From the NCBI GenBank assembly GCA_022824585.1, contig JAJDZN010000114.1:1-52868 (forward strand): a stretch of 52,868 bases of DNA, written 5' to 3'. A program made the translations under genes and the position numbers. This DNA is from Bryobacterales bacterium (lineage in GTDB: Bacteria; Acidobacteriota; Terriglobia; Bryobacterales; UBA6623). Below are positions 1-52,868 of the stretch, piece after piece. The notes below the pieces were generated by a model, which did no database searches, had not been told where the DNA came from, and was given only the letters and a program-made list of their open reading frames with translations. Numbering within the stretch: position 1 is the first letter of the stretch; the number at the start of each line of letters is the position of its first letter.

Positions 1-681
1 CTCGTGGCCGAGGTGGGCCTGGAAACCCGCCGACGTGTTAGAGCTGCCCGCTGCCAGGGCCGCCTCGACTTCTCTAAGAGACACTCCGTACGACTTCAGC
101 CTGTCGGGCGCAAGGAGCACTTGGTACTGCTTGCGGCCGCCGCCCAGCGGAGTGACCTGAGCCACACCGGGCACGGCCAGGAGGCTGCGACGGATTACAG
201 TGTCGGCGACCGTCCGCAATTCCACATCGTCGTGGCGGTCAGACGTCAGGGCGATAAACAGGATCTCTCCCATGATGGAAGTGGTCGGACCAAGCGCTGG
301 CGGGGAGGCGGTCGGCGGCAAGCTCTTCGTCGCGAGGCCCAGACGTTCGGCCACCAGCTGCCGCGTGAGATAGGTATCCTCCCCCCAGTCGAACTCGGCC
401 CACACGACACTCACGCCCGCGGCCGTAGCCGAACGCACGCGCCGCAAGCCGGGCGCTCCGTTCAGAGCGGTCTCGACCGGGAACGTGACGAGCCGCTCCA
501 TGTCGACCGGGGCTAGGCCGGGATGCTCCGTGATGACCGATACCGTCGGAGCGGTCAGGTCCGGCAACACCTCTACCGGGAGCTGGGAAACCGCAAACCC
601 GCCCCAAGCCAGGACACCTCCGGACACAGCCAGGACCAGCGTGCGATTGGCCAGCGACCAACGGATTAGCGAATCCAGCAT
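1..681 (-). CDS. Heavy-metal RND efflux pump, N-terminal part (CusA/CzcA-like)
   Basis: The gene reads leftward and leaves the window after 227 codons, so only the N-terminus is visible. It starts MLDSLIRWSLANRTL, followed by a hydrophobic first membrane helix (about residues 14-30) and the motif LPVEVLPDLTAPTV, typical of the inner-membrane RND pump at the start of its first periplasmic loop. VDMERLVTFPVE and the following segment also fit the CusA/CzcA (HME-RND) group, which exports Cu/Ag or Co/Zn/Cd by proton antiport. The ATG lies 3 nt after the stop of the adaptor gene, so the three genes form an operon in the order outer-membrane factor, adaptor, pump. The metal cannot be told because the methionine or charged relay residues lie beyond the edge. 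Confidence 0.9.
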   Translation of the reverse strand, partial: MLDSLIRWSLANRTLVLAVSGGVLAWGGFAVSQLPVEVLPDLTAPTVSVITEHPGLAPVDMERLVTFPVETALNGAPGLRRVRSATAAGVSVVWAEFDWGEDTYLTRQLVAERLGLATKSLPPTASPPALGPTTSIMGEILFIALTSDRHDDVELRTVADTVIRRSLLAVPGVAQVTPLGGGRKQYQVLLAPDRLKSYGVSLREVEAALAAGSSNTSAGFQAHLGHE

Positions 682-684
682 GCG

Positions 685-2229
685 TCAGTGAACGTGGCCA
701 TGCGCCGGCGCTTGGGGCGACATCGAGGACAAGCGCAGCAGATACGCGCCGGTTGTGACAACTCTCTCACCGACCCGCAAGCCGGCGGTGACCTGTACGT
801 TCGAGCCTGTCCGATTGCCGATCTCTACTTGGCGCCGCTCGAACGACTCGCCGCCTGTCTGCACGTACACGACCGTGCGACCTCCGTCATCGACCAAGGC
901 CGAGTCCGGCACGGCGGGTGCCTCTGCTGTGTTCGAGGTGAAGAGCCGGACGATGACGGATTGACCAATCGCTATGTGCCGCCCGGAGTTATCAACCAGA
1001 TAGGTGGCCTTGAGGGTCCGCGTTTGCGGATCGACGACCATCCCGGTCGACACCAGTTCCCTGACCGGCAGGACCGTGGCCCCATCCGCCAGCTCGATCT
1101 CGGCGCCCTTGAGGCTCCGGAGCACTGCGGCCCTGGCTTCGGGAACGGCCGCGGACACATGCACCATTTCGGTCGCCGCCAGCTCCAGCAGAACATCGCC
1201 CTCGTCCACATGGGCACCTTCGGTTGCGTGCACAGCGGTCACTACCCCCTCGAGGTGCGCCCTTACAGAAAACGACGAGAGTGACTCCTTGTGCGGATCG
1301 TCGCGCCGCGATGCTTCGTAATGGGCCATGCGCTGATCGGCCGCAGTGAGTCGAGCCAGAGCGACCGCTTCGTCGGCTTTGGCATCTTCTAGCCGCCGTT
1401 CGGGAACAGCGCCCACTGCGAACAGGCGCTCCGCCCGTTGGCGTTGCCGCGTGGCGGTCTCCAACGCCACCTGGGCCTCGTCGAGAGCGAGCTGGAGGGC
1501 CGTGCGGTCGGGCGACCCGGCCCAGTGCGGGACAATCTCGCCCAGCAATTGGCCCTGCTCGACCACCGCTCCCAAAGCCGGCATGCGAACCGAAGCCAAC
1601 AGTCGTCCCTCCACCGGAGCCGTCACCACGAGACGCCCGCCGCTGCGCGGCTCAACCATCGCTGGCACGCGCAGGCTCTGCCGCATCACCGAGGATTCGA
1701 CGAGTTGGGTCGCGAACTCCATGGTCCACTGCTGCTCTTTCAAGAACGCAATCGCGGTCGCCCCATCCGCTGGATCGGGACCAGCGCCGGGAGAATCGGA
1801 TGATTCAGACTTGCCGAGCACGCGGACCAAGCCGAGCTGGTGAAGATCTTGCAGCGCCGGAGATTGGACTCGAATCGCCAGGGACGACGTGCCCGCTCGC
1901 TCAGGCTGGACAGTGATACCGAATATTCCAGGCACGCTCGGGGCGTCAGCGACGAATCGCTCCACGGTGCCGTCTCCGTGATCCAGCTCGACCGCCACAC
2001 GGCCAGCCTCGAGCGGCTGAAAGGAGGCTAGATCGGTGAGATGGACTGCAAACCGCGAGCCGATCCCAACCTGCAGTTCCGGATATTCCATGAAGAGCTC
2101 AGACCGCTCCGACCACCGCGTCACCACGACCGTTGCCCGAGCGTCGGGCGGGACTTCATCCGTAGGCTCCGGCGGCACGCCTCCGCATGCGGCTAGAACC
2201 AACAGGACGCTCGCTCGGAGCCTCGTCAC
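685..2229 (-). CDS. RND efflux periplasmic adaptor lipoprotein (CusB/CzcB-like)
   Basis: A 514-residue membrane-fusion protein that would bridge the inner-membrane pump to the outer-membrane channel. The N-terminus has a lipoprotein signal (LVLAAC, Cys about residue 15), so it is probably anchored by lipid. A barrel-sandwich half-motif (LVVTAPVEGRLLASVRMPALGAVV) is followed by a helical hairpin rich in Ala/Arg/Glu (about 230-310), the second barrel half (VRAHLEGVVTAVHATEGAHV) and a beta-barrel/membrane-proximal end (VVYVQTGGESFERRQVEIG). About 200 residues precede the barrel-sandwich, longer than usual for CusB-type adaptors. Their function is unknown, and they include a cupredoxin-like beta-rich stretch (low confidence). 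Its start overlaps the stop of the upstream channel gene by 4 nt (ATGA). Confidence 0.88.
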   Translation of the reverse strand: MTRLRASVLLVLAACGGVPPEPTDEVPPDARATVVVTRWSERSELFMEYPELQVGIGSRFAVHLTDLASFQPLEAGRVAVELDHGDGTVERFVADAPSVPGIFGITVQPERAGTSSLAIRVQSPALQDLHQLGLVRVLGKSESSDSPGAGPDPADGATAIAFLKEQQWTMEFATQLVESSVMRQSLRVPAMVEPRSGGRLVVTAPVEGRLLASVRMPALGAVVEQGQLLGEIVPHWAGSPDRTALQLALDEAQVALETATRQRQRAERLFAVGAVPERRLEDAKADEAVALARLTAADQRMAHYEASRRDDPHKESLSSFSVRAHLEGVVTAVHATEGAHVDEGDVLLELAATEMVHVSAAVPEARAAVLRSLKGAEIELADGATVLPVRELVSTGMVVDPQTRTLKATYLVDNSGRHIAIGQSVIVRLFTSNTAEAPAVPDSALVDDGGRTVVYVQTGGESFERRQVEIGNRTGSNVQVTAGLRVGERVVTTGAYLLRLSSMSPQAPAHGHVH

Positions 2230-3449
2230 GGCAGCAGCTCCTTGGCGACGCTGCGATCGAACTCAACCTCGGCCAGCTTCGCGGCGGCATCAAGTTCCAG
2301 CTGCTGAAGCCGGGCCCTGTGGGCGACGCGTCGCGTCTCCAGCAGATCCAAGATGCCCAACTCCCCCTCCCTGTATGCGACCTCGGCAATCGCAGCCAGT
2401 TCTTGCACGCGCTGTTCGGACTGGGCGCGGTAGTCCCGGGCCATCTGCCTATTCAAGCGCAGCGTCTCGTGGGAAGAGCGCACTTCCGCCAGAATCTGGC
2501 GCTCGAGCGCGCTCTGACGCTCCTGCGTTCGGATCGTCTTGGCTGCAGCCACTGCGCGCTCGACGCGCCCCTTGCGAAAGATCGGCAGATCGACGGACAC
2601 CCCTACCACGGGTCCGGTCACGAACTGGCCGCCCACGTCGGCCCGCTTGATTCCGCCAGAAACGATCGGATTGGGAATCCGCAAGCGCTGCGCGGCCTCG
2701 CCTTCTAGCCGCAACTGCTCGAGGCGCTCGGCCTCGACACGATAGTCGCCGCGTGCACCCAAGCCTGCAGCCAGAGCTTCTCGAAGCGGGGGCAGGTCGA
2801 AGCCGGGGGAAAGCGTGCCGTCTGCCTCCAGCCCCTCCGGACTCACTGCGTCGCCGAGGTAGCGCGCTAGCTCGGAGCGCGCCTCGCCCATCATCACTTG
2901 GATCCGCGCGAGATCCGTCTCATGCTCGACGATCTCGCGCTCTCCCTGCAGACGGTCAAACTTCGACCCTTCGCCCGCGGCCTCGCGTTCGCGCAGTATG
3001 CGGAGGAGTTCTTCCAACTCTGCGATGTGCTCCCGCGCCATTTGCCCGCGGACTTGCAGGTAAACAAGCCGATAGAAGGAAAGGCGCAAGGCGGCTTCGA
3101 CTTGCCGCAACGTGTGATCCGCGCTCGACACGGCAGCCCTGGCCCGTGACGCCGCTGCCTGATAGAGCAGCGACCGCCGACCATTCATGGGAATGGCTTG
3201 CTCGAACATGAGGAAGTCCGTGCGGCCGGCCCCCTCGAGCGTCGCGCTCACAGCGGGGTTCGGATAGGTCTTCTGGCGCTCTGCACCGACTCGCGCAATC
3301 TCCGCCTCGGCGCGGAGCTGGCGACTGTAGGGGCTGGCGCGCAGCAGCTCTAGCGCTGCCCTTTCGGTCAGCGCATCGGCTGACGCAACGGATGCCCAGC
3401 TGAGCACCAATGCGGAAGCGCAGAGGAAACATCGCAATCGAACGATCAT
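2226..3449 (-). CDS. TolC-type outer-membrane efflux channel (CusC/CzcC-like)
   Basis: A 407-residue outer-membrane factor, first gene of the efflux operon. It has a Sec signal peptide (MIVRLRCFLCASALVLSWAS then VASADA) and long amphipathic helices. Two pseudo-repeats are typical of OEP/TolC proteins (YPNPAVSATLEGAGR about residue 55; IPNPIVSGGIKRADVGGQF about residue 245). VGVSVDLPIFRKGRVE marks the second strand-helix repeat. I chose the ATG at 3449. An upstream TTG/GTG in the same frame (3461/3458) is possible, but only the ATG is preceded by a purine-rich GGTGG at useful spacing. The 136 bp before it, toward the sulfatase gene, holds a possible promoter (TGCTAATCT) but no gene. Confidence 0.88.
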   Translation of the reverse strand: MIVRLRCFLCASALVLSWASVASADALTERAALELLRASPYSRQLRAEAEIARVGAERQKTYPNPAVSATLEGAGRTDFLMFEQAIPMNGRRSLLYQAAASRARAAVSSADHTLRQVEAALRLSFYRLVYLQVRGQMAREHIAELEELLRILREREAAGEGSKFDRLQGEREIVEHETDLARIQVMMGEARSELARYLGDAVSPEGLEADGTLSPGFDLPPLREALAAGLGARGDYRVEAERLEQLRLEGEAAQRLRIPNPIVSGGIKRADVGGQFVTGPVVGVSVDLPIFRKGRVERAVAAAKTIRTQERQSALERQILAEVRSSHETLRLNRQMARDYRAQSEQRVQELAAIAEVAYREGELGILDLLETRRVAHRARLQQLELDAAAKLAEVEFDRSVAKELLP

Positions 3450-3597
3450 GCAGTCCACCAATGGCCGCGACGCAGCGGCGAATGCAGATTAGCAGTGTTG
3501 CGCCAAGTTTGCCCGCAGGCCGCGCTGCCCTTGAGTCAATCGGCTCCCATCCGTGCTCAGGTGGCTGCCCTGGCGACCAGCCATGTGGCGTGACCTG

Positions 3598-5088
3598 CTA
3601 GTCGCTTGTCGGCAGCTCAGTCACAGCTGACTCCAAGTACGCCAGGATCTCGCCGACGATCTCCTCGTGATCGGCCGACACATCGAGCTCCTCGCCTATG
3701 TCGCTGGACAGGTCGAAAAGCTCGAGGGGCTGGTCGGGGCCTTCCCGAACTGCCTTCCACTGCCCCCATCGCACGGCCTCGGCGCGGCCGGGGGTCCCAC
3801 CCCAGTACAGGAAGCGGTCCTCGGCGGAGATGCCTGTTTCGAGCAGCGCCGGCAAGATACTGGTGCCGTCAACGCCGTCGGGCACATCGAATCCTACGAT
3901 CTCCGCCACGGTAGGCAAAAAATCCGCGAAGTACCACGGGAAATCGCTGACAGATCCCGCCCTCACGCGCGCCGGCCAGCGCACGATCGTCGGCACGCGG
4001 ATGCCGCCATCGTGCAGGCTCCGCTTGTATCCCTGCAGCGGGCCGTTGGAATCGAAGAAGAACGGGTCATTCCCGCCCTCGGCGTGCGGTCCGTTGTCCG
4101 AACTAAAGAAGACGACGGTGCGCTCGTCGACGCCAAGCCTCCGCAAGGCGCCGAAGACCTGGCCCACGCCCTCGTCGAGGTGGCTGATCATCGCGGCAGT
4201 TCCCTTTTGCGGGCCGGGCCAGTCCTCCCCCTGATACTGCCCTGCATCCGGGATTTCCATGCCGACCCGCTCGCGGTGGTGGCCTAGGTCCGCCTCCACG
4301 TTGGCGATCCCGGGATCCCCTCCCCCGTCGAGATTGCCAGCCTCGTTGTTGGCGTGCGGAATCGTCAGCGCCAGATAAAGGAAGAACGGACCTCCCGCGT
4401 TGGACTCCAGCCAGCCCAGAGCCTCGTCCATCGTCAAGTCGTGCGAGTAGTCGACTCGCTGGGTGGCGACGCCGCTCATGCCCCCGTATCGCCCGGATAG
4501 CTCCACCACATTGCGCAGCGGCACCCGTTCGGCATTGCGCATCAAGAATTCCGGGTAGTAGTTGTGGGCGTGGCCCTGGCTGAGATAGCCGTAGAAATAG
4601 TCGAACCCCTGTTTCCAGGGTGCGCCGGGGGAATCCTCCATCCCCAGCCCCCACTTGCCGATCAGGGCCGTGGAGTATCCCTTGGCCTTGAGCAATTCGG
4701 CGACGGTAACGTCTTCGTCCCAGAGTCCGGGGCTGCCGTTGCGGCGGACCCGGGTGTGGCCAGTGTGCTGGCCGGTCATGAGCACGCTGCGCGATGGTGC
4801 GCAGACCGTGAAGCCGGCATACGCGTCGGTGAAGCGCATGCCCTCCTCCGCCATCCGGTCAAGGTGCGGCGTCTGGATCCGCTCCTGCCCATACGAGCCC
4901 AGGTCGCCATAGCCAAGATCGTCGGCCAGAATCCAGACGAAGTTGGGGGGAGCATCTCCGCCAGGCGTGTCGTTCAATCCCCCGGAACATCCCAGACAAG
5001 CGGCCAGCAACGCGAGCAACGCGCCCCAGGAGCACGCTGGATTCCTCCCGGGCAAAGTCAAGGACAGATCGGCGCGATGGAACGACAT
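3598..5088 (-). CDS. Formylglycine-dependent sulfatase (arylsulfatase A-like), lipoprotein
   Basis: A 496-residue type I sulfatase that would hydrolyse sulfate esters, probably attached to a membrane on the periplasmic or outer face. The signal ends in a lipobox (LAAC, Cys31). The metal-binding start FVWILADDLGYGDLG (Asp56/Asp57) is followed by VCAPSR, in which Cys96 is the residue converted to formylglycine. LIGKWGLG and FFSSDNGPH supply further active-site residues. Length is normal. The gene is divergent from the PhoD-like phosphatase, with 82 bp between starts. A GATAAT box on its strand (5111-5106) lies 17 nt before the ATG, and no clear ribosome site is seen. The substrate is unknown and no formylglycine-generating enzyme is in the window. 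Confidence 0.93.
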   Translation of the reverse strand: MSFHRADLSLTLPGRNPACSWGALLALLAACLGCSGGLNDTPGGDAPPNFVWILADDLGYGDLGSYGQERIQTPHLDRMAEEGMRFTDAYAGFTVCAPSRSVLMTGQHTGHTRVRRNGSPGLWDEDVTVAELLKAKGYSTALIGKWGLGMEDSPGAPWKQGFDYFYGYLSQGHAHNYYPEFLMRNAERVPLRNVVELSGRYGGMSGVATQRVDYSHDLTMDEALGWLESNAGGPFFLYLALTIPHANNEAGNLDGGGDPGIANVEADLGHHRERVGMEIPDAGQYQGEDWPGPQKGTAAMISHLDEGVGQVFGALRRLGVDERTVVFFSSDNGPHAEGGNDPFFFDSNGPLQGYKRSLHDGGIRVPTIVRWPARVRAGSVSDFPWYFADFLPTVAEIVGFDVPDGVDGTSILPALLETGISAEDRFLYWGGTPGRAEAVRWGQWKAVREGPDQPLELFDLSSDIGEELDVSADHEEIVGEILAYLESAVTELPTSD

Positions 5089-5155
5089 AGCTGGAGCTGC
5101 ACCGCATTATCGCAAGGGCCCTGCGCCGCGAACGGCCAGTGAGCGGCGGACTTGC

Positions 5156-5161
5156 TAGAAT
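5156..5161 (+). promoter_or_regulatory. -10 box TAGAAT directly before the PhoD-like gene
   Basis: TTGCTAGAAT ends 9 nt before the ATG at 5171. The TGC before it resembles an extended -10, and there is no good -35 match. If used, transcription would begin only a few bases before the start codon and leave no room for a Shine-Dalgarno site, so the mRNA would be nearly leaderless. The same arrangement recurs at other genes in this window. Confidence 0.5.
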
Positions 5162-5170
5162 GCCGCCACA

Positions 5171-7849
5171 ATGGGAACCCCTGTAGACCGCAGAACCTTC
5201 CTGCGAGCAGCAGCGGCGAGCACGGCCGCCCTCGCGGCCAAGCCAACGGCCTCGGCGCATACCGTCAACTTCAACCAGCCCGATTCGCTGTACCACGGTG
5301 ACGAGTGGGAGTCGCTCAATCCAGGCTTCTGGGAATTGCGCGGCCAGGCCCTGCGCCGACGAATCCACAGCTTCGGCGACCGGGCCCGCAAGACCGGGTT
5401 CCCCTACCACTACGAGACCCACGGGGACCGCATGGGCGGCTACAGCATGCCCGTCGACTACGACCCGTCCCTGCCGCCCGGCTTGATCTTTCACAGGCAG
5501 TGGAGGCTGGAGGGCAACTACAAGCTGCGCATCGACGGCCGGGTGATCGCCGAGGCCCATGGGCCGTCGCAAGGGGACGACCCCGAATGGAAGATGTACA
5601 CACCCGGCTATGGCCGGCTCGGCGTCGCATTCGGCTCGTCCACCCTCTACGAGTCCTATGGATTCGCCGGCAACGGCGGGAAGGCCGCGTGGATCGCCGG
5701 GTGGACGGACGATGGCTACTTCAGCATCCGCGAGCACGGCTCCGACACGGTGGTAGCACTGGAGCGCGCGCCCACGCCCACTCAGGGAGACCGGTTCGTC
5801 ATCGAGGTGGATGTATCCGGGTCGGACGCTACCCGCGCGACGCTCAAGGCGTCGCTTGCGATCAATGCGGGACCGCCGATCACACTCGAGCTGGAAAACG
5901 TCGCCCGTGCGGAGCGGTTGGCAGGCTTCGTCGGCTTGGCGGGGCAAGGGCTGTTGGACTTCGAAGTTTCCGGTTTCACGGTCGAGCCTGGCCAGAACTC
6001 GCCGCTCTCTCCCGCGCTCAACCAATGCCACGTGTGCTACGCCCTGGGCGACACGCTCCAGCAGCGCGACGGCAAGTGGCAAGTTCGGTTCATGTCCATG
6101 TTCCGTAGCGACGGGAGCGAGGCCGTGTTGCGCGTGGCCGACTCGCCCAACCCGCCGGACGGCTGGGACGCGGTCCCGGCGGCCGGAACTGCTCCGATCG
6201 TCAGCAACGATTTCCGCCGCAGCACGGCGGTGATCGAGGCAACGCTGCCGCGCAACCCCGCCGACACCGATCTGTACTACACGATCTGGAAGGACGGGGT
6301 GAACGTGACATCCGACCCCCGCTTGGGGAGCGATGCCGTCGGCATCGGGACGGGCCAGGTCGGAGAGGTGCCGTCCAGCGGCGACTACGTCGGGCGCCTG
6401 CCGCGACTGGCGCCGCCCTACAAGCTCTGCGGACTGTCCTGCCACGCCATTCACGGAGGCGGCCCGAAGCTCCCCGATGCCGGGCCGGGCGGCGGGTTCT
6501 TCGTCCACGACCAGCCCACGCCGCTGGCCTACCAGCACCTGGAGGACTACAACTTCCAAGTCATGATGTGGGAAGACGACGTCTGGTACATGGAGTTGCT
6601 GCTATACCCTCCGTCACCCGACGACGCCTACAAGATCGTCACTACTACGCTGTGCGGCCCGACCACGCGCTGGCAGATGATGCGTCACTGGAACACCATC
6701 AATCCCGGCGATCACGACTACGGCATGGACGATGTCAAGGGCCCCGAGCAGATTGCCATCCGGGCGCACGAGGATCTGGGCCAAGATCGCGACTACATGC
6801 GGCGCAACTTCCAGATCGTGCACCACTTGATCACTGGAGACGAGTCGCCGTCGCCCACCGTGAACCCGAAGAAGTGGCGGCGCTGGAAGATGCCCAACCG
6901 CGATTTCAGCCTGCTGATCTTGGACTCGCGCCTGTGGCGCTCCAGCCAAGACACGAACATTTGGGACGACCAAGGCTGGGGTGAGAAGCAAAGCCTCTAC
7001 CACCGGAGCGATGTCACGCGGAGCTTGCTGGGTGAGGAACAGTTCTCGTGGCTGCGCGAGACGATCCGCACCGATTCCTCTCCGCTGATCTGCCTGACGG
7101 GGATCAACGGCATGCACACGATCTGGATCGGGAACGGTCGTCGCCCGGACGCCAAGACGGAACTCGGCCAGCGCGACCGGGTCGCGGCGGACTATGCCGG
7201 ATGGGTCTCGGCCGGAGCCGATCGGGTGCTCGAAGTGCTGGGCTCGCGCGACGGCGTGGTCAGCGTCTACGGGGACGTTCACGTGGGAATGATCCTGGTC
7301 AACCTAGAGCAACGGGTGTACGAGTGCTCGTTCGGTCCGATCGGGCGCAGCGGCGGGCGCGGGGTCAAGCAGGGTTTCGGGCCGCGCATGCAGGACTTCG
7401 ACGGCCGCGACCTGGAGGTCAAGGCGCTGTACCACCAGAGCTACGACACGCCGGACCTGCGCAAGCTAGACGGGCCCTTCTACTGGAACTTCCTCGAGAT
7501 GGAATTCGACCCGCGCGGCGACGACCCGCAAATCGGACTGCGCGTGCGCAACCTCGTGGATTCGCCCGACGAGACGCCTCGCGGGGGCGGCTCGGTCGAA
7601 ACCGGCGCATCCAGCACAGGACGGCTGCCGACATGCTCGTTGCCCGCTGTTAAGCTCCTGCCCGACGCCGACGTACTGCTGTCGTCGCTGGACGGCCGGC
7701 CTTTGCGCGGCGCGCGCACCCAGGCCGACGGAAGGCTCACGCTACGCGGGCTCGCCGGAGTCGCGCCGGGAGAAACGATCCTCGCCACGGCGCGCGCGGC
7801 CAAGAAGGTCGTCGCAAAGGCGATCGTGACGGGAGCGCCGAGCGGATGA
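5171..7849 (+). CDS. Large Tat-exported PhoD-like alkaline phosphatase/phosphodiesterase
   Basis: An 892-residue protein with a twin-arginine leader (DRRTFLRAAAASTAALAAK), so it folds with cofactor in the cytoplasm and is exported. Residues about 90-280 form a beta-rich, LamG-like region (LIFHRQWRLEGNYKLRIDG). The PhoD-type metallophosphatase part follows: FQVMMWEDDVWYMEL where PhoD has GDxIY, NPGDHDYGMDD (about 512-522) matching the DDHDYG metal motif, and SVYGDVHVGMI (about 697-707) matching the final GDxH ligand pair. PhoD enzymes use Ca/Fe to hydrolyse phosphate mono- or diesters. The protein is far longer than classical PhoD (about 550), and the first motif is altered (ED for GD), so activity is likely but not certain. 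A PhoB/PhoR-type pair lies 2.4 kb downstream. Confidence 0.75.
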   Translation: MGTPVDRRTFLRAAAASTAALAAKPTASAHTVNFNQPDSLYHGDEWESLNPGFWELRGQALRRRIHSFGDRARKTGFPYHYETHGDRMGGYSMPVDYDPSLPPGLIFHRQWRLEGNYKLRIDGRVIAEAHGPSQGDDPEWKMYTPGYGRLGVAFGSSTLYESYGFAGNGGKAAWIAGWTDDGYFSIREHGSDTVVALERAPTPTQGDRFVIEVDVSGSDATRATLKASLAINAGPPITLELENVARAERLAGFVGLAGQGLLDFEVSGFTVEPGQNSPLSPALNQCHVCYALGDTLQQRDGKWQVRFMSMFRSDGSEAVLRVADSPNPPDGWDAVPAAGTAPIVSNDFRRSTAVIEATLPRNPADTDLYYTIWKDGVNVTSDPRLGSDAVGIGTGQVGEVPSSGDYVGRLPRLAPPYKLCGLSCHAIHGGGPKLPDAGPGGGFFVHDQPTPLAYQHLEDYNFQVMMWEDDVWYMELLLYPPSPDDAYKIVTTTLCGPTTRWQMMRHWNTINPGDHDYGMDDVKGPEQIAIRAHEDLGQDRDYMRRNFQIVHHLITGDESPSPTVNPKKWRRWKMPNRDFSLLILDSRLWRSSQDTNIWDDQGWGEKQSLYHRSDVTRSLLGEEQFSWLRETIRTDSSPLICLTGINGMHTIWIGNGRRPDAKTELGQRDRVAADYAGWVSAGADRVLEVLGSRDGVVSVYGDVHVGMILVNLEQRVYECSFGPIGRSGGRGVKQGFGPRMQDFDGRDLEVKALYHQSYDTPDLRKLDGPFYWNFLEMEFDPRGDDPQIGLRVRNLVDSPDETPRGGGSVETGASSTGRLPTCSLPAVKLLPDADVLLSSLDGRPLRGARTQADGRLTLRGLAGVAPGETILATARAAKKVVAKAIVTGAPSG

Positions 7850-8164
7850 TTCCCGATTGCGCAGCGCGCAGTCCTGCCGCACGGACGCGCGCGCCACAAC
7901 GGGTTCGATTTCGCGCGTAGCAATCAATCGGAGCGCGCCGACTTCATTTCAAGCTCTGGGCGCGGCGCCAAGGCGCCTGCCCTGAGACACGCCCGGAACC
8001 GCGTCCTGTTGCGGCGGCTCAGCCAAGCGCGGGGCCGGGTTCTCTTCGGCCAAGCGCGTGATGAGCGGCGGCAGTTTATCGCGGCGGGCCGGACTGCCGG
8101 GGCGGTCGATCCGCGCGAGGCGCAGACCGCTGCAGGGCGGCCGAGCGCGCCGCCAAGACTAGGC
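7850..8164 (+). other. Convergent intergenic region, GC-rich hairpin, no gene seen
   Basis: These 315 bases lie between the ends of the PhoD-like gene and infC. I see no credible coding region on either strand and, in particular, no rpmI or rplT, which often follow infC. At 7958-7982 GGGC-GC-GGCGCC-AA-GGCGCC-T-GCCC forms a strong hairpin without a T-run. It could act as a bidirectional terminator. Confidence 0.5.
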
Positions 8165-8782
8165 TTAGGGCTGGACCTGGCTTGGCGTCCCGCCCTCGGG
8201 CACGGCGGGCGGCGGTTGGGACGGTTTCTTGCTGCTCTGTTTCCCAGCCTTCAGCGGCCCGATCATCATGCTCATCGTCCGGCCCTCGATGCGCGGCTGC
8301 GTTTCCGGAGTGCCGAACTCCTCCACGTCACCCGCCAATACGCGCAGCAATCGCTCGCCGATGTCGGCGTGCGTGATCTCCCTCCCGCGGAAGAACACCG
8401 TAGCCTTGACTTTGTTGCCGTCCTTCAGAAAGCGCACTGCGTGGTTCTTCTTGAAGTCGTAGTCGTGCTGGTCGGTGTTGGGGCGGAACTTGACCTCCTT
8501 GACCTCGATGCGATGCTGCTTCTTCTTGGCGTCGTTGCGCTTCTTTTTCTCGAGGTAGGAGTACTCGCCGTAGTCGATGACCTTTGCGACCGGAGGCTGT
8601 GCCGTGGGCGAGACCAAGACTAGGTCCAGCCCCATGTCCTTGGCACGGCGGATGCCCTCGCTAGTCGGCATGACCGCCGTCTGGCCATCTGGAAAAACAA
8701 CCCGCACCTCGCGGGCGCGGATCGTCTCGTTGACATTCTGTCGTCTGACCCTACGAATAGGGCGGTAGCGTCGTCGGAAGAT
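8165..8782 (-). CDS. infC: Translation initiation factor IF-3
   Basis: A 205-residue IF-3, which binds the 30S subunit, checks initiator tRNA and start codon, and prevents early 50S joining. The N-domain (NETIRAREVRVVFPDGQ, GIRRAKDMGLDLVLVSP, VAKVIDYGEYSYLEKKKR) and C-domain (KEVKFRPNTDQHDYDFK, GNKVKATVFFRGREITH, RTMSMMIGPLK) are complete, with a Pro/Lys-rich tail. I chose an ATC start at 8782. It is preceded by AAAGGGGGA and 5 nt, and infC genes are known for rare AUU/AUC/AUA starts that let IF-3 limit its own synthesis. The first upstream ATG in frame (8866) would add 28 residues unlike the family and running through a terminator hairpin. The gene stands alone, without thrS, rpmI or rplT. 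Confidence 0.93.
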   Translation of the reverse strand: MFRRRYRPIRRVRRQNVNETIRAREVRVVFPDGQTAVMPTSEGIRRAKDMGLDLVLVSPTAQPPVAKVIDYGEYSYLEKKKRNDAKKKQHRIEVKEVKFRPNTDQHDYDFKKNHAVRFLKDGNKVKATVFFRGREITHADIGERLLRVLAGDVEEFGTPETQPRIEGRTMSMMIGPLKAGKQSSKKPSQPPPAVPEGGTPSQVQP

Positions 8783-8827
8783 GACTGTCCCCCTTTGCTG
8801 CAGCGGAAGTGGGCCTGCGCGGAAAAC

Positions 8828-8858
8828 AAAAAAAGACCGGAGTGCCTCGCAGCACCCG
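8828..8858 (-). terminator. Intrinsic terminator or attenuator in the infC leader
   Basis: Reading on the minus strand, CGG-GTGC-TGCGAG-GCAC-T-CCG forms a stem with a six-base loop and one bulge, followed after TC by seven T residues. It lies 46 nt upstream of the ATC start of infC and downstream of a possible -10 (TACGAT, 8953-8948). No gene lies before it on this strand, so it would stop infC's own transcript. Transcription attenuation in the 5' leader is therefore a natural reading. Confidence 0.6.
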
Positions 8859-9025
8859 ATCTCCAACGTTCGTCCGACTTGTCAGTGGTACCCCTAGCAG
8901 CGGCGCGCGCAGACCGCGCGAACCACTCAATTACTGCATGCAGCCCTATCGTAACATGGATTCTTCACCGCATGCGTAGAGATCGCGCGGCATCTCGGCG
9001 CCCGGCAGCCTGAGGCGCCCGAGGG

Positions 9026-9054
9026 TTGACAAGGCCCATGCGCTCTCTTAGGAT
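9026..9054 (+). promoter_or_regulatory. Sigma-70-type promoter of the HU gene
   Basis: TTGACA (9026-9031), a 17-base spacer and TAGGAT (9049-9054) form the best -35/-10 pair found in the window. The predicted start near 9061 leaves about 29 nt of leader before the HU ATG at 9090, with no evident Shine-Dalgarno sequence in it. Confidence 0.7.
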
Positions 9055-9089
9055 AGAGATTCCCGATTCGCGGACGCCCACACCAGCCC

Positions 9090-9356
9090 ATGATTAAGTC
9101 GGACCTCGTTGAATGCGTGATTGATCGCACGGGCCTGAGCAAGAGTCTGGCGCGGATCGCCGTCCAGACGATCCTCGACACCATGCGCGATTCGATCGCG
9201 CGCGGTGAGCGCATCGAATTGCGGGGCTTCGGCGTTTTCGAGATTCGGCCGCGCAAGACCGGAATCGGGCGCAACCCCAAGACCGGCGAGGAAGTCCGCA
9301 TCCCGCCGGGCAAGACGGTTCGCTTCAAGCCGGGCAAGGACATGCAGGCCATCTAG
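9090..9356 (+). CDS. HU/IHF-family DNA-binding protein
   Basis: An 88-residue basic nucleoid protein that bends DNA as a dimer. The fold is complete: MIKSDLVECVIDRTGLSKSL (helices 1-2), the dimer core, then ELRGFGVFEIRPRKTGIGRN with the arm signature GRNPKTGEEVRIPPGKTVRF. Pro in the arm (RNPKTG) is the residue that intercalates in HU/IHF proteins. The sequence is as close to IHF as to HU, so no gene symbol is given. It is divergent from infC and followed after 30 bp by a convergent SDR gene. Confidence 0.94.
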   Translation: MIKSDLVECVIDRTGLSKSLARIAVQTILDTMRDSIARGERIELRGFGVFEIRPRKTGIGRNPKTGEEVRIPPGKTVRFKPGKDMQAI

Positions 9357-9386
9357 GGCCTGCACCGCCGCAGTCCCGGACCCAGA

Positions 9387-10121
9387 CTAAGCGTACGCTT
9401 GGTTGGTCGGAGTGATGATCAATTCCGGAATGCAGGCGCGCGGGTGGAGTGTCGCGACCAGCAGCGCTGCTTGTGCCACGTCCTCCGGCTGAAGCATTAC
9501 CGCGCGCTTCGCGTCCGACGGGACTACGGGCCGCCGGTCAAGGATCGGAGTGTTCACCTCGCCCGGGCAGATCACACAGGAGCGTATCCCGCGCGGCCCG
9601 TCCTCCAAATGGGTGGCCAGGCTAAGGGAACGAGCTCCGTGCTTGCTAACGCTATAGCTGGCCCCGGCCAAGACCGAGGTGCGGACGCCTGCGGTCGACG
9701 AAACCGTGATTACCACGCCGTCGCCACGCTCTCGCATGCCGGGCAGGATCGCGCTGAGCAGGTAGAAGGGTCCGCTGACGTTGACCTTCACGACGGTGTC
9801 GAAGTCCTCGCGGCTGAGCTTGTCGAGGGCGCGCCGCGGCACGTTGGTGCCGGCGTTGTTCACTAGGATGTCGACTTGCGGCAGGCGTTGCCCAGCCCAG
9901 GCGATCATCGCGTCCACCGCTTCGGCGTCGCTCACATCGAGCGCGTAAGGGTGCAGCCGGCCGGCCGCCCCGCCGGCGGCTTGGCGAGCCGACTCCAGCT
10001 TGGCGAGGGTGCGCCCAACCGTAACGACCTCCGCGCCCTCTTCGGCATAGCAGCGGGCCACCGCCTCGCCTATGCCGCTCCCTGCACCGGTTACGATCGC
10101 GCCTTTGCCAGCAAGCCTCAT
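9387..10121 (-). CDS. Short-chain dehydrogenase/reductase (SDR)
   Basis: A 244-residue classical SDR, a soluble NAD(P)-dependent oxidoreductase. The Rossmann motif TGAGSGIGEA (11-20) starts at the proper position, NNAG follows, and the active site is SYSVSKHG (Tyr and Lys four apart) with the catalytic Ser in TVSSTAG. The ATG at 10121 is chosen because GAGAGG precedes it by a few bases and because further upstream in-frame sequence is unlike the family. A conserved-looking Gly after the Rossmann strand (VVTVGRT) carries Arg next to it, which often favours NADP. The substrate is unknown. It is divergent from the response regulator gene. Confidence 0.9.
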   Translation of the reverse strand: MRLAGKGAIVTGAGSGIGEAVARCYAEEGAEVVTVGRTLAKLESARQAAGGAAGRLHPYALDVSDAEAVDAMIAWAGQRLPQVDILVNNAGTNVPRRALDKLSREDFDTVVKVNVSGPFYLLSAILPGMRERGDGVVITVSSTAGVRTSVLAGASYSVSKHGARSLSLATHLEDGPRGIRSCVICPGEVNTPILDRRPVVPSDAKRAVMLQPEDVAQAALLVATLHPRACIPELIITPTNQAYA

Positions 10122-10231
10122 GATCCTCTCGCATCCACCCCCGAAGACGATGCCTGCTTGTATCTTAGCTTCCGGGCGATACGCGAACTGAAACCGCGCG
10201 GACCGGGACAGCCGGGCCGTGCGGCGCTGCA

Positions 10232-10237
10232 TATAAT
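10232..10237 (+). promoter_or_regulatory. -10 box TATAAT before the response regulator gene
   Basis: A perfect TATAAT ends 11 nt before the ATG at 10249. There is no recognisable -35 and no Shine-Dalgarno sequence between box and start, so the transcript would have a leader of only about five bases. Confidence 0.55.
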
Positions 10238-10248
10238 GACAAAACCGT

Positions 10249-10941
10249 ATGCAGCATTCGATCATCGTCATCGAAGACGATCGAGATCTTTGCACGCTTC
10301 TCGAGTACAACCTAGCCAGCAATGGGTACGCGGTCAAGATCCTCCACCGCCTAGACGGAGCCCTCGAAATCGTCCGGGATAGCCAACCGGATCTGATTCT
10401 TCTCGACGTGATGCTGCCTGACGGCGATGGCTTCGAGTTCTGTCGTCAGCTGCGCATCCGCCAGGCCACGGTCGATATTCCGGTCCTCTTTCTCACTGCC
10501 CGGAGCCAAGAGGTTGACCGGGTGCTCGGTCTTGAGATCGGCGGTGATGATTACATCACTAAGCCGTTCAGCCCGCGCGAGTTGTTGGCCCGGATCAAGG
10601 CGCACTTGCGCCGGGGCAGTGACCGAACACAGCAGCGGTCCATGAAGGCTCAAGGCCTGAACATTGACTATCCGGCACGACAGGCGAGCCTGGCGGGCAC
10701 GCCGTTGGAACTCACCGCGACGGAATTCGCCTTACTTGGGTTCCTAGCCGAACACCCCGGCAAGGCATACACTCGCGAGCAGTTGATCGCGCGCGTGTGG
10801 GACGGCCGTTCGCACATCACGCCTCGCAACATCGACGTGCACGTGCGGCGCCTCCGCGAACAGATCGAAGACAATCCCAAACACCCGAAGTGGATTCAGA
10901 CGGTGCGAGGGTTCGGATATCGCTTCGACATCCCCTCATGA
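10249..10941 (+). CDS. OmpR/PhoB-family response regulator
   Basis: A 230-residue DNA-binding regulator. The receiver domain (1-120) has the acidic pocket Glu9/Asp10/Asp11, phospho-acceptor Asp53 in LLDVMLPDGDG, Thr83 and Lys105 (YITKPFSPREL). The winged-helix effector domain (about 130-230) includes LTATEFALLGFLAEHPGKAY, REQLIARVWDG and VDVHVRRLR-like and TVRGFGYRF signatures of the PhoB/OmpR group. Its stop overlaps the kinase start by ATGA, so the two are translationally coupled and form one two-component system. PhoB-like identity is suggested by the partner kinase, but no pst or phoU gene lies nearby. Confidence 0.93.
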   Translation: MQHSIIVIEDDRDLCTLLEYNLASNGYAVKILHRLDGALEIVRDSQPDLILLDVMLPDGDGFEFCRQLRIRQATVDIPVLFLTARSQEVDRVLGLEIGGDDYITKPFSPRELLARIKAHLRRGSDRTQQRSMKAQGLNIDYPARQASLAGTPLELTATEFALLGFLAEHPGKAYTREQLIARVWDGRSHITPRNIDVHVRRLREQIEDNPKHPKWIQTVRGFGYRFDIPS

Positions 10942-12746
10942 CCGCTCGCATCTTCCTCAAGCTGGGCCTGGTCACGATCCTGCCGCTGTTGATCACGGCC
11001 ATCGCCGTGCTGCTGTCGGTCACTCGAATCACAATCGCCAACCTCGAGAGCGGCCTCGAGACCAGCCTGTCGGAAAAGGCGCGGCTGGTAGAGACCACGC
11101 TCGAGGGCCTCTCCCCCGGCGAGTACCAGCCTGTGGCCCACGACTTGGCACAACGCGCGCAGGCCCGCGTTACGATCATCGACGCGTCGGGGACTGTCTT
11201 GGCGGACTCAGAAGCCGATCCGCTACAGATGGAAAACCACGCCACAAGGCCTGAATTCGTCGAGTCGCTGGCAGGCACGACCTCTGTCAGCCGACGCTTT
11301 AGCAGCACGGTCGGGATGGACTTCCTCTATGTGGCGGTGCCCATGGCTGGCGGAGGTGCGGCGCGGCTCGCATTGCCTCTGGAAGAGGTGAACGCGCTCG
11401 CCGGGTCCAACCGCAGGAGCATCGGGCTCGTCATTCTCTTTATCGTTGCCCCTCTGGTGCTGGCCACGGCGTGGGTGGCGCGCCGGATCTCGTCCCAGAT
11501 GTCAGGAATCGTGTCGCTGTCCAATGCGATCGCGGACGGCGACTTCGAAATTGACAAGTCGTTCCCCGAACGGGGCAACCTGCGCGAACTCAACGACTTG
11601 GCGGACAGCCTACGCACCACTGCGGGCAAGCTGCGAACAAGTTTCCATCAGCTTCAGGAGGAGCGCTCGCGCTTCGTGGCCGCCGTGAACGGCATTGGAG
11701 CGGGGATTCTGGTCGCAGATCGCAGGTGTCACCTCGTGCTGCACAACCCGGCGATCGAGATGATGTTTCCGGAAGAAGATCTGTCGACACAGGCCCCGCT
11801 CAACGCATGGAAGAACAAGAACGTCCCAGCAATCTTCAACTATGCCATCGATCAGGGCAAATCGTGCACCGCCGAGCTTTCAGTGGAGGCACCCATGCGC
11901 CGGTCGTGGCGAGTGTCGTGCGCCCCGATCATGAGCCGCAAGGGCAAGATCCAAGCTGTCGCGGCGGTCTTCCATGACATCACCGAACTCGAACGGGTAG
12001 ACCAAATGCGGCGCGACTTCGTCATCAACGTGTCGCATGAGCTGCGAACGCCGCTGGCATCAATCACCGGATACGCGGAGACGCTGTTGGATGGCGCGAT
12101 CCACGACAAGCAGAACAACGAGCGCTTCGTAAGGATCCTCTGGCAGAACGCGCAGAGACTGACCCAGCTCACCTCCGATCTCATGACGCTGTCGCAGATC
12201 GAGGTCAAGGCACGAGAATTCGAATTCGTGCAGCACTCCGTGGCTGACATCCTGCGCCTGGCTGCCGATGGCATAGGGCCAGTGTTGGCACCAAAGTCGC
12301 TGCAACTTACGGTAGACCCGATCGAGGCCGACCTCGAGATCCGCTGCGACATCAGCGCGGTGCAGCAAATCCTATCGAACCTGCTGGACAACGCCGCCAA
12401 GTACACGCCCGCGGGCGGCAGCATAACCTTGGGGGTCCAATCCGGCCAGAGATCGCTGAACCTCTATGTGAAGGACACGGGCATCGGCATCCCGAAAGAG
12501 CACGTGCCCAGGCTGTTCGAGCGCTTCTATCGAGTGGACAAGGCCCGTTCGCGAGAGCTGGGCGGCACCGGGCTTGGCCTGGCGATCGTGAAACACCTCG
12601 TGCAAGCTCACGGCGGAAGCGTCTGGGTTGAGAGCGAACCCGGCACGGGTTCTACGTTCTGGTTCTCCCTGCCCTTCGAGCAGGCGACCACACCGCTCGA
12701 ACCGGTGATCGCCGAAGCGGACCAGCTTCCGCTGCCGATCCAATGA
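10938..12746 (+). CDS. PhoR-like sensor histidine kinase with HAMP and PAS
   Basis: A 602-residue membrane kinase. TM1 is about residues 8-28, then a periplasmic sensor region of about 130 residues, TM2 about 161-181, HAMP (about 183-235), a PAS domain (about 240-350, VAAVNGIGAGILVADRRC), and HisKA with phospho-accepting His367 in NVSHELRTPLASI. The HATPase_c domain has NLLDNAAKYTP (N box), DTGIGIP (513-519) and GGTGLGLAIV (542-551). The start at 10938 overlaps the regulator's stop (ATGA), and an earlier in-frame ATG would lie inside that gene. The order TM-sensor-TM-HAMP-PAS-HisKA-HATPase matches Gram-positive-type PhoR/ResE/WalK kinases. The signal is unknown, and phosphate is only one option. 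Confidence 0.93.
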   Translation: MTARIFLKLGLVTILPLLITAIAVLLSVTRITIANLESGLETSLSEKARLVETTLEGLSPGEYQPVAHDLAQRAQARVTIIDASGTVLADSEADPLQMENHATRPEFVESLAGTTSVSRRFSSTVGMDFLYVAVPMAGGGAARLALPLEEVNALAGSNRRSIGLVILFIVAPLVLATAWVARRISSQMSGIVSLSNAIADGDFEIDKSFPERGNLRELNDLADSLRTTAGKLRTSFHQLQEERSRFVAAVNGIGAGILVADRRCHLVLHNPAIEMMFPEEDLSTQAPLNAWKNKNVPAIFNYAIDQGKSCTAELSVEAPMRRSWRVSCAPIMSRKGKIQAVAAVFHDITELERVDQMRRDFVINVSHELRTPLASITGYAETLLDGAIHDKQNNERFVRILWQNAQRLTQLTSDLMTLSQIEVKAREFEFVQHSVADILRLAADGIGPVLAPKSLQLTVDPIEADLEIRCDISAVQQILSNLLDNAAKYTPAGGSITLGVQSGQRSLNLYVKDTGIGIPKEHVPRLFERFYRVDKARSRELGGTGLGLAIVKHLVQAHGGSVWVESEPGTGSTFWFSLPFEQATTPLEPVIAEADQLPLPIQ

Positions 12747-12748
12747 TG

Positions 12749-12770
12749 GCGAGCCAAGCCACCGGCTCGC
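12749..12770 (+). terminator. Hairpin just after the kinase gene
   Basis: GCGAGCC-AAGCCACC-GGCTCGC forms a 7-bp stem with an eight-base loop starting 3 nt after the TGA of the kinase gene. There is no T-run, so an intrinsic terminator is possible but unproven. The remaining 195 bases up to the small dehydrogenase subunit gene show no gene. Confidence 0.35.
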
Positions 12771-12964
12771 TCGCCCCTTCGTGCATTCAGGCCTCAGGAG
12801 CAGGACCGACCTGACAGAGGTCAGCGCGATCGCGCCGACGTGCGGCAACGATCCTCCTCAGCCTGACAGCGACTCAGACGCCGACCTGTCGAGGGCGTTC
12901 GGCCGAGCGTTTCGAGCGACTGAATGGAACGAGGGGCACCGGCTATCGAGCTGGCTCGCCCGCC

Positions 12965-13495
12965 TTACACGTGCTCTTCGTGCGTGCAGCCCGGGAACTC
13001 ATCCACGGCGGTGTTCCCTTGGTAGCCGAGGTCTTGGTGAATGCCGATCTCGGAAGTGTAATAGCCGTCAATGGTCATCCGCTTCAACTGACCGAAGAAG
13101 CGCTCGGCCGCGGTCCGGGGATCGTCTTCGTTTCGGGCCATTTCAGCCACGATCGCGTCCTGCTGAGCGGCGTCGCAGTCCGAGAAATCGCGCCCGAAGC
13201 GCTCCCGCGCCTGCTCTGACACCGCCTCGAGTCCAGACTTCCAGCTCGCCTGAAGTTCGCTCGAGCCGGCGGCGACCATGACGTCGATGTATCTGGCAAC
13301 CTTGGCGGCCCGCGCTCCCGGCGAATGGTCATCGCTGGGCAAGATCAGTTCGCCCAGAGCGTCCACCAGGTCCAGTTGCGAGGCCGAGAAGAACTCCGGC
13401 TTGTAGCCGCCGGACCCGCAGCCGAGCTGCACCAGCCCGCCTGTCGCGGGCAGGACGCCCGCTGCCACTAGCTTGAGGATTGTCCTGCGCTCCAT
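12965..13495 (-). CDS. Gluconate 2-dehydrogenase subunit 3-family protein (Tat), small subunit of GMC dehydrogenase
   Basis: A 176-residue small subunit. A twin-arginine leader (ERRTILKLVAAGVLPATGG) is followed by FFSASQLDLVDALGELILPSDDHSPGA, the hallmark of the gluconate 2-dehydrogenase subunit 3 family, then KVARYIDVMVA, RFFGQLKRMTIDGYYTSEIGI and LGYQGN. Members chaperone and export a GMC-type FAD catalytic subunit through the Tat pathway and stay bound to it. It starts 7 nt after the stop of the GMC gene. The ATG at 13495 is chosen over 13516 because the GGGGGTGA spanning that stop forms a good ribosome site. The GMC subunit has no Tat signal of its own, so this protein probably carries it across. 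Confidence 0.88.
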   Translation of the reverse strand: MERRTILKLVAAGVLPATGGLVQLGCGSGGYKPEFFSASQLDLVDALGELILPSDDHSPGARAAKVARYIDVMVAAGSSELQASWKSGLEAVSEQARERFGRDFSDCDAAQQDAIVAEMARNEDDPRTAAERFFGQLKRMTIDGYYTSEIGIHQDLGYQGNTAVDEFPGCTHEEHV

Positions 13496-13502
13496 CTTGT
13501 GC

Positions 13503-15104
13503 TCACCCCCATGCATTGCGCTTGAACCCCTCGACGATCCCGTCAGCGGTGCGCCACGAAAGCGCGATGTTGGTCAGAGTGGGATTCTTCTCCGGATACT
13601 GCGGGAACACGGATGCGTCCGCCACGAACAAGTTCGGCAGGTCGTGCGATCGACCGTCAGTGCCGACGACAGAGGTCTTGGGGTCGTTGCCCATTCGCGT
13701 CGTGCCGACCCAGTGATTGAGGTCAATCACCAGATCGTCCACGCTGACGTCGCCAGGAGTCTCGATGATTTCGCCGTCCCCGGCGCGAATGATCTCCTCG
13801 CACCGCTCCACCATGTCCTGGGCCATCGCGACGTCGGAATCGTCGTAATGGAGATGGACGCGGGGCAGCGGCATGCCATACTCATCGCGCCGATCAGGGT
13901 CTAGGTCCACGAACTTGTTCGACGAGATCAGGGTCGTCCCCTGCATGTTCATCCCGGCGTGGCCGATGTTCCACTCGCGCAGCTTTGTCTTCAGGGCGCT
14001 GCCGTAGCCCGGCGCGGTGCGGATCGCCCTGCGGTGCGAGGTGACTCCCGCGCCGCACTGCACCTGGTAGGTGCCCTCGAACTTCCGGCTGGGTTCGTCC
14101 CAGTACAGCCCGGTCAGCAGGGAGTGGTAGTAGCTCGTGCCGTCATCGTTCGAAGCGTCGCGGCCAAGGATCTGCGGGAAGAAGCCGCGCACCGTGACGC
14201 CGAAGTGGCTGGTGAGGTTCCTGCCCACTTGCCCGCTGGAGTTGCACAGGTCGGAGATCAGCAGCAGGCGGGCAGTCTCGACAGCGCTGCACGACAGCAC
14301 CACGACCTTGGCGTCCAGCTCGCGAGCCGTTCCATCAGCGGACTTGTACTCGATCCCGGTCGCCTGCCCGCCCTCGCCTGAAACCCTGACCCTGGTCACC
14401 ATCGCGTCGGTGAAGATCGTCAGGTTGCCTGTCTCCTCGGCCAAGGCGATCGGCGTGTTGACAGAGGTGTACTTGGCCTCCACCGCGCAGCCGGAGCAGT
14501 GTCCGCAGTAGTGACACTTCTGCCGGCGCTTCCATTCCGGCTTGGCGGGCGTCTCGGTCAGCATAGCCTTGCGCTGGGCGACGAACGCCATCTTCGCGCC
14601 GCGCTCCCGCAGGCGCTCGACTCCGAGACGGAGGCGCTCCTCGCCGCAGCGCATCGGCACGGGCTTGAGGAATTCGCCGTCAGGCATGTTGGACAGACCG
14701 TCACGGTTTCCGTAGACGCCCATGAGCAGCTCGGCCCGGCTGTAGTACGGAGCAACCTCGTCGTAGGAAAGCGGCCAAGACTCGAAATCTTTCGGTCCGA
14801 AGCGCAACGAGTGTCCAGCCCAGCAGATCGAACGACCGCCGAGCGCGCGAATCTGGCCGTGGCCAGGCCGGTCTCCAACGGGGGTGAAATGCCCGCGCAA
14901 GAAATTGTCGCTCCAGAAGTTGGGAGCGCGCCGGTCGCGGTACTCGTAGGGCCAGTGGTGCCCTTGGTAATCGATCCCAGCGGTGAATCGCGGCCCTGCC
15001 TCGACCAGTGCTATCTTAAGGCCCGCTGCGGCGAGGGCATAGGTAGCAATCCCTCCCCCGGGTCCACTGCCGACGACAATCGCGTCGTACTGCTCTTCCG
15101 CCAC
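13503..15104 (-). CDS. GMC-family FAD sugar dehydrogenase, large subunit (glucoside 3-dehydrogenase-like)
   Basis: A 533-residue oxidoreductase. The FAD fold starts at once (YDAIVVGSGPGGGIA, GxGxxG 12-17), followed by GGRSICWAGHSLRF and the C-terminal catalytic block NHWVGTTRMGNDP (His) and NPTLTNIALSWR. A Cys cluster CHYCGHCSGC (Cys197/200/203/206, C-x2-C-x2-C-x2-C) is typical of bacterial glucose/glucoside dehydrogenases with a small subunit, and in some of these binds an Fe-S cluster. The start is GTG with a strong GGGGAGGTG ribosome site. It is co-transcribed with the Tat small subunit and divergent from a DUF1080-ThuA gene, so C3 oxidation of a glycoside to a 3-keto sugar is the likely reaction (inference). 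Electrons must pass to an unseen cytochrome c or other carrier. Confidence 0.88.
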   Translation of the reverse strand: MAEEQYDAIVVGSGPGGGIATYALAAAGLKIALVEAGPRFTAGIDYQGHHWPYEYRDRRAPNFWSDNFLRGHFTPVGDRPGHGQIRALGGRSICWAGHSLRFGPKDFESWPLSYDEVAPYYSRAELLMGVYGNRDGLSNMPDGEFLKPVPMRCGEERLRLGVERLRERGAKMAFVAQRKAMLTETPAKPEWKRRQKCHYCGHCSGCAVEAKYTSVNTPIALAEETGNLTIFTDAMVTRVRVSGEGGQATGIEYKSADGTARELDAKVVVLSCSAVETARLLLISDLCNSSGQVGRNLTSHFGVTVRGFFPQILGRDASNDDGTSYYHSLLTGLYWDEPSRKFEGTYQVQCGAGVTSHRRAIRTAPGYGSALKTKLREWNIGHAGMNMQGTTLISSNKFVDLDPDRRDEYGMPLPRVHLHYDDSDVAMAQDMVERCEEIIRAGDGEIIETPGDVSVDDLVIDLNHWVGTTRMGNDPKTSVVGTDGRSHDLPNLFVADASVFPQYPEKNPTLTNIALSWRTADGIVEGFKRNAWG

Positions 15105-15382
15105 TTACCACACCTCCCCAGAGCGGGCTCGGCCCGCGCCAGTGCCTGGTCCTACAGCCGTTCCGTCGCCTCGACAGATCCGCTGGACTCAGTGTTCCAC
15201 ATGTCACACGCTCTTGCTGCGGACCTCGAGAGGCTCCGAGTTTCGGTCCGCCGTCTTCGCCCCGCCTTCGATTCGCCGCCGATGGCAGACACGGAAAACG
15301 GACAGACCCTCACGGCGCTGCCGAGCATCGTCAAGCTATCATACGGGAGTTCGCGCCCACCGCGAACAGCAGGTTCACGATC
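15105..15382. promoter_or_regulatory. Divergent control region of the keto-sugar locus
   Basis: This 278-base region drives the dehydrogenase genes leftward and the DUF1080-ThuA gene rightward. On the plus strand GCTATCAT (TATCAT 15337-15342) is a probable -10. The leader then contains GTTCGCG-CCCAC-CGCGAAC (15349-15367), a 7-bp perfect hairpin ending 15 nt before the ATG at 15383. A strong ribosome site for the GMC gene lies at the left edge. No operator could be assigned. Confidence 0.5.
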
Positions 15383-16960
15383 ATGTCCCTTCGACCAGTC
15401 CTCCTTGTTGCGGCCAGCTTGGCGGCGGCTACCGTACTATCCGCAGCCAAGCCTGCCGGTCGCTTTGTCCCAATCTTTGACGGGGTTTCCCTGAAGGGGT
15501 GGGACGGCAACCCGAAACTCTGGGCGGTAGAGGACGGAGTGATCGTGGGGCGCACGAGCGCCGAGGATCCGATCCCCGCGAACTCCTTCCTGATCTGGCG
15601 AGAGGGCGAAGTGGACGACTTCGAGCTCAAGTTCGAATACATGATCGATGGAGGCAACTCGGGCGTGCAGTACCGGGGCTTCGAGAAACCCAAGGAATGG
15701 GGGCCGCACATCCTGGGCGGTTTGCAGGCAGACTTCGAGGCAGGAGAGCGGCACTCAGGAGGCCTGTACGGCGAACGCTCGCGGAGAATCCTCGCCCGGC
15801 GCGGCGAGAAGGTGGTCGTGGGTGCGGACGGAAAGCCGCAGGTGGTCGGCAGCGTCGGCGATCCGGTCGAGCTACAAAGCAAGATCGACCTCGACGGCTG
15901 GAACAGCTTTCACATCGTCGCTCGCGGAAACCGCTACATCCACAAGATCAACGGGCACGTCATGGTGGACGTGACCGACAACGATCCGAACGCGCCAACC
16001 TCCGGCTTGGTGGGCCTACAGATCCATCGCGGGCCGCCCATGACGATCAAGTTCCGCAACATCCAGCTCAAGCGCCTGCCGATGACCGCCGGGACCAAGA
16101 AGGTCGTCTTCGTAGGCGGGGTGAAGAGCCACGGGTACGGGTCGCACGAGCACACGGCCGGGATCAAGTTACTGATGGATGCCTTGAACAGGAACTTCCC
16201 GCAGATTCACGCAACCGCCTACTTCGACGGCCATCCGGGTGACCCCACGGCGCTCGACAATGCGGACGCGGTGGTCCTGTACAGCAACGGCGGCTTGCGC
16301 CATCCGTGGTTGGGGGCGCTGCGCTCGGTCGATCAACTGGCACAGCGCAACGGCGGAGTCGGAGCCATCCACTTCGCGGTGGAACTGCCCCAAGGCGAGC
16401 CGGGCCAGAAGTTCCTAGACTGGACTGGCGGGTACTTTGAACGCTGGTGGTCGGTCAACCCTCACTGGACCATCAAGTCGCCGAGCCTGGCAGTCGGACA
16501 TCCGATCACCAAGGGCGTCAGTCCGTTCGAGATCAACGACGAGTGGTACTTCCACATCCGCTTCCGGGCGGGCATGCACGGGGTGACGCCGATCCTACAG
16601 GCAGTGCCGCCCAAGGAATCCATGTCGCGCCCCGACGGTCCCGCATCGGGAAATCCGTATGCCCGGGCGGCGGTGGCCAGAGGCGACCTGCAGACTCTGA
16701 TGTGGGCCAGCGAGCGGCCGGGCGGCGGCCGCGGCTTTGGCTTCACCGGAGGGCACGTGCATTGGAACTGGGCGCACCCGGACTATCGCAAGCTGGTGTT
16801 GAACGCCATTGCGTGGATCGCCGGAGCCGAAGTGCCGAAGAACGGGATCGAGTCTGGCCCGTACAAGATGGCCGACATGCTCGCCAACCAAGACTACGAA
16901 CCGTGGGGCCGGTACGACCAAGCCGAAGTCGAACAGATGGTCGGCGCTTGGGCCAAGTAA
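15383..16960 (+). CDS. DUF1080 (3-keto-disaccharide hydrolase) fused to ThuA-like domain, secreted
   Basis: A 525-residue exported fusion protein. The Sec signal is MSLRPVLLVAASLAAATVLSA. Residues about 28-232 are a DUF1080/3-keto-disaccharide hydrolase domain, a concanavalin-like fold (FVPIFDGVSLKGWDGNPKLW, FELKFEYMIDGGNSGVQYRG, PTSGLVGLQIHRGPPMTIKF, FRNIQLKRL). Residues about 238-500 are a ThuA-like domain (trehalose-utilisation, flavodoxin/amidotransferase-like: VKSHGYGSHEHTAGIKLL, DADAVVLYSNGG-like strand, GGRGFGFTGGHVHWNW). DUF1080 proteins cleave glycosides after C3 oxidation, and ThuA homologues act in the same 3-keto pathway. Having both in one chain, next to a GMC dehydrogenase, argues for channelled turnover in the periplasm (inference). 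Confidence 0.88.
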   Translation: MSLRPVLLVAASLAAATVLSAAKPAGRFVPIFDGVSLKGWDGNPKLWAVEDGVIVGRTSAEDPIPANSFLIWREGEVDDFELKFEYMIDGGNSGVQYRGFEKPKEWGPHILGGLQADFEAGERHSGGLYGERSRRILARRGEKVVVGADGKPQVVGSVGDPVELQSKIDLDGWNSFHIVARGNRYIHKINGHVMVDVTDNDPNAPTSGLVGLQIHRGPPMTIKFRNIQLKRLPMTAGTKKVVFVGGVKSHGYGSHEHTAGIKLLMDALNRNFPQIHATAYFDGHPGDPTALDNADAVVLYSNGGLRHPWLGALRSVDQLAQRNGGVGAIHFAVELPQGEPGQKFLDWTGGYFERWWSVNPHWTIKSPSLAVGHPITKGVSPFEINDEWYFHIRFRAGMHGVTPILQAVPPKESMSRPDGPASGNPYARAAVARGDLQTLMWASERPGGGRGFGFTGGHVHWNWAHPDYRKLVLNAIAWIAGAEVPKNGIESGPYKMADMLANQDYEPWGRYDQAEVEQMVGAWAK

Positions 16961-17111
16961 GCAACGGCTGCTTGCGATCATCGCAGGGGGCCTGCGGAGA
17001 GAGGCCGGCCGACGCTGGCTGAAGCGCAGAGACCGCTCAGGCGGGCTCCGAACCTCGCACTATAGAGCACGGCTGCTTGAAACCGGTCGGCCGACAAGAG
17101 GCCGAAAGCGT

Positions 17112-20100
17112 TCACTGTACCGGGATCGTGACCGAGTTGCTGGCGCTGCCGTCGACCGATACGGTGACCTCTGTCGCGCCCGCCGATACGCCGGTTGGGA
17201 TGACGAAATCTATCTTGGTAATGCCAACCGCTCCCGGAATCGTTCCAGAGTAGGCGACCGATGCCTCTCTGCCGCCTACGCTGACAACCGGACGGTGCAG
17301 GGTGGACAGCCTCGAAGTGGTCGACCTGCCGGACCGCTGAGGTGTCGAGATCGGCCCGGTTCCGGTCATGTAGAGCGTCACAGTCTGCCCCGCCCTGGCC
17401 GGCGCGCTGGCGGTGACGTAGCTACCGTCTGCATGAGCAGCGGACGCCAGCTCGCCGCCGTCGGTCTCGTAGCTGTAGATTCCCGGGGCAACGCCAGCCA
17501 GGTTGACGACGACCGGCTCTGACTTCCAGACAAAGCCATAGCGATCCATCACACGAACCTTGGCTTGCGCCGAGGCGAGGCCGGCCAGTTCCCAAGGAAC
17601 CTGAATCTGGACGAGATCCGAAGCGACGCTGAAGACAGGCGCCGCGACGCTGATTTCCGAGTCGGGCCGGTCGAAGCTGACACTGACCGCCTTGAGAGCG
17701 ATCGGGGGCGCTCCCCCTGGTGCCTGCCCGGCGAATTCTGCCAGCGCCGCCCCGGAGATAACGGCGACCGACCCCGGCGCGACCGGGCCATCGGCGAGGA
17801 GGCTTGCGGCATTCAGCACCCCTTCCACTTGTGGGAGGTGAACATCTGCGAAGAGGTCGAAGCGCAGGTCCACATCTTCGACTGTTGCGACCGCGATTAC
17901 ATGCGCATCCGATGGATCGCCAAATCCGAGCTCGGCAATCGCAAGGCCGGACAAGCTCGTGAACGCGTCGTAATTGACCAGATGGCCACTGCTCTCGCGG
18001 AATCGCCAGTTCGCTACCCTGCCCCGTATGGGTGCTCCGTAGCGGTCTACGAATTTTCCAAGCACCCAAAGGTGCGTGTGCACGTCGGCGACGCCGCGGT
18101 AGACCGATGAACCGATGGCAAAGGCATCCTCGGGCTGGTTATCGCCGACCACGTACAGGTACGGCACGCGCAGCTCGGCGTCGCTGCCCTGGCGCGATAC
18201 CCGGAGATGGCCCTCGTACGATCCCGCGGCAGGCATCGCTCCCTCTAGGGCGACACGTAGCGTCGTCTGCTGGTCCGGCTGGAGCTGAAACGTCGTTTCC
18301 GCGGATCCGTCCACCCTCACTTGCGCTGTCGCGTCCGCATCGCGCCGCACAACCTCGACGCTGTACTGCTGTGGCACCGAAGTGCGATTGGTGATCACGA
18401 CATCGCGCGACGCGGGGAAGGTCTCGGCCGTGAAGCGTCCGAAGCCGATGGTTGGCGGGACGACGGTGGCGATCGGGTCGAAAGCGGACTCGAAACTCAG
18501 CAGGCCCGAGCCAACCGAGCCGACGCGGGCAACCTCGTCGTTTTCCCGGACAGCCGTGCTGGCAGTATTGATCAGGGCAGAGGCGACCTCCCGCGCGGTC
18601 CAGTCCGGATGCAACTGCCAGACAAGCGCCGCAGCGCCGCTGACCACGGCGGCGGAGAAGCTCGTTCCCTGCACCTGCTTGTAGCCGCCCCGCGTGATTC
18701 CCGGGGTCCGGCCACCGATTGCGAAGACTGCTGCGCCGGGAGCAGCGATATCGGGCTTCAGATTCAGCCCAGGAGTCGGCCCTCTCGAGCTGAACGGCGC
18801 CACTTGGGTCGAATCTATCCGCCGAGTCGCCCGGGCGGCATCGAGCGTCACTGCCAGCGACTGCTCAGCCGGAGCAGAGCCGATGCTAGAGGCAAGCGCT
18901 CCGCCATCCTCGGCAGAGATGAAGTATGCCGGGATGTCGGTGTCTTCAAGACCGCCCATGTGCAACAGATCCCCGGTCGGATCGCTGTGGAAGACAATCA
19001 CGCCGGCGGCACCCGCTGCATCGGCGGCTTCCACCTTGTCGACAGCCCAGCAGCCGCCGAATTCAACTACTACGATTCGATCCGCAAGCGCCCCGGGCGA
19101 GTACGGAGCGCAACCTTGCCCGTCGCCGAACTGCTCGGCGAGCACAGCGGGGGCAGTCAGCAGCGATCCCGGGCTTGGTCCCGTGCCGGACAGGGCTGGG
19201 AAGGAAGCGCCCGCGGCTCGCACCCGCTGCTCGAAGCGCCTTGAATTGGAGGTTGCGGCCACCGAGATCACGTCCGGTGCCGATCCGGGAGACGACACCG
19301 TGTTGCGGGCCGGGTGATCCTGACCGCCGGCCTGGCCATCGTTGCCCGCCGCCGCCACCACCACGCGCCCGAAATGCGCCACAGCGCTTTGTGCAGCCAA
19401 AGCGACCAAATCGCAAGCTATATGGGGAGCTTCAGAGCAGCCTGCTCCGAACGTCTCCCAAGGATGCATCGCCACCCGTCCGACACTAAGGTTCAGCACG
19501 TCCATGTCATCGTTGACAGCGTCGTCAATCGCGGCGATCACTGCCTGTGAGCTTGGCTTTGGACTGACCCCCGGAGTGCCACTCACCTTGTATACGCCCA
19601 GGTATGCCTTCGGGGCGATCCCTTGGATCAGGCCTGCCGGCGTGTTAATGCGCCTTCCCGCTGCAATCATGGCTGTCGTCGTTCCGTGCCCCCTGAAATC
19701 CACCGGCGTCAGGTCATCCGGGCTCGAGGTCTCTGGGTCCCCGGAATTCTGCAGATGCACGTAGCTGCGCACTGCCAACACCTTGCTGTTGGTGTAATCA
19801 AGAAACTCTGCCGCGGCCCTGGGGTAGCCTTCCACGGAAGCCAGAGTGGGGTCTATGAAGGCTGGATGGTTGAAGTCCAACCCCGAATCGATGATGGCTA
19901 TCTTGATTCCCGCGCCGGTGGCCGTAGTGCCATCGGGCCTAGCTCGCGCTGCGCGGAGCCTCAAAACATCGCTGAGGTTGTCCAGCGCGAAGTCCAGATC
20001 GCGGCTCGGCTCTAGCCTCAGCACCCCTGCGATTTCGCCGAGCGCTTCCGTCTGTCGCGCGCTGGCGCGGATGAATATCGCGTTCAGCACGTTCTGCACC

Positions 20101-20378
20101 GCCCCGATGACCTCGGCCCCGCCGGCTTCCAAGGCCTCGATGACGGGCTCTTGGGCAGTTGCCACGGCGCGCGCCTCGGCGGAGAAATCGCTCGGCGCGA
20201 CGCGCTGGCCAGGGCGCAGGTCGATTCCGCGCCGCGCTAGCAACCGCTCGCCCGAGGCCGGCGAGTCGAGCACAACCGTGTAGTTCGCAACCCGATTCGA
20301 TTGGGCCGTTGCCGACGGGGCCAGGGCGATCGTCGCCAGAATCGCGGCCCCACACGACGCTAATCGCCGCCACCACAT
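17112..20378 (-). CDS. Secreted subtilisin-family (S8) protease with PA insert and TIGR03437-like C-terminal domain
   Basis: A 1088-residue secreted serine protease. A signal peptide (MWWRRLASCGAAILATIALA) precedes a propeptide-like region (RVANYTVVLDSP). The S8 catalytic domain has Asp164 (AIIDSGLDFNHP), His231 (DFRGHGTTTAMIAAG) and Ser573 (VQGTSFSAAVVSGAAAL). A protease-associated insert lies at about 390-515. An Ig-like segment (DVVITNRTSVPQQYSV) and a transthyretin/big-like region follow. The last 220 residues (VEGVLNAASLLADGPVAPGS; VNLAGVAPGIYSYETDGG) match the domain known from many Solibacter secreted proteins. The ATG at 20378 is preferred over an in-frame GTG 39 nt upstream because a -10 box (TAGACT) ends 10 nt before it and lies inside the longer version. 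Confidence 0.9.
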   Translation of the reverse strand: MWWRRLASCGAAILATIALAPSATAQSNRVANYTVVLDSPASGERLLARRGIDLRPGQRVAPSDFSAEARAVATAQEPVIEALEAGGAEVIGAVQNVLNAIFIRASARQTEALGEIAGVLRLEPSRDLDFALDNLSDVLRLRAARARPDGTTATGAGIKIAIIDSGLDFNHPAFIDPTLASVEGYPRAAAEFLDYTNSKVLAVRSYVHLQNSGDPETSSPDDLTPVDFRGHGTTTAMIAAGRRINTPAGLIQGIAPKAYLGVYKVSGTPGVSPKPSSQAVIAAIDDAVNDDMDVLNLSVGRVAMHPWETFGAGCSEAPHIACDLVALAAQSAVAHFGRVVVAAAGNDGQAGGQDHPARNTVSSPGSAPDVISVAATSNSRRFEQRVRAAGASFPALSGTGPSPGSLLTAPAVLAEQFGDGQGCAPYSPGALADRIVVVEFGGCWAVDKVEAADAAGAAGVIVFHSDPTGDLLHMGGLEDTDIPAYFISAEDGGALASSIGSAPAEQSLAVTLDAARATRRIDSTQVAPFSSRGPTPGLNLKPDIAAPGAAVFAIGGRTPGITRGGYKQVQGTSFSAAVVSGAAALVWQLHPDWTAREVASALINTASTAVRENDEVARVGSVGSGLLSFESAFDPIATVVPPTIGFGRFTAETFPASRDVVITNRTSVPQQYSVEVVRRDADATAQVRVDGSAETTFQLQPDQQTTLRVALEGAMPAAGSYEGHLRVSRQGSDAELRVPYLYVVGDNQPEDAFAIGSSVYRGVADVHTHLWVLGKFVDRYGAPIRGRVANWRFRESSGHLVNYDAFTSLSGLAIAELGFGDPSDAHVIAVATVEDVDLRFDLFADVHLPQVEGVLNAASLLADGPVAPGSVAVISGAALAEFAGQAPGGAPPIALKAVSVSFDRPDSEISVAAPVFSVASDLVQIQVPWELAGLASAQAKVRVMDRYGFVWKSEPVVVNLAGVAPGIYSYETDGGELASAAHADGSYVTASAPARAGQTVTLYMTGTGPISTPQRSGRSTTSRLSTLHRPVVSVGGREASVAYSGTIPGAVGITKIDFVIPTGVSAGATEVTVSVDGSASNSVTIPVQ

Positions 20379-20388
20379 TGGTATGCTC

Positions 20389-20394
20389 AGTCTA
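20389..20394 (-). promoter_or_regulatory. -10 box TAGACT before the protease start
   Basis: On the minus strand CGCTAGACT is followed by 10 nt and the ATG at 20378. This fixes the likely start codon and implies a leader of only a few bases, as at other genes of the window. Confidence 0.45.
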
Positions 20395-20801
20395 GCGCGG
20401 ATATCTCGCAAAGACACGAGAATGGGGTGTGAATTTGTGATAACATCTTTGTAATCATAAAATTAGGACCTGTCGAGATCACCCTCCACCCAGACACGCT
20501 GTACCGCAAACGATCTCGCCAATCAGGGCGCCCGCAAAGTGCGCGCCTAAACGGATCCGATACGACGAAGCAAATCCGCACGCCCTGCGGGCGATAAATT
20601 CCTCACGCAATCTTCACGGACCAGCCTAGAGTTTTCCGACCAGATCAGGCGTGGCTCGGAGCATGGACCGCGCGGTTGAGCGGAGCGCTTATCCTGGCCC
20701 GTCCAAAGCACGATCCCTGCCGGCTCCATCGCAGCTCCGCTGGCACTGCATCGCCTAGCTGTGAAGAACACAGACGCTCCGACGTGTCCGACGGCCGAGC
20801 T
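20395..20801 (-). other. Intergenic region between protease and DUF6351 genes, AT-rich patch
   Basis: About 400 bases without a credible gene on either strand. A conspicuous AT-rich patch at 20431-20465 (TTTGTGATAACATCTTTGTA) interrupts otherwise GC-rich DNA and may hold upstream promoter or regulator sites for the protease gene. No clear terminator for the DUF6351 gene was seen. Confidence 0.4.
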
Positions 20802-22874
20802 TCAATACCGAATCCAGGTCCGTGCTAGGGAAACTTGACCGATTCCCGGCTTGGAGAAATCGCACACACCTCCAGGAAAGACAGCCCCCAATCGGTCCAA
20901 CTGCTCCGACGTGAGCGCAGGCCCGTAGTCCGCTGGATCGAGCGGCTTCAATTGGCACTTCAGGATGTCGCCCTCAAGCGGGGCCCCGGCTGCGATTCTG
21001 GGATCGCCGCTCGGCGGGTAGAGTTCGCCGCAGGGGCCGCTATCGCCTCGCGCCGCATCGTCCAAGAGCCGCTCTCCTTCGGCCGACCAGCAGGCATCGC
21101 TCAAATCGGCAGGCCGGCTGCGAGAGATCACGGCAATCGGCTCATCCCCGGATTCGTCCGCGGCCACCGAATCCAGCCACTGATCCATGAGTCGGGCCAC
21201 GTCCAAGCGTCGCGGGGGATTCGTCAGGATGACACGGTTGGCGGCGCTACCGTGTGCCCGCTGCAGTCGCGCGCCCAGCACGAACGTCCGAACACGGTCG
21301 TGAATGTTCCCGGTCGGATCCGAGAACCTGCGCGTGTCGATGATCGGAATCGAGCCCAGAGACCCGCCGCCCGAATTCACGCGCCCGGTCTGATAGACCA
21401 CTTTCAAGACATCCGTGTCCGCGATCGTGCGTTCGGACACGAGGTTTGCGTCGTCGTCGAAACCGCCGATCCCCTCGTTGAGCTCGATGAACTGCTCGAT
21501 GTCTATCAGACCGTCGTTCAAGGCCTTCAGACCGTATTGAACGCCCACATTGTCGAGTGCCCTGCGGGCCAGGCCGGTCGAATCGTCGCGTCCGAGAAGG
21601 TTGACCAAATTGTCGTACAGGCCGCAGCGAACACCATCCGGCCTCCGATCGGGGTGATAGATCAGCTCCTTGGGAACACCCGGCTGGCAACTGGCCGGCT
21701 GAATCATGGACGGTGTATACGATCGCATCCAACTCTCGCAAGTCGCCCATGTCGCAAATCCTGATACCGCCTTCTTCTGAACGTCGGTCCAATCGTGCGC
21801 GCTGTTCTCGATGGCCCGTGCGAGCAGCGAGCAATCCGTGATCGGCGGAGCAAGCGTCACCGTGTCCGGGTAGCTGGCACCCGGGATGATGCCATCCAAG
21901 AGGCCGGGGTAGTTCTGGGCGATCAGGTGCTGTTGCATCGAGCCGCCCGATCCGCCGACTCCGATGGTGTGAACGGGAACTCCGAAGCTCTCGATGAAAT
22001 GCTCCTTGACCATCATCGCCGTCTCGGCTGAAATGACGTCGTTGCAGTTGTTGCCAAATACATTGAGCGATGACATCGCCACCGCGTATCCGCTCGCAAC
22101 CGACGTCGCATCCTGCAAAGTGGAGCGGATCTGGCCCTGACGATACCCTGCGCGGCAGCCCCCGCCGAACCGGAACACGAGGCGGCCGTTCCAGCTCGGG
22201 GCGGTACTCCATGGGGCGGGGAGATCGTCCGCCGGATCGTGTAGGAACGCAATCTCGTAAATCGCTCGATTTATCGTGCCCCTCTCAACTCGAACGATGA
22301 AATCCTGTTCATGCCCCTCCGTGGTCGTCGTTCGGGCAATATCGGACGGGCGTGGCACGGACAGGTCAAGGGGCTTGAACCCCGGAGGGATTCCGGCCCT
22401 TCCAGTTCCCCGCTGCTGCGGTTCTACGCTGTCTGTGGATCTGTAGTAGTACGAACTCCTCGTCTCGACGCTGCAATCGGCGTCAGACGGCGGCCCCAAT
22501 CCAGCTCGTTCGGTCGCGCAAACGAAGGGTTCCTGGTGTGGTCCGGAGAACACGGGGCCAGTGCGAGGGTGATTGATCAACTCAAGGCTCGCGGACCGCT
22601 CTCCGGCCCCTACGGTGAGCGTGTTCTTGCCCATGTTCAGTTCGGACAGCCGCCCAACCAAGCGAGAGGGGTCCTCACCGCTCCGAAACGCCGATGTGAC
22701 GTCGCGACCGTCCAGTTCGACGTGCAACGAGCCGGCGCTGACGCCCGCGATTTCTACGAGCGCATCGCCTCCGGTAACCATGTCCGGGGGACCCGACAGG
22801 ACGGAAACATCAAGTCGCTCCTCGGCACTGCCAGTCGCTAGTCCGAAGCAAAGGATCGTGACCGCCAGTCGCAT
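20802..22874 (-). CDS. DUF6351 family secreted protein, probable alpha/beta hydrolase
   Basis: A 690-residue exported protein with a short signal peptide (MRLAVTILCFGLATGSAEE). The N-terminal beta-sandwich part has LSGPPDMVTGGDALVEI and LVGRLSELNMGKNTLTV, then ELINHPRTGPVFSGPHQEPFVC, all typical of DUF6351. The central part reads like an alpha/beta hydrolase: WNGRLVFRFGGGCRAGY, then the nucleophile-elbow candidate GVGGSGGSMQQHL and a large substrate lid. Chemistry has not been established for the family to my knowledge. The ATG at 22874 is preceded by GGGGGAAG. It lies 68 bp after the stop of the next gene on this strand, so the two may share a transcript. Confidence 0.78.
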   Translation of the reverse strand: MRLAVTILCFGLATGSAEERLDVSVLSGPPDMVTGGDALVEIAGVSAGSLHVELDGRDVTSAFRSGEDPSRLVGRLSELNMGKNTLTVGAGERSASLELINHPRTGPVFSGPHQEPFVCATERAGLGPPSDADCSVETRSSYYYRSTDSVEPQQRGTGRAGIPPGFKPLDLSVPRPSDIARTTTTEGHEQDFIVRVERGTINRAIYEIAFLHDPADDLPAPWSTAPSWNGRLVFRFGGGCRAGYRQGQIRSTLQDATSVASGYAVAMSSLNVFGNNCNDVISAETAMMVKEHFIESFGVPVHTIGVGGSGGSMQQHLIAQNYPGLLDGIIPGASYPDTVTLAPPITDCSLLARAIENSAHDWTDVQKKAVSGFATWATCESWMRSYTPSMIQPASCQPGVPKELIYHPDRRPDGVRCGLYDNLVNLLGRDDSTGLARRALDNVGVQYGLKALNDGLIDIEQFIELNEGIGGFDDDANLVSERTIADTDVLKVVYQTGRVNSGGGSLGSIPIIDTRRFSDPTGNIHDRVRTFVLGARLQRAHGSAANRVILTNPPRRLDVARLMDQWLDSVAADESGDEPIAVISRSRPADLSDACWSAEGERLLDDAARGDSGPCGELYPPSGDPRIAAGAPLEGDILKCQLKPLDPADYGPALTSEQLDRLGAVFPGGVCDFSKPGIGQVSLARTWIRY

Positions 22875-22942
22875 CACTGCTTCCCCCCACGCGTCAAAAA
22901 GATCACCACATTGCGATTTGCCAGTCGCTCCGCGGCTCGAGT

Positions 22943-23998
22943 CTAATCGCCCCCCTTCTTGCCAAGCAGTTCCTCTTCTAGGCTCCGCGCCCCTCGAAGA
23001 ATCCCGCCGAAAGAGTAGTTCGCCTCGTGGCAGGCGTATTCGTACACGCGGTTTCCGGTCGCAGGCCACACGTATTCCCCGCTCCACGGCGCGGTCCAGA
23101 CGCTCGGGTCCTCGACACGGAAGCGATAGCGCAGAGTCTGCCCGTCCAGCCGAGTGAACCATTCGGTCACCCGCAGGTCACGCGATGCACCTGACAGCGA
23201 TGGGCTGTCGTTGAAGTTCGTGGTCTCCACAACCAGCGTGTCCCCTTCCCAATGACCGATCGAATCGCCGAGCCAGCTCCTCACGTCATCTGGAGCGTGC
23301 TCGGCGCTCATGCGGATGATGCGCACGTCGTGAACCATTTCGACCAAGATCATCACGTGATCTTCGGTCTGCACGATTCGCTTCACGTTGTTGTACGCGA
23401 CCGGCAGCATCGGCGGCCCGGCCGTCGAGCCGAACCCGAGCAGGCAGCGTTCGGCCAGCGGCCTGATTTCCGGATCGTCGTAAGGCCCTTGCTCCAGACC
23501 CTCTTCGACCCACCAAGCGACGCCGGTGTTCGTACGCGATAGCTCGGCCCGCTCCGCCGCGCGCTGCTTTGCCGCAGCAGTCATGGGCGGCTTGCGGCCG
23601 TTCTTGGGATCGGTGATGATCGAGGTCCGCCAAGTGCCGTCCAGCTTGAATCCGCCACTGCCCCTGTCCAGCCAGAACGAGTTGTAGCCGCCTACGTTTC
23701 CCGCCGATCCCGGCGATCCGTCCCCGCCATCGGGAGGGGCGCCGCGCTCGGGATCGGACGGCGCGTTCCGCTCTGCCCTCCGCTCCAACTCGCGATCGAC
23801 GACCGCCACCGCCTCCTCATGGGTCAGCGTGAGCCGCTCGCCGTATTCTTCGGGGCGCTCCAGCGGTGTCAGCGTAGCTATGTCATACGTCCCGGACAGG
23901 TCTGGCTTGCCGGATGGAGTCCGCGGGATGTCCGCGGCCACGGCAAGCGTCCATCCCAGCAGCAAAGCGCTCAGTCCCAAAGTGATTCGATGCGTCAT
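22943..23998 (-). CDS. Secreted protein of unknown function ('PSGKPDLSG' type)
   Basis: A 351-residue exported protein I cannot assign to a named family. A signal peptide (MTHRITLGLSALLLGWTLAVA) is followed by IPRTPSGKPDLSGTYDIATLTPLER, a start common in secreted proteins of Acidobacteria and some Proteobacteria, whose role is unknown to me. Later parts resemble the same group: RCLLGFGSTAGPPMLP, VQTEDHVMILVEMVHDVRII, WLGDSIGHWEGDTLVVETTNF and the closing FGGILRGARSLEEELL. The ATG at 23998 has a good ribosome site (GGGGAAGATCT). It precedes the DUF6351 gene by 68 bp, suggesting a joint function, and is divergent from the symporter gene. Confidence 0.8.
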   Translation of the reverse strand: MTHRITLGLSALLLGWTLAVAADIPRTPSGKPDLSGTYDIATLTPLERPEEYGERLTLTHEEAVAVVDRELERRAERNAPSDPERGAPPDGGDGSPGSAGNVGGYNSFWLDRGSGGFKLDGTWRTSIITDPKNGRKPPMTAAAKQRAAERAELSRTNTGVAWWVEEGLEQGPYDDPEIRPLAERCLLGFGSTAGPPMLPVAYNNVKRIVQTEDHVMILVEMVHDVRIIRMSAEHAPDDVRSWLGDSIGHWEGDTLVVETTNFNDSPSLSGASRDLRVTEWFTRLDGQTLRYRFRVEDPSVWTAPWSGEYVWPATGNRVYEYACHEANYSFGGILRGARSLEEELLGKKGGD

Positions 23999-24235
23999 AG
24001 ATCTTCCCCGATCTCCAGTACCCTCGCGCACACTTCCCATCGCGCGCCCAGCTCCGAAACGGCAGAGCTTCGATCTCATGCAGGCCAGGCCGGCACCGGC
24101 GAGTGCCCTGCCAAGAGTCTACGCGAAATGGGGGCGTCCCGCAGGGACAACTCCAGAAGCCGCAGTCTTCAGCGGACCTGCCGGCCAGCAGTCGACGCTG
24201 GGTCCGGCGACCATGCTGGCGTATATCCTGATGGG

Positions 24236-25612
24236 GTGGCAGGGATCGAAAACGCTCTGGCGGCATTCGCCGCCTTCGCGTGGGGGCCCGTAGTACTGTT
24301 TCTGCTGATCGGGGGCGGGTGCTACTTCTTTCTCTATTCCCGGCTGCTTCCGTTCTGGCACCTCAAGCACGCACTCAAGATTCTGCTTGGGCGCTACGAC
24401 TCTCCTTCCGCCACTGGTCAAGTTTCGCATTTTCAGGCACTTAGCAGTGCCCTCGCGGGCACGATCGGGATGGCGAACATCGCCGGCGTCGCAGTCGCGA
24501 TCCAAACAGGCGGCCCGGGCGCGATCTTCTGGATGTGGGTCTGTGCCTTCGTCGGAATCGCCACCAAGTTCTTCACCTGCTCGCTGTCGATCCAATACCG
24601 AGGCCCTGACAGCCGCGGCGAAATCCAAGGCGGACCGATGTATTTCATCGTGTACGGCCTCGGGAAGCGTTGGAAGCCGCTCGCCGTGTTTTTCTCGTTC
24701 TGCGCATTGTGCGGCACGCTGCCGATGTTCCAGGTCAACCAGCTCGTCCGCATCGCCCGGGAGACCGTGGCCGTGCCGCTCGGCTGGGTCTCTGCATCGT
24801 CCGACGCCTGGGTCTTCAACCTCACGCTCGGTATCGTCGTGGCAATTGCGGCGGGCGCCGTCCAGATCGGTGGGATCAAGCGCGTGGGGCTGGTTGCGGC
24901 CAAGATGGTCCCGGCCATGGTCGCGCTCTACGTTGCCAGCGCTGCCGTGATCCTGGCCACCAACCTGTCATCCCTGCCCGGGGCCCTAGCCATGATCTTC
25001 AAGGACGCGTTCACCGGAGAGGCCGTCGCCGGGGGAGCCGTCTGGGGCGTGATCGTGACCGGCGTGCGCCGGGCCGCCTTCTCGAACGAAGCCGGGGTCG
25101 GGTCCGAGGCGCTCGCGCACGGCGCTGCCAAGACCGACGAGCCCGTCCGAGAGGGCCTAGTGGCGATGCTTGGCCCGATCATCGACACATTGATCATCTG
25201 CACCTCGACGGCCCTGATCATCCTCAGCACGGGCACGTGGACGAACTTCGAGGCCGAGGGCGTGTCGGTGACGCTCGCATCGTTTGAGCAGGTTCTGCCC
25301 GGCGTTGGAACCTACGTGCTGTTCACCTGCGCGATCTTCTTCGGCTTTTCAACCACCCTGTCGTGCGGCTACTACGGCGAGAAGTCTCTAGGGTTCTTGG
25401 TCGGGGCAGAGCGTCAGTTCCTGTACCGCTACATTTACGTGGCATCGATCCTGATCTCGTCCGTGACATCGGTCACGGCAGTGCTCGACTTCATCGATGG
25501 CATGTACGGCCTGATGTCCATCCCCACCATGACCTCGTCGCTGATTCTCGCGCCTCTTGTAATGAAGGAAGCCCGCAGGTACTTCAGGGAAATGGCGGCC
25601 GGGACGGGCTAG
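24236..25612 (+). CDS. AGCS-family sodium:alanine/amino-acid symporter
   Basis: A 458-residue inner-membrane transporter with about 11 hydrophobic helices, importing small amino acids (Ala, Gly) with Na+. The family signature is complete in LAGTIGMANIAGVAVAIQ and TGGPGAIFWMWVCAFVGIATKF (about 73-112), with GGPMYFI and FSNEAGVGSEALAHGAAKTD later. I chose the GTG at 24236, giving the family's usual beginning (AGIENALAAFAAFAWGPVVL). Upstream sequence in this frame runs into the control region of the divergent gene and is unlike the family. A TATATC box ends 8 nt before this GTG. The gene is followed after 51 nt by a sulfatase. Confidence 0.92.
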   Translation: MAGIENALAAFAAFAWGPVVLFLLIGGGCYFFLYSRLLPFWHLKHALKILLGRYDSPSATGQVSHFQALSSALAGTIGMANIAGVAVAIQTGGPGAIFWMWVCAFVGIATKFFTCSLSIQYRGPDSRGEIQGGPMYFIVYGLGKRWKPLAVFFSFCALCGTLPMFQVNQLVRIARETVAVPLGWVSASSDAWVFNLTLGIVVAIAAGAVQIGGIKRVGLVAAKMVPAMVALYVASAAVILATNLSSLPGALAMIFKDAFTGEAVAGGAVWGVIVTGVRRAAFSNEAGVGSEALAHGAAKTDEPVREGLVAMLGPIIDTLIICTSTALIILSTGTWTNFEAEGVSVTLASFEQVLPGVGTYVLFTCAIFFGFSTTLSCGYYGEKSLGFLVGAERQFLYRYIYVASILISSVTSVTAVLDFIDGMYGLMSIPTMTSSLILAPLVMKEARRYFREMAAGTG

Positions 25613-25650
25613 TCCCGCATCCGGCCAAGAGGCTTCACGCGCCGGCTGCC

Positions 25651-25656
25651 TACAAT
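25651..25656 (+). promoter_or_regulatory. -10 box TACAAT before the sulfatase at 25664
   Basis: TGCCTACAAT ends 7 nt before the ATG at 25664, so the predicted start of transcription coincides with the start codon. An in-frame ATG at 25655 lies inside the box and is an unlikely start. Confidence 0.5.
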
Positions 25657-25663
25657 GGGCTCG

Positions 25664-27040
25664 ATGAAGCCCTACCTCGCTGTGTTCGCGTTGCTGGCCG
25701 CGAGTGTGTCGGCGGCCCGCCAGCCCAACATCCTGCTGATCGTCTCGGACGACCAAGGCTACATGGACCTTGGTTCGATGGGCAGCGGCGATATCCTCAC
25801 GCCCCGGCTTGACACACTCGCGGCGGAAGGAGTCCGGCTGACCAGCTATTACGCGGCCTTCCCGGTGTGCACCCCGTCCCGAGTCGCGCTGCTGACCGGC
25901 CGCTATCCGCAGCGCAACGGAACCTACGACAATTTCCGCAACGACAGGGTGAACGACGGCTATCGCTATCCGCTCTACGAGTACGCGATCAGCCCCGAGC
26001 GGATCTTGGGGACCGACACGCGCGAGATACTGCTCTCGCAGGTGCTCTCCGAGGCTGGGTACGCCACCGCTGTGTTCGGCAAATGGGATCTCGGCTCCCT
26101 CCAGCGCTACCTTCCGCTGCAGCGAGGCTTTGATGACTTCTACGGATTCGTCAATACCGGCATCGACTACTGGACGCACGAGCGCTACGGCGTGCCGTCG
26201 ATGTATCTGCGAAACGCCCCTACCGAGCAGGACAAGGGCCTTTACACGACCGAACTGTTCGAACGCGAGACGCTGCGCTTCATCGACGAGCACAAGGCCG
26301 ATCCCTTCTTCGTCTACATTTCCTACAACGCGCCGCACGGAGCATCGAGCCTGGATCGCGGCATCAGGGGCTTCGTGCAAGCCCCGGGCAAGTGCCTGGA
26401 CCAATACCCTTCGCCGGATGGCCTCGCGGCCGAGCGCCGCCACAAGTTCATGGCGGCGGTCACCTGCATGGACAGCTCCATCGGACGTGTCCTGGATCGG
26501 ATCGACGAGCACGGGCTGCGGCAGGACACCATCGTCATCTTCGTCTCTGACAACGGTGCCGGAGGAGGCGGCGACTCCGGCCCCCTGCGGGGCCGCAAGG
26601 GACAGATGTTCGAAGGCGGCGTGAGGGTGCCGTTCCTGATGCGCTGGCCCGGAAAGATCGCCCCCGGCACTGTGTCCGACGAATTTCTCACCGCCCTGGA
26701 AGTCTTCCCAACGCTGGTCAAGGCTGCGGGCTCTGCCCTGCCCGAGGATGTCGAACTTGACGGATTTGACATGCTCCCCATCCTTCAAGGGCAAGCCAAA
26801 TCGGAGCGGGAGAGCATGTTCTGGGAGCGCCAAGGCGAATATGGGGCACGGCTGGGCCACTGGAAACTGGTGCATTCAAGGAGAGGCGGCGGACTCTTCG
26901 ACCTCTCGGAAGACCTTGCGGAGAGCAACGACCTCACCAAGGAGCTCCCCGATGTTCACGAACGCGTAAGACGCGCCTACCGGGACTGGGTGCAGGAGAT
27001 GGCAGCTGCCGAGCCCAGGGGGCCGTTCAAGAATTACTGA
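25664..27040 (+). CDS. Formylglycine-dependent sulfatase, exported
   Basis: A 458-residue type I sulfatase with a Sec signal peptide (MKPYLAVFALLAASVSA). The metal motif is ILLIVSDDQGYMDLG (Asp29/Asp30). Cys69 in FPVCTPSRVALLTGR is the formylglycine precursor. FGKWDLGSL, FFVYISYNAPHG and VIFVSDNGAGGGGDSG hold further active-site residues. It is a different subgroup from the other sulfatases of the window, and the substrate is unknown. The start at 25664 is preferred over 25655, which lies within the -10 box. The DUF971 gene follows 40 bp downstream. Confidence 0.93.
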   Translation: MKPYLAVFALLAASVSAARQPNILLIVSDDQGYMDLGSMGSGDILTPRLDTLAAEGVRLTSYYAAFPVCTPSRVALLTGRYPQRNGTYDNFRNDRVNDGYRYPLYEYAISPERILGTDTREILLSQVLSEAGYATAVFGKWDLGSLQRYLPLQRGFDDFYGFVNTGIDYWTHERYGVPSMYLRNAPTEQDKGLYTTELFERETLRFIDEHKADPFFVYISYNAPHGASSLDRGIRGFVQAPGKCLDQYPSPDGLAAERRHKFMAAVTCMDSSIGRVLDRIDEHGLRQDTIVIFVSDNGAGGGGDSGPLRGRKGQMFEGGVRVPFLMRWPGKIAPGTVSDEFLTALEVFPTLVKAAGSALPEDVELDGFDMLPILQGQAKSERESMFWERQGEYGARLGHWKLVHSRRGGGLFDLSEDLAESNDLTKELPDVHERVRRAYRDWVQEMAAAEPRGPFKNY

Positions 27041-27080
27041 AGCCGACCCGCTCCCTGCCGTACCCTGAAATTCGGAATCC

Positions 27081-27431
27081 ATGGCAGACAACGTAGACAG
27101 CCGACCGCTGGAAATCAGCCGCCACGGTGCGCACGACATCCAGATCCGCTGGAGTTCGGGGGAAGAGGCCGTTTACCCGGCTCGCTTCCTGCGCGGCCAG
27201 TGCCCGTGCGCGACCTGTGTTGACGAAGTCACCGGAAAGCGCATCGTGGGCGAGGCCGCCCTGCCCATCTTGGTCTACCCCACCAAGATCGAACGAGTGG
27301 GCCGGTACGCGATCCAGATCTTCTGGAGCGATGGGCATTCCACAGGCATCTACACGTGGGAACGCCTGTACGACCTACTCCCCCAAGTACGCAAGCTCCA
27401 AGGGCCAGGGGCCACCCCCCCTATCGTTTAG
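27081..27431 (+). CDS. DUF971 domain protein
   Basis: A 116-residue protein consisting of one DUF971 (GBBH-like N-terminal) domain. The signature is clear: RPLEISRHGAHDIQIRWSSG, YPARFLRGQCPCATCVDEVTG with CPCxxC, then PILVYPTKIERVGRYAIQIF and WSDGHSTGIYTWERLYDL. In larger enzymes this domain binds Zn through these cysteines. Free-standing versions often sit next to iron-sulfur or quinone genes, and no function is proven. A TACCCT box (27061-27066) ends 14 nt before the ATG. Its 3' end overlaps the end of the convergent membrane-gene fragment by 11 bp. Confidence 0.88.
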   Translation: MADNVDSRPLEISRHGAHDIQIRWSSGEEAVYPARFLRGQCPCATCVDEVTGKRIVGEAALPILVYPTKIERVGRYAIQIFWSDGHSTGIYTWERLYDLLPQVRKLQGPGATPPIV

Positions 27432-27702
27432 GCTCCCGCCGCGCTAACTCCCTTTCGGCGAGCGCGAAGGGTGCATAGACCGCCAAGAACGTCGCCAGTA
27501 CGACGAATTCCAAGACAACGATGTACGAAGGCCACGGTCCGCCGAAGGAGGGCGAAAGCGTACTGTCGGGCGGCGCGGAGAGGTACATGTAGTTCGACCC
27601 CAGCACCAGATTGATCAAGGCAACCGCCGCTGCGAACAGCTTCAGAGCGGCAAATGCCCGGATGAGGCCCGCGATGTGCCGACCATCCGACCGTACCGAC
27701 AA
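27421..27702 (-). pseudogene. Truncated YwaF/TIGR02206-like integral membrane protein
   Basis: An open frame of 93 codons with two hydrophobic helices and the motif LGSNYMYLSAPPDSTLSPSFGGPWPSY, matching the C-terminal part of the YwaF/TIGR02206 family (usual length above 200 residues; normally NYMYL then a GPWPWY motif). The first half of the family is absent. The frame begins with TTG, and no ATG with a ribosome site precedes it. It abuts a stretch of unrelated genes, so it looks like the remnant of a core gene cut by an insertion. A short functional protein cannot be excluded. Confidence 0.6.
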
Positions 27703-27827
27703 TAGCAGGCAGGGCTAGAGTCTTTGAACGTATGATCGAGTTTGCAGCTTGGGCAGTCGCTTGAGGAAGTTTGCGTCACCGGCAGCGGGTCACCCAACGG
27801 CGGGCGCTTCCGGCGGGGGAGAAGAGA

Positions 27828-28166
27828 ATGGACGAAAAGGGCTTTAGGATGTGGCTTGAGGAGGGGGGACTCAAGGAATCGAGCATTCAAACACACATCA
27901 CAGACGTTAAGCGAGTCGAACGGCACTACGGAAACCTTGAGGCGCTCTACAGGAAGGATCGTTTCGACGAAGTTCTCCGAGAACTCCGATACACGGCGGA
28001 GGACGAGCGACACAGAGCTCCCAACCCGTCAAGGCTCCCGATAGAGCCGAGAGTCCGGCCCAACTATTCGGTTCTGCAATGCTATGCCGGAACTGTGCGG
28101 AAGTACCGTGAGTTCCTAGATGCACGCACCGGCCGTACGGACCTCGACGCCGCGTCGCGAGCCTAG
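27828..28166 (+). CDS. Small protein with integrase-like N-terminal (SAM-like) domain
   Basis: A 112-residue protein starting at ATG 27828, preceded by GGGGGAGAAGAGA. MDEKGFRMWLEEGGLKESSI then THITDVKRVERHYGNLEALY resembles the SAM-like/core-binding domain at the N-terminus of tyrosine recombinases and of some HNH or restriction endonucleases, where the catalytic part follows. Here the chain ends after YAGTVRKYREFLDARTGRTD, so the catalytic domain is missing. It could be a truncated gene or a stand-alone DNA-binding protein. Base composition is less GC-rich than that of the neighbouring core genes. Confidence 0.5.
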   Translation: MDEKGFRMWLEEGGLKESSIQTHITDVKRVERHYGNLEALYRKDRFDEVLRELRYTAEDERHRAPNPSRLPIEPRVRPNYSVLQCYAGTVRKYREFLDARTGRTDLDAASRA

Positions 28167-28276
28167 TGAGGCTGTGCCGACGAACAGGGCGGCTATTGTG
28201 TGCTCAGATTTGGCTCCATCAGCAATGCTTGGCCCGGACAAGGAGTTCGGCCGGGGCACATTGTAGGGCCACGCAA

Positions 28277-29827
28277 TCAGGCGAGTGCGCTCTCGAACAC
28301 TTCCACGTCGCGTGTCTGAGCATGGAACTCCACGCCCACCAAATGGATCGGCAATCCGAGGTGGCGGTACTTGGCTGCGTAGCTCCGCTCCTGTAACTGC
28401 CGCATCGCGGCGCCCTGTTGCGACGACGCGAAGACCTTGAAGTCGAATAAGTACACTCTGCTGCGGGTCTGCACCGCTAGGTCCGCACGCCCAGTGCTGC
28501 TGCTGTCCTCCGTCGTCACCGTTGCTCCCGACCCGACGAAGAAGCTATAGAACACGCTCGCGTAATAACCCTCGTAGTCCGCTATCGTGTTCCGGCTGTG
28601 CCAGTGGTACGGAATGCCGGCGAACAGCGCCCGGAACCAAGTCTCGAGTCCGTCCATGTCACCCGCCTGCAGCAGCCGCTGCAAAGCCCGACTGTGCTCC
28701 TCCCGCCGACGTGAGTCTCCGGTGATATGGTTCAGCAGGCTTAAGTTCAGGCCCTGGCGCACTTCGCGGTTGGGATACACCAAGCGAAAGTACTCGATGC
28801 CATCGTCCCCCCATTCCCGCCCGCCGACCGTCAAATACCCGGTCTGAAACAAGAGCGCCTCTGGCGCGATGCTGTCCACATCGAACGTGCTGAGCAACGC
28901 CTTACTGGCACGCAACCCGTCGAGGCGGTCGGCCACCACGTAGCGCTCCGTGAGCAGCTGTGTCAGGAAGGTCGGCGTGCCCGTCTCAAACCACCACGCA
29001 TCGAATTCGCGCTCGGCAAACAGGAGCAGAACGTCGACAGGGTTATAAGCCTTCGGTTCTCCACCCCAGCTGTAGCCGTTGTACCACTCGCGGATCTGCT
29101 CGCGGTCCAAGCCCGGCAGCTCCGCCGCAAACACTGTGTCGAGATCAGCGTCGGTGTAGCCGCAGATGGCGGAGTAGTCCGGGTTCAAGGTGATATCGCG
29201 CAGATTGTTCAGGCCTGAAAACAGGCTTACTGTGGAGAATTTGCTCACCCCGGTGAGGAAGGCGAACCGGACATGTTCGTCGCAGTCCTTGATCACGCCA
29301 TAGAAGCCCCGTAGATAGTCACGATTGGCGCGGGCACTGGCCGGATCGTCCAGAGCATCGAGGATCGGCTTGTCGTATTCATCCACCAGCACGGCAACCC
29401 GCTGGCCAGTCTGACGATGCAGTGCGCGGATTAGATGCCGCAGACGCCCCGCAGCCGATTGGTGGCGGGCTTGCACCTCGGAGTCGATCTCTAGGTCGAG
29501 CAACTGTTCGTGCACGCTTGTCTGCAAGCTCTCCGGATCCTTGAGATTGCCGCCAGCGAAGTCGAGCCGAACGACCGGATGACGCACTGACCAGTCCCAG
29601 TTGTCGTAGGCTTCGAGGCCGACGAACAGGTCTCGGTCACCCTCGAACAGATGCTTGAGCGTATCGACGAAGAGACTCTTTCCGAAGCGGCGCGGGCGCG
29701 ACAGGAAGAAGTGGGTGCCCTCCCGGAACAGGCGCAGAGCGTAGCCGGTCTTGTCTACGTAGTAGCAGTTGCGATCACGGATGTCCCGAAAGCTCTGGAT
29801 GCCAGTGGGCAGGAGGCGCTTGTCCAT
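28277..29827 (-). CDS. AAA-ATPase-like / PD-(D/E)XK nuclease-superfamily protein
   Basis: A 516-residue protein of the PF09820/PF08011 architecture. The N-terminus LPTGIQSFRDIRDRNCYYVDKT is diagnostic, followed by the P-loop-like FLSRPRRFGKSLFVDTL (42-56) and the Walker-B-like VAVLVDEYDKPILDAL. The C-terminus holds a nuclease-type motif GRADLAVQTRSRVYLFDFKVF, in which D...DxK replaces the more usual D...ExK. The family is widespread, often in many copies and spread by transfer, and its function is unproven (DNA processing or defence suggested). Length is standard and all blocks are present. It sits alone among small genes, inside the accessory island. Confidence 0.88.
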   Translation of the reverse strand: MDKRLLPTGIQSFRDIRDRNCYYVDKTGYALRLFREGTHFFLSRPRRFGKSLFVDTLKHLFEGDRDLFVGLEAYDNWDWSVRHPVVRLDFAGGNLKDPESLQTSVHEQLLDLEIDSEVQARHQSAAGRLRHLIRALHRQTGQRVAVLVDEYDKPILDALDDPASARANRDYLRGFYGVIKDCDEHVRFAFLTGVSKFSTVSLFSGLNNLRDITLNPDYSAICGYTDADLDTVFAAELPGLDREQIREWYNGYSWGGEPKAYNPVDVLLLFAEREFDAWWFETGTPTFLTQLLTERYVVADRLDGLRASKALLSTFDVDSIAPEALLFQTGYLTVGGREWGDDGIEYFRLVYPNREVRQGLNLSLLNHITGDSRRREEHSRALQRLLQAGDMDGLETWFRALFAGIPYHWHSRNTIADYEGYYASVFYSFFVGSGATVTTEDSSSTGRADLAVQTRSRVYLFDFKVFASSQQGAAMRQLQERSYAAKYRHLGLPIHLVGVEFHAQTRDVEVFESALA

Positions 29828-30014
29828 GACCTAGCTTCTACGTTAGCCCGTGTGCGAACCATTGCCAGCTGGGGGTGGTGCCATGAAGTCGGCCAGCAGA
29901 CTGCCACCGCTTGGACTGCAGGCGCAGGCGGCGGAGGTCATCTCGGGTGGGGGGCATCGCGGATGGCATACAGTCTGAGCAAACTTGAGCCAATTTGCCA
30001 ACAGCGTCGTGACG

Positions 30015-30263
30015 ATGAAGGGAGCTCCGCTCTTCTTGTTGCTTAGCAGCATTGCCATAGTTGCTGTGTGTTGTTACTGGAACAGCGGCGCGATGGCTGG
30101 TGTGGCGCTGTCGGGGCAACTGCTGGTGATGTCCGTGTCGCTGAACGTCCACTACTACCGCAGGAGCAAGGGAGTAGCCCGGATCGACAATGGCTGGGGG
30201 CGCGCCTGTCCCGGGATCTACACGCCTCTGGAGCTAACGTTAGGATTGGACGATGGCGGATGA
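30015..30263 (+). CDS. Small two-helix membrane protein, unknown
   Basis: An 82-residue protein beginning MKGAPLFLLLSSIAIVAVCC, with a second hydrophobic stretch (MAGVALSGQLLVMSVSLNV) and a positively charged tail. I do not recognise a family. A TACAGT box at 29969-29974 could be its promoter. Its end overlaps the following small gene by 11 nt, which suggests translational coupling. Confidence 0.4.
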   Translation: MKGAPLFLLLSSIAIVAVCCYWNSGAMAGVALSGQLLVMSVSLNVHYYRRSKGVARIDNGWGRACPGIYTPLELTLGLDDGG

Positions 30264-30441
30264 GGTGATTGAGGAACTGTGGGAGATCAAGGAAGCCATG
30301 GCTCAGGAGTACGGGTACGACGTCACACGGCTTGCAGCGGACCCTCAGCGCAGACAACAGGAAGAGGCACACCGCATCGTGGACTTGCGGGCCTTGCGCG
30401 AAGCTGACAACCAACAGGAGCCAGCCGGAGGCGACTCATAG
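30253..30441 (+). CDS. Small acidic protein, antitoxin-like
   Basis: A 62-residue hydrophilic protein (DEVIEELWEIKEAMAQEYGYD, then RIVDLRALREAD). Proteins beginning 'xxIIEELWxIKDxIAxEHGYD' are frequent as short orphan genes in cyanobacteria and other phyla and are sometimes listed as antitoxin-like, but no function is established. The start ATG is preceded by TTAGGATTGGACG. A hairpin terminator follows 20 nt after the stop. Confidence 0.5.
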   Translation: MADEVIEELWEIKEAMAQEYGYDVTRLAADPQRRQQEEAHRIVDLRALREADNQQEPAGGDS

Positions 30442-30460
30442 CGCCGGACGCCCTCAGATT

Positions 30461-30477
30461 CGGGCACCCGGTGCCCG
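30461..30477. terminator. Hairpin CGGGCAC-CCG-GTGCCCG, possible two-way terminator
   Basis: A perfect 7-bp GC stem with a 3-base loop lies between the ends of the small plus-strand gene (30441) and the minus-strand GMC gene (30516). On the plus strand it is followed by TTAGTATGTTG, a weak T-rich tail. It could end both transcripts. Confidence 0.5.
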
Positions 30478-30515
30478 TTAGTATGTTGACTGCTCCCTGA
30501 CGCTTCTGCGGAGGG

Positions 30516-32228
30516 CTAGGCCCAGCGCCCTTTCTTGCCCTCTTCGGCGATGTAGTCGGCGGCCCGAGCCGTGATCGCCATCATGGTCAGCGTGGGGTTC
30601 TGGCAACCGATCGACGCCCAAGCAGCGCCGTCCGTGACAAAGACGTTGTCAACATCGTTGGCCCGCGCCCAAGTGTTCAGGACCGACTTGCGCGGGTCCT
30701 TGCCCATGCGGGCCGTGCCGACCTCGTGGATGCAGAATCCGCCGACCGAAGGCCTGCCAGTCAACCGGACATCCTTGTGGCCGGTCGCTTCGAGCATCTC
30801 GGCCGCCTGCACGCGCGCATCGTTCCACAGAGCCAGGTCGTTGTCCGACCACGAGAAGTTGATATCGAGCGTCGGAATGCCCCAAGCGTCCCGCCGGTCT
30901 CGGTTGAGCGCCACGTAGTTCTCGTATCGCGGCAGGCACTCGCACCAAGCGCCAAAGCTCGTGTGCCACTCAGCGCGCTCGTGGACCGCCCGCTTGTAGC
31001 TCTCTCCGAAACCCGGAGACCCAAACTTGAAACTCGGACCGCTGCGGCCTTGGTAGCCATAGCCGCGGATCATCCCGTCCGTGTGGGTGCGTTCGATGTT
31101 GAGAAAGCGCGGAATGTACATCCCGTTGGGCCGGCTCGGGGGGCCGGCCCACGGCTTGGCCTTCAGTTCCGGCATGCGGCCGGACGCTCCGCCTTGGTAA
31201 ATGTGGTCCATCAAGTAGCGGCCGAGCATGCCACTGGAGTTGAAATCAAGGCCGTAATCGGCGGAGTGCATCATCAGACGGGTCGATTCGAGCGTCGACG
31301 CACAAAGAACGATCACCTTGCCCCGGACCTCCCGCGGCACGCGGGTCGTGCGGTCCACGTATGCAACGCCCGCGGCCTTCCCAGTGGCCGGATCCTTCGT
31401 CACGTGGCTTGCGACGGCATCCACGACCAAGTCGCAATTGCCCGTCTCAAGAGCCGCCTTGAGCGTCGTGGTGGGGCTGTTGTAGTACGAATGCGTCACG
31501 CAGCCCTGCTCGCACGGGCCGCAATAGTGGCAGGGCTGGCGGCCATTGTGCGGCTTGGTAATGATCGCGCTGCGACCGATGGTTGCGACCCGTCCCATGC
31601 GGGCACGCAGCCGGTTGCGAAAGAGCTCTTCACCGCAGCTGAACGGCATCGGCGGCATGAAGACGCTGTCAGGGAGTTGGTCAAGGCCTTCGGCGATGCC
31701 ACTGAGCCCGATGTAGCGTTCGACCTTTTCGTAGTACGGAACCAGGTCGGCGTACTCGATCCCCCAGTTCTCGCCATAGCCATCGCGATCGGCGCAGCGG
31801 AAGTCGATGTCGCCCATACGGTACGACTGACGACCCCACGACAGGGAGCGTCCGCCAAGCACGCGCATGCGGATCCAGTGGAACGAGCTGTCCCCCGGCG
31901 TTTGGTAGGGATTCCGGATATCGTCAGCGAACCACTTGTAGTTCGACTCGCGGCACGCATACACCAGCCCTTGGATCGGGCGGTTGCGCATTAGGTCGGG
32001 AGACTTGGGGATCCCGCCGACGTATGGCGAGGAGTTACCGCGATACTTCAGGTCATAGGGCATCACGTGCTCGGTGAAGTCCGCGTCCGTGATCTTCGGA
32101 CCGGCCTCGAGCACGCAGACCTTCAGGCCCGCTTCGGCGAGCTGCCAAGCGGCCACGCCGCCGGTTGCGCCAGAACCGACGATGACGGCATCGTAGGCAT
32201 CGCGGCCCCGCGCGATCGTTTGCAGCAT
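30516..32228 (-). CDS. GMC-family FAD oxidoreductase with four-Cys cluster
   Basis: A 570-residue FAD enzyme related to, but distinct from, the one at 13503. The dinucleotide fold starts with YDAVIVGSGATGGVAAWQL, followed by LGGRSLSWGRQSYRMG. A cluster CHYCGPCEQGC (Cys233/236/239/243) is present, and the catalytic end is GFCIHEVGTARMG plus NPTLTMMAITAR. It oxidises an unknown alcohol or sugar. No subunit-3 partner is adjacent, and there is no Tat motif at its start, so either it works in the cytoplasm or it borrows a small subunit encoded elsewhere. The ATG at 32228 is 34 nt after the end of the TonB-receptor gene, and a -10 box precedes it by 7 nt. Confidence 0.88.
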   Translation of the reverse strand: MLQTIARGRDAYDAVIVGSGATGGVAAWQLAEAGLKVCVLEAGPKITDADFTEHVMPYDLKYRGNSSPYVGGIPKSPDLMRNRPIQGLVYACRESNYKWFADDIRNPYQTPGDSSFHWIRMRVLGGRSLSWGRQSYRMGDIDFRCADRDGYGENWGIEYADLVPYYEKVERYIGLSGIAEGLDQLPDSVFMPPMPFSCGEELFRNRLRARMGRVATIGRSAIITKPHNGRQPCHYCGPCEQGCVTHSYYNSPTTTLKAALETGNCDLVVDAVASHVTKDPATGKAAGVAYVDRTTRVPREVRGKVIVLCASTLESTRLMMHSADYGLDFNSSGMLGRYLMDHIYQGGASGRMPELKAKPWAGPPSRPNGMYIPRFLNIERTHTDGMIRGYGYQGRSGPSFKFGSPGFGESYKRAVHERAEWHTSFGAWCECLPRYENYVALNRDRRDAWGIPTLDINFSWSDNDLALWNDARVQAAEMLEATGHKDVRLTGRPSVGGFCIHEVGTARMGKDPRKSVLNTWARANDVDNVFVTDGAAWASIGCQNPTLTMMAITARAADYIAEEGKKGRWA

Positions 32229-32235
32229 CCCGATT

Positions 32236-32241
32236 AGTCTA
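32236..32241 (-). promoter_or_regulatory. -10 box TAGACT before the GMC gene
   Basis: On the minus strand TTGCTAGACT is followed by AATCGGG and the ATG at 32228 (7 nt). It lies in the 34-nt gap after the receptor gene, so the GMC gene may have its own leaderless transcript as well as read-through from upstream. Confidence 0.5.
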
Positions 32242-32262
32242 GCAATCGGCCCCTTTCCGGCT

Positions 32263-35200
32263 TCAGAATTCCCAGCGCAGCGCGAGTTGCACTTGCCGCG
32301 ACGAAGTGCTGGTCGACGTGATGCGTCCGGCACTGCCGATGCGGCCGCCAGACCGGGTGAACAGCGCACGCCCGGATGGCACTTGGAAATTCGGGTGGTT
32401 GGTCACGTTGAACGCTTCGGCGCGCAGTTTCAGGCTCTGGCGCTCGGTCGAGACCAGCGCTTTGTGCAACGCGATGTCCATGGTGAAAATCCCCGGCCCG
32501 CGCAGCGTGCCGCGACCGAGCGTGCCTAGGTAGCCCGCCTCGGGCAGCGCGAACGCTGTCGGATCGAAGTAGCGCGACGGATCGCCCAGGACGATATCCG
32601 AGGCCGCGCGGCCTGCGACCAGATCCGGGCGCTGTCCGACATCGCCGAAACCCGGCCGGAGGCGCGCCCGGTCGAAACCCACGCGGGGCGCGAACGGCGT
32701 CCCGGACAGTACCTGCATGATGCCGTGCAGCTGCCAGCCTCCAAACACCGCTGCGGCCGGCGAGCCCTTCCCCCTCCACAGCTCCAGCGAGATGTTCCCG
32801 GCCACGACGTGCTCTTGGTCGAAGTCCGACAGCCCCCTGTTGGCACGGTAGTCCCACACGGTCGGCACCTGGTCGCTGGCCACGAAGTCGTTGAAGGTAT
32901 GGTTCGAGGCCTCGTCGATGGAGCGGCCCCACGTGTACTTGCCGCGCATCGACAGCCGCTTGGCCAGCCGGCTCTGCAGGCTGAAGGTGATCGCTTGGTA
33001 GAACGAGTTGAACTGGGTCCGGCGCAGCCCGATGCGCGAAAAGGCCGGATTGACGTACGGGCTACCTTGGGGAAAGAAATAGCGGCCGTCGCTCTGGACC
33101 TCGGGAATCGGAGAGTTCACGCTGATCAGCTGGCCGAACAGATGGATGCCGCGGGCGCCGCTATAGCCGGCCCGGATCACCGTGCTCGGGCTCAGCTGGC
33201 GTTCCATCGAAGCCTGCCAGCGGGCGACGTAGGGCTGGTTAAGGTTGTAGTCGACTCCGTCCATCGACGTGGAAGGATTGCGGCCCTCGGCCGCTTGAAG
33301 GATGTCCGGAAAGCGCGGGCGCCCGAATACCAAGATGCGGTTGAACAGAGGCGGCGTGCGGACGCCGGCGATGGTCAGCTCGCGGCTGCCAAGCTGGTCG
33401 TAGAAGATCCCGAAGCCGCCGCGGGCAACCGTGCGGGCATCGCCCACGGGATCGAATGCCACCGAGATCCGCGGCGCGAAGTTGTCCTTCGACGGATTCC
33501 GCCAGAGAGGGCCGCCAAGCGTCGTCTGGGAATCGTTGACGAAGTCTCGCAGCACGGCGATCTTGCCGTTGACCTCGGTCGGCGTCGAGACCGATTCATA
33601 GCGCACGCCCATGCTGACGCTGAAGATGTCGAAGACCCTGAACTCGTGCTGGAGATAGCCGAAGTACTGGTTGTAGCGCCAGCCCCGGACGGTGTCCGAG
33701 CCGGGCTGCATCACCTCGGCGATGCGAGGGCGGGCCTGCAGCAGCAGTGCCAGCGAGTCGAACGTGTACGAGCCAACCGCGCTGAGATCGGAGCGCTGGT
33801 CAAAGTGTACGCGGTCGTAGCCCGCTCCCATCCGCAAGGTGCTCTTGCCTGTCGTGCGCACGAGAGAAGTCCCGAACTGGTAGCTCTCCAGGATGAAGCG
33901 GCGCGGCCGCGCGCGGGCTTGGAAGCCGCCCATGTTGCTCAGTCCGTTCACCGTGATCGAGCCCATCGGCTGGCCGTTGACGAACGCAAGCGAATCCGGC
34001 ACGGCGGTGGAACTGTTCTCAAAGTTGTCGACGCGGCTGAAGGCCGCCCGCCAGGTCGACAGCATCGCGGGAGAATGCACCCGCTTGAGCTGGGTGTGCA
34101 GGAAGTCGTCGCGCGAGTCGAGCCCGAACACCCACAGGTCCATCGGGTCCGGCGTGCGGGCCGCCGCATCGTCGAACGTGTAGCGCGCCGCCAGCTGGGT
34201 CGCAGAATCGAGCACCAGATCCAGCTTTCCCGACAGGTAGATCTCGTCGACCCGATCGTTCAGCTGGCGGATCGAAGCGGCCGTGCCGTCCCCGAAGTCG
34301 CGCCCGTTGGGCAGCGGGTAGAGGTCCAAGTAGGGCCGCACTTCGGCGGCCACGGGAATGTCTTCGCCAGGCAGGTGGCCGAGGCGGGCCTCCGGCGTGG
34401 GCACGGCCGGCCGCGCCGTCCTGGCGCGCCGCTCGCGCAGGCCCTCGTAGTTGAGCAGGAAGAACGCCCTGTCCAGCACCACTGGCCCGCCCAGCAGGGC
34501 TCCAAAGTGGTTGCGCCGCAGCGGAGGGGCCCCGGCAGCCGGGGAATCGAAGAAGTTCCGCGCGTCCAACGAGTTGTTGCGCAGGTATTCGTAGGCGCTG
34601 CCGTGAAATCGGTTCTCCCCTGAGCGGGAGACCGCCGTGAACACTCCGCCCGCGGTGCGTCCGTACTCGGCGCTGTACGGGCTTGTCACCAGGTGGACCT
34701 CCTGGACCATCTCCAGCCCCAGCACGTTGCCCGTGGCGCTGGCAGGAGATGCCGAAGCAGCGTCGTTGACGTAGACTCCGTCGAGCTGGAAGCTGTTCTG
34801 GTTCGGGCGTGAACCGAGCACCGAGATCTGCCGCCCAATTCCCTGCGCCAGCCCGACCCGCGCCGAAGCGGGCAGCGTGGCGCCGGGCTCTAGCGCCGAG
34901 AGTTCGAACAGGTCGCGACCATTCAACGGCAGGTCGCGCAGATTGCGTTCCGGCACGAGTCCGCCCCAGTCCGCGGCATTGGTGGAGACCAAGGAGAGAT
35001 CGCCCTCCACTTCGATGGCATCCTGCGTCATGCCCAGTTCCAAGCGCACGTCGTATTCGGCGATTCGGCCGCTGGTGAGCAGAATCCCCACAGCCTCGAC
35101 CAGCCGGAAGCCGCGCCGGGAGACGCTGACCGAGTAGCTGCCCGGATGCAGTGCCGCGATGACATAGCGCCCGTCGCCGCTGGTGGTGACCTCGCGCGAA

Positions 35201-35436
35201 ATGCCCGTTCCGCTGTGGGTCACGATGACTGCCGCTCGCGGAACCACCCGACCCTGCGGATCCGTAACGGTTCCCTGCAGGGTCGCATCGGACTGCCCGC
35301 AGAGCCGCGGCATAACGGTTGCTGGCAACGCCAGGCTCGCCAAAGCCAGCCACAGCGCCGCGGAGGTGCGGCGAGCGCGAGCGGCCAACGGAACCACGCC
35401 GTCGCGGCCGGGGCCGACATCCCGGACTCGCGTCAC
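32263..35436 (-). CDS. TonB-dependent receptor, Oar-like, with carboxypeptidase-regulatory domain
   Basis: A 1057-residue outer-membrane receptor. After a signal peptide (ALWLALASLALPATV) comes a CarboxypepD_reg domain (ATLQGTVTDPQGRVVPRAAV, YSVSVSRRGFRLVEAVGILL), then a plug (LPLNGRDLFELSALEPGATL, FQLDGVYVNDAAS) and a long beta-barrel ending in LALRWEF with terminal Phe. This type is greatly expanded in Acidobacteria and probably imports oligosaccharides or peptides. I chose the GTG at 35436, whose GTGA overlaps the stop of the preceding lipoprotein gene and which is preceded by GAGG. A GTG at 35457 is the alternative. The GMC gene follows directly. Confidence 0.9.
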   Translation of the reverse strand: MTRVRDVGPGRDGVVPLAARARRTSAALWLALASLALPATVMPRLCGQSDATLQGTVTDPQGRVVPRAAVIVTHSGTGISREVTTSGDGRYVIAALHPGSYSVSVSRRGFRLVEAVGILLTSGRIAEYDVRLELGMTQDAIEVEGDLSLVSTNAADWGGLVPERNLRDLPLNGRDLFELSALEPGATLPASARVGLAQGIGRQISVLGSRPNQNSFQLDGVYVNDAASASPASATGNVLGLEMVQEVHLVTSPYSAEYGRTAGGVFTAVSRSGENRFHGSAYEYLRNNSLDARNFFDSPAAGAPPLRRNHFGALLGGPVVLDRAFFLLNYEGLRERRARTARPAVPTPEARLGHLPGEDIPVAAEVRPYLDLYPLPNGRDFGDGTAASIRQLNDRVDEIYLSGKLDLVLDSATQLAARYTFDDAAARTPDPMDLWVFGLDSRDDFLHTQLKRVHSPAMLSTWRAAFSRVDNFENSSTAVPDSLAFVNGQPMGSITVNGLSNMGGFQARARPRRFILESYQFGTSLVRTTGKSTLRMGAGYDRVHFDQRSDLSAVGSYTFDSLALLLQARPRIAEVMQPGSDTVRGWRYNQYFGYLQHEFRVFDIFSVSMGVRYESVSTPTEVNGKIAVLRDFVNDSQTTLGGPLWRNPSKDNFAPRISVAFDPVGDARTVARGGFGIFYDQLGSRELTIAGVRTPPLFNRILVFGRPRFPDILQAAEGRNPSTSMDGVDYNLNQPYVARWQASMERQLSPSTVIRAGYSGARGIHLFGQLISVNSPIPEVQSDGRYFFPQGSPYVNPAFSRIGLRRTQFNSFYQAITFSLQSRLAKRLSMRGKYTWGRSIDEASNHTFNDFVASDQVPTVWDYRANRGLSDFDQEHVVAGNISLELWRGKGSPAAAVFGGWQLHGIMQVLSGTPFAPRVGFDRARLRPGFGDVGQRPDLVAGRAASDIVLGDPSRYFDPTAFALPEAGYLGTLGRGTLRGPGIFTMDIALHKALVSTERQSLKLRAEAFNVTNHPNFQVPSGRALFTRSGGRIGSAGRITSTSTSSRQVQLALRWEF

Positions 35437-35972
35437 TTGACCCGCCTCATCGTCCACTCGCGCTCGTCGCCGTCAGCCGAATGGCTGTCGCGCAGCACCA
35501 GCGTGTCCCCCGACAGCACCAGCTCCCCGGGGAACGAGCGGCCCTCGTAGTAGGCGGACAGCGCCACGACGTTCGTCCGCACGACCTTGCTCTCCCCGTC
35601 CCACTCGTAGCGGTAGAGGCCCGCTCCCAGCGGCTGCTGGCTTTGGAACTCTTCCGGCGTCATGTCGCTTAGGGACTTGGTTAGCTTCGGCCGGTCCTCG
35701 CCTGCCAGGATCACCATCTGGTGGGTGTCGCCGAACTGGTGGTATTCGCGCCGGTAGTGCTGGTCCTCGCCCTTGGTCAGGTTGCGGACCGATGTGACCT
35801 CCCACAGCCCCTGGATGCCGACTTCCGACGCAGCGGCAGGCTCTCCCGCCGTGCCGCAGGAAATCAGGGCCGCCACAGAAAGCGCCATCACCGCCAGCGA
35901 ACAAGTGCGCACCCCCCGGAGGGGCGCGGCGCCGGAAGCGATCGTGGGCGGTGAGCCGAAATCTCGGGGCAT
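35433..35972 (-). CDS. Putative lipoprotein, lipocalin-like fold possible
   Basis: A 179-residue exported protein, first gene before the TonB receptor and overlapping it by 4 nt (GTGA). Hydrophobic signal LAVMALSVAALISCG has a Cys at a lipobox-like site. The mature part starts VGIQGLWEVTSVRNLTKG and continues as beta-strands with charged turns (YEWDGESKVVRTNVVAL, LVLSGDTLVLRDS), a pattern seen in small lipocalin-like proteins. I do not recognise a named family. The start is uncertain: ATG 35972 follows a TCTAAT box by 6 nt, and ATG 35888 is an alternative. Placement suggests it serves the receptor or binds its ligand (inference). Confidence 0.6.
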   Translation of the reverse strand: MPRDFGSPPTIASGAAPLRGVRTCSLAVMALSVAALISCGTAGEPAAASEVGIQGLWEVTSVRNLTKGEDQHYRREYHQFGDTHQMVILAGEDRPKLTKSLSDMTPEEFQSQQPLGAGLYRYEWDGESKVVRTNVVALSAYYEGRSFPGELVLSGDTLVLRDSHSADGDEREWTMRRVK

Positions 35973-36037
35973 GACTTCATTAGAACGCAAGGCCGCTCGC
36001 AAGGGGAAGCGGTCGCTTCTCGCGTCGGGTGTGGCGC

Positions 36038-36043
36038 TATACT
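36038..36043 (+). promoter_or_regulatory. -10 box TATACT before mutS
   Basis: GCTATACT lies 23 nt before the mutS ATG at 36067, consistent with a leader of about 16 nt. No good -35 is evident. Confidence 0.4.
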
Positions 36044-36066
36044 CGAAAGGTCGCAAACGCCCCCGG

Positions 36067-38649
36067 ATGGCCCAACACTTGTCTACCACCCCTGTGATGC
36101 GGCAATACTTCGCCGCGAAGCAGGAGCATCCGGGCTGCTTGCTCTTCTTCCGGCTCGGCGACTTCTTCGAGCTCTTCTACGACGACGCGATCAGGGCCGC
36201 GAAAGACCTGGAAATCACGCTGACCAAGCGGCGCGACCGCACGGGGAATCCGATCCCGATGTGCGGCGTGCCAGCCCATTCGGTCGACGGTTACTTGGCC
36301 AAGCTCCTGAAGAAGGGCCACCGGATCGCCATCTGCGACCAGGTCGAGGATCCCAAGCAGGCGCGCAAGCTGGTCAAGCGCGAGGTCGTCAGGGTGCTCT
36401 CTCCTGGGACAACCAGCGATCTAGACCTGCTGAACGCCGGCGAGAACAATTACCTGGCGGCGGTTCATTCGAACGGTTCGGCCTCCGGTCTCGCCTACGT
36501 GGACGTCTCGACCGGCGAATTCCGCGCAACCGAGCTAGGCCCGGCCGAAGTCCAGGACATGCTCCAGACCCTTGGCGTGAAGGAACTGCTTCGCGCCGAG
36601 CCGGAGCCCGACCTCGGGCTGCGATTCGACGGTGACCGCCGAGAGCAGCGGTATACCGTCACGGGCGTCGACCCGTGGGTGTTCGACCAAGACTACGCCG
36701 AACGCCAGCTGCTCGACATGTACGGCCTGCACAGCCTCGACGGGCTGGGGATCTCTGGCCGCCCGCTGGCGGTCGCAACCGCGGGAGCCTTGCTGCACTA
36801 CCTCAAGGACACCCAACGCTCCGCGCTGGCGCACTTGGAACGGCCGAGATTCGTCCAGCAGGCGGATTGGATGATCCTCGACCCGCTCACCGTCCGCCAC
36901 TTGGAACTGTTCGACCCGCTCTACCAGCAGGTCCAGAGCACCCTGCTGTTCACGCTTGACCGGACGGCCACGCCGATGGGAGCCCGGCTGCAGCGCAACT
37001 GGCTCCTGCGGCCCAGCCTCGACCAAGAAGAGATCGAGCAGCGACTGGAGGCGGTGCAGAGTTTCTGCTCCGACACCATCATCCGCAGCGAGTTGCAATC
37101 AGAACTCAAGCAACTGCACGACATCGAACGCTTGGTGGCACGTGTCACGCTCGGCTCGGCGAACCCGCGCGATCTGTACAATCTGGGCACGTCGCTGAGA
37201 CGGATCCCGCAGGTGCGGGAGTTCGCCGGCCAGCTCTCGGGGCGCAGGCTAGCCGCCTTGCTAGAGCGCACGGACGAGCTGGCGGACGTTGCCGCGCAGA
37301 TCTCGGCCACCATCGCAGAGCAGCCTTCGCTGTCGGTCGGCGAGGGCAACGCGGTCGCCGAAGGCTTCGACCCCGAGCTCGACGAGTTGCGCGCGCTCCA
37401 GCGCGACAGCAGGACCTTCATCGCAGGCCTGGAGCAACGCGAGCGACGCGCCACGGGGATTGATTCATTAAAGGTAAAGTTCAATAACGTCTTCGGTTTC
37501 TTTATCGAGGTGTCAAAGCCCAACCTGCCCAAAGTTCCGGAGCATTACGAGCGCAAGCAAACGCTGGTCAACGGCGAGCGATTCGCGACCGCCGAGCTGA
37601 AAGAACTCGAGGCCAAGGTGCTCGATGCCGAGACACGCATTGCCGCCAGGGAAGCGGCGATCTTCCAACGGTTGGTGGCTGATGTGGCCGAGCAAGCCGC
37701 GAGGATTCGAACGAGCGCGGCGGCGATCGCAGAGCTCGACGTGCTGCGCGGCTTGGCCGAGGTCGCGGTCGAGAGGAATTATTCGCGGCCGCGCTTCACC
37801 GCGGGGGGCGAGATCCAGATCAAGGGCGGACGGCACCCGGTGGTCGAGCGCGCGCTGGAGGAGGACCGGGGCGAGGGATTCATCGAGAACGACGTGCATC
37901 TTGACAACGAAGAGCACGTCATAGCCCTGATCACCGGCCCCAACATGGGCGGCAAGTCGACGTATCTGCGACAGACCGCGCTCATCGCAGTGATGGCCCA
38001 GAGCGGCTCGTTCGTGCCGGCGAGATCCGCGTCGCTGCCGCTGATCGATCGCATCTTCACGCGCATCGGCGCTAGCGACAACGTCGCGCAGGGGCGTTCT
38101 ACCTTCATGGTCGAGATGACGGAGACGGCCCAGATTCTCAACACTGCCACGGAGCGCAGCTTGGTGCTGTTGGACGAGATTGGGCGCGGGACCTCGACGT
38201 ACGATGGCCTGGCCATTGCTTGGGCCGTCGCCGAGTACATCCTCGGCAAGGTTCGCGCCAAGACCCTGTTCGCCACGCACTACCACGAGCTCACCGCCCT
38301 GCCCAAGGCCCGCAAGGGAATCTTCAACCTGCACGTGTCGGCCAGGCAGTCCGGCGAGCAGCTGGTTTTCTTCCACAAGATCGAACCGGGAAATGCCGAT
38401 CGCAGCTACGGGATCGAGGTCGCCCGACTTGCGGGGCTGCCGCCCGACGTTGTGGTCCGCGCCGGGGAGGTGCTGGCCCACCACGAGCAGTTCGACAGCG
38501 CGCCCCGCGACTCCCCGCCCCACAGCGCGAAACCCGCATCTGCCGAGGAGAGCATCCTAGCCGAGTTCCGCTCTCTGGACGTGGACCGGGTCAGCCCGTT
38601 CGAGGCGCTATCGCTGCTGCACGATTGGAAGGCAGACCTGGATCGCTAA
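36067..38649 (+). CDS. mutS: DNA mismatch repair ATPase MutS
   Basis: An 860-residue MutS, which recognises mispairs and recruits MutL. Domain I has the mismatch-reading Phe-x-Glu in RLGDFFELFYDDA. The connector, lever and clamp domains follow, then the ATPase with Walker A GPNMGGKSTYLRQ, the signature block SRS-like region, Walker B LVLLDEIGRGTSTYDG, and the late TLFATHYHEL His switch. Length is normal. I chose ATG 36067 (AQHLSTTPVMRQYFAAKQ), the family's usual start. Earlier in-frame sequence runs into the divergent lipoprotein gene. No mutL is in the window, and thioredoxin follows after 55 bp. Confidence 0.97.
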   Translation: MAQHLSTTPVMRQYFAAKQEHPGCLLFFRLGDFFELFYDDAIRAAKDLEITLTKRRDRTGNPIPMCGVPAHSVDGYLAKLLKKGHRIAICDQVEDPKQARKLVKREVVRVLSPGTTSDLDLLNAGENNYLAAVHSNGSASGLAYVDVSTGEFRATELGPAEVQDMLQTLGVKELLRAEPEPDLGLRFDGDRREQRYTVTGVDPWVFDQDYAERQLLDMYGLHSLDGLGISGRPLAVATAGALLHYLKDTQRSALAHLERPRFVQQADWMILDPLTVRHLELFDPLYQQVQSTLLFTLDRTATPMGARLQRNWLLRPSLDQEEIEQRLEAVQSFCSDTIIRSELQSELKQLHDIERLVARVTLGSANPRDLYNLGTSLRRIPQVREFAGQLSGRRLAALLERTDELADVAAQISATIAEQPSLSVGEGNAVAEGFDPELDELRALQRDSRTFIAGLEQRERRATGIDSLKVKFNNVFGFFIEVSKPNLPKVPEHYERKQTLVNGERFATAELKELEAKVLDAETRIAAREAAIFQRLVADVAEQAARIRTSAAAIAELDVLRGLAEVAVERNYSRPRFTAGGEIQIKGGRHPVVERALEEDRGEGFIENDVHLDNEEHVIALITGPNMGGKSTYLRQTALIAVMAQSGSFVPARSASLPLIDRIFTRIGASDNVAQGRSTFMVEMTETAQILNTATERSLVLLDEIGRGTSTYDGLAIAWAVAEYILGKVRAKTLFATHYHELTALPKARKGIFNLHVSARQSGEQLVFFHKIEPGNADRSYGIEVARLAGLPPDVVVRAGEVLAHHEQFDSAPRDSPPHSAKPASAEESILAEFRSLDVDRVSPFEALSLLHDWKADLDR

Positions 38650-38704
38650 AGGTATCGGCGTTTCAGTCTGCTACGCTGAGATTTCGATCCACTGGAGGTG
38701 CTTG

Positions 38705-39037
38705 ATGGCTGGTTCCCACACACTTACGTTTACCGATTCGGATTTCGATTCCGAGGTCCTGAATTCCGAGCAACCCGTCTTGGTTGACTTCTGGGCGACT
38801 TGGTGCGGCCCGTGCAGGCAGATGGCTCCCGTCATCGACGCGCTGGCCGAGAAGTATGCCGGCAAGGTCAAGATCGGCAAGCTTGACGTCGACTTGAACC
38901 CGAGTGCCGCCCAGCGCTTTAACGTGCGCGGCATCCCGACTATGCTGCTGTTCAAGGCGGGCCATCCTGTCGAACAGATCGTCGGGGCCGTGCCCGAGGC
39001 TCGGCTGGCGGACAGGCTCGACGCCCACGTAGCCTGA
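38705..39037 (+). CDS. trxA: Thioredoxin
   Basis: A 110-residue cytoplasmic thioredoxin with the redox site WCGPC (Trp33-Cys37) in VLVDFWATWCGPCRQMAPVI, the cis-Pro in RGIPTML and the usual length. It reduces protein disulfides using thioredoxin reductase, which is not in the window. The ATG at 38705 has an excellent GGAGGTG site. TACGCT (38671-38676 region) is a possible -10, so it need not depend on mutS transcription. Confidence 0.95.
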   Translation: MAGSHTLTFTDSDFDSEVLNSEQPVLVDFWATWCGPCRQMAPVIDALAEKYAGKVKIGKLDVDLNPSAAQRFNVRGIPTMLLFKAGHPVEQIVGAVPEARLADRLDAHVA

Positions 39038-39140
39038 GCAGGGCTAGGGTGAAGCGCCCTCTCCGGCCTTCCGCGCAGCATTTGCGGGACGCCGCGGGCC
39101 CGCACGTCTGAGCGGCCGCCCCGCCAAACCGCTTTCCGCC

Positions 39141-40691
39141 GTGAACCATCGCTCGCACACCTCGCGCCGCAAGTTCCTGCGCTCTGGCGGAGCGTCGCTG
39201 TCGGGGCTCGCGGCCGCCGGATTGGCTCAGCAGGCCGAGGAGCCGCTGCCGCGGCTCAACGTGCTGCTGGTGCTTGTGGACGACCTGCGGCCGGAATTGG
39301 GCTGCTATGGCAACCCCCGGGTGAAGACGCCGCGAATCGACCGCTTGGCCTCTCGCGGCATGGTGTTCTTGCGAAGCTACTGCCAGCAGGCAGCCAGCAG
39401 CCCCTCTAGGACGACCCTGTTGACGGGCCTGCGGCCGGACACGACCCGGGTCTACGACCAACGGATCCATTTCCGAGCGTTCCGACCCAACGCAATCACC
39501 CTGCCCGAGCAATTCCGCGACCACGGGTACGAGACCACCGCGTTCGGCAAGGTTTTCGAGTCTCCCGCGCTCGACGACCACCGGTCTTGGAGCATCGCTC
39601 CGTGGAATCCGGGCGGGCCTGCTTGGCACAGCGCAGCGAACGGCGCTCTGTCAAGAGCGAATTGGGAGCGGCTGCAGCGCAGCCGTTGGCGGGTCGCGGA
39701 AGACGAGCCAGGCGCAGCCGCAGAGGCGGCAACCTCCAAGAGCTGGCGGGCATCCTCCCTGGATGCGGCTCAGCTTCCAGACGGACAGGTAGCCGCCGCG
39801 GCCGCGGAAGCAATCGCGCAACTGAAGGATCGCCCATTCTTCATCGCAGTTGGCTTGCGCGGGCCCAGCCTTCCGATGATCGCGCCGGAGCGCTTCTTCA
39901 AGCTCTATCCCACCGGGAGGTCGGACATCCCAAAAGCCCCCGACCCGCCGCGCGATGCGCCCACATTCGCGCTCCATGGTTCGGAGGAGGTCCGAAAATA
40001 CGACGATATCCCCGCCGAAGGACCAATCCCCATACCCAAGGCGCGCGAGCTGATCCGGGCGTACCGTGCATGTGTGACCTTCGCGGACTCCCAGATCGGC
40101 GTGCTGCTCGACGCCCTGGACCATAACGGGATCGCAGATCGCACGGCGGTTGCAATCGTAGGCGTCAGCGGTTCGCACCTGGGAGAACTAGGCCTCTGGA
40201 ACAAGCACTCAAACTACGAGGCCGCCACCCACACCGCGTTAGTCGTGCGGGCCCCGCGCCAGCGCAACGCAGGACGCAAGACCGAGGCGCTTGTCGAGTC
40301 GGTCGACCTGTTCCCTTCCCTGTGCGCGATTTGCGACGTTCCCTTGGCGCAGAACATGGAGGGGTCCAGCTGGCGAGGTATCTTCGACGATCCGAAGCGG
40401 CTGTGGAAGAGAGCAGTGTTCAGCCAGCACCCCCGCATCATTCCGGGCGTGGGTCCCGGGATGGGCTATTCCATGCGCACGGTGCGTCACCGCTACACCG
40501 AGTGGTCCGGGATCGACAGCCCGTACAGCACCGTCGAACTCTACGACTACAAGGACTCGCGCAACGAGCTGCGCAATATCGCCAACCGGCCGGAACACGT
40601 GTCCCTGGTGAACGGCCTTGCCCACATGATGCGAGAAGGCTGGGAGGGCTCCCGGCCTCCGACCCAACTCCCGACGCGCGTGAGGGGTTGA
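39141..40691 (+). CDS. Ser-type sulfatase (iduronate-2-sulfatase-like), Tat-exported
   Basis: A 516-residue type I sulfatase with a twin-arginine leader (SRRKFLRSGGASLSGLAAAG) and GTG start. The metal motif is VLLVLVDDLRPELGCYG (Asp47/Asp48), as in iduronate-2-sulfatase-like enzymes. The formylglycine site reads QQAASSPSRTTLLTG: the residue normally Cys is Ser86 (S-x-P-S-R). In known Ser-type sulfatases the residue is oxidised by a radical-SAM maturase rather than by the oxygen-dependent enzyme. ETTAFGKVFESP and VAIVGVSGSHLGELGLWNKHSNYE complete the active site, with SGSH replacing SDNG. The other three sulfatases of the window have Cys. No maturase is seen here. The substrate is unknown, perhaps a sulfated polysaccharide. 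Confidence 0.88.
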   Translation: MNHRSHTSRRKFLRSGGASLSGLAAAGLAQQAEEPLPRLNVLLVLVDDLRPELGCYGNPRVKTPRIDRLASRGMVFLRSYCQQAASSPSRTTLLTGLRPDTTRVYDQRIHFRAFRPNAITLPEQFRDHGYETTAFGKVFESPALDDHRSWSIAPWNPGGPAWHSAANGALSRANWERLQRSRWRVAEDEPGAAAEAATSKSWRASSLDAAQLPDGQVAAAAAEAIAQLKDRPFFIAVGLRGPSLPMIAPERFFKLYPTGRSDIPKAPDPPRDAPTFALHGSEEVRKYDDIPAEGPIPIPKARELIRAYRACVTFADSQIGVLLDALDHNGIADRTAVAIVGVSGSHLGELGLWNKHSNYEAATHTALVVRAPRQRNAGRKTEALVESVDLFPSLCAICDVPLAQNMEGSSWRGIFDDPKRLWKRAVFSQHPRIIPGVGPGMGYSMRTVRHRYTEWSGIDSPYSTVELYDYKDSRNELRNIANRPEHVSLVNGLAHMMREGWEGSRPPTQLPTRVRG

Positions 40692-40715
40692 AGAGCTACC
40701 GAATCTAGAGCCGGC

Positions 40716-41312
40716 CTACTGGTCTTGCTCGGACGGGCCGAGCGCGCGATAGTCCTCCGGACGGTCAATGTCCAGCAGAACGCCCTTGTCAGCTGTGTCA
40801 AGGAAGTGTGCCTCGCCATAGTAGCCGCGCACGACATCTTGCGGACTGCTGCCAGGATCAAGGTCCAACAAATCCGTCATCACTCGCTTGGAAAGCACGA
40901 CCGGATGGCCACGCTCCCCTCCATGCCGGGGAATCACCAGCGGGGCGCGGGAATCCGCGGCGGCCGCGAGCAATCTGTCGAGAGTGCGGCCCCGCACTGC
41001 CGGATGGTCCACCAGCATCCATAGCACCGCGTCCACCTGTTGCCCAATCTGCGCCAGCCCGCACTGCAGGGATGTGAGCATTCCCCGATCGTAATCGCGG
41101 TTGACCACGACCTGGATGCGCGACGAGGCTGGCAGCGCCTCTCGAATGCGCTGCTCGTGATGCCCCAGAACAACTACTAGCGAATCGACTCGAGGCAGCA
41201 GCAGGTGCACCAGGTGGCTGAGGAAGGGGCGTCCTTGAAAGCCTAGGAGTGCCTTGTCGCTGCCCATCCGGGAGGAGCGACCAGCGGCCAGGATCAAGCC
41301 CGCCGTGCTCAC
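40716..41312 (-). CDS. MobA-like nucleotidyltransferase (probable molybdopterin cytidylyltransferase, MocA type)
   Basis: A 198-residue NTP-transferase. The N-terminus AGLILAAGRSSRMGSDKALL is the MobA/MocA signature. WMLVDHPAVRG then RHGGERGHPVVLSK fits the MocA/NTP_transf_3 group, which adds CMP to molybdopterin for xanthine-dehydrogenase-type enzymes. The GTG start at 41312 overlaps the stop of the XdhC gene (GTGA), and the partner's role supports the MocA reading. A MobA-type or other sugar-phosphate role cannot be excluded. No molybdenum enzyme gene lies in the window. Confidence 0.82.
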   Translation of the reverse strand: MSTAGLILAAGRSSRMGSDKALLGFQGRPFLSHLVHLLLPRVDSLVVVLGHHEQRIREALPASSRIQVVVNRDYDRGMLTSLQCGLAQIGQQVDAVLWMLVDHPAVRGRTLDRLLAAAADSRAPLVIPRHGGERGHPVVLSKRVMTDLLDLDPGSSPQDVVRGYYGEAHFLDTADKGVLLDIDRPEDYRALGPSEQDQ

Positions 41313-42214
41313 CGCGTCTCGGTTAGAGCTTCCGTCTCGGGCACCGATTCTGTATCGGCCACGCCTGCCGCCGCAAGCGCCCGCGGCACACCCTCGGCGA
41401 AGACCGACTTCGACAGCGGACTCCATCCGTCCTGCGAGTTGCGGCGCCTGCGAATCATTTCGGCCACCACGGCAACGGCGATCTCCTCAGGCGTGACGGC
41501 CCCGATATCGAGACCCATCGGCGCGTGGATCTGCGCGAGCTTTTCTAGCGCCACACCCTCGGCGAGCAGGTGCTTGGCGACTTCGATCGTTTTCCGCTTC
41601 GATCCGATCATGCCGACGTAGCGCAACGGCTGGTCGGCCGCCCAGCGAAGCACGCGCATGTCGTCCTTGTGGCCGCGCGTGACGATGATCGCGTACGTCG
41701 CATCGTTGCAGGGCAACGTCGGGAAGACATCCTCGTACTCGGCAGCGATCACCTCGGACGCCTCAGGAAACCGCTCGCGGTTGGCATAGCTGTCACGGTT
41801 GTCAATGACCGTGGTGGCGAATCCCGCCAAGGTGGCAACCTTGGAGAGGCTCTTCGAAATGTGGCCTGCTCCGAAAATGAGCGCTGTGGGCACTGGCAAG
41901 ACCGGTTCCACGTACACGTTGAGCTGCCCGCCGCAGATCAGACCATTGTCGTAGGCCGCTTCCTGGCCAAGGCTGAACTGCAGCATGCGCGGCTTCTCGG
42001 TCTCGATGACATCGCGTGCCGCCTGCCAAACTTCAGCCTCGGTACAGCCGCCTCCGATGGTGCCCACCATCGTACCGTCCTGGCGGATCAGCATCTTGGC
42101 GCTCTGAAAGCTCGGGATCGAGCCGGCGACCTCGACGATCGTCGCGACCGCGCACTTCTCGCCGGACCGGCGCAGCTCCACCAGCTCCTCGTACACATCC
42201 ATCGGGCGGGGCAT
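41309..42214 (-). CDS. XdhC/CoxI-family molybdenum cofactor insertion protein
   Basis: A 301-residue protein. The N-terminal XdhC_CoxI part has VATIVEVAGSIPSFQSAKML, DGTMVGTIGGGCTEAEVW and NGLICGGQLNVYVEP. The C-terminal Rossmann-like part starts ALIFGAGHISKSLSKVATLAG with GMIGSKRKT later. XdhC proteins receive molybdopterin, help sulfurate it and place it in xanthine dehydrogenase or CO dehydrogenase. The ATG at 42214 is preceded by AGGAAC. It forms a two-gene operon with the MocA-like gene, while the enzyme they serve lies elsewhere. Confidence 0.9.
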   Translation of the reverse strand: MPRPMDVYEELVELRRSGEKCAVATIVEVAGSIPSFQSAKMLIRQDGTMVGTIGGGCTEAEVWQAARDVIETEKPRMLQFSLGQEAAYDNGLICGGQLNVYVEPVLPVPTALIFGAGHISKSLSKVATLAGFATTVIDNRDSYANRERFPEASEVIAAEYEDVFPTLPCNDATYAIIVTRGHKDDMRVLRWAADQPLRYVGMIGSKRKTIEVAKHLLAEGVALEKLAQIHAPMGLDIGAVTPEEIAVAVVAEMIRRRRNSQDGWSPLSKSVFAEGVPRALAAAGVADTESVPETEALTETR

Positions 42215-42611
42215 GTTCCTACATGATATGGGAATCGCCGCGAAATCGCGTGCTCGCGCGGAGACCCGATCGCGGAGAAACGCGCGCCAGCGGCGCGCTC
42301 GACCGACCCAGGCTCGCGAGACTCGGGAGCGAGGGGAATGCGTTTCAGGCCTGGTCGCAGTCGGAATCACCGAGCAAACCACGCTTTGGACCGGATACCG
42401 GCAGGGGTTCCGTGCAAGTGCCGTCAGGCCGCTCGCGACCAAGCATGGTGGCCCAGTTCGTGCCCTCGAGTCACGTTCGACCGGGCGGAGATGGGGTGCC
42501 CCGAACAAGCGGCCGCGCAGCGTCCGAGAGCGGGCGTTTCGGCCGCCGGCCGACGACGAGTCGGCTCAGGTGCGTGTTGTACAGTGGGTCTAGTTACCCG
42601 CCCTCGAATTC
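42215..42611. other. Divergent intergenic region before valS, no gene seen
   Basis: About 400 GC-rich bases between xdhC and valS. Several GC palindromes occur (GCGCGCCAGCGGCGCGC near 42284), but I see no T-box leader, no tRNA and no credible gene. GTTGTACAGT near 42575 may hold the valS -10. Confidence 0.4.
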
Positions 42612-45287
<2,676 letters not shown>

Positions 45288-45290
45288 GCC

Positions 45291-45313
45291 GGTCAGCGCC
45301 AGCGGCGCCGACC
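45291..45313. terminator. Hairpin between convergent valS and HlyD-family genes
   Basis: GGTC-A-GCGCC-AGC-GGCGC-C-GACC makes a 9-bp stem with one mismatch and a 3-base loop, beginning 3 nt after the valS stop and 17 nt before the end of the HlyD-family gene. No T-run follows. It is a likely two-way stop signal. Confidence 0.45.
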
Positions 45314-45330
45314 CGAACGGCCTGGGCCAG

Positions 45331-46818
45331 CTACAACGCACGCGCGAGGTCCGCGTCCCGTACCGGTTGCGCGGCGATCACTTCGCCCGCGCTCAGGCCC
45401 GATCGGATGGTGGCCTCGGTGTCGCTGAGTTGGCCGACCTGAACTTCTCGCGCGACAAACTTGCCGCCATCTTGCACCCAAACGGTATCCTCGCCATCGA
45501 TCTCTCCCAGTGCCGAGCGCGGCACAACCAAGGCTTGATCCTCGGCCGCCAGCAGGATGTCGGCGCTGGCCGAGAGATCGGGCTTGATGCGCTCGTCCTG
45601 ACTGAGGACTTCGATCCGGACCGCAACTTGCCGGACCCACTGGCCGGACGAACCACCCCGCGAGCCGCCACGCCCGCCCCTGCCACCGCCGCCAGTGGAT
45701 TGTCCGGCGGAAGCGACCGCTCCGATAGCAGCGACGCGCCCCTCGAAGGCTGCGCCAGGATAGGCATCGAGATGGATGGTGGCTGGCGATCCGAGCTCCA
45801 CAAGCTGTGCATCGGCTTGGTTGATGTCGGCATACACAGCCATCTTGGAGAGATCCACGATCCGCAGGAAGGTGGAGCCGGGATTGACCGTGTCACCGGC
45901 CGAGGCCTGCGAGAACCCGTCGCGCTGGAACATCGTCTCGACGACGACTAGGCCTGAGACAGGCGTGCGCAAGCGCATCTTTTCCATGTCCTGCATGGTC
46001 CTAGCAAGCCGTCGCTCGTCCTTTTCGATGTCGATCTCGTAGACGCGCTTCTCAGAAGTGTCGGCGATCCGGCTCAAGCGCACCTCTTCGGTGAGCTGCG
46101 CTGCGGAAGCCTCATCCTGCTCGGCCTGCAACGCGAGGATCTCGGCTTGGATCTTTGACCTGACTTCGGCGGTGCGCAGTTCAAGCTTGGACTTGTCTGC
46201 ATCCGCCAGAGCCTTGTGGTGGTCTTGCTCTAAGTTGGCAGCGTCGATCAGCAGGGATGCGATTCGACTCGCGGAACGCCTGCGGGTCTGAGCCAGCGTG
46301 GAGTTGTAGTTGTCCAGCATGTCCCCGGTTTGCTTGGACTCAAACACAGCGACCACCTCGCCGGCTTCGACCATCGTTCCAGGCTCGGCTAGGGATTCGA
46401 TAGTAAGGCTAGAACCGCCGCCGCCACCACCGCCGCCGCCACCGCCGCCACCGCCGCCACCGCCGCCGCGATCCCTGGCGCCGCGCATTCGCGGTGCGCG
46501 AATCACGGCGAAGTTCGTGGCTCCGAGGGTGCCGCCAGCCCGAAGCGATGCTTCGAACCTCTTGGATTCGACAATCGCGGTAGGGACCTCGACCGGCCCT
46601 GACCGGCCGACGGGGCCAGCTTGGCTCTGCATGGCTCGGTAGGCGAACAAGCCCAAGACGATGCCGACTGCAACGAGCGCAGCGACAATCCCCCTCGACA
46701 ACGGCGGAGGAGTTGGCTTGTCATCGGGAACCAGTTCCGGGCGGAGAGCTGTCTCAAGTGCCTGAGCCCCCTCAACAGCGCGCTTGCGAAGATCCACTAC
46801 TGCGTGCGGCTTAGCCAT
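45331..46818 (-). CDS. HlyD-family periplasmic adaptor with 18-Gly tract
   Basis: A 495-residue inner-membrane-anchored membrane-fusion protein. The membrane helix (GIVAALVAVGIVLGLFAYRA, about 44-63) is followed by a barrel-sandwich half (RFEASLRAGGTLGATNFAVI), a run of 18 glycines after RGARDR, then IESLAEPGTMVEAGEVVAVF. A long coiled coil (about 175-290) precedes the second half (RLRTPVSGLVVVETMFQRDG) and a beta domain with a second Gly-rich insert (GGGGRGGRGGSRGGSSG). It resembles MacA-type adaptors of ABC exporters, but no ABC or RND partner is adjacent. The ATG has a strong GGAGGAG site. Confidence 0.82.
   Translation of the reverse strand: MAKPHAVVDLRKRAVEGAQALETALRPELVPDDKPTPPPLSRGIVAALVAVGIVLGLFAYRAMQSQAGPVGRSGPVEVPTAIVESKRFEASLRAGGTLGATNFAVIRAPRMRGARDRGGGGGGGGGGGGGGGGGGSSLTIESLAEPGTMVEAGEVVAVFESKQTGDMLDNYNSTLAQTRRRSASRIASLLIDAANLEQDHHKALADADKSKLELRTAEVRSKIQAEILALQAEQDEASAAQLTEEVRLSRIADTSEKRVYEIDIEKDERRLARTMQDMEKMRLRTPVSGLVVVETMFQRDGFSQASAGDTVNPGSTFLRIVDLSKMAVYADINQADAQLVELGSPATIHLDAYPGAAFEGRVAAIGAVASAGQSTGGGGRGGRGGSRGGSSGQWVRQVAVRIEVLSQDERIKPDLSASADILLAAEDQALVVPRSALGEIDGEDTVWVQDGGKFVAREVQVGQLSDTEATIRSGLSAGEVIAAQPVRDADLARAL
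46414..46467 (-). repeat. GGN codon repeat, 18 consecutive glycines
   Basis: Fifty-four bases of mixed GGC and GGT codons inside the HlyD-family gene. The mixed third base suggests selection on the protein tract as well as replication slippage. Length changes by one codon unit keep the frame, so this tract could vary among relatives. Confidence 0.85.
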
Positions 46819-47186
46819 GTGACTCCTCCATTCTGATCTACAAGGCGAACCGGCTCGCCACGAGGGTGACAGGAATCCGACAGACTTGGTAAAGACTGTG
46901 CAAAACAGTCGCGACGGGCGCTCGGCACCATGCGTGACTGCGCGCAGCGCACGCTGCAAGAGGGAGCCCCAGACCGATCCCTCCGACCGACACGCCGGCA
47001 GCTACAATCGGAGAAACTGGGCCCCTCAGGAGGCAGAAGTGTGATCGTCCGAGCTTGATGGCGTCAGGCTGAGCCTAGTTGTCAACACCGCGCGGCCCAA
47101 ACTCGTTGCAAGCGGCGGTTGCATGATTGGTCGGTCCGGCGCCCAGAGACCGATACTGGCACCCACGATGGGAGCACCATAGCCGA
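46819..47186. other. Intergenic region, no gene seen
   Basis: About 370 bases between the HlyD-family and decarboxylase genes, both on the minus strand. On the plus strand a GCTACAAT box and AGGAGG are followed by GTG and at once TGA (near 47041), a start-like site with no reading frame. This may be the scar of a deleted gene. Nothing else is assignable. Confidence 0.35.
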
Positions 47187-48581
47187 TCAGCCGCACTCCC
47201 GATTCACACCACGAACGACGCTGAGGATCGCTTCGAGGCTCCGTTCGACGTCATCGCTGGTCGTCGCCCACGACGAGACACTGATGCGCATCGCCGTCCG
47301 GCCTCCCCAAAGCGTACCGCCGCACCAGCAGGTTCCGTCTCGCTGCACGCGCCGGATCACCTCCGACGTAGTCCGATCGTCACCGAACGAAACGAGCACC
47401 TGATTGAGCACCACGTCATTTAGAACCTGACAGCCTGCACCTCGCAATCCCTCAGCAAAGCTCTGGGCGTGGCGACAGCAGCGCTCCACCAGTTCTGCCA
47501 CGCCATCGCGGCCGAGCGAGGCAATCGCCGCCCAGATCTCAAGCCCGCGAGCGCGGCGGCTCGATTCGGGAGTGTAGTCGAACGGCTCGCGCCCGACACG
47601 TTCGGGGAGATAGGCCGCCTGCAACGACATGGCACAGCGAAGCGCGTCGGCGTCGCGCACGATGGCTAGGCCGCTGTCATAGGGAACATTGAGCCACTTG
47701 TGCGCATCGGTCGCCCATGAATCCGCCCGCTCGATTCCCGCCGCGGGCGCGCCGAACTCTCGCGAAGCCCTCGCCCAGAGGCCAAATGCCCCGTCAACAT
47801 GAACCCACACGTCTTCCTGCTTGACTGCATCGCAAATCGCACCCACCGGATCGAACGCTCCCGTATTCACGTTCCCAGCCTGGGTACAGACGATTGCAGG
47901 ACCGGAGATGTTTGGGAGAGCATCGGCGCGCATGCGGCCCTGCCCGTCGGCTGGCACCAGGATCACCTGCTCGCGACCGAGACCGAGCATTCCGAACGCC
48001 TTGAAGAGGGTCGCATGGGCCTGCTCACCCGCCACGAGGGTGATCTGTGGAGCACCATTGAGGCCTGCGCGATCGACATCGACACCGTGTGCCAGGAGCA
48101 CCGAGCGCCGCGCTGCCGCGAGCGCGGCAAAGTTCGCCATCGTAGCCCCAGTCACGAACGCGGCGCCGCTGGTTGCGGGCAGGTCCAGAAGATCAAGAAC
48201 CCATTGCGACGTAACCGACTCAACCGCAGCACCTATCGGCGAGCTCACCTCGCTAAACGCGTTCTGGTCCCACACCGCCGCGAGCCAGTTCGCAGCCAGG
48301 GATGCGGGTAGTGCTCCGCCCGTGACAAAGCCGAAATAACGCGGGCCGGCACTTGCGACTGTGCCTTGGGAGCCGATCTCGTCAAGCTGCGCGAGGATCT
48401 CCGAGGCCGGCCGGCCCAGCCTCGGCAAAGCTCCACCAAGCGCCTGTGCGAGATCGTCTGCCGCGCGTGCCGCAGCGACGCGCCGCTCGGGCAGGGATTC
48501 GAGGAACCGAGCCGCTCGTTCCTGCACTTCGCCGAGAAGCTCGCGTGTCGATTCCCGTGATTCGCAATTATCAACTCTCAT
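47187..48581 (-). CDS. PLP-dependent group II decarboxylase family protein
   Basis: A 464-residue member of the aromatic-L-amino-acid/tyrosine/glutamate decarboxylase family. PRYFGFVTGGALPASLAANW, GAAFVTGATMANFAALAAAR (substrate/PLP phosphate site), VHVDGAFGLWARAS (Asp holding the pyridine N) and SWATDAHKWLNVPYDSG with the Schiff-base Lys295 are all present. It would decarboxylate or otherwise process an amino acid, but the substrate cannot be told. Some relatives act as aldehyde synthases. A TAGGAT box (48608-48603) precedes the ATG by 21 nt. Confidence 0.9.
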   Translation of the reverse strand: MRVDNCESRESTRELLGEVQERAARFLESLPERRVAAARAADDLAQALGGALPRLGRPASEILAQLDEIGSQGTVASAGPRYFGFVTGGALPASLAANWLAAVWDQNAFSEVSSPIGAAVESVTSQWVLDLLDLPATSGAAFVTGATMANFAALAAARRSVLLAHGVDVDRAGLNGAPQITLVAGEQAHATLFKAFGMLGLGREQVILVPADGQGRMRADALPNISGPAIVCTQAGNVNTGAFDPVGAICDAVKQEDVWVHVDGAFGLWARASREFGAPAAGIERADSWATDAHKWLNVPYDSGLAIVRDADALRCAMSLQAAYLPERVGREPFDYTPESSRRARGLEIWAAIASLGRDGVAELVERCCRHAQSFAEGLRGAGCQVLNDVVLNQVLVSFGDDRTTSEVIRRVQRDGTCWCGGTLWGGRTAMRISVSSWATTSDDVERSLEAILSVVRGVNRECG

Positions 48582-48750
48582 GCCCCATCACTTGCACTTT
48601 CAATCCTAGCCTCGGCATACAGCCCGCCTATCTCGCACGGTCTATTCATGACCAAGCACATACCTCGGCATAGTCTTCGAACGATCTGAACCCTTTTGCA
48701 CGGGCAGAGCAGCCATGATCCGGAGCCTGACTTTGATGCGCTCAATGTCT

Positions 48751-48954
48751 ATGGCACGTACCAGCACGGACATCGACGATGCTCCGTGCGCCGTTGTCAT
48801 GGGGCGATACCCCCGCTCGACCAAGCAAGAGGCGGTAAATCTTGCAGTTCGCATCTTGGCACCAGAGCCTCTCGATCTCGACGAAGCTCGCGGTCTTCGT
48901 GGTTCGGGCTGGTAGGGCTAGCTCGACGAACCGCATATCGGCCGCCTGCGATGA
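48751..48954 (+). pseudogene. Degraded vapB antitoxin gene (with vapC start remnant)
   Basis: The frame MARTSTDIDDAPCAVVMGRY continues with TKQEAVNLAVRILA and LDEARGLRGSGW, the classic beginning and hinge of VapB-type antitoxins, which normally continue W-EGDLDE. Here the codons after Trp read TAG-GGC-TAG-CTC-GAC-GAA, so the two acidic positions (Glu and Asp) have become stops while G, L, D and E remain. Reading on, the frame ends in TGA (48952-48954), which overlaps an ATG (48951) as ATGA, the usual vapB/vapC junction. After ATG the frame gives MTLI, like the start of VapC PIN toxins, but then loses all similarity. The pair is dead. Confidence 0.75.
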
Positions 48955-49026
48955 CTTTGATCAAAAGCACCCCTCGCTCTGAAGTCGATCTGGGGGCATT
49001 TCAGATAATCAGGAAGGAGGACGGCC

Positions 49027-49845
49027 ATGGCGAGACCAACCATTCGCATTGATCGCCGCGAATACTCCGCAGGAACCGTAGTCTGTCTGAGCGTCGACAA
49101 CCAGCGCAAACTAAACGTTCTCGACAGCGGACTGGTCCGCCTGCTGATCGAACACTTGGGACAGCTTGCGTCTGACCAGTCCGTCCGCGCCGTCGTGCTC
49201 ACTGGGGAAGGCGAGCGAGCCTTTATCGGAGGGGCAGACATTCGTGAACTGGCCGGGCTTGAGCCAGACACGGCGCGAGAGTTCATCACCAACCTGCACG
49301 AGCTGTGCCTTCGCCTCCGAGAGCATCCGGTGCCTACGATCGCCCGGATCAATGGCTACTGTCTCGGCGGCGGCATGGAGCTCGCGGCAAGTTGCGACCT
49401 TCGCGTGGCATCCGCGAATGCGAGATTCGGGATGCCCGAGGTGAGAGTCGGTATTCCCTCAGTGATTGAAGCTGCCTTGCTCCCTCGGATCGTCGGAGCC
49501 GGCAGAGCACGGGATCTCGTGCTCACGGGCGACATCATTAACGCAGATGATGCCTACTCGATGGGATTTGTGCGGCGTCCGGTTGCACTCGGCGACCTTG
49601 ATGGCGCCATCGAGCAGTGTTTGGCGTCGGTTCTAGCGGCAGGAGCGTCAGCGATCCGCGATCAGAAGACGCTGTTCAAGCACTGGGATGCCGCAAGCCT
49701 CGAAGATGCGATCGATGCCAGCGTCGATTTCTTCGCCAATGCCTACCGCACGCCGGAGCCCAAACGGATGATGCAGTCCTTCCTCTCAGGCAAGCCGGAC
49801 AGCGATTCCGAAGCCACCGAACGAAGCGATCCGACCTCTCGCTAG
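49027..49845 (+). CDS. Enoyl-CoA hydratase/isomerase (crotonase family)
   Basis: A 272-residue crotonase-fold enzyme hydrating enoyl-CoA in fatty-acid or aromatic breakdown. The oxyanion-hole segments are FIGGADIREL and INGYCLGGGMELAASCDLR. The two catalytic glutamates, Glu118 and Glu138 (MPEVRVGIPSV), are 20 residues apart as in rat enoyl-CoA hydratase, so true hydratase activity is likely. The ATG is preceded by a strong AAGGAGG. The C-terminal part (FFANAYRTPEPKRMMQSFL) is normal. No other beta-oxidation gene is nearby. Confidence 0.92.
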   Translation: MARPTIRIDRREYSAGTVVCLSVDNQRKLNVLDSGLVRLLIEHLGQLASDQSVRAVVLTGEGERAFIGGADIRELAGLEPDTAREFITNLHELCLRLREHPVPTIARINGYCLGGGMELAASCDLRVASANARFGMPEVRVGIPSVIEAALLPRIVGAGRARDLVLTGDIINADDAYSMGFVRRPVALGDLDGAIEQCLASVLAAGASAIRDQKTLFKHWDAASLEDAIDASVDFFANAYRTPEPKRMMQSFLSGKPDSDSEATERSDPTSR

Positions 49846-49888
49846 GCGGAAAGGCGCGGGGCTACGCCGCCCGTGCATCGAGCCGGCC

Positions 49889-51163
49889 TCACCGAGCGGG
49901 ATTCTCGTACCAGATCACTCCCAGTTCCCTGCCCTGGTATCCCTCCGCAAGATACGGCCCCTTCTCTTCAAGCGTGAGTACGTCAAGATCCCCATCGCCA
50001 TCCAAGTCCGTCATTTGGAGCAAGTCGTAGATGAAGCCCTCGGGGCCGCTGATCGAGGTGGGCATCCACTGTGACCTGGTCGGAGAACCACCATGATCGA
50101 GCCAGTACACGCCGATCTTCCCATCAGTTGCATGCTCGCAAGACACGATCAGATCAGCCTGTCCATCTAGGTTGACGTCTGCCACCTTTACGGCCTTGCC
50201 CCCCGCGGCGCCCGCCGGAATCTCTATCAAGTGGGTCTCCCAGCTTGGCGGCTGCCGCCGGGTCCGTCTGTGATACCGAATCGGCTCTCGCTTGACTGCC
50301 ACCAGCAGGTCTTCCAAGCCGTCGGCATCCAAGTCCGCGATGGCGTTGTGCATCGCTTCGTAGTCCCCCACCGATCCGATGCGGTGCTCGTCTCATCGGT
50401 TGCCGACGACACTGCTCTGTCCGGGGTTCTCGAGCCACAACGCGCCGCGCCGCTCGCCTGTCCGATCAGTGGCCACAATGTCCGAATCGCCGTCCAAGTC
50501 GACGTCTTGCTGCCGGATCGTCATGATCCAGCCCGCGTCGTAGAGCGCGTGAAACTCCCACGCCGCCAGATCTCGCGGGTCCGGCGGAGCCTCGAACCAA
50601 CCGATCTGCGCTCCCTCTCCCTTGGCACCTGCGATCAAGTCGGTGCCATGCTTGCCGTCAACCTGCGCAGGCAGTGCGAACATCCACTTGGCAACGCCGC
50701 TTGCCGCAGGCAGTTCCTCGGTGGTCCAAGCGTCTGGCTCCAGCAGCTTCTCGCGGTCCGCAGGGCCCCAATGCACGAATATCGACCGCGTGTCTCCTTC
50801 GCACGAGCTGACCACGTCCATGTTGCCGTCCGCATCGAGGTCAACGAACACAGCATCCTCGGGGTCGCCCACCTCGCCGACGGTGACAGCGGGCCAGCGT
50901 TCCCGCAGTCCGTCGGGGCCGGGATTGAGGTAGACGCGGACCTGCCCGCCCTGCTCCCACGGGGAGGTGATGTCCAAGCGGCCGTCCCCGTTGATATCTG
51001 CGAGGCGGACACCGTCGGCGCCCAAAGAGGAGTCGTCGATAGTGTGCCGTGCCCACGCGCCGTCCGGCCATTGGCTTCCAGATTCGTCCAGCGTGCGACA
51101 GGAGACGGCAGAAGCCAGCAGCGCTGTCGCCAGAAAAAGGGCCGAATCGCACCGGAACCGCAT
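49889..51163 (-). pseudogene. FG-GAP/VCBS-repeat lipoprotein interrupted by one in-frame TGA
   Basis: A continuous frame of about 424 codons split by a single TGA (50395-50393). The upstream part has a signal with Cys (LASAVSC) and repeats such as VRLADINGDGRLDI, AVFVDLDADGNMDVV and QQDVDLDGDSDIVAT. The downstream part continues in the same frame with AIADLDADGLEDLLVA, KVADVNLDGQADLIV and QMTDLDGDGDLDVLT. Each DxDxDG unit resembles a calcium-binding beta-propeller blade. Around the stop the frame reads GNR-stop-DEHRIGSVGDYEAM, where relatives usually have Trp before the 'xHxIG' step, so TGG to TGA is the simplest change. The upstream ATG at 51163 is favoured by a TAGACT box 10 nt before it. 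Confidence 0.8.
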
Positions 51164-51173
51164 GCCGAACAGC

Positions 51174-51212
51174 AGTCTAGCGATGAACGTCCCCCGCAAC
51201 CCGATCTAGAAT
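51174..51212. promoter_or_regulatory. Divergent -10 boxes TAGACT (minus) and TAGAAT (plus)
   Basis: TAGACT on the minus strand (51179-51174) lies 10 nt before the FG-GAP gene ATG. TAGAAT on the plus strand (51207-51212) lies 9 nt before the sulfatase ATG at 51222. The two divergent genes thus share a gap of only 58 bp, and both would give nearly leaderless transcripts. Confidence 0.5.
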
Positions 51213-51221
51213 GGTCGATCC

Positions 51222-52580
51222 ATGCGCCAGCTCCTAATCATTGCCATTTTCAGCACCCTGCCCTTGCTTGCCAAGCCGAATGTCGTGCTCATCATGGCCG
51301 ACGACATGGGCTACGAATGCATCTCGGCCAATGGCGGCAGGAGCTATTCCACTCCAGTGTTCGAGCGCATCGCACTAGAAGGCATGCGCTTCACGAACTG
51401 CTACTCCCAGCCTGTCTGCACGCCTTCTCGGATCAAGATCATGACCGGGAAGTACAACTGGCGGAACTACGATCGGTTCGGGCACATGCCCAAGGGCCAG
51501 ACCACGTTCGCGCACTTGATGCGAGACGGCGGATACGCGACCGCCCTGACGGGCAAGTGGCAGTTGTGGGGCGGCCCCGACACCGCTTCCTTCAAAAGCG
51601 GCACGACCCCGGAAGAGGCCGGCTTCGATGAGTACATGCACTGGGCCTACCCGTTCGAACTCTCGGCGGCGGAGATGGAACGATACGGGGCGGTCGGCCT
51701 GCCGCGCGCCAAGACGACTTCGCGCTTCTGGCACCCGGCGGTGATCAAGAACGGTCAATACCTCCACACTTCAGTGGACGACTACGGGCCCGATCTGTTC
51801 TCTGACTTCGCGCTGGACTTCATCGAGCGCCACAAGGACGAGCCGTTCTTCCTGTACTACCCCATGGTGCTGACGCATTCTCCGTTCGTTGCCACGCCTC
51901 ACAGCTCAACGATCAACGAGAAAACCAAGTTCAAGAGCGATCCCGCGTACTTCGCAGATATGGTCGAGTACGCGGATTACTTGGTCGGACGGCTGATCGA
52001 TCACTTGGACAAGCTGGGCTTGGCAGAGAACACGCTAGTGCTATTCACGGGCGACAACGGCACCCATCGCAGCCTGAAATCCCTGCTGGGAGACAGGGTA
52101 GTGAGCGGCGGCAAGGCCTACCCCGAGGACGCCGGCACCCACGTGCCGATGTTCGCCCATTGGCCCGGGCAGGTGCCCGCGGGTCTCGTATCGGACGACC
52201 TGATCGAGTTCAGCGACTTCTTCGCTACATTCGCCGACCTGACTGGCTGGGAAATGCCGGCGGGAGAACATTTCGACGGCCGCAGCTTCCTGCCGCAACT
52301 GTTCGGGGGGGCCGGAAGCCCGCGCGATTCGATCTTTGTGCACTATGATCGCGACCCATCGCTGGAGACCGTGCCGTTCCCGCGGGTCAGATTCGCACGG
52401 ACCAAGCGTTTCAAACTCTATGCCGACGGTCGCTTCTACGATGTGCCCCACGACTGGGAGGAAAAGCGGCCCTTGTCAGACATCAGCCACGTTCCGGCTG
52501 CCGCTGAAATCAAGGCCCGGCTGCGAGAAGTGCTGAATTCTATGCCAGTGTGGCGGCCAAACAACGCGGGGGTCGAATAG
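51222..52580 (+). CDS. Formylglycine-dependent sulfatase, exported
   Basis: A 452-residue type I sulfatase with a signal peptide (MRQLLIIAIFSTLPLLAKPN). The metal motif VVLIMADDMGYECIS (Asp27/Asp28) is followed by YSQPVCTPSRIKIMTGK, with Cys66 as formylglycine precursor. LTGKWQLWGG, FFLYYPMVLTHSPF and VLFTGDNGTH complete the site. It belongs to a subgroup with a Trp-rich region (LWGGPDTASF), and the substrate is unknown. The gene is divergent from the FG-GAP lipoprotein, a common partner for exported sulfatases in marine and soil bacteria (inference). A hairpin follows the stop. Confidence 0.93.
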   Translation: MRQLLIIAIFSTLPLLAKPNVVLIMADDMGYECISANGGRSYSTPVFERIALEGMRFTNCYSQPVCTPSRIKIMTGKYNWRNYDRFGHMPKGQTTFAHLMRDGGYATALTGKWQLWGGPDTASFKSGTTPEEAGFDEYMHWAYPFELSAAEMERYGAVGLPRAKTTSRFWHPAVIKNGQYLHTSVDDYGPDLFSDFALDFIERHKDEPFFLYYPMVLTHSPFVATPHSSTINEKTKFKSDPAYFADMVEYADYLVGRLIDHLDKLGLAENTLVLFTGDNGTHRSLKSLLGDRVVSGGKAYPEDAGTHVPMFAHWPGQVPAGLVSDDLIEFSDFFATFADLTGWEMPAGEHFDGRSFLPQLFGGAGSPRDSIFVHYDRDPSLETVPFPRVRFARTKRFKLYADGRFYDVPHDWEEKRPLSDISHVPAAAEIKARLREVLNSMPVWRPNNAGVE

Positions 52581-52597
52581 CGCGCCGGAAGGGCGCG
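52581..52597 (+). terminator. Hairpin CGCGCC-GGAAG-GGCGCG after the sulfatase
   Basis: A perfect 6-bp GC stem starts at the base after the TAG stop. No T-run follows. It is a possible terminator. The next 200 bases, up to 52799, contain no gene and probably include the left end of an insertion element. Confidence 0.4.
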
Positions 52598-52799
52598 AGC
52601 CCACAACAGGCAGCAGCGTCGACCGCGGCTGCGTCAGGTGTGAGACCAACAGGGATGCACCAAGGACCGCTGGCACCGGCGAAATAGCCCTCGGCGCGAC
52701 CGCGGTCAGATCACCCGCATGGTTGGACCCTAGCAGCCCGTGGTAAAAGTCGACTGAAACTCCAACAAATCTCGATCAGGCTTCGATAAAATCGTAGTC

Positions 52800-52868
52800 A
52801 TGGCGATGGGTACCCGCAAGCCCGGACAGATCCCGATGTTCCTCGCACCGGACCAACTGCCCCAAGCC
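52800..52868 (+). mobile_element. Start of a transposase gene (IS1182/DUF772-like), cut by the edge
   Basis: Twenty-three codons (MAMGTRKPGQIPMFLAPDQL and on) match the start of a transposase group that begins 'MAMGxRK...xLF/WVATxDLP'. The rest lies beyond the window. The preceding AT-richer bases (about 52740-52799) differ from the neighbouring GC-rich DNA and may be the element's left terminus; I could not fix an inverted repeat or target duplication without the right end. Confidence 0.5.

Follow-up and report, generated by a model that had tools for sequence, protein, structure and literature searches.

The closest described counterpart of the locus analysed here is the lactose system of Caulobacter crescentus, for which the periplasmic sugar 3-dehydrogenase LacABC has been proposed to act together with a periplasmic DUF1080 protein (Price 2022, PMC9007349). 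Like our locus, it combines a periplasmic sugar 3-dehydrogenase with a nearby gene for a DUF1080 protein that has a putative signal peptide, and the same split of labour has been proposed; unlike our locus, it has a single-DUF1080 protein and, in the parts of the paper cited here, ThuA goes unmentioned (the likeness to our dehydrogenase pair being one of description). Elimination from a 3-keto-glycoside, followed by hydration of 2-hydroxy-3-keto-glucal, is known from other protein families (PMC10628242), and cytochrome c is reported as the electron acceptor of a FAD-dependent glucoside 3-dehydrogenase (PMC9915066). Lac161_ORF7, a protein of TIGR02604-HEAT-cytochrome c architecture from a verrucomicrobial cosmid, cleaved lactose after purification and was read by its authors as a beta-galactosidase of a new family (PMC5342196). 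Deletion of BT2157 in B. thetaiotaomicron caused no growth defect on raffinose-family sugars (PMC11501099), which counts against a general need for DUF1080 proteins. We found no activity data in the literature on any DUF1080-ThuA protein, and no open-licence paper containing both names.

Here, we describe a gene for a secreted DUF1080-ThuA fusion protein beside a flavin dehydrogenase pair in a Bryobacterales bacterium. The explanation that we favour, and hold to be moderately probable as a whole, is that the fusion protein is exported and acts with its two domains in the 3-keto-glycoside route, that the oxidoreductase supplying it depends on the lineage, and that the pair came to lie beside it by one rearrangement.

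The two-domain protein and its neighbours in the window

The window, that is the whole stretch of 52,868 nucleotides analysed, belongs to an assembly of 6.18 Mb in 341 contigs (91.8% complete, 6.4% contaminated). On its forward strand, at 15383..16960, it encodes the 525-residue fusion, in which a signal peptide identified by eye (MSLRPVLLVAASLAAATVLSAA) precedes the DUF1080 and ThuA domains. A region of 278 nt (15105..15382, from the frame positions) separates its start from that of a divergent gene on the reverse strand (13503..15104, GTG start), which encodes a GMC-family FAD dehydrogenase large subunit of 533 residues with the motifs CHYCGHCSGC, NHWVGTTRMG and NPTLT. A gluconate 2-dehydrogenase subunit 3 family protein follows on the same strand at 12965..13495; its listed frame runs from an alternative upstream ATG at 13516, and the ATG at 13495 (MERRTILK...) lies 7 nt past the GMC stop and opens what reads by eye as a twin-arginine leader. 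Both GMC domains, GMC_N and GMC_C (PF00732 and PF05199), exceed the Pfam cut-off in the large subunit, and PF13618 matches the small subunit encoded alongside (7e-33), as in dehydrogenases of the GMC/subunit-3 type. NCBIfam assigns neither the fusion nor subunit 3 to a family, and for the GMC protein the 25 of 55 families listed all fall under their cut-offs; no cytochrome c was found among the ten window proteins scanned for domains. Upstream of the fusion and on its strand lie an OmpR-type response regulator (10249..10941), which keeps this order in the genus and in G019, a genome of the same family, and a histidine kinase (10797..12746) in which the domain scan found sCache-like, PAS, HisKA and HATPase domains. 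All three frames reported by the first-pass annotation were thus found, including the C-x2-C-x2-C-x2-C cluster of the GMC subunit and, with the ATG at 13495, the Tat-leader small subunit 7 nt downstream.

Pfam places both halves of the fusion above cut-off: PF06439 (DUF1080) at residues 28-230 with 1.1e-34, 120.5 bits against a cut-off of 26.8 and model positions 2-187 of 187, and PF06283 (ThuA) at residues 250-479 with 3.4e-15, 57.3 bits against 33.4 and model positions 9-209 of 209. The fold model built from a 37-row alignment reached a mean pLDDT of 94.6 and a pTM of 0.93, and the two domains are therefore predicted to pack in a fixed arrangement. Against the PDB, ranks 1-18 of the Foldseek search are entries titled as putative glycosyl or sugar hydrolases (one named DUF1080) or as hydratases or eliminases. 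The top rank is 4jqt (BT3469, titled putative glycosyl hydrolase), followed by BT2157 and relatives; among these, 8tda (3-keto-2-hydroxy-glucal-hydratase) and 8rr2/9fbe (3-keto-glycoside eliminase/hydratase) were matched at E 2e-10 to 2e-9 with a probability of 1.00, and 8v31 carries the same title as 8tda. BT2157 and these relatives (8tda, 8rr2, 9fbe; by their titles) match the first half of the fusion in both sequence and fold, but at 18-19% identity, whereas the nearest solved relative of this half is the N-terminal DUF1080 part of 4jqt, at 27%. The second half shares its fold with 4jqs, 4pxy and 1t0b (probability 1.00, TM by target 0.64-0.67), and with sequence only 1t0b was barely reached at E 0.034. 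These ThuA-like proteins differ from it in their 14-17% identity, in their length of 241-252 residues without a DUF1080 half and in having titles that state no function. The first-pass description of a secreted protein carrying both domains is thus borne out by Pfam, fold and an export signal seen by eye, its ThuA-like part does match ThuA, and the domain assignments support the view that the fusion joins two families of the 3-keto route in one chain.

Since the PDB titles of solved family members state this chemistry, the DUF1080 half most likely eliminates the aglycone from a C3-oxidised sugar and/or hydrates the resulting 2-hydroxy-3-keto-glycal. The ThuA half would most likely take a neighbouring step on the same intermediate. 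Many residues in both halves are invariant over the 37 alignment rows (alignment numbering, to which 21 is added for the full protein): the ThuA half is rich in invariant histidines (H229, H234, H286, H309, H352, H437, H439), and the invariant polar residues of the DUF1080 half comprise N71, S72, Q75, R77, Q94, D96, R119 and H194. The latter set argues against a reading in which the DUF1080 half is only a CBM66-like carbohydrate-binding module and catalysis is left to the ThuA half alone. Foldseek does match this fold to the CBM66 structures 4b1m and 4azz (TM by target 0.72-0.75), and annotations of DUF1080 and CBM66 overlap according to a Thermogutta paper (PMC5673643), but the eliminase and hydratase structures outrank CBM66 by E-value, and we regard a purely binding role as very unlikely.

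Linkage of the dehydrogenase pair to the fusion gene

How general is the arrangement seen in the window? Among 150 genomes of the order, drawn evenly from a larger group and searched at E up to 1e-60, 12 carry the full-length fusion, namely G019 and every one of the 11 from the window's genus; the other matches to the fusion query span the ThuA half. Of the 11 genus genomes, 10 have a GMC protein of at least 85% identity. The pair adjoins the fusion in six of them (G000, G009, G015, G017, G027, G029), and the GMC-fusion spacing is similarly short in the five linked genomes other than the window's own. In four it lies elsewhere, about 1.36 Mb away in the single-contig genome G005 and on another contig in G002, G007 and G011, and in G035 (87% complete), where the top GMC match has 38% identity, it was not found. 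A different family of the order has GMC relatives at 58-63% identity in 11 genomes, none of which yielded a full-length fusion at E 1e-60. In the fusion tree (100/99) as in the GMC tree (100/100), the six linked genomes group as a single clade, and this clade contains none of the long branches flagged (L025 and L016 in the fusion tree; L102, L101, L096, L095, L092 and L099 in the GMC tree). Beside the fusion of G019 the pair is absent, and in the 69 fusion-related loci from outside Bryobacterales no GMC or subunit-3 frame was detected, in a search in which many loci are short, flanks of 3 kb on either side are available for only 20 of 46 fusion loci, and the profile for subunit 3 derives from Bryobacterales. 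The arrangement of pair and fusion is thus limited to one clade (6 of 11 genus genomes), and the co-conservation in relatives on which the first-pass annotation made its reading depend largely fails.

The order of events can be approached through the kinase. In the five genus genomes that lack the pair at this place, as well as in G019, a single strand carries the response regulator, then the kinase and then the fusion. The kinase directly adjoins the fusion in four of these five, with 58, 80, 80 and 671 nt between kinase stop and fusion start (L005, L007, L008 and L009, respectively) and 26 nt in G019; the exception, L006, has a gap of 3416 nt that holds a copper amine oxidase gene. In the four linked genomes measured, the gap amounts to 2642-3453 nt. 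That the pair was once linked everywhere and then lost from the unlinked genomes was considered as well; a tblastn search at E up to 1 speaks against it, with no match to either GMC or subunit 3 in the kinase-fusion interval of L005-L009 and L123, although the pair may have been lost without trace. The simplest reading is that, in the window's clade, a single rearrangement presumably brought the pair into the space separating the kinase from the fusion. Between the fusion and a downstream symporter gene, the linked clade also carries a subtilase gene and, whole or in part, a tannase-like DUF6351 gene.

The pair itself is stable. A subunit-3 frame lies within the retrieved stretch in 28 of 30 GMC loci (on the opposite strand in L101), and the cysteine cluster, present in all 30 loci examined with a last gap of 2-3 residues, is not special to the window. 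The nearest solved relatives of the GMC subunit are glucose dehydrogenase and fructose dehydrogenase. These enzymes oxidise carbons other than C3, so that family membership does not reveal which carbon is oxidised, and the earlier statement that GMC/subunit-3 enzymes make 3-keto-glycosides is overstated. A plasmid search for a comparison with LacA returned 705 records, all below 60% identity and with no named reference among them.

An in-frame redox module outside Bryobacterales

Genome contigs were scanned with a pattern-seeded search, in which the best 80 of 83 fusion relatives correspond to 79 distinct loci. Both domains lie in one frame in 56 of these, 10 from Bryobacterales/Terriglobia, whose genomes also figure in the survey of the order, and 46 from elsewhere, by their titles mostly Planctomycetota and Verrucomicrobiota. 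The relatives from other phyla are 46-55% identical to the window's fusion protein. The fusion is thus older and more widespread than its pairing with GMC/subunit 3, which is restricted to a single clade.

In 23 of the 46 fusion loci from outside Bryobacterales (again among the best 80 of 83 relatives), the frame extends into a DUF7133/TIGR02604 propeller module, and in 13 of these 23 it includes a cytochrome c as well. The remaining 23 show no in-frame redox module, several of their contigs being cut or short; L016, L033 and L039 have a separate propeller frame in the retrieved stretch, and the other 20 have none there. Domain names were checked on ten long proteins altogether, nine with Pfam and four with NCBIfam. 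DUF1080, ThuA, DUF7133 and HEAT were found by Pfam in all nine (HEAT below cut-off in L052), NPCBM in eight (not in L030) and Cytochrom_C over cut-off in seven (not in L012 and L052). TIGR02604 exceeded the NCBIfam cut-off in all four, which include L015 from outside the nine, and the TIGR02603 haem-binding domain was found in two.

These planctomycete and verrucomicrobial proteins, of DUF1080-ThuA-(NPCBM)-TIGR02604-HEAT-(cytochrome c) architecture, share with the window's protein the first two domains in the same order at about 50% identity, but carry a haem/dehydrogenase-like module in the chain, whereas the window's protein stops after ThuA. Lac161_ORF7 combines TIGR02604, HEAT and cytochrome c, the kind of module that is fused to DUF1080-ThuA elsewhere, whereas DUF1080 and ThuA are not described in it in the parts of PMC5342196 cited here. 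With a TIGR02604 module in the fusion's own frame, the link between oxidation and cleavage gains support, by fusion and from another oxidoreductase than the one in the window.

Source of the oxidation and wider meaning

Which enzyme supplies the oxidation in genomes such as that of the window? Fifteen genomes are known with a close GMC relative away from the fusion, and we tested the company of the pair in 11, four of the genus and seven of another family. None of them has a ThuA gene within 10 kb of the pair, against 0.23 expected by density (from a complete ThuA list). DUF1080 genes, taken from the best of 297 matches listed with local profiles added over stretches of about 6-10 kb on each side, lie within 10 kb in two of the 11, both of one genus, against 0.89 expected. 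General co-location of the pair with DUF1080 or ThuA is therefore not above chance in the genomes tested, and these counts lend no support to a general partnership. Across 13 wide pair neighbourhoods, neighbours are shared only among three loci of one genus (g16), with the exception of outer-membrane beta-barrel genes near the pair in three (L113, L118, L120).

The window's own genome adds detail. On contigs C15, C241 and C200, a DUF1080 gene and a separate ThuA gene are close neighbours; besides the fusion, three such pairs occur within 5 kb against 0.6 expected (P ~0.02, simple Poisson), a value whose real weight is lower because C15 and C241 look like mutual duplicates. ThuA genes also lie at distances of 2.8 kb and 1.4 kb from a second subunit-3/GMC pair, but an oxidoreductase gene (Fer4_20, Pyr_redox_2) stands on one side and a thioredoxin/DsbA-domain gene, on the opposite strand, on the other, so that this is no operon. 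The genome also holds eight TIGR02604 matches, four of them over cut-off and none on the window's contig, and any of these proteins could serve the fusion in trans.

A pair that is the fusion's dedicated C3-oxidase, with the two transcripts co-regulated from the shared 278-nt region, would account for the adjacent, divergent order kept across one clade, would agree with the LacABC-DUF1080 proposal (PMC9007349) and would have a parallel in the ThuA genes near the second pair. We consider this unlikely, given that the pair is unlinked in four and not found in one of the 11 genus genomes, that GMC relatives occur in the other family without a full-length fusion, that in the 11 genomes tested ThuA is missing and DUF1080 at chance level near the pair (among the matches listed and with local profiles), and that the 69 loci from other groups, many of them short, yielded no GMC/subunit-3 frame. 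To mere neighbourhood by chance, with a pair that serves another substrate (for example in free aldose or gluconate oxidation) and moved beside the fusion for no functional reason, we give a little under an even chance. The 13 pair neighbourhoods, in which no family other than the beta-barrel genes recurs beyond one genus, are consistent with this, as are the glucose and fructose dehydrogenases as nearest solved relatives; other genes, namely the subtilase and the tannase-like gene in the linked clade and the copper amine oxidase in L006, have reached the fusion's side as well. However, pair and fusion both concern exported sugar chemistry, and the arrangement has persisted from the common ancestor of the six linked genomes onwards.

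In the explanation that we favour, with its lineage-dependent oxidoreductase, the fusion would carry out elimination and hydration in a 3-keto-glycoside route, on a presumed C3-oxidised substrate. The source of the oxidation would vary: many Planctomycetota and Verrucomicrobiota may use the TIGR02604/cytochrome c module of the same frame, and Bryobacterales a separate enzyme. In the window's clade, the Tat-exported GMC/subunit-3 dehydrogenase may feed the fusion, as a partner that is not obligate; the position of oxidation and the path of the electrons are presumed throughout. Of the first-pass proposal that oxidation and cleavage are coupled outside the cytoplasm, the export signals (seen by eye) and the general idea are supported, the latter by the proposal in PMC9007349; the notion of one conserved module finds no support. 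The arrangement in the window is a clade-limited variant of an already proposed route, LacABC with DUF1080, and both the fusion and its long form are already visible in public genomes, for which we claim no first sighting.

More tentatively, the long planctomycete chain may be a redox glycosidase that oxidises C3 through TIGR02604, hands the electrons on to the cytochrome c of the same chain and uses DUF1080 and ThuA for elimination and hydration of the 3-keto product, with Bryobacterales keeping the core and an exchangeable separate dehydrogenase; the window's flavin enzyme would be one such dehydrogenase that was recently brought beside the core. If this doubtful but specific picture is true, a family of large proteins from planctomycetes and verrucomicrobia to which no function is assigned would consist of glycosidases that work by oxidation and elimination instead of classical hydrolysis, and whose electrons leave via haem. 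The role of ThuA would become testable, and a mechanism would be on offer for the cleavage of lactose by Lac161_ORF7. Counts of glycoside hydrolases would then miss part of the sugar breakdown in Planctomycetota and Verrucomicrobiota.

Genes downstream of the fusion

A second GMC gene (window 30516-32369) and an adjoining outer-membrane beta-barrel gene (window 32263-35457) lie downstream of the secreted DUF1080-ThuA fusion (window 15383-16960, plus strand). Of the 11 genus genomes, 9 have this couple on the downstream side, with G002 and G015 among them showing it only in part; the contigs of the remaining two are too short. The position of the second GMC gene is more stable than that of the GMC gene at window 13503-15104 (minus strand). 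Also downstream, and on the same strand as the fusion, are sodium:alanine-type symporter and sulfatase genes (window 23819-27040), an arrangement that holds across the genus wherever contigs reach.

Subtilase and tannase-like DUF6351 genes occupy window 17112-23162. The subtilase gene comes after the fusion in all six linked genomes, those with the GMC/subunit-3 pair beside the fusion, and the DUF6351 gene does so in some of them; the DUF6351 match at loci L002-L004 is a piece only, and the contig of L001 stops there. Neither gene had a match beside the fusion in the unlinked genomes.

The GMC/subunit-3 pair

Two linked genomes carry another copy of the first GMC gene elsewhere (G027, C161:24572-26158; G029, C186:2291-3868), at 76-77% identity. 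Past the leader, the genus subunit-3 proteins (window 12965-13495) share a conserved Cys, read by eye as VQLGC or VQIAC, which is no canonical lipobox; judged from this sequence, the subunit-3 protein is possibly a Tat lipoprotein.

DUF1080 and ThuA in other contexts

Very long planctomycete and verrucomicrobial frames combine DUF1080 and ThuA with DUF7133/TIGR02604, HEAT, mostly NPCBM and often cytochrome c; long DUF1080-ThuA-TIGR02604 frames occur at L011:9818-15034 and at 22 other loci. On another contig of the organism's own genome, at C336:1922-3775, a DUF1080 match lies about 0.4 kb from a below-cut-off TIGR02604 match on the opposite strand. Elsewhere in that genome, on contigs other than the window's, separate ThuA and DUF1080 genes are neighbours at L125:5663-7368 and L126:7734-9454 and have one gene between them at L127:5868-9371. 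These genes are unfused counterparts of the fusion.
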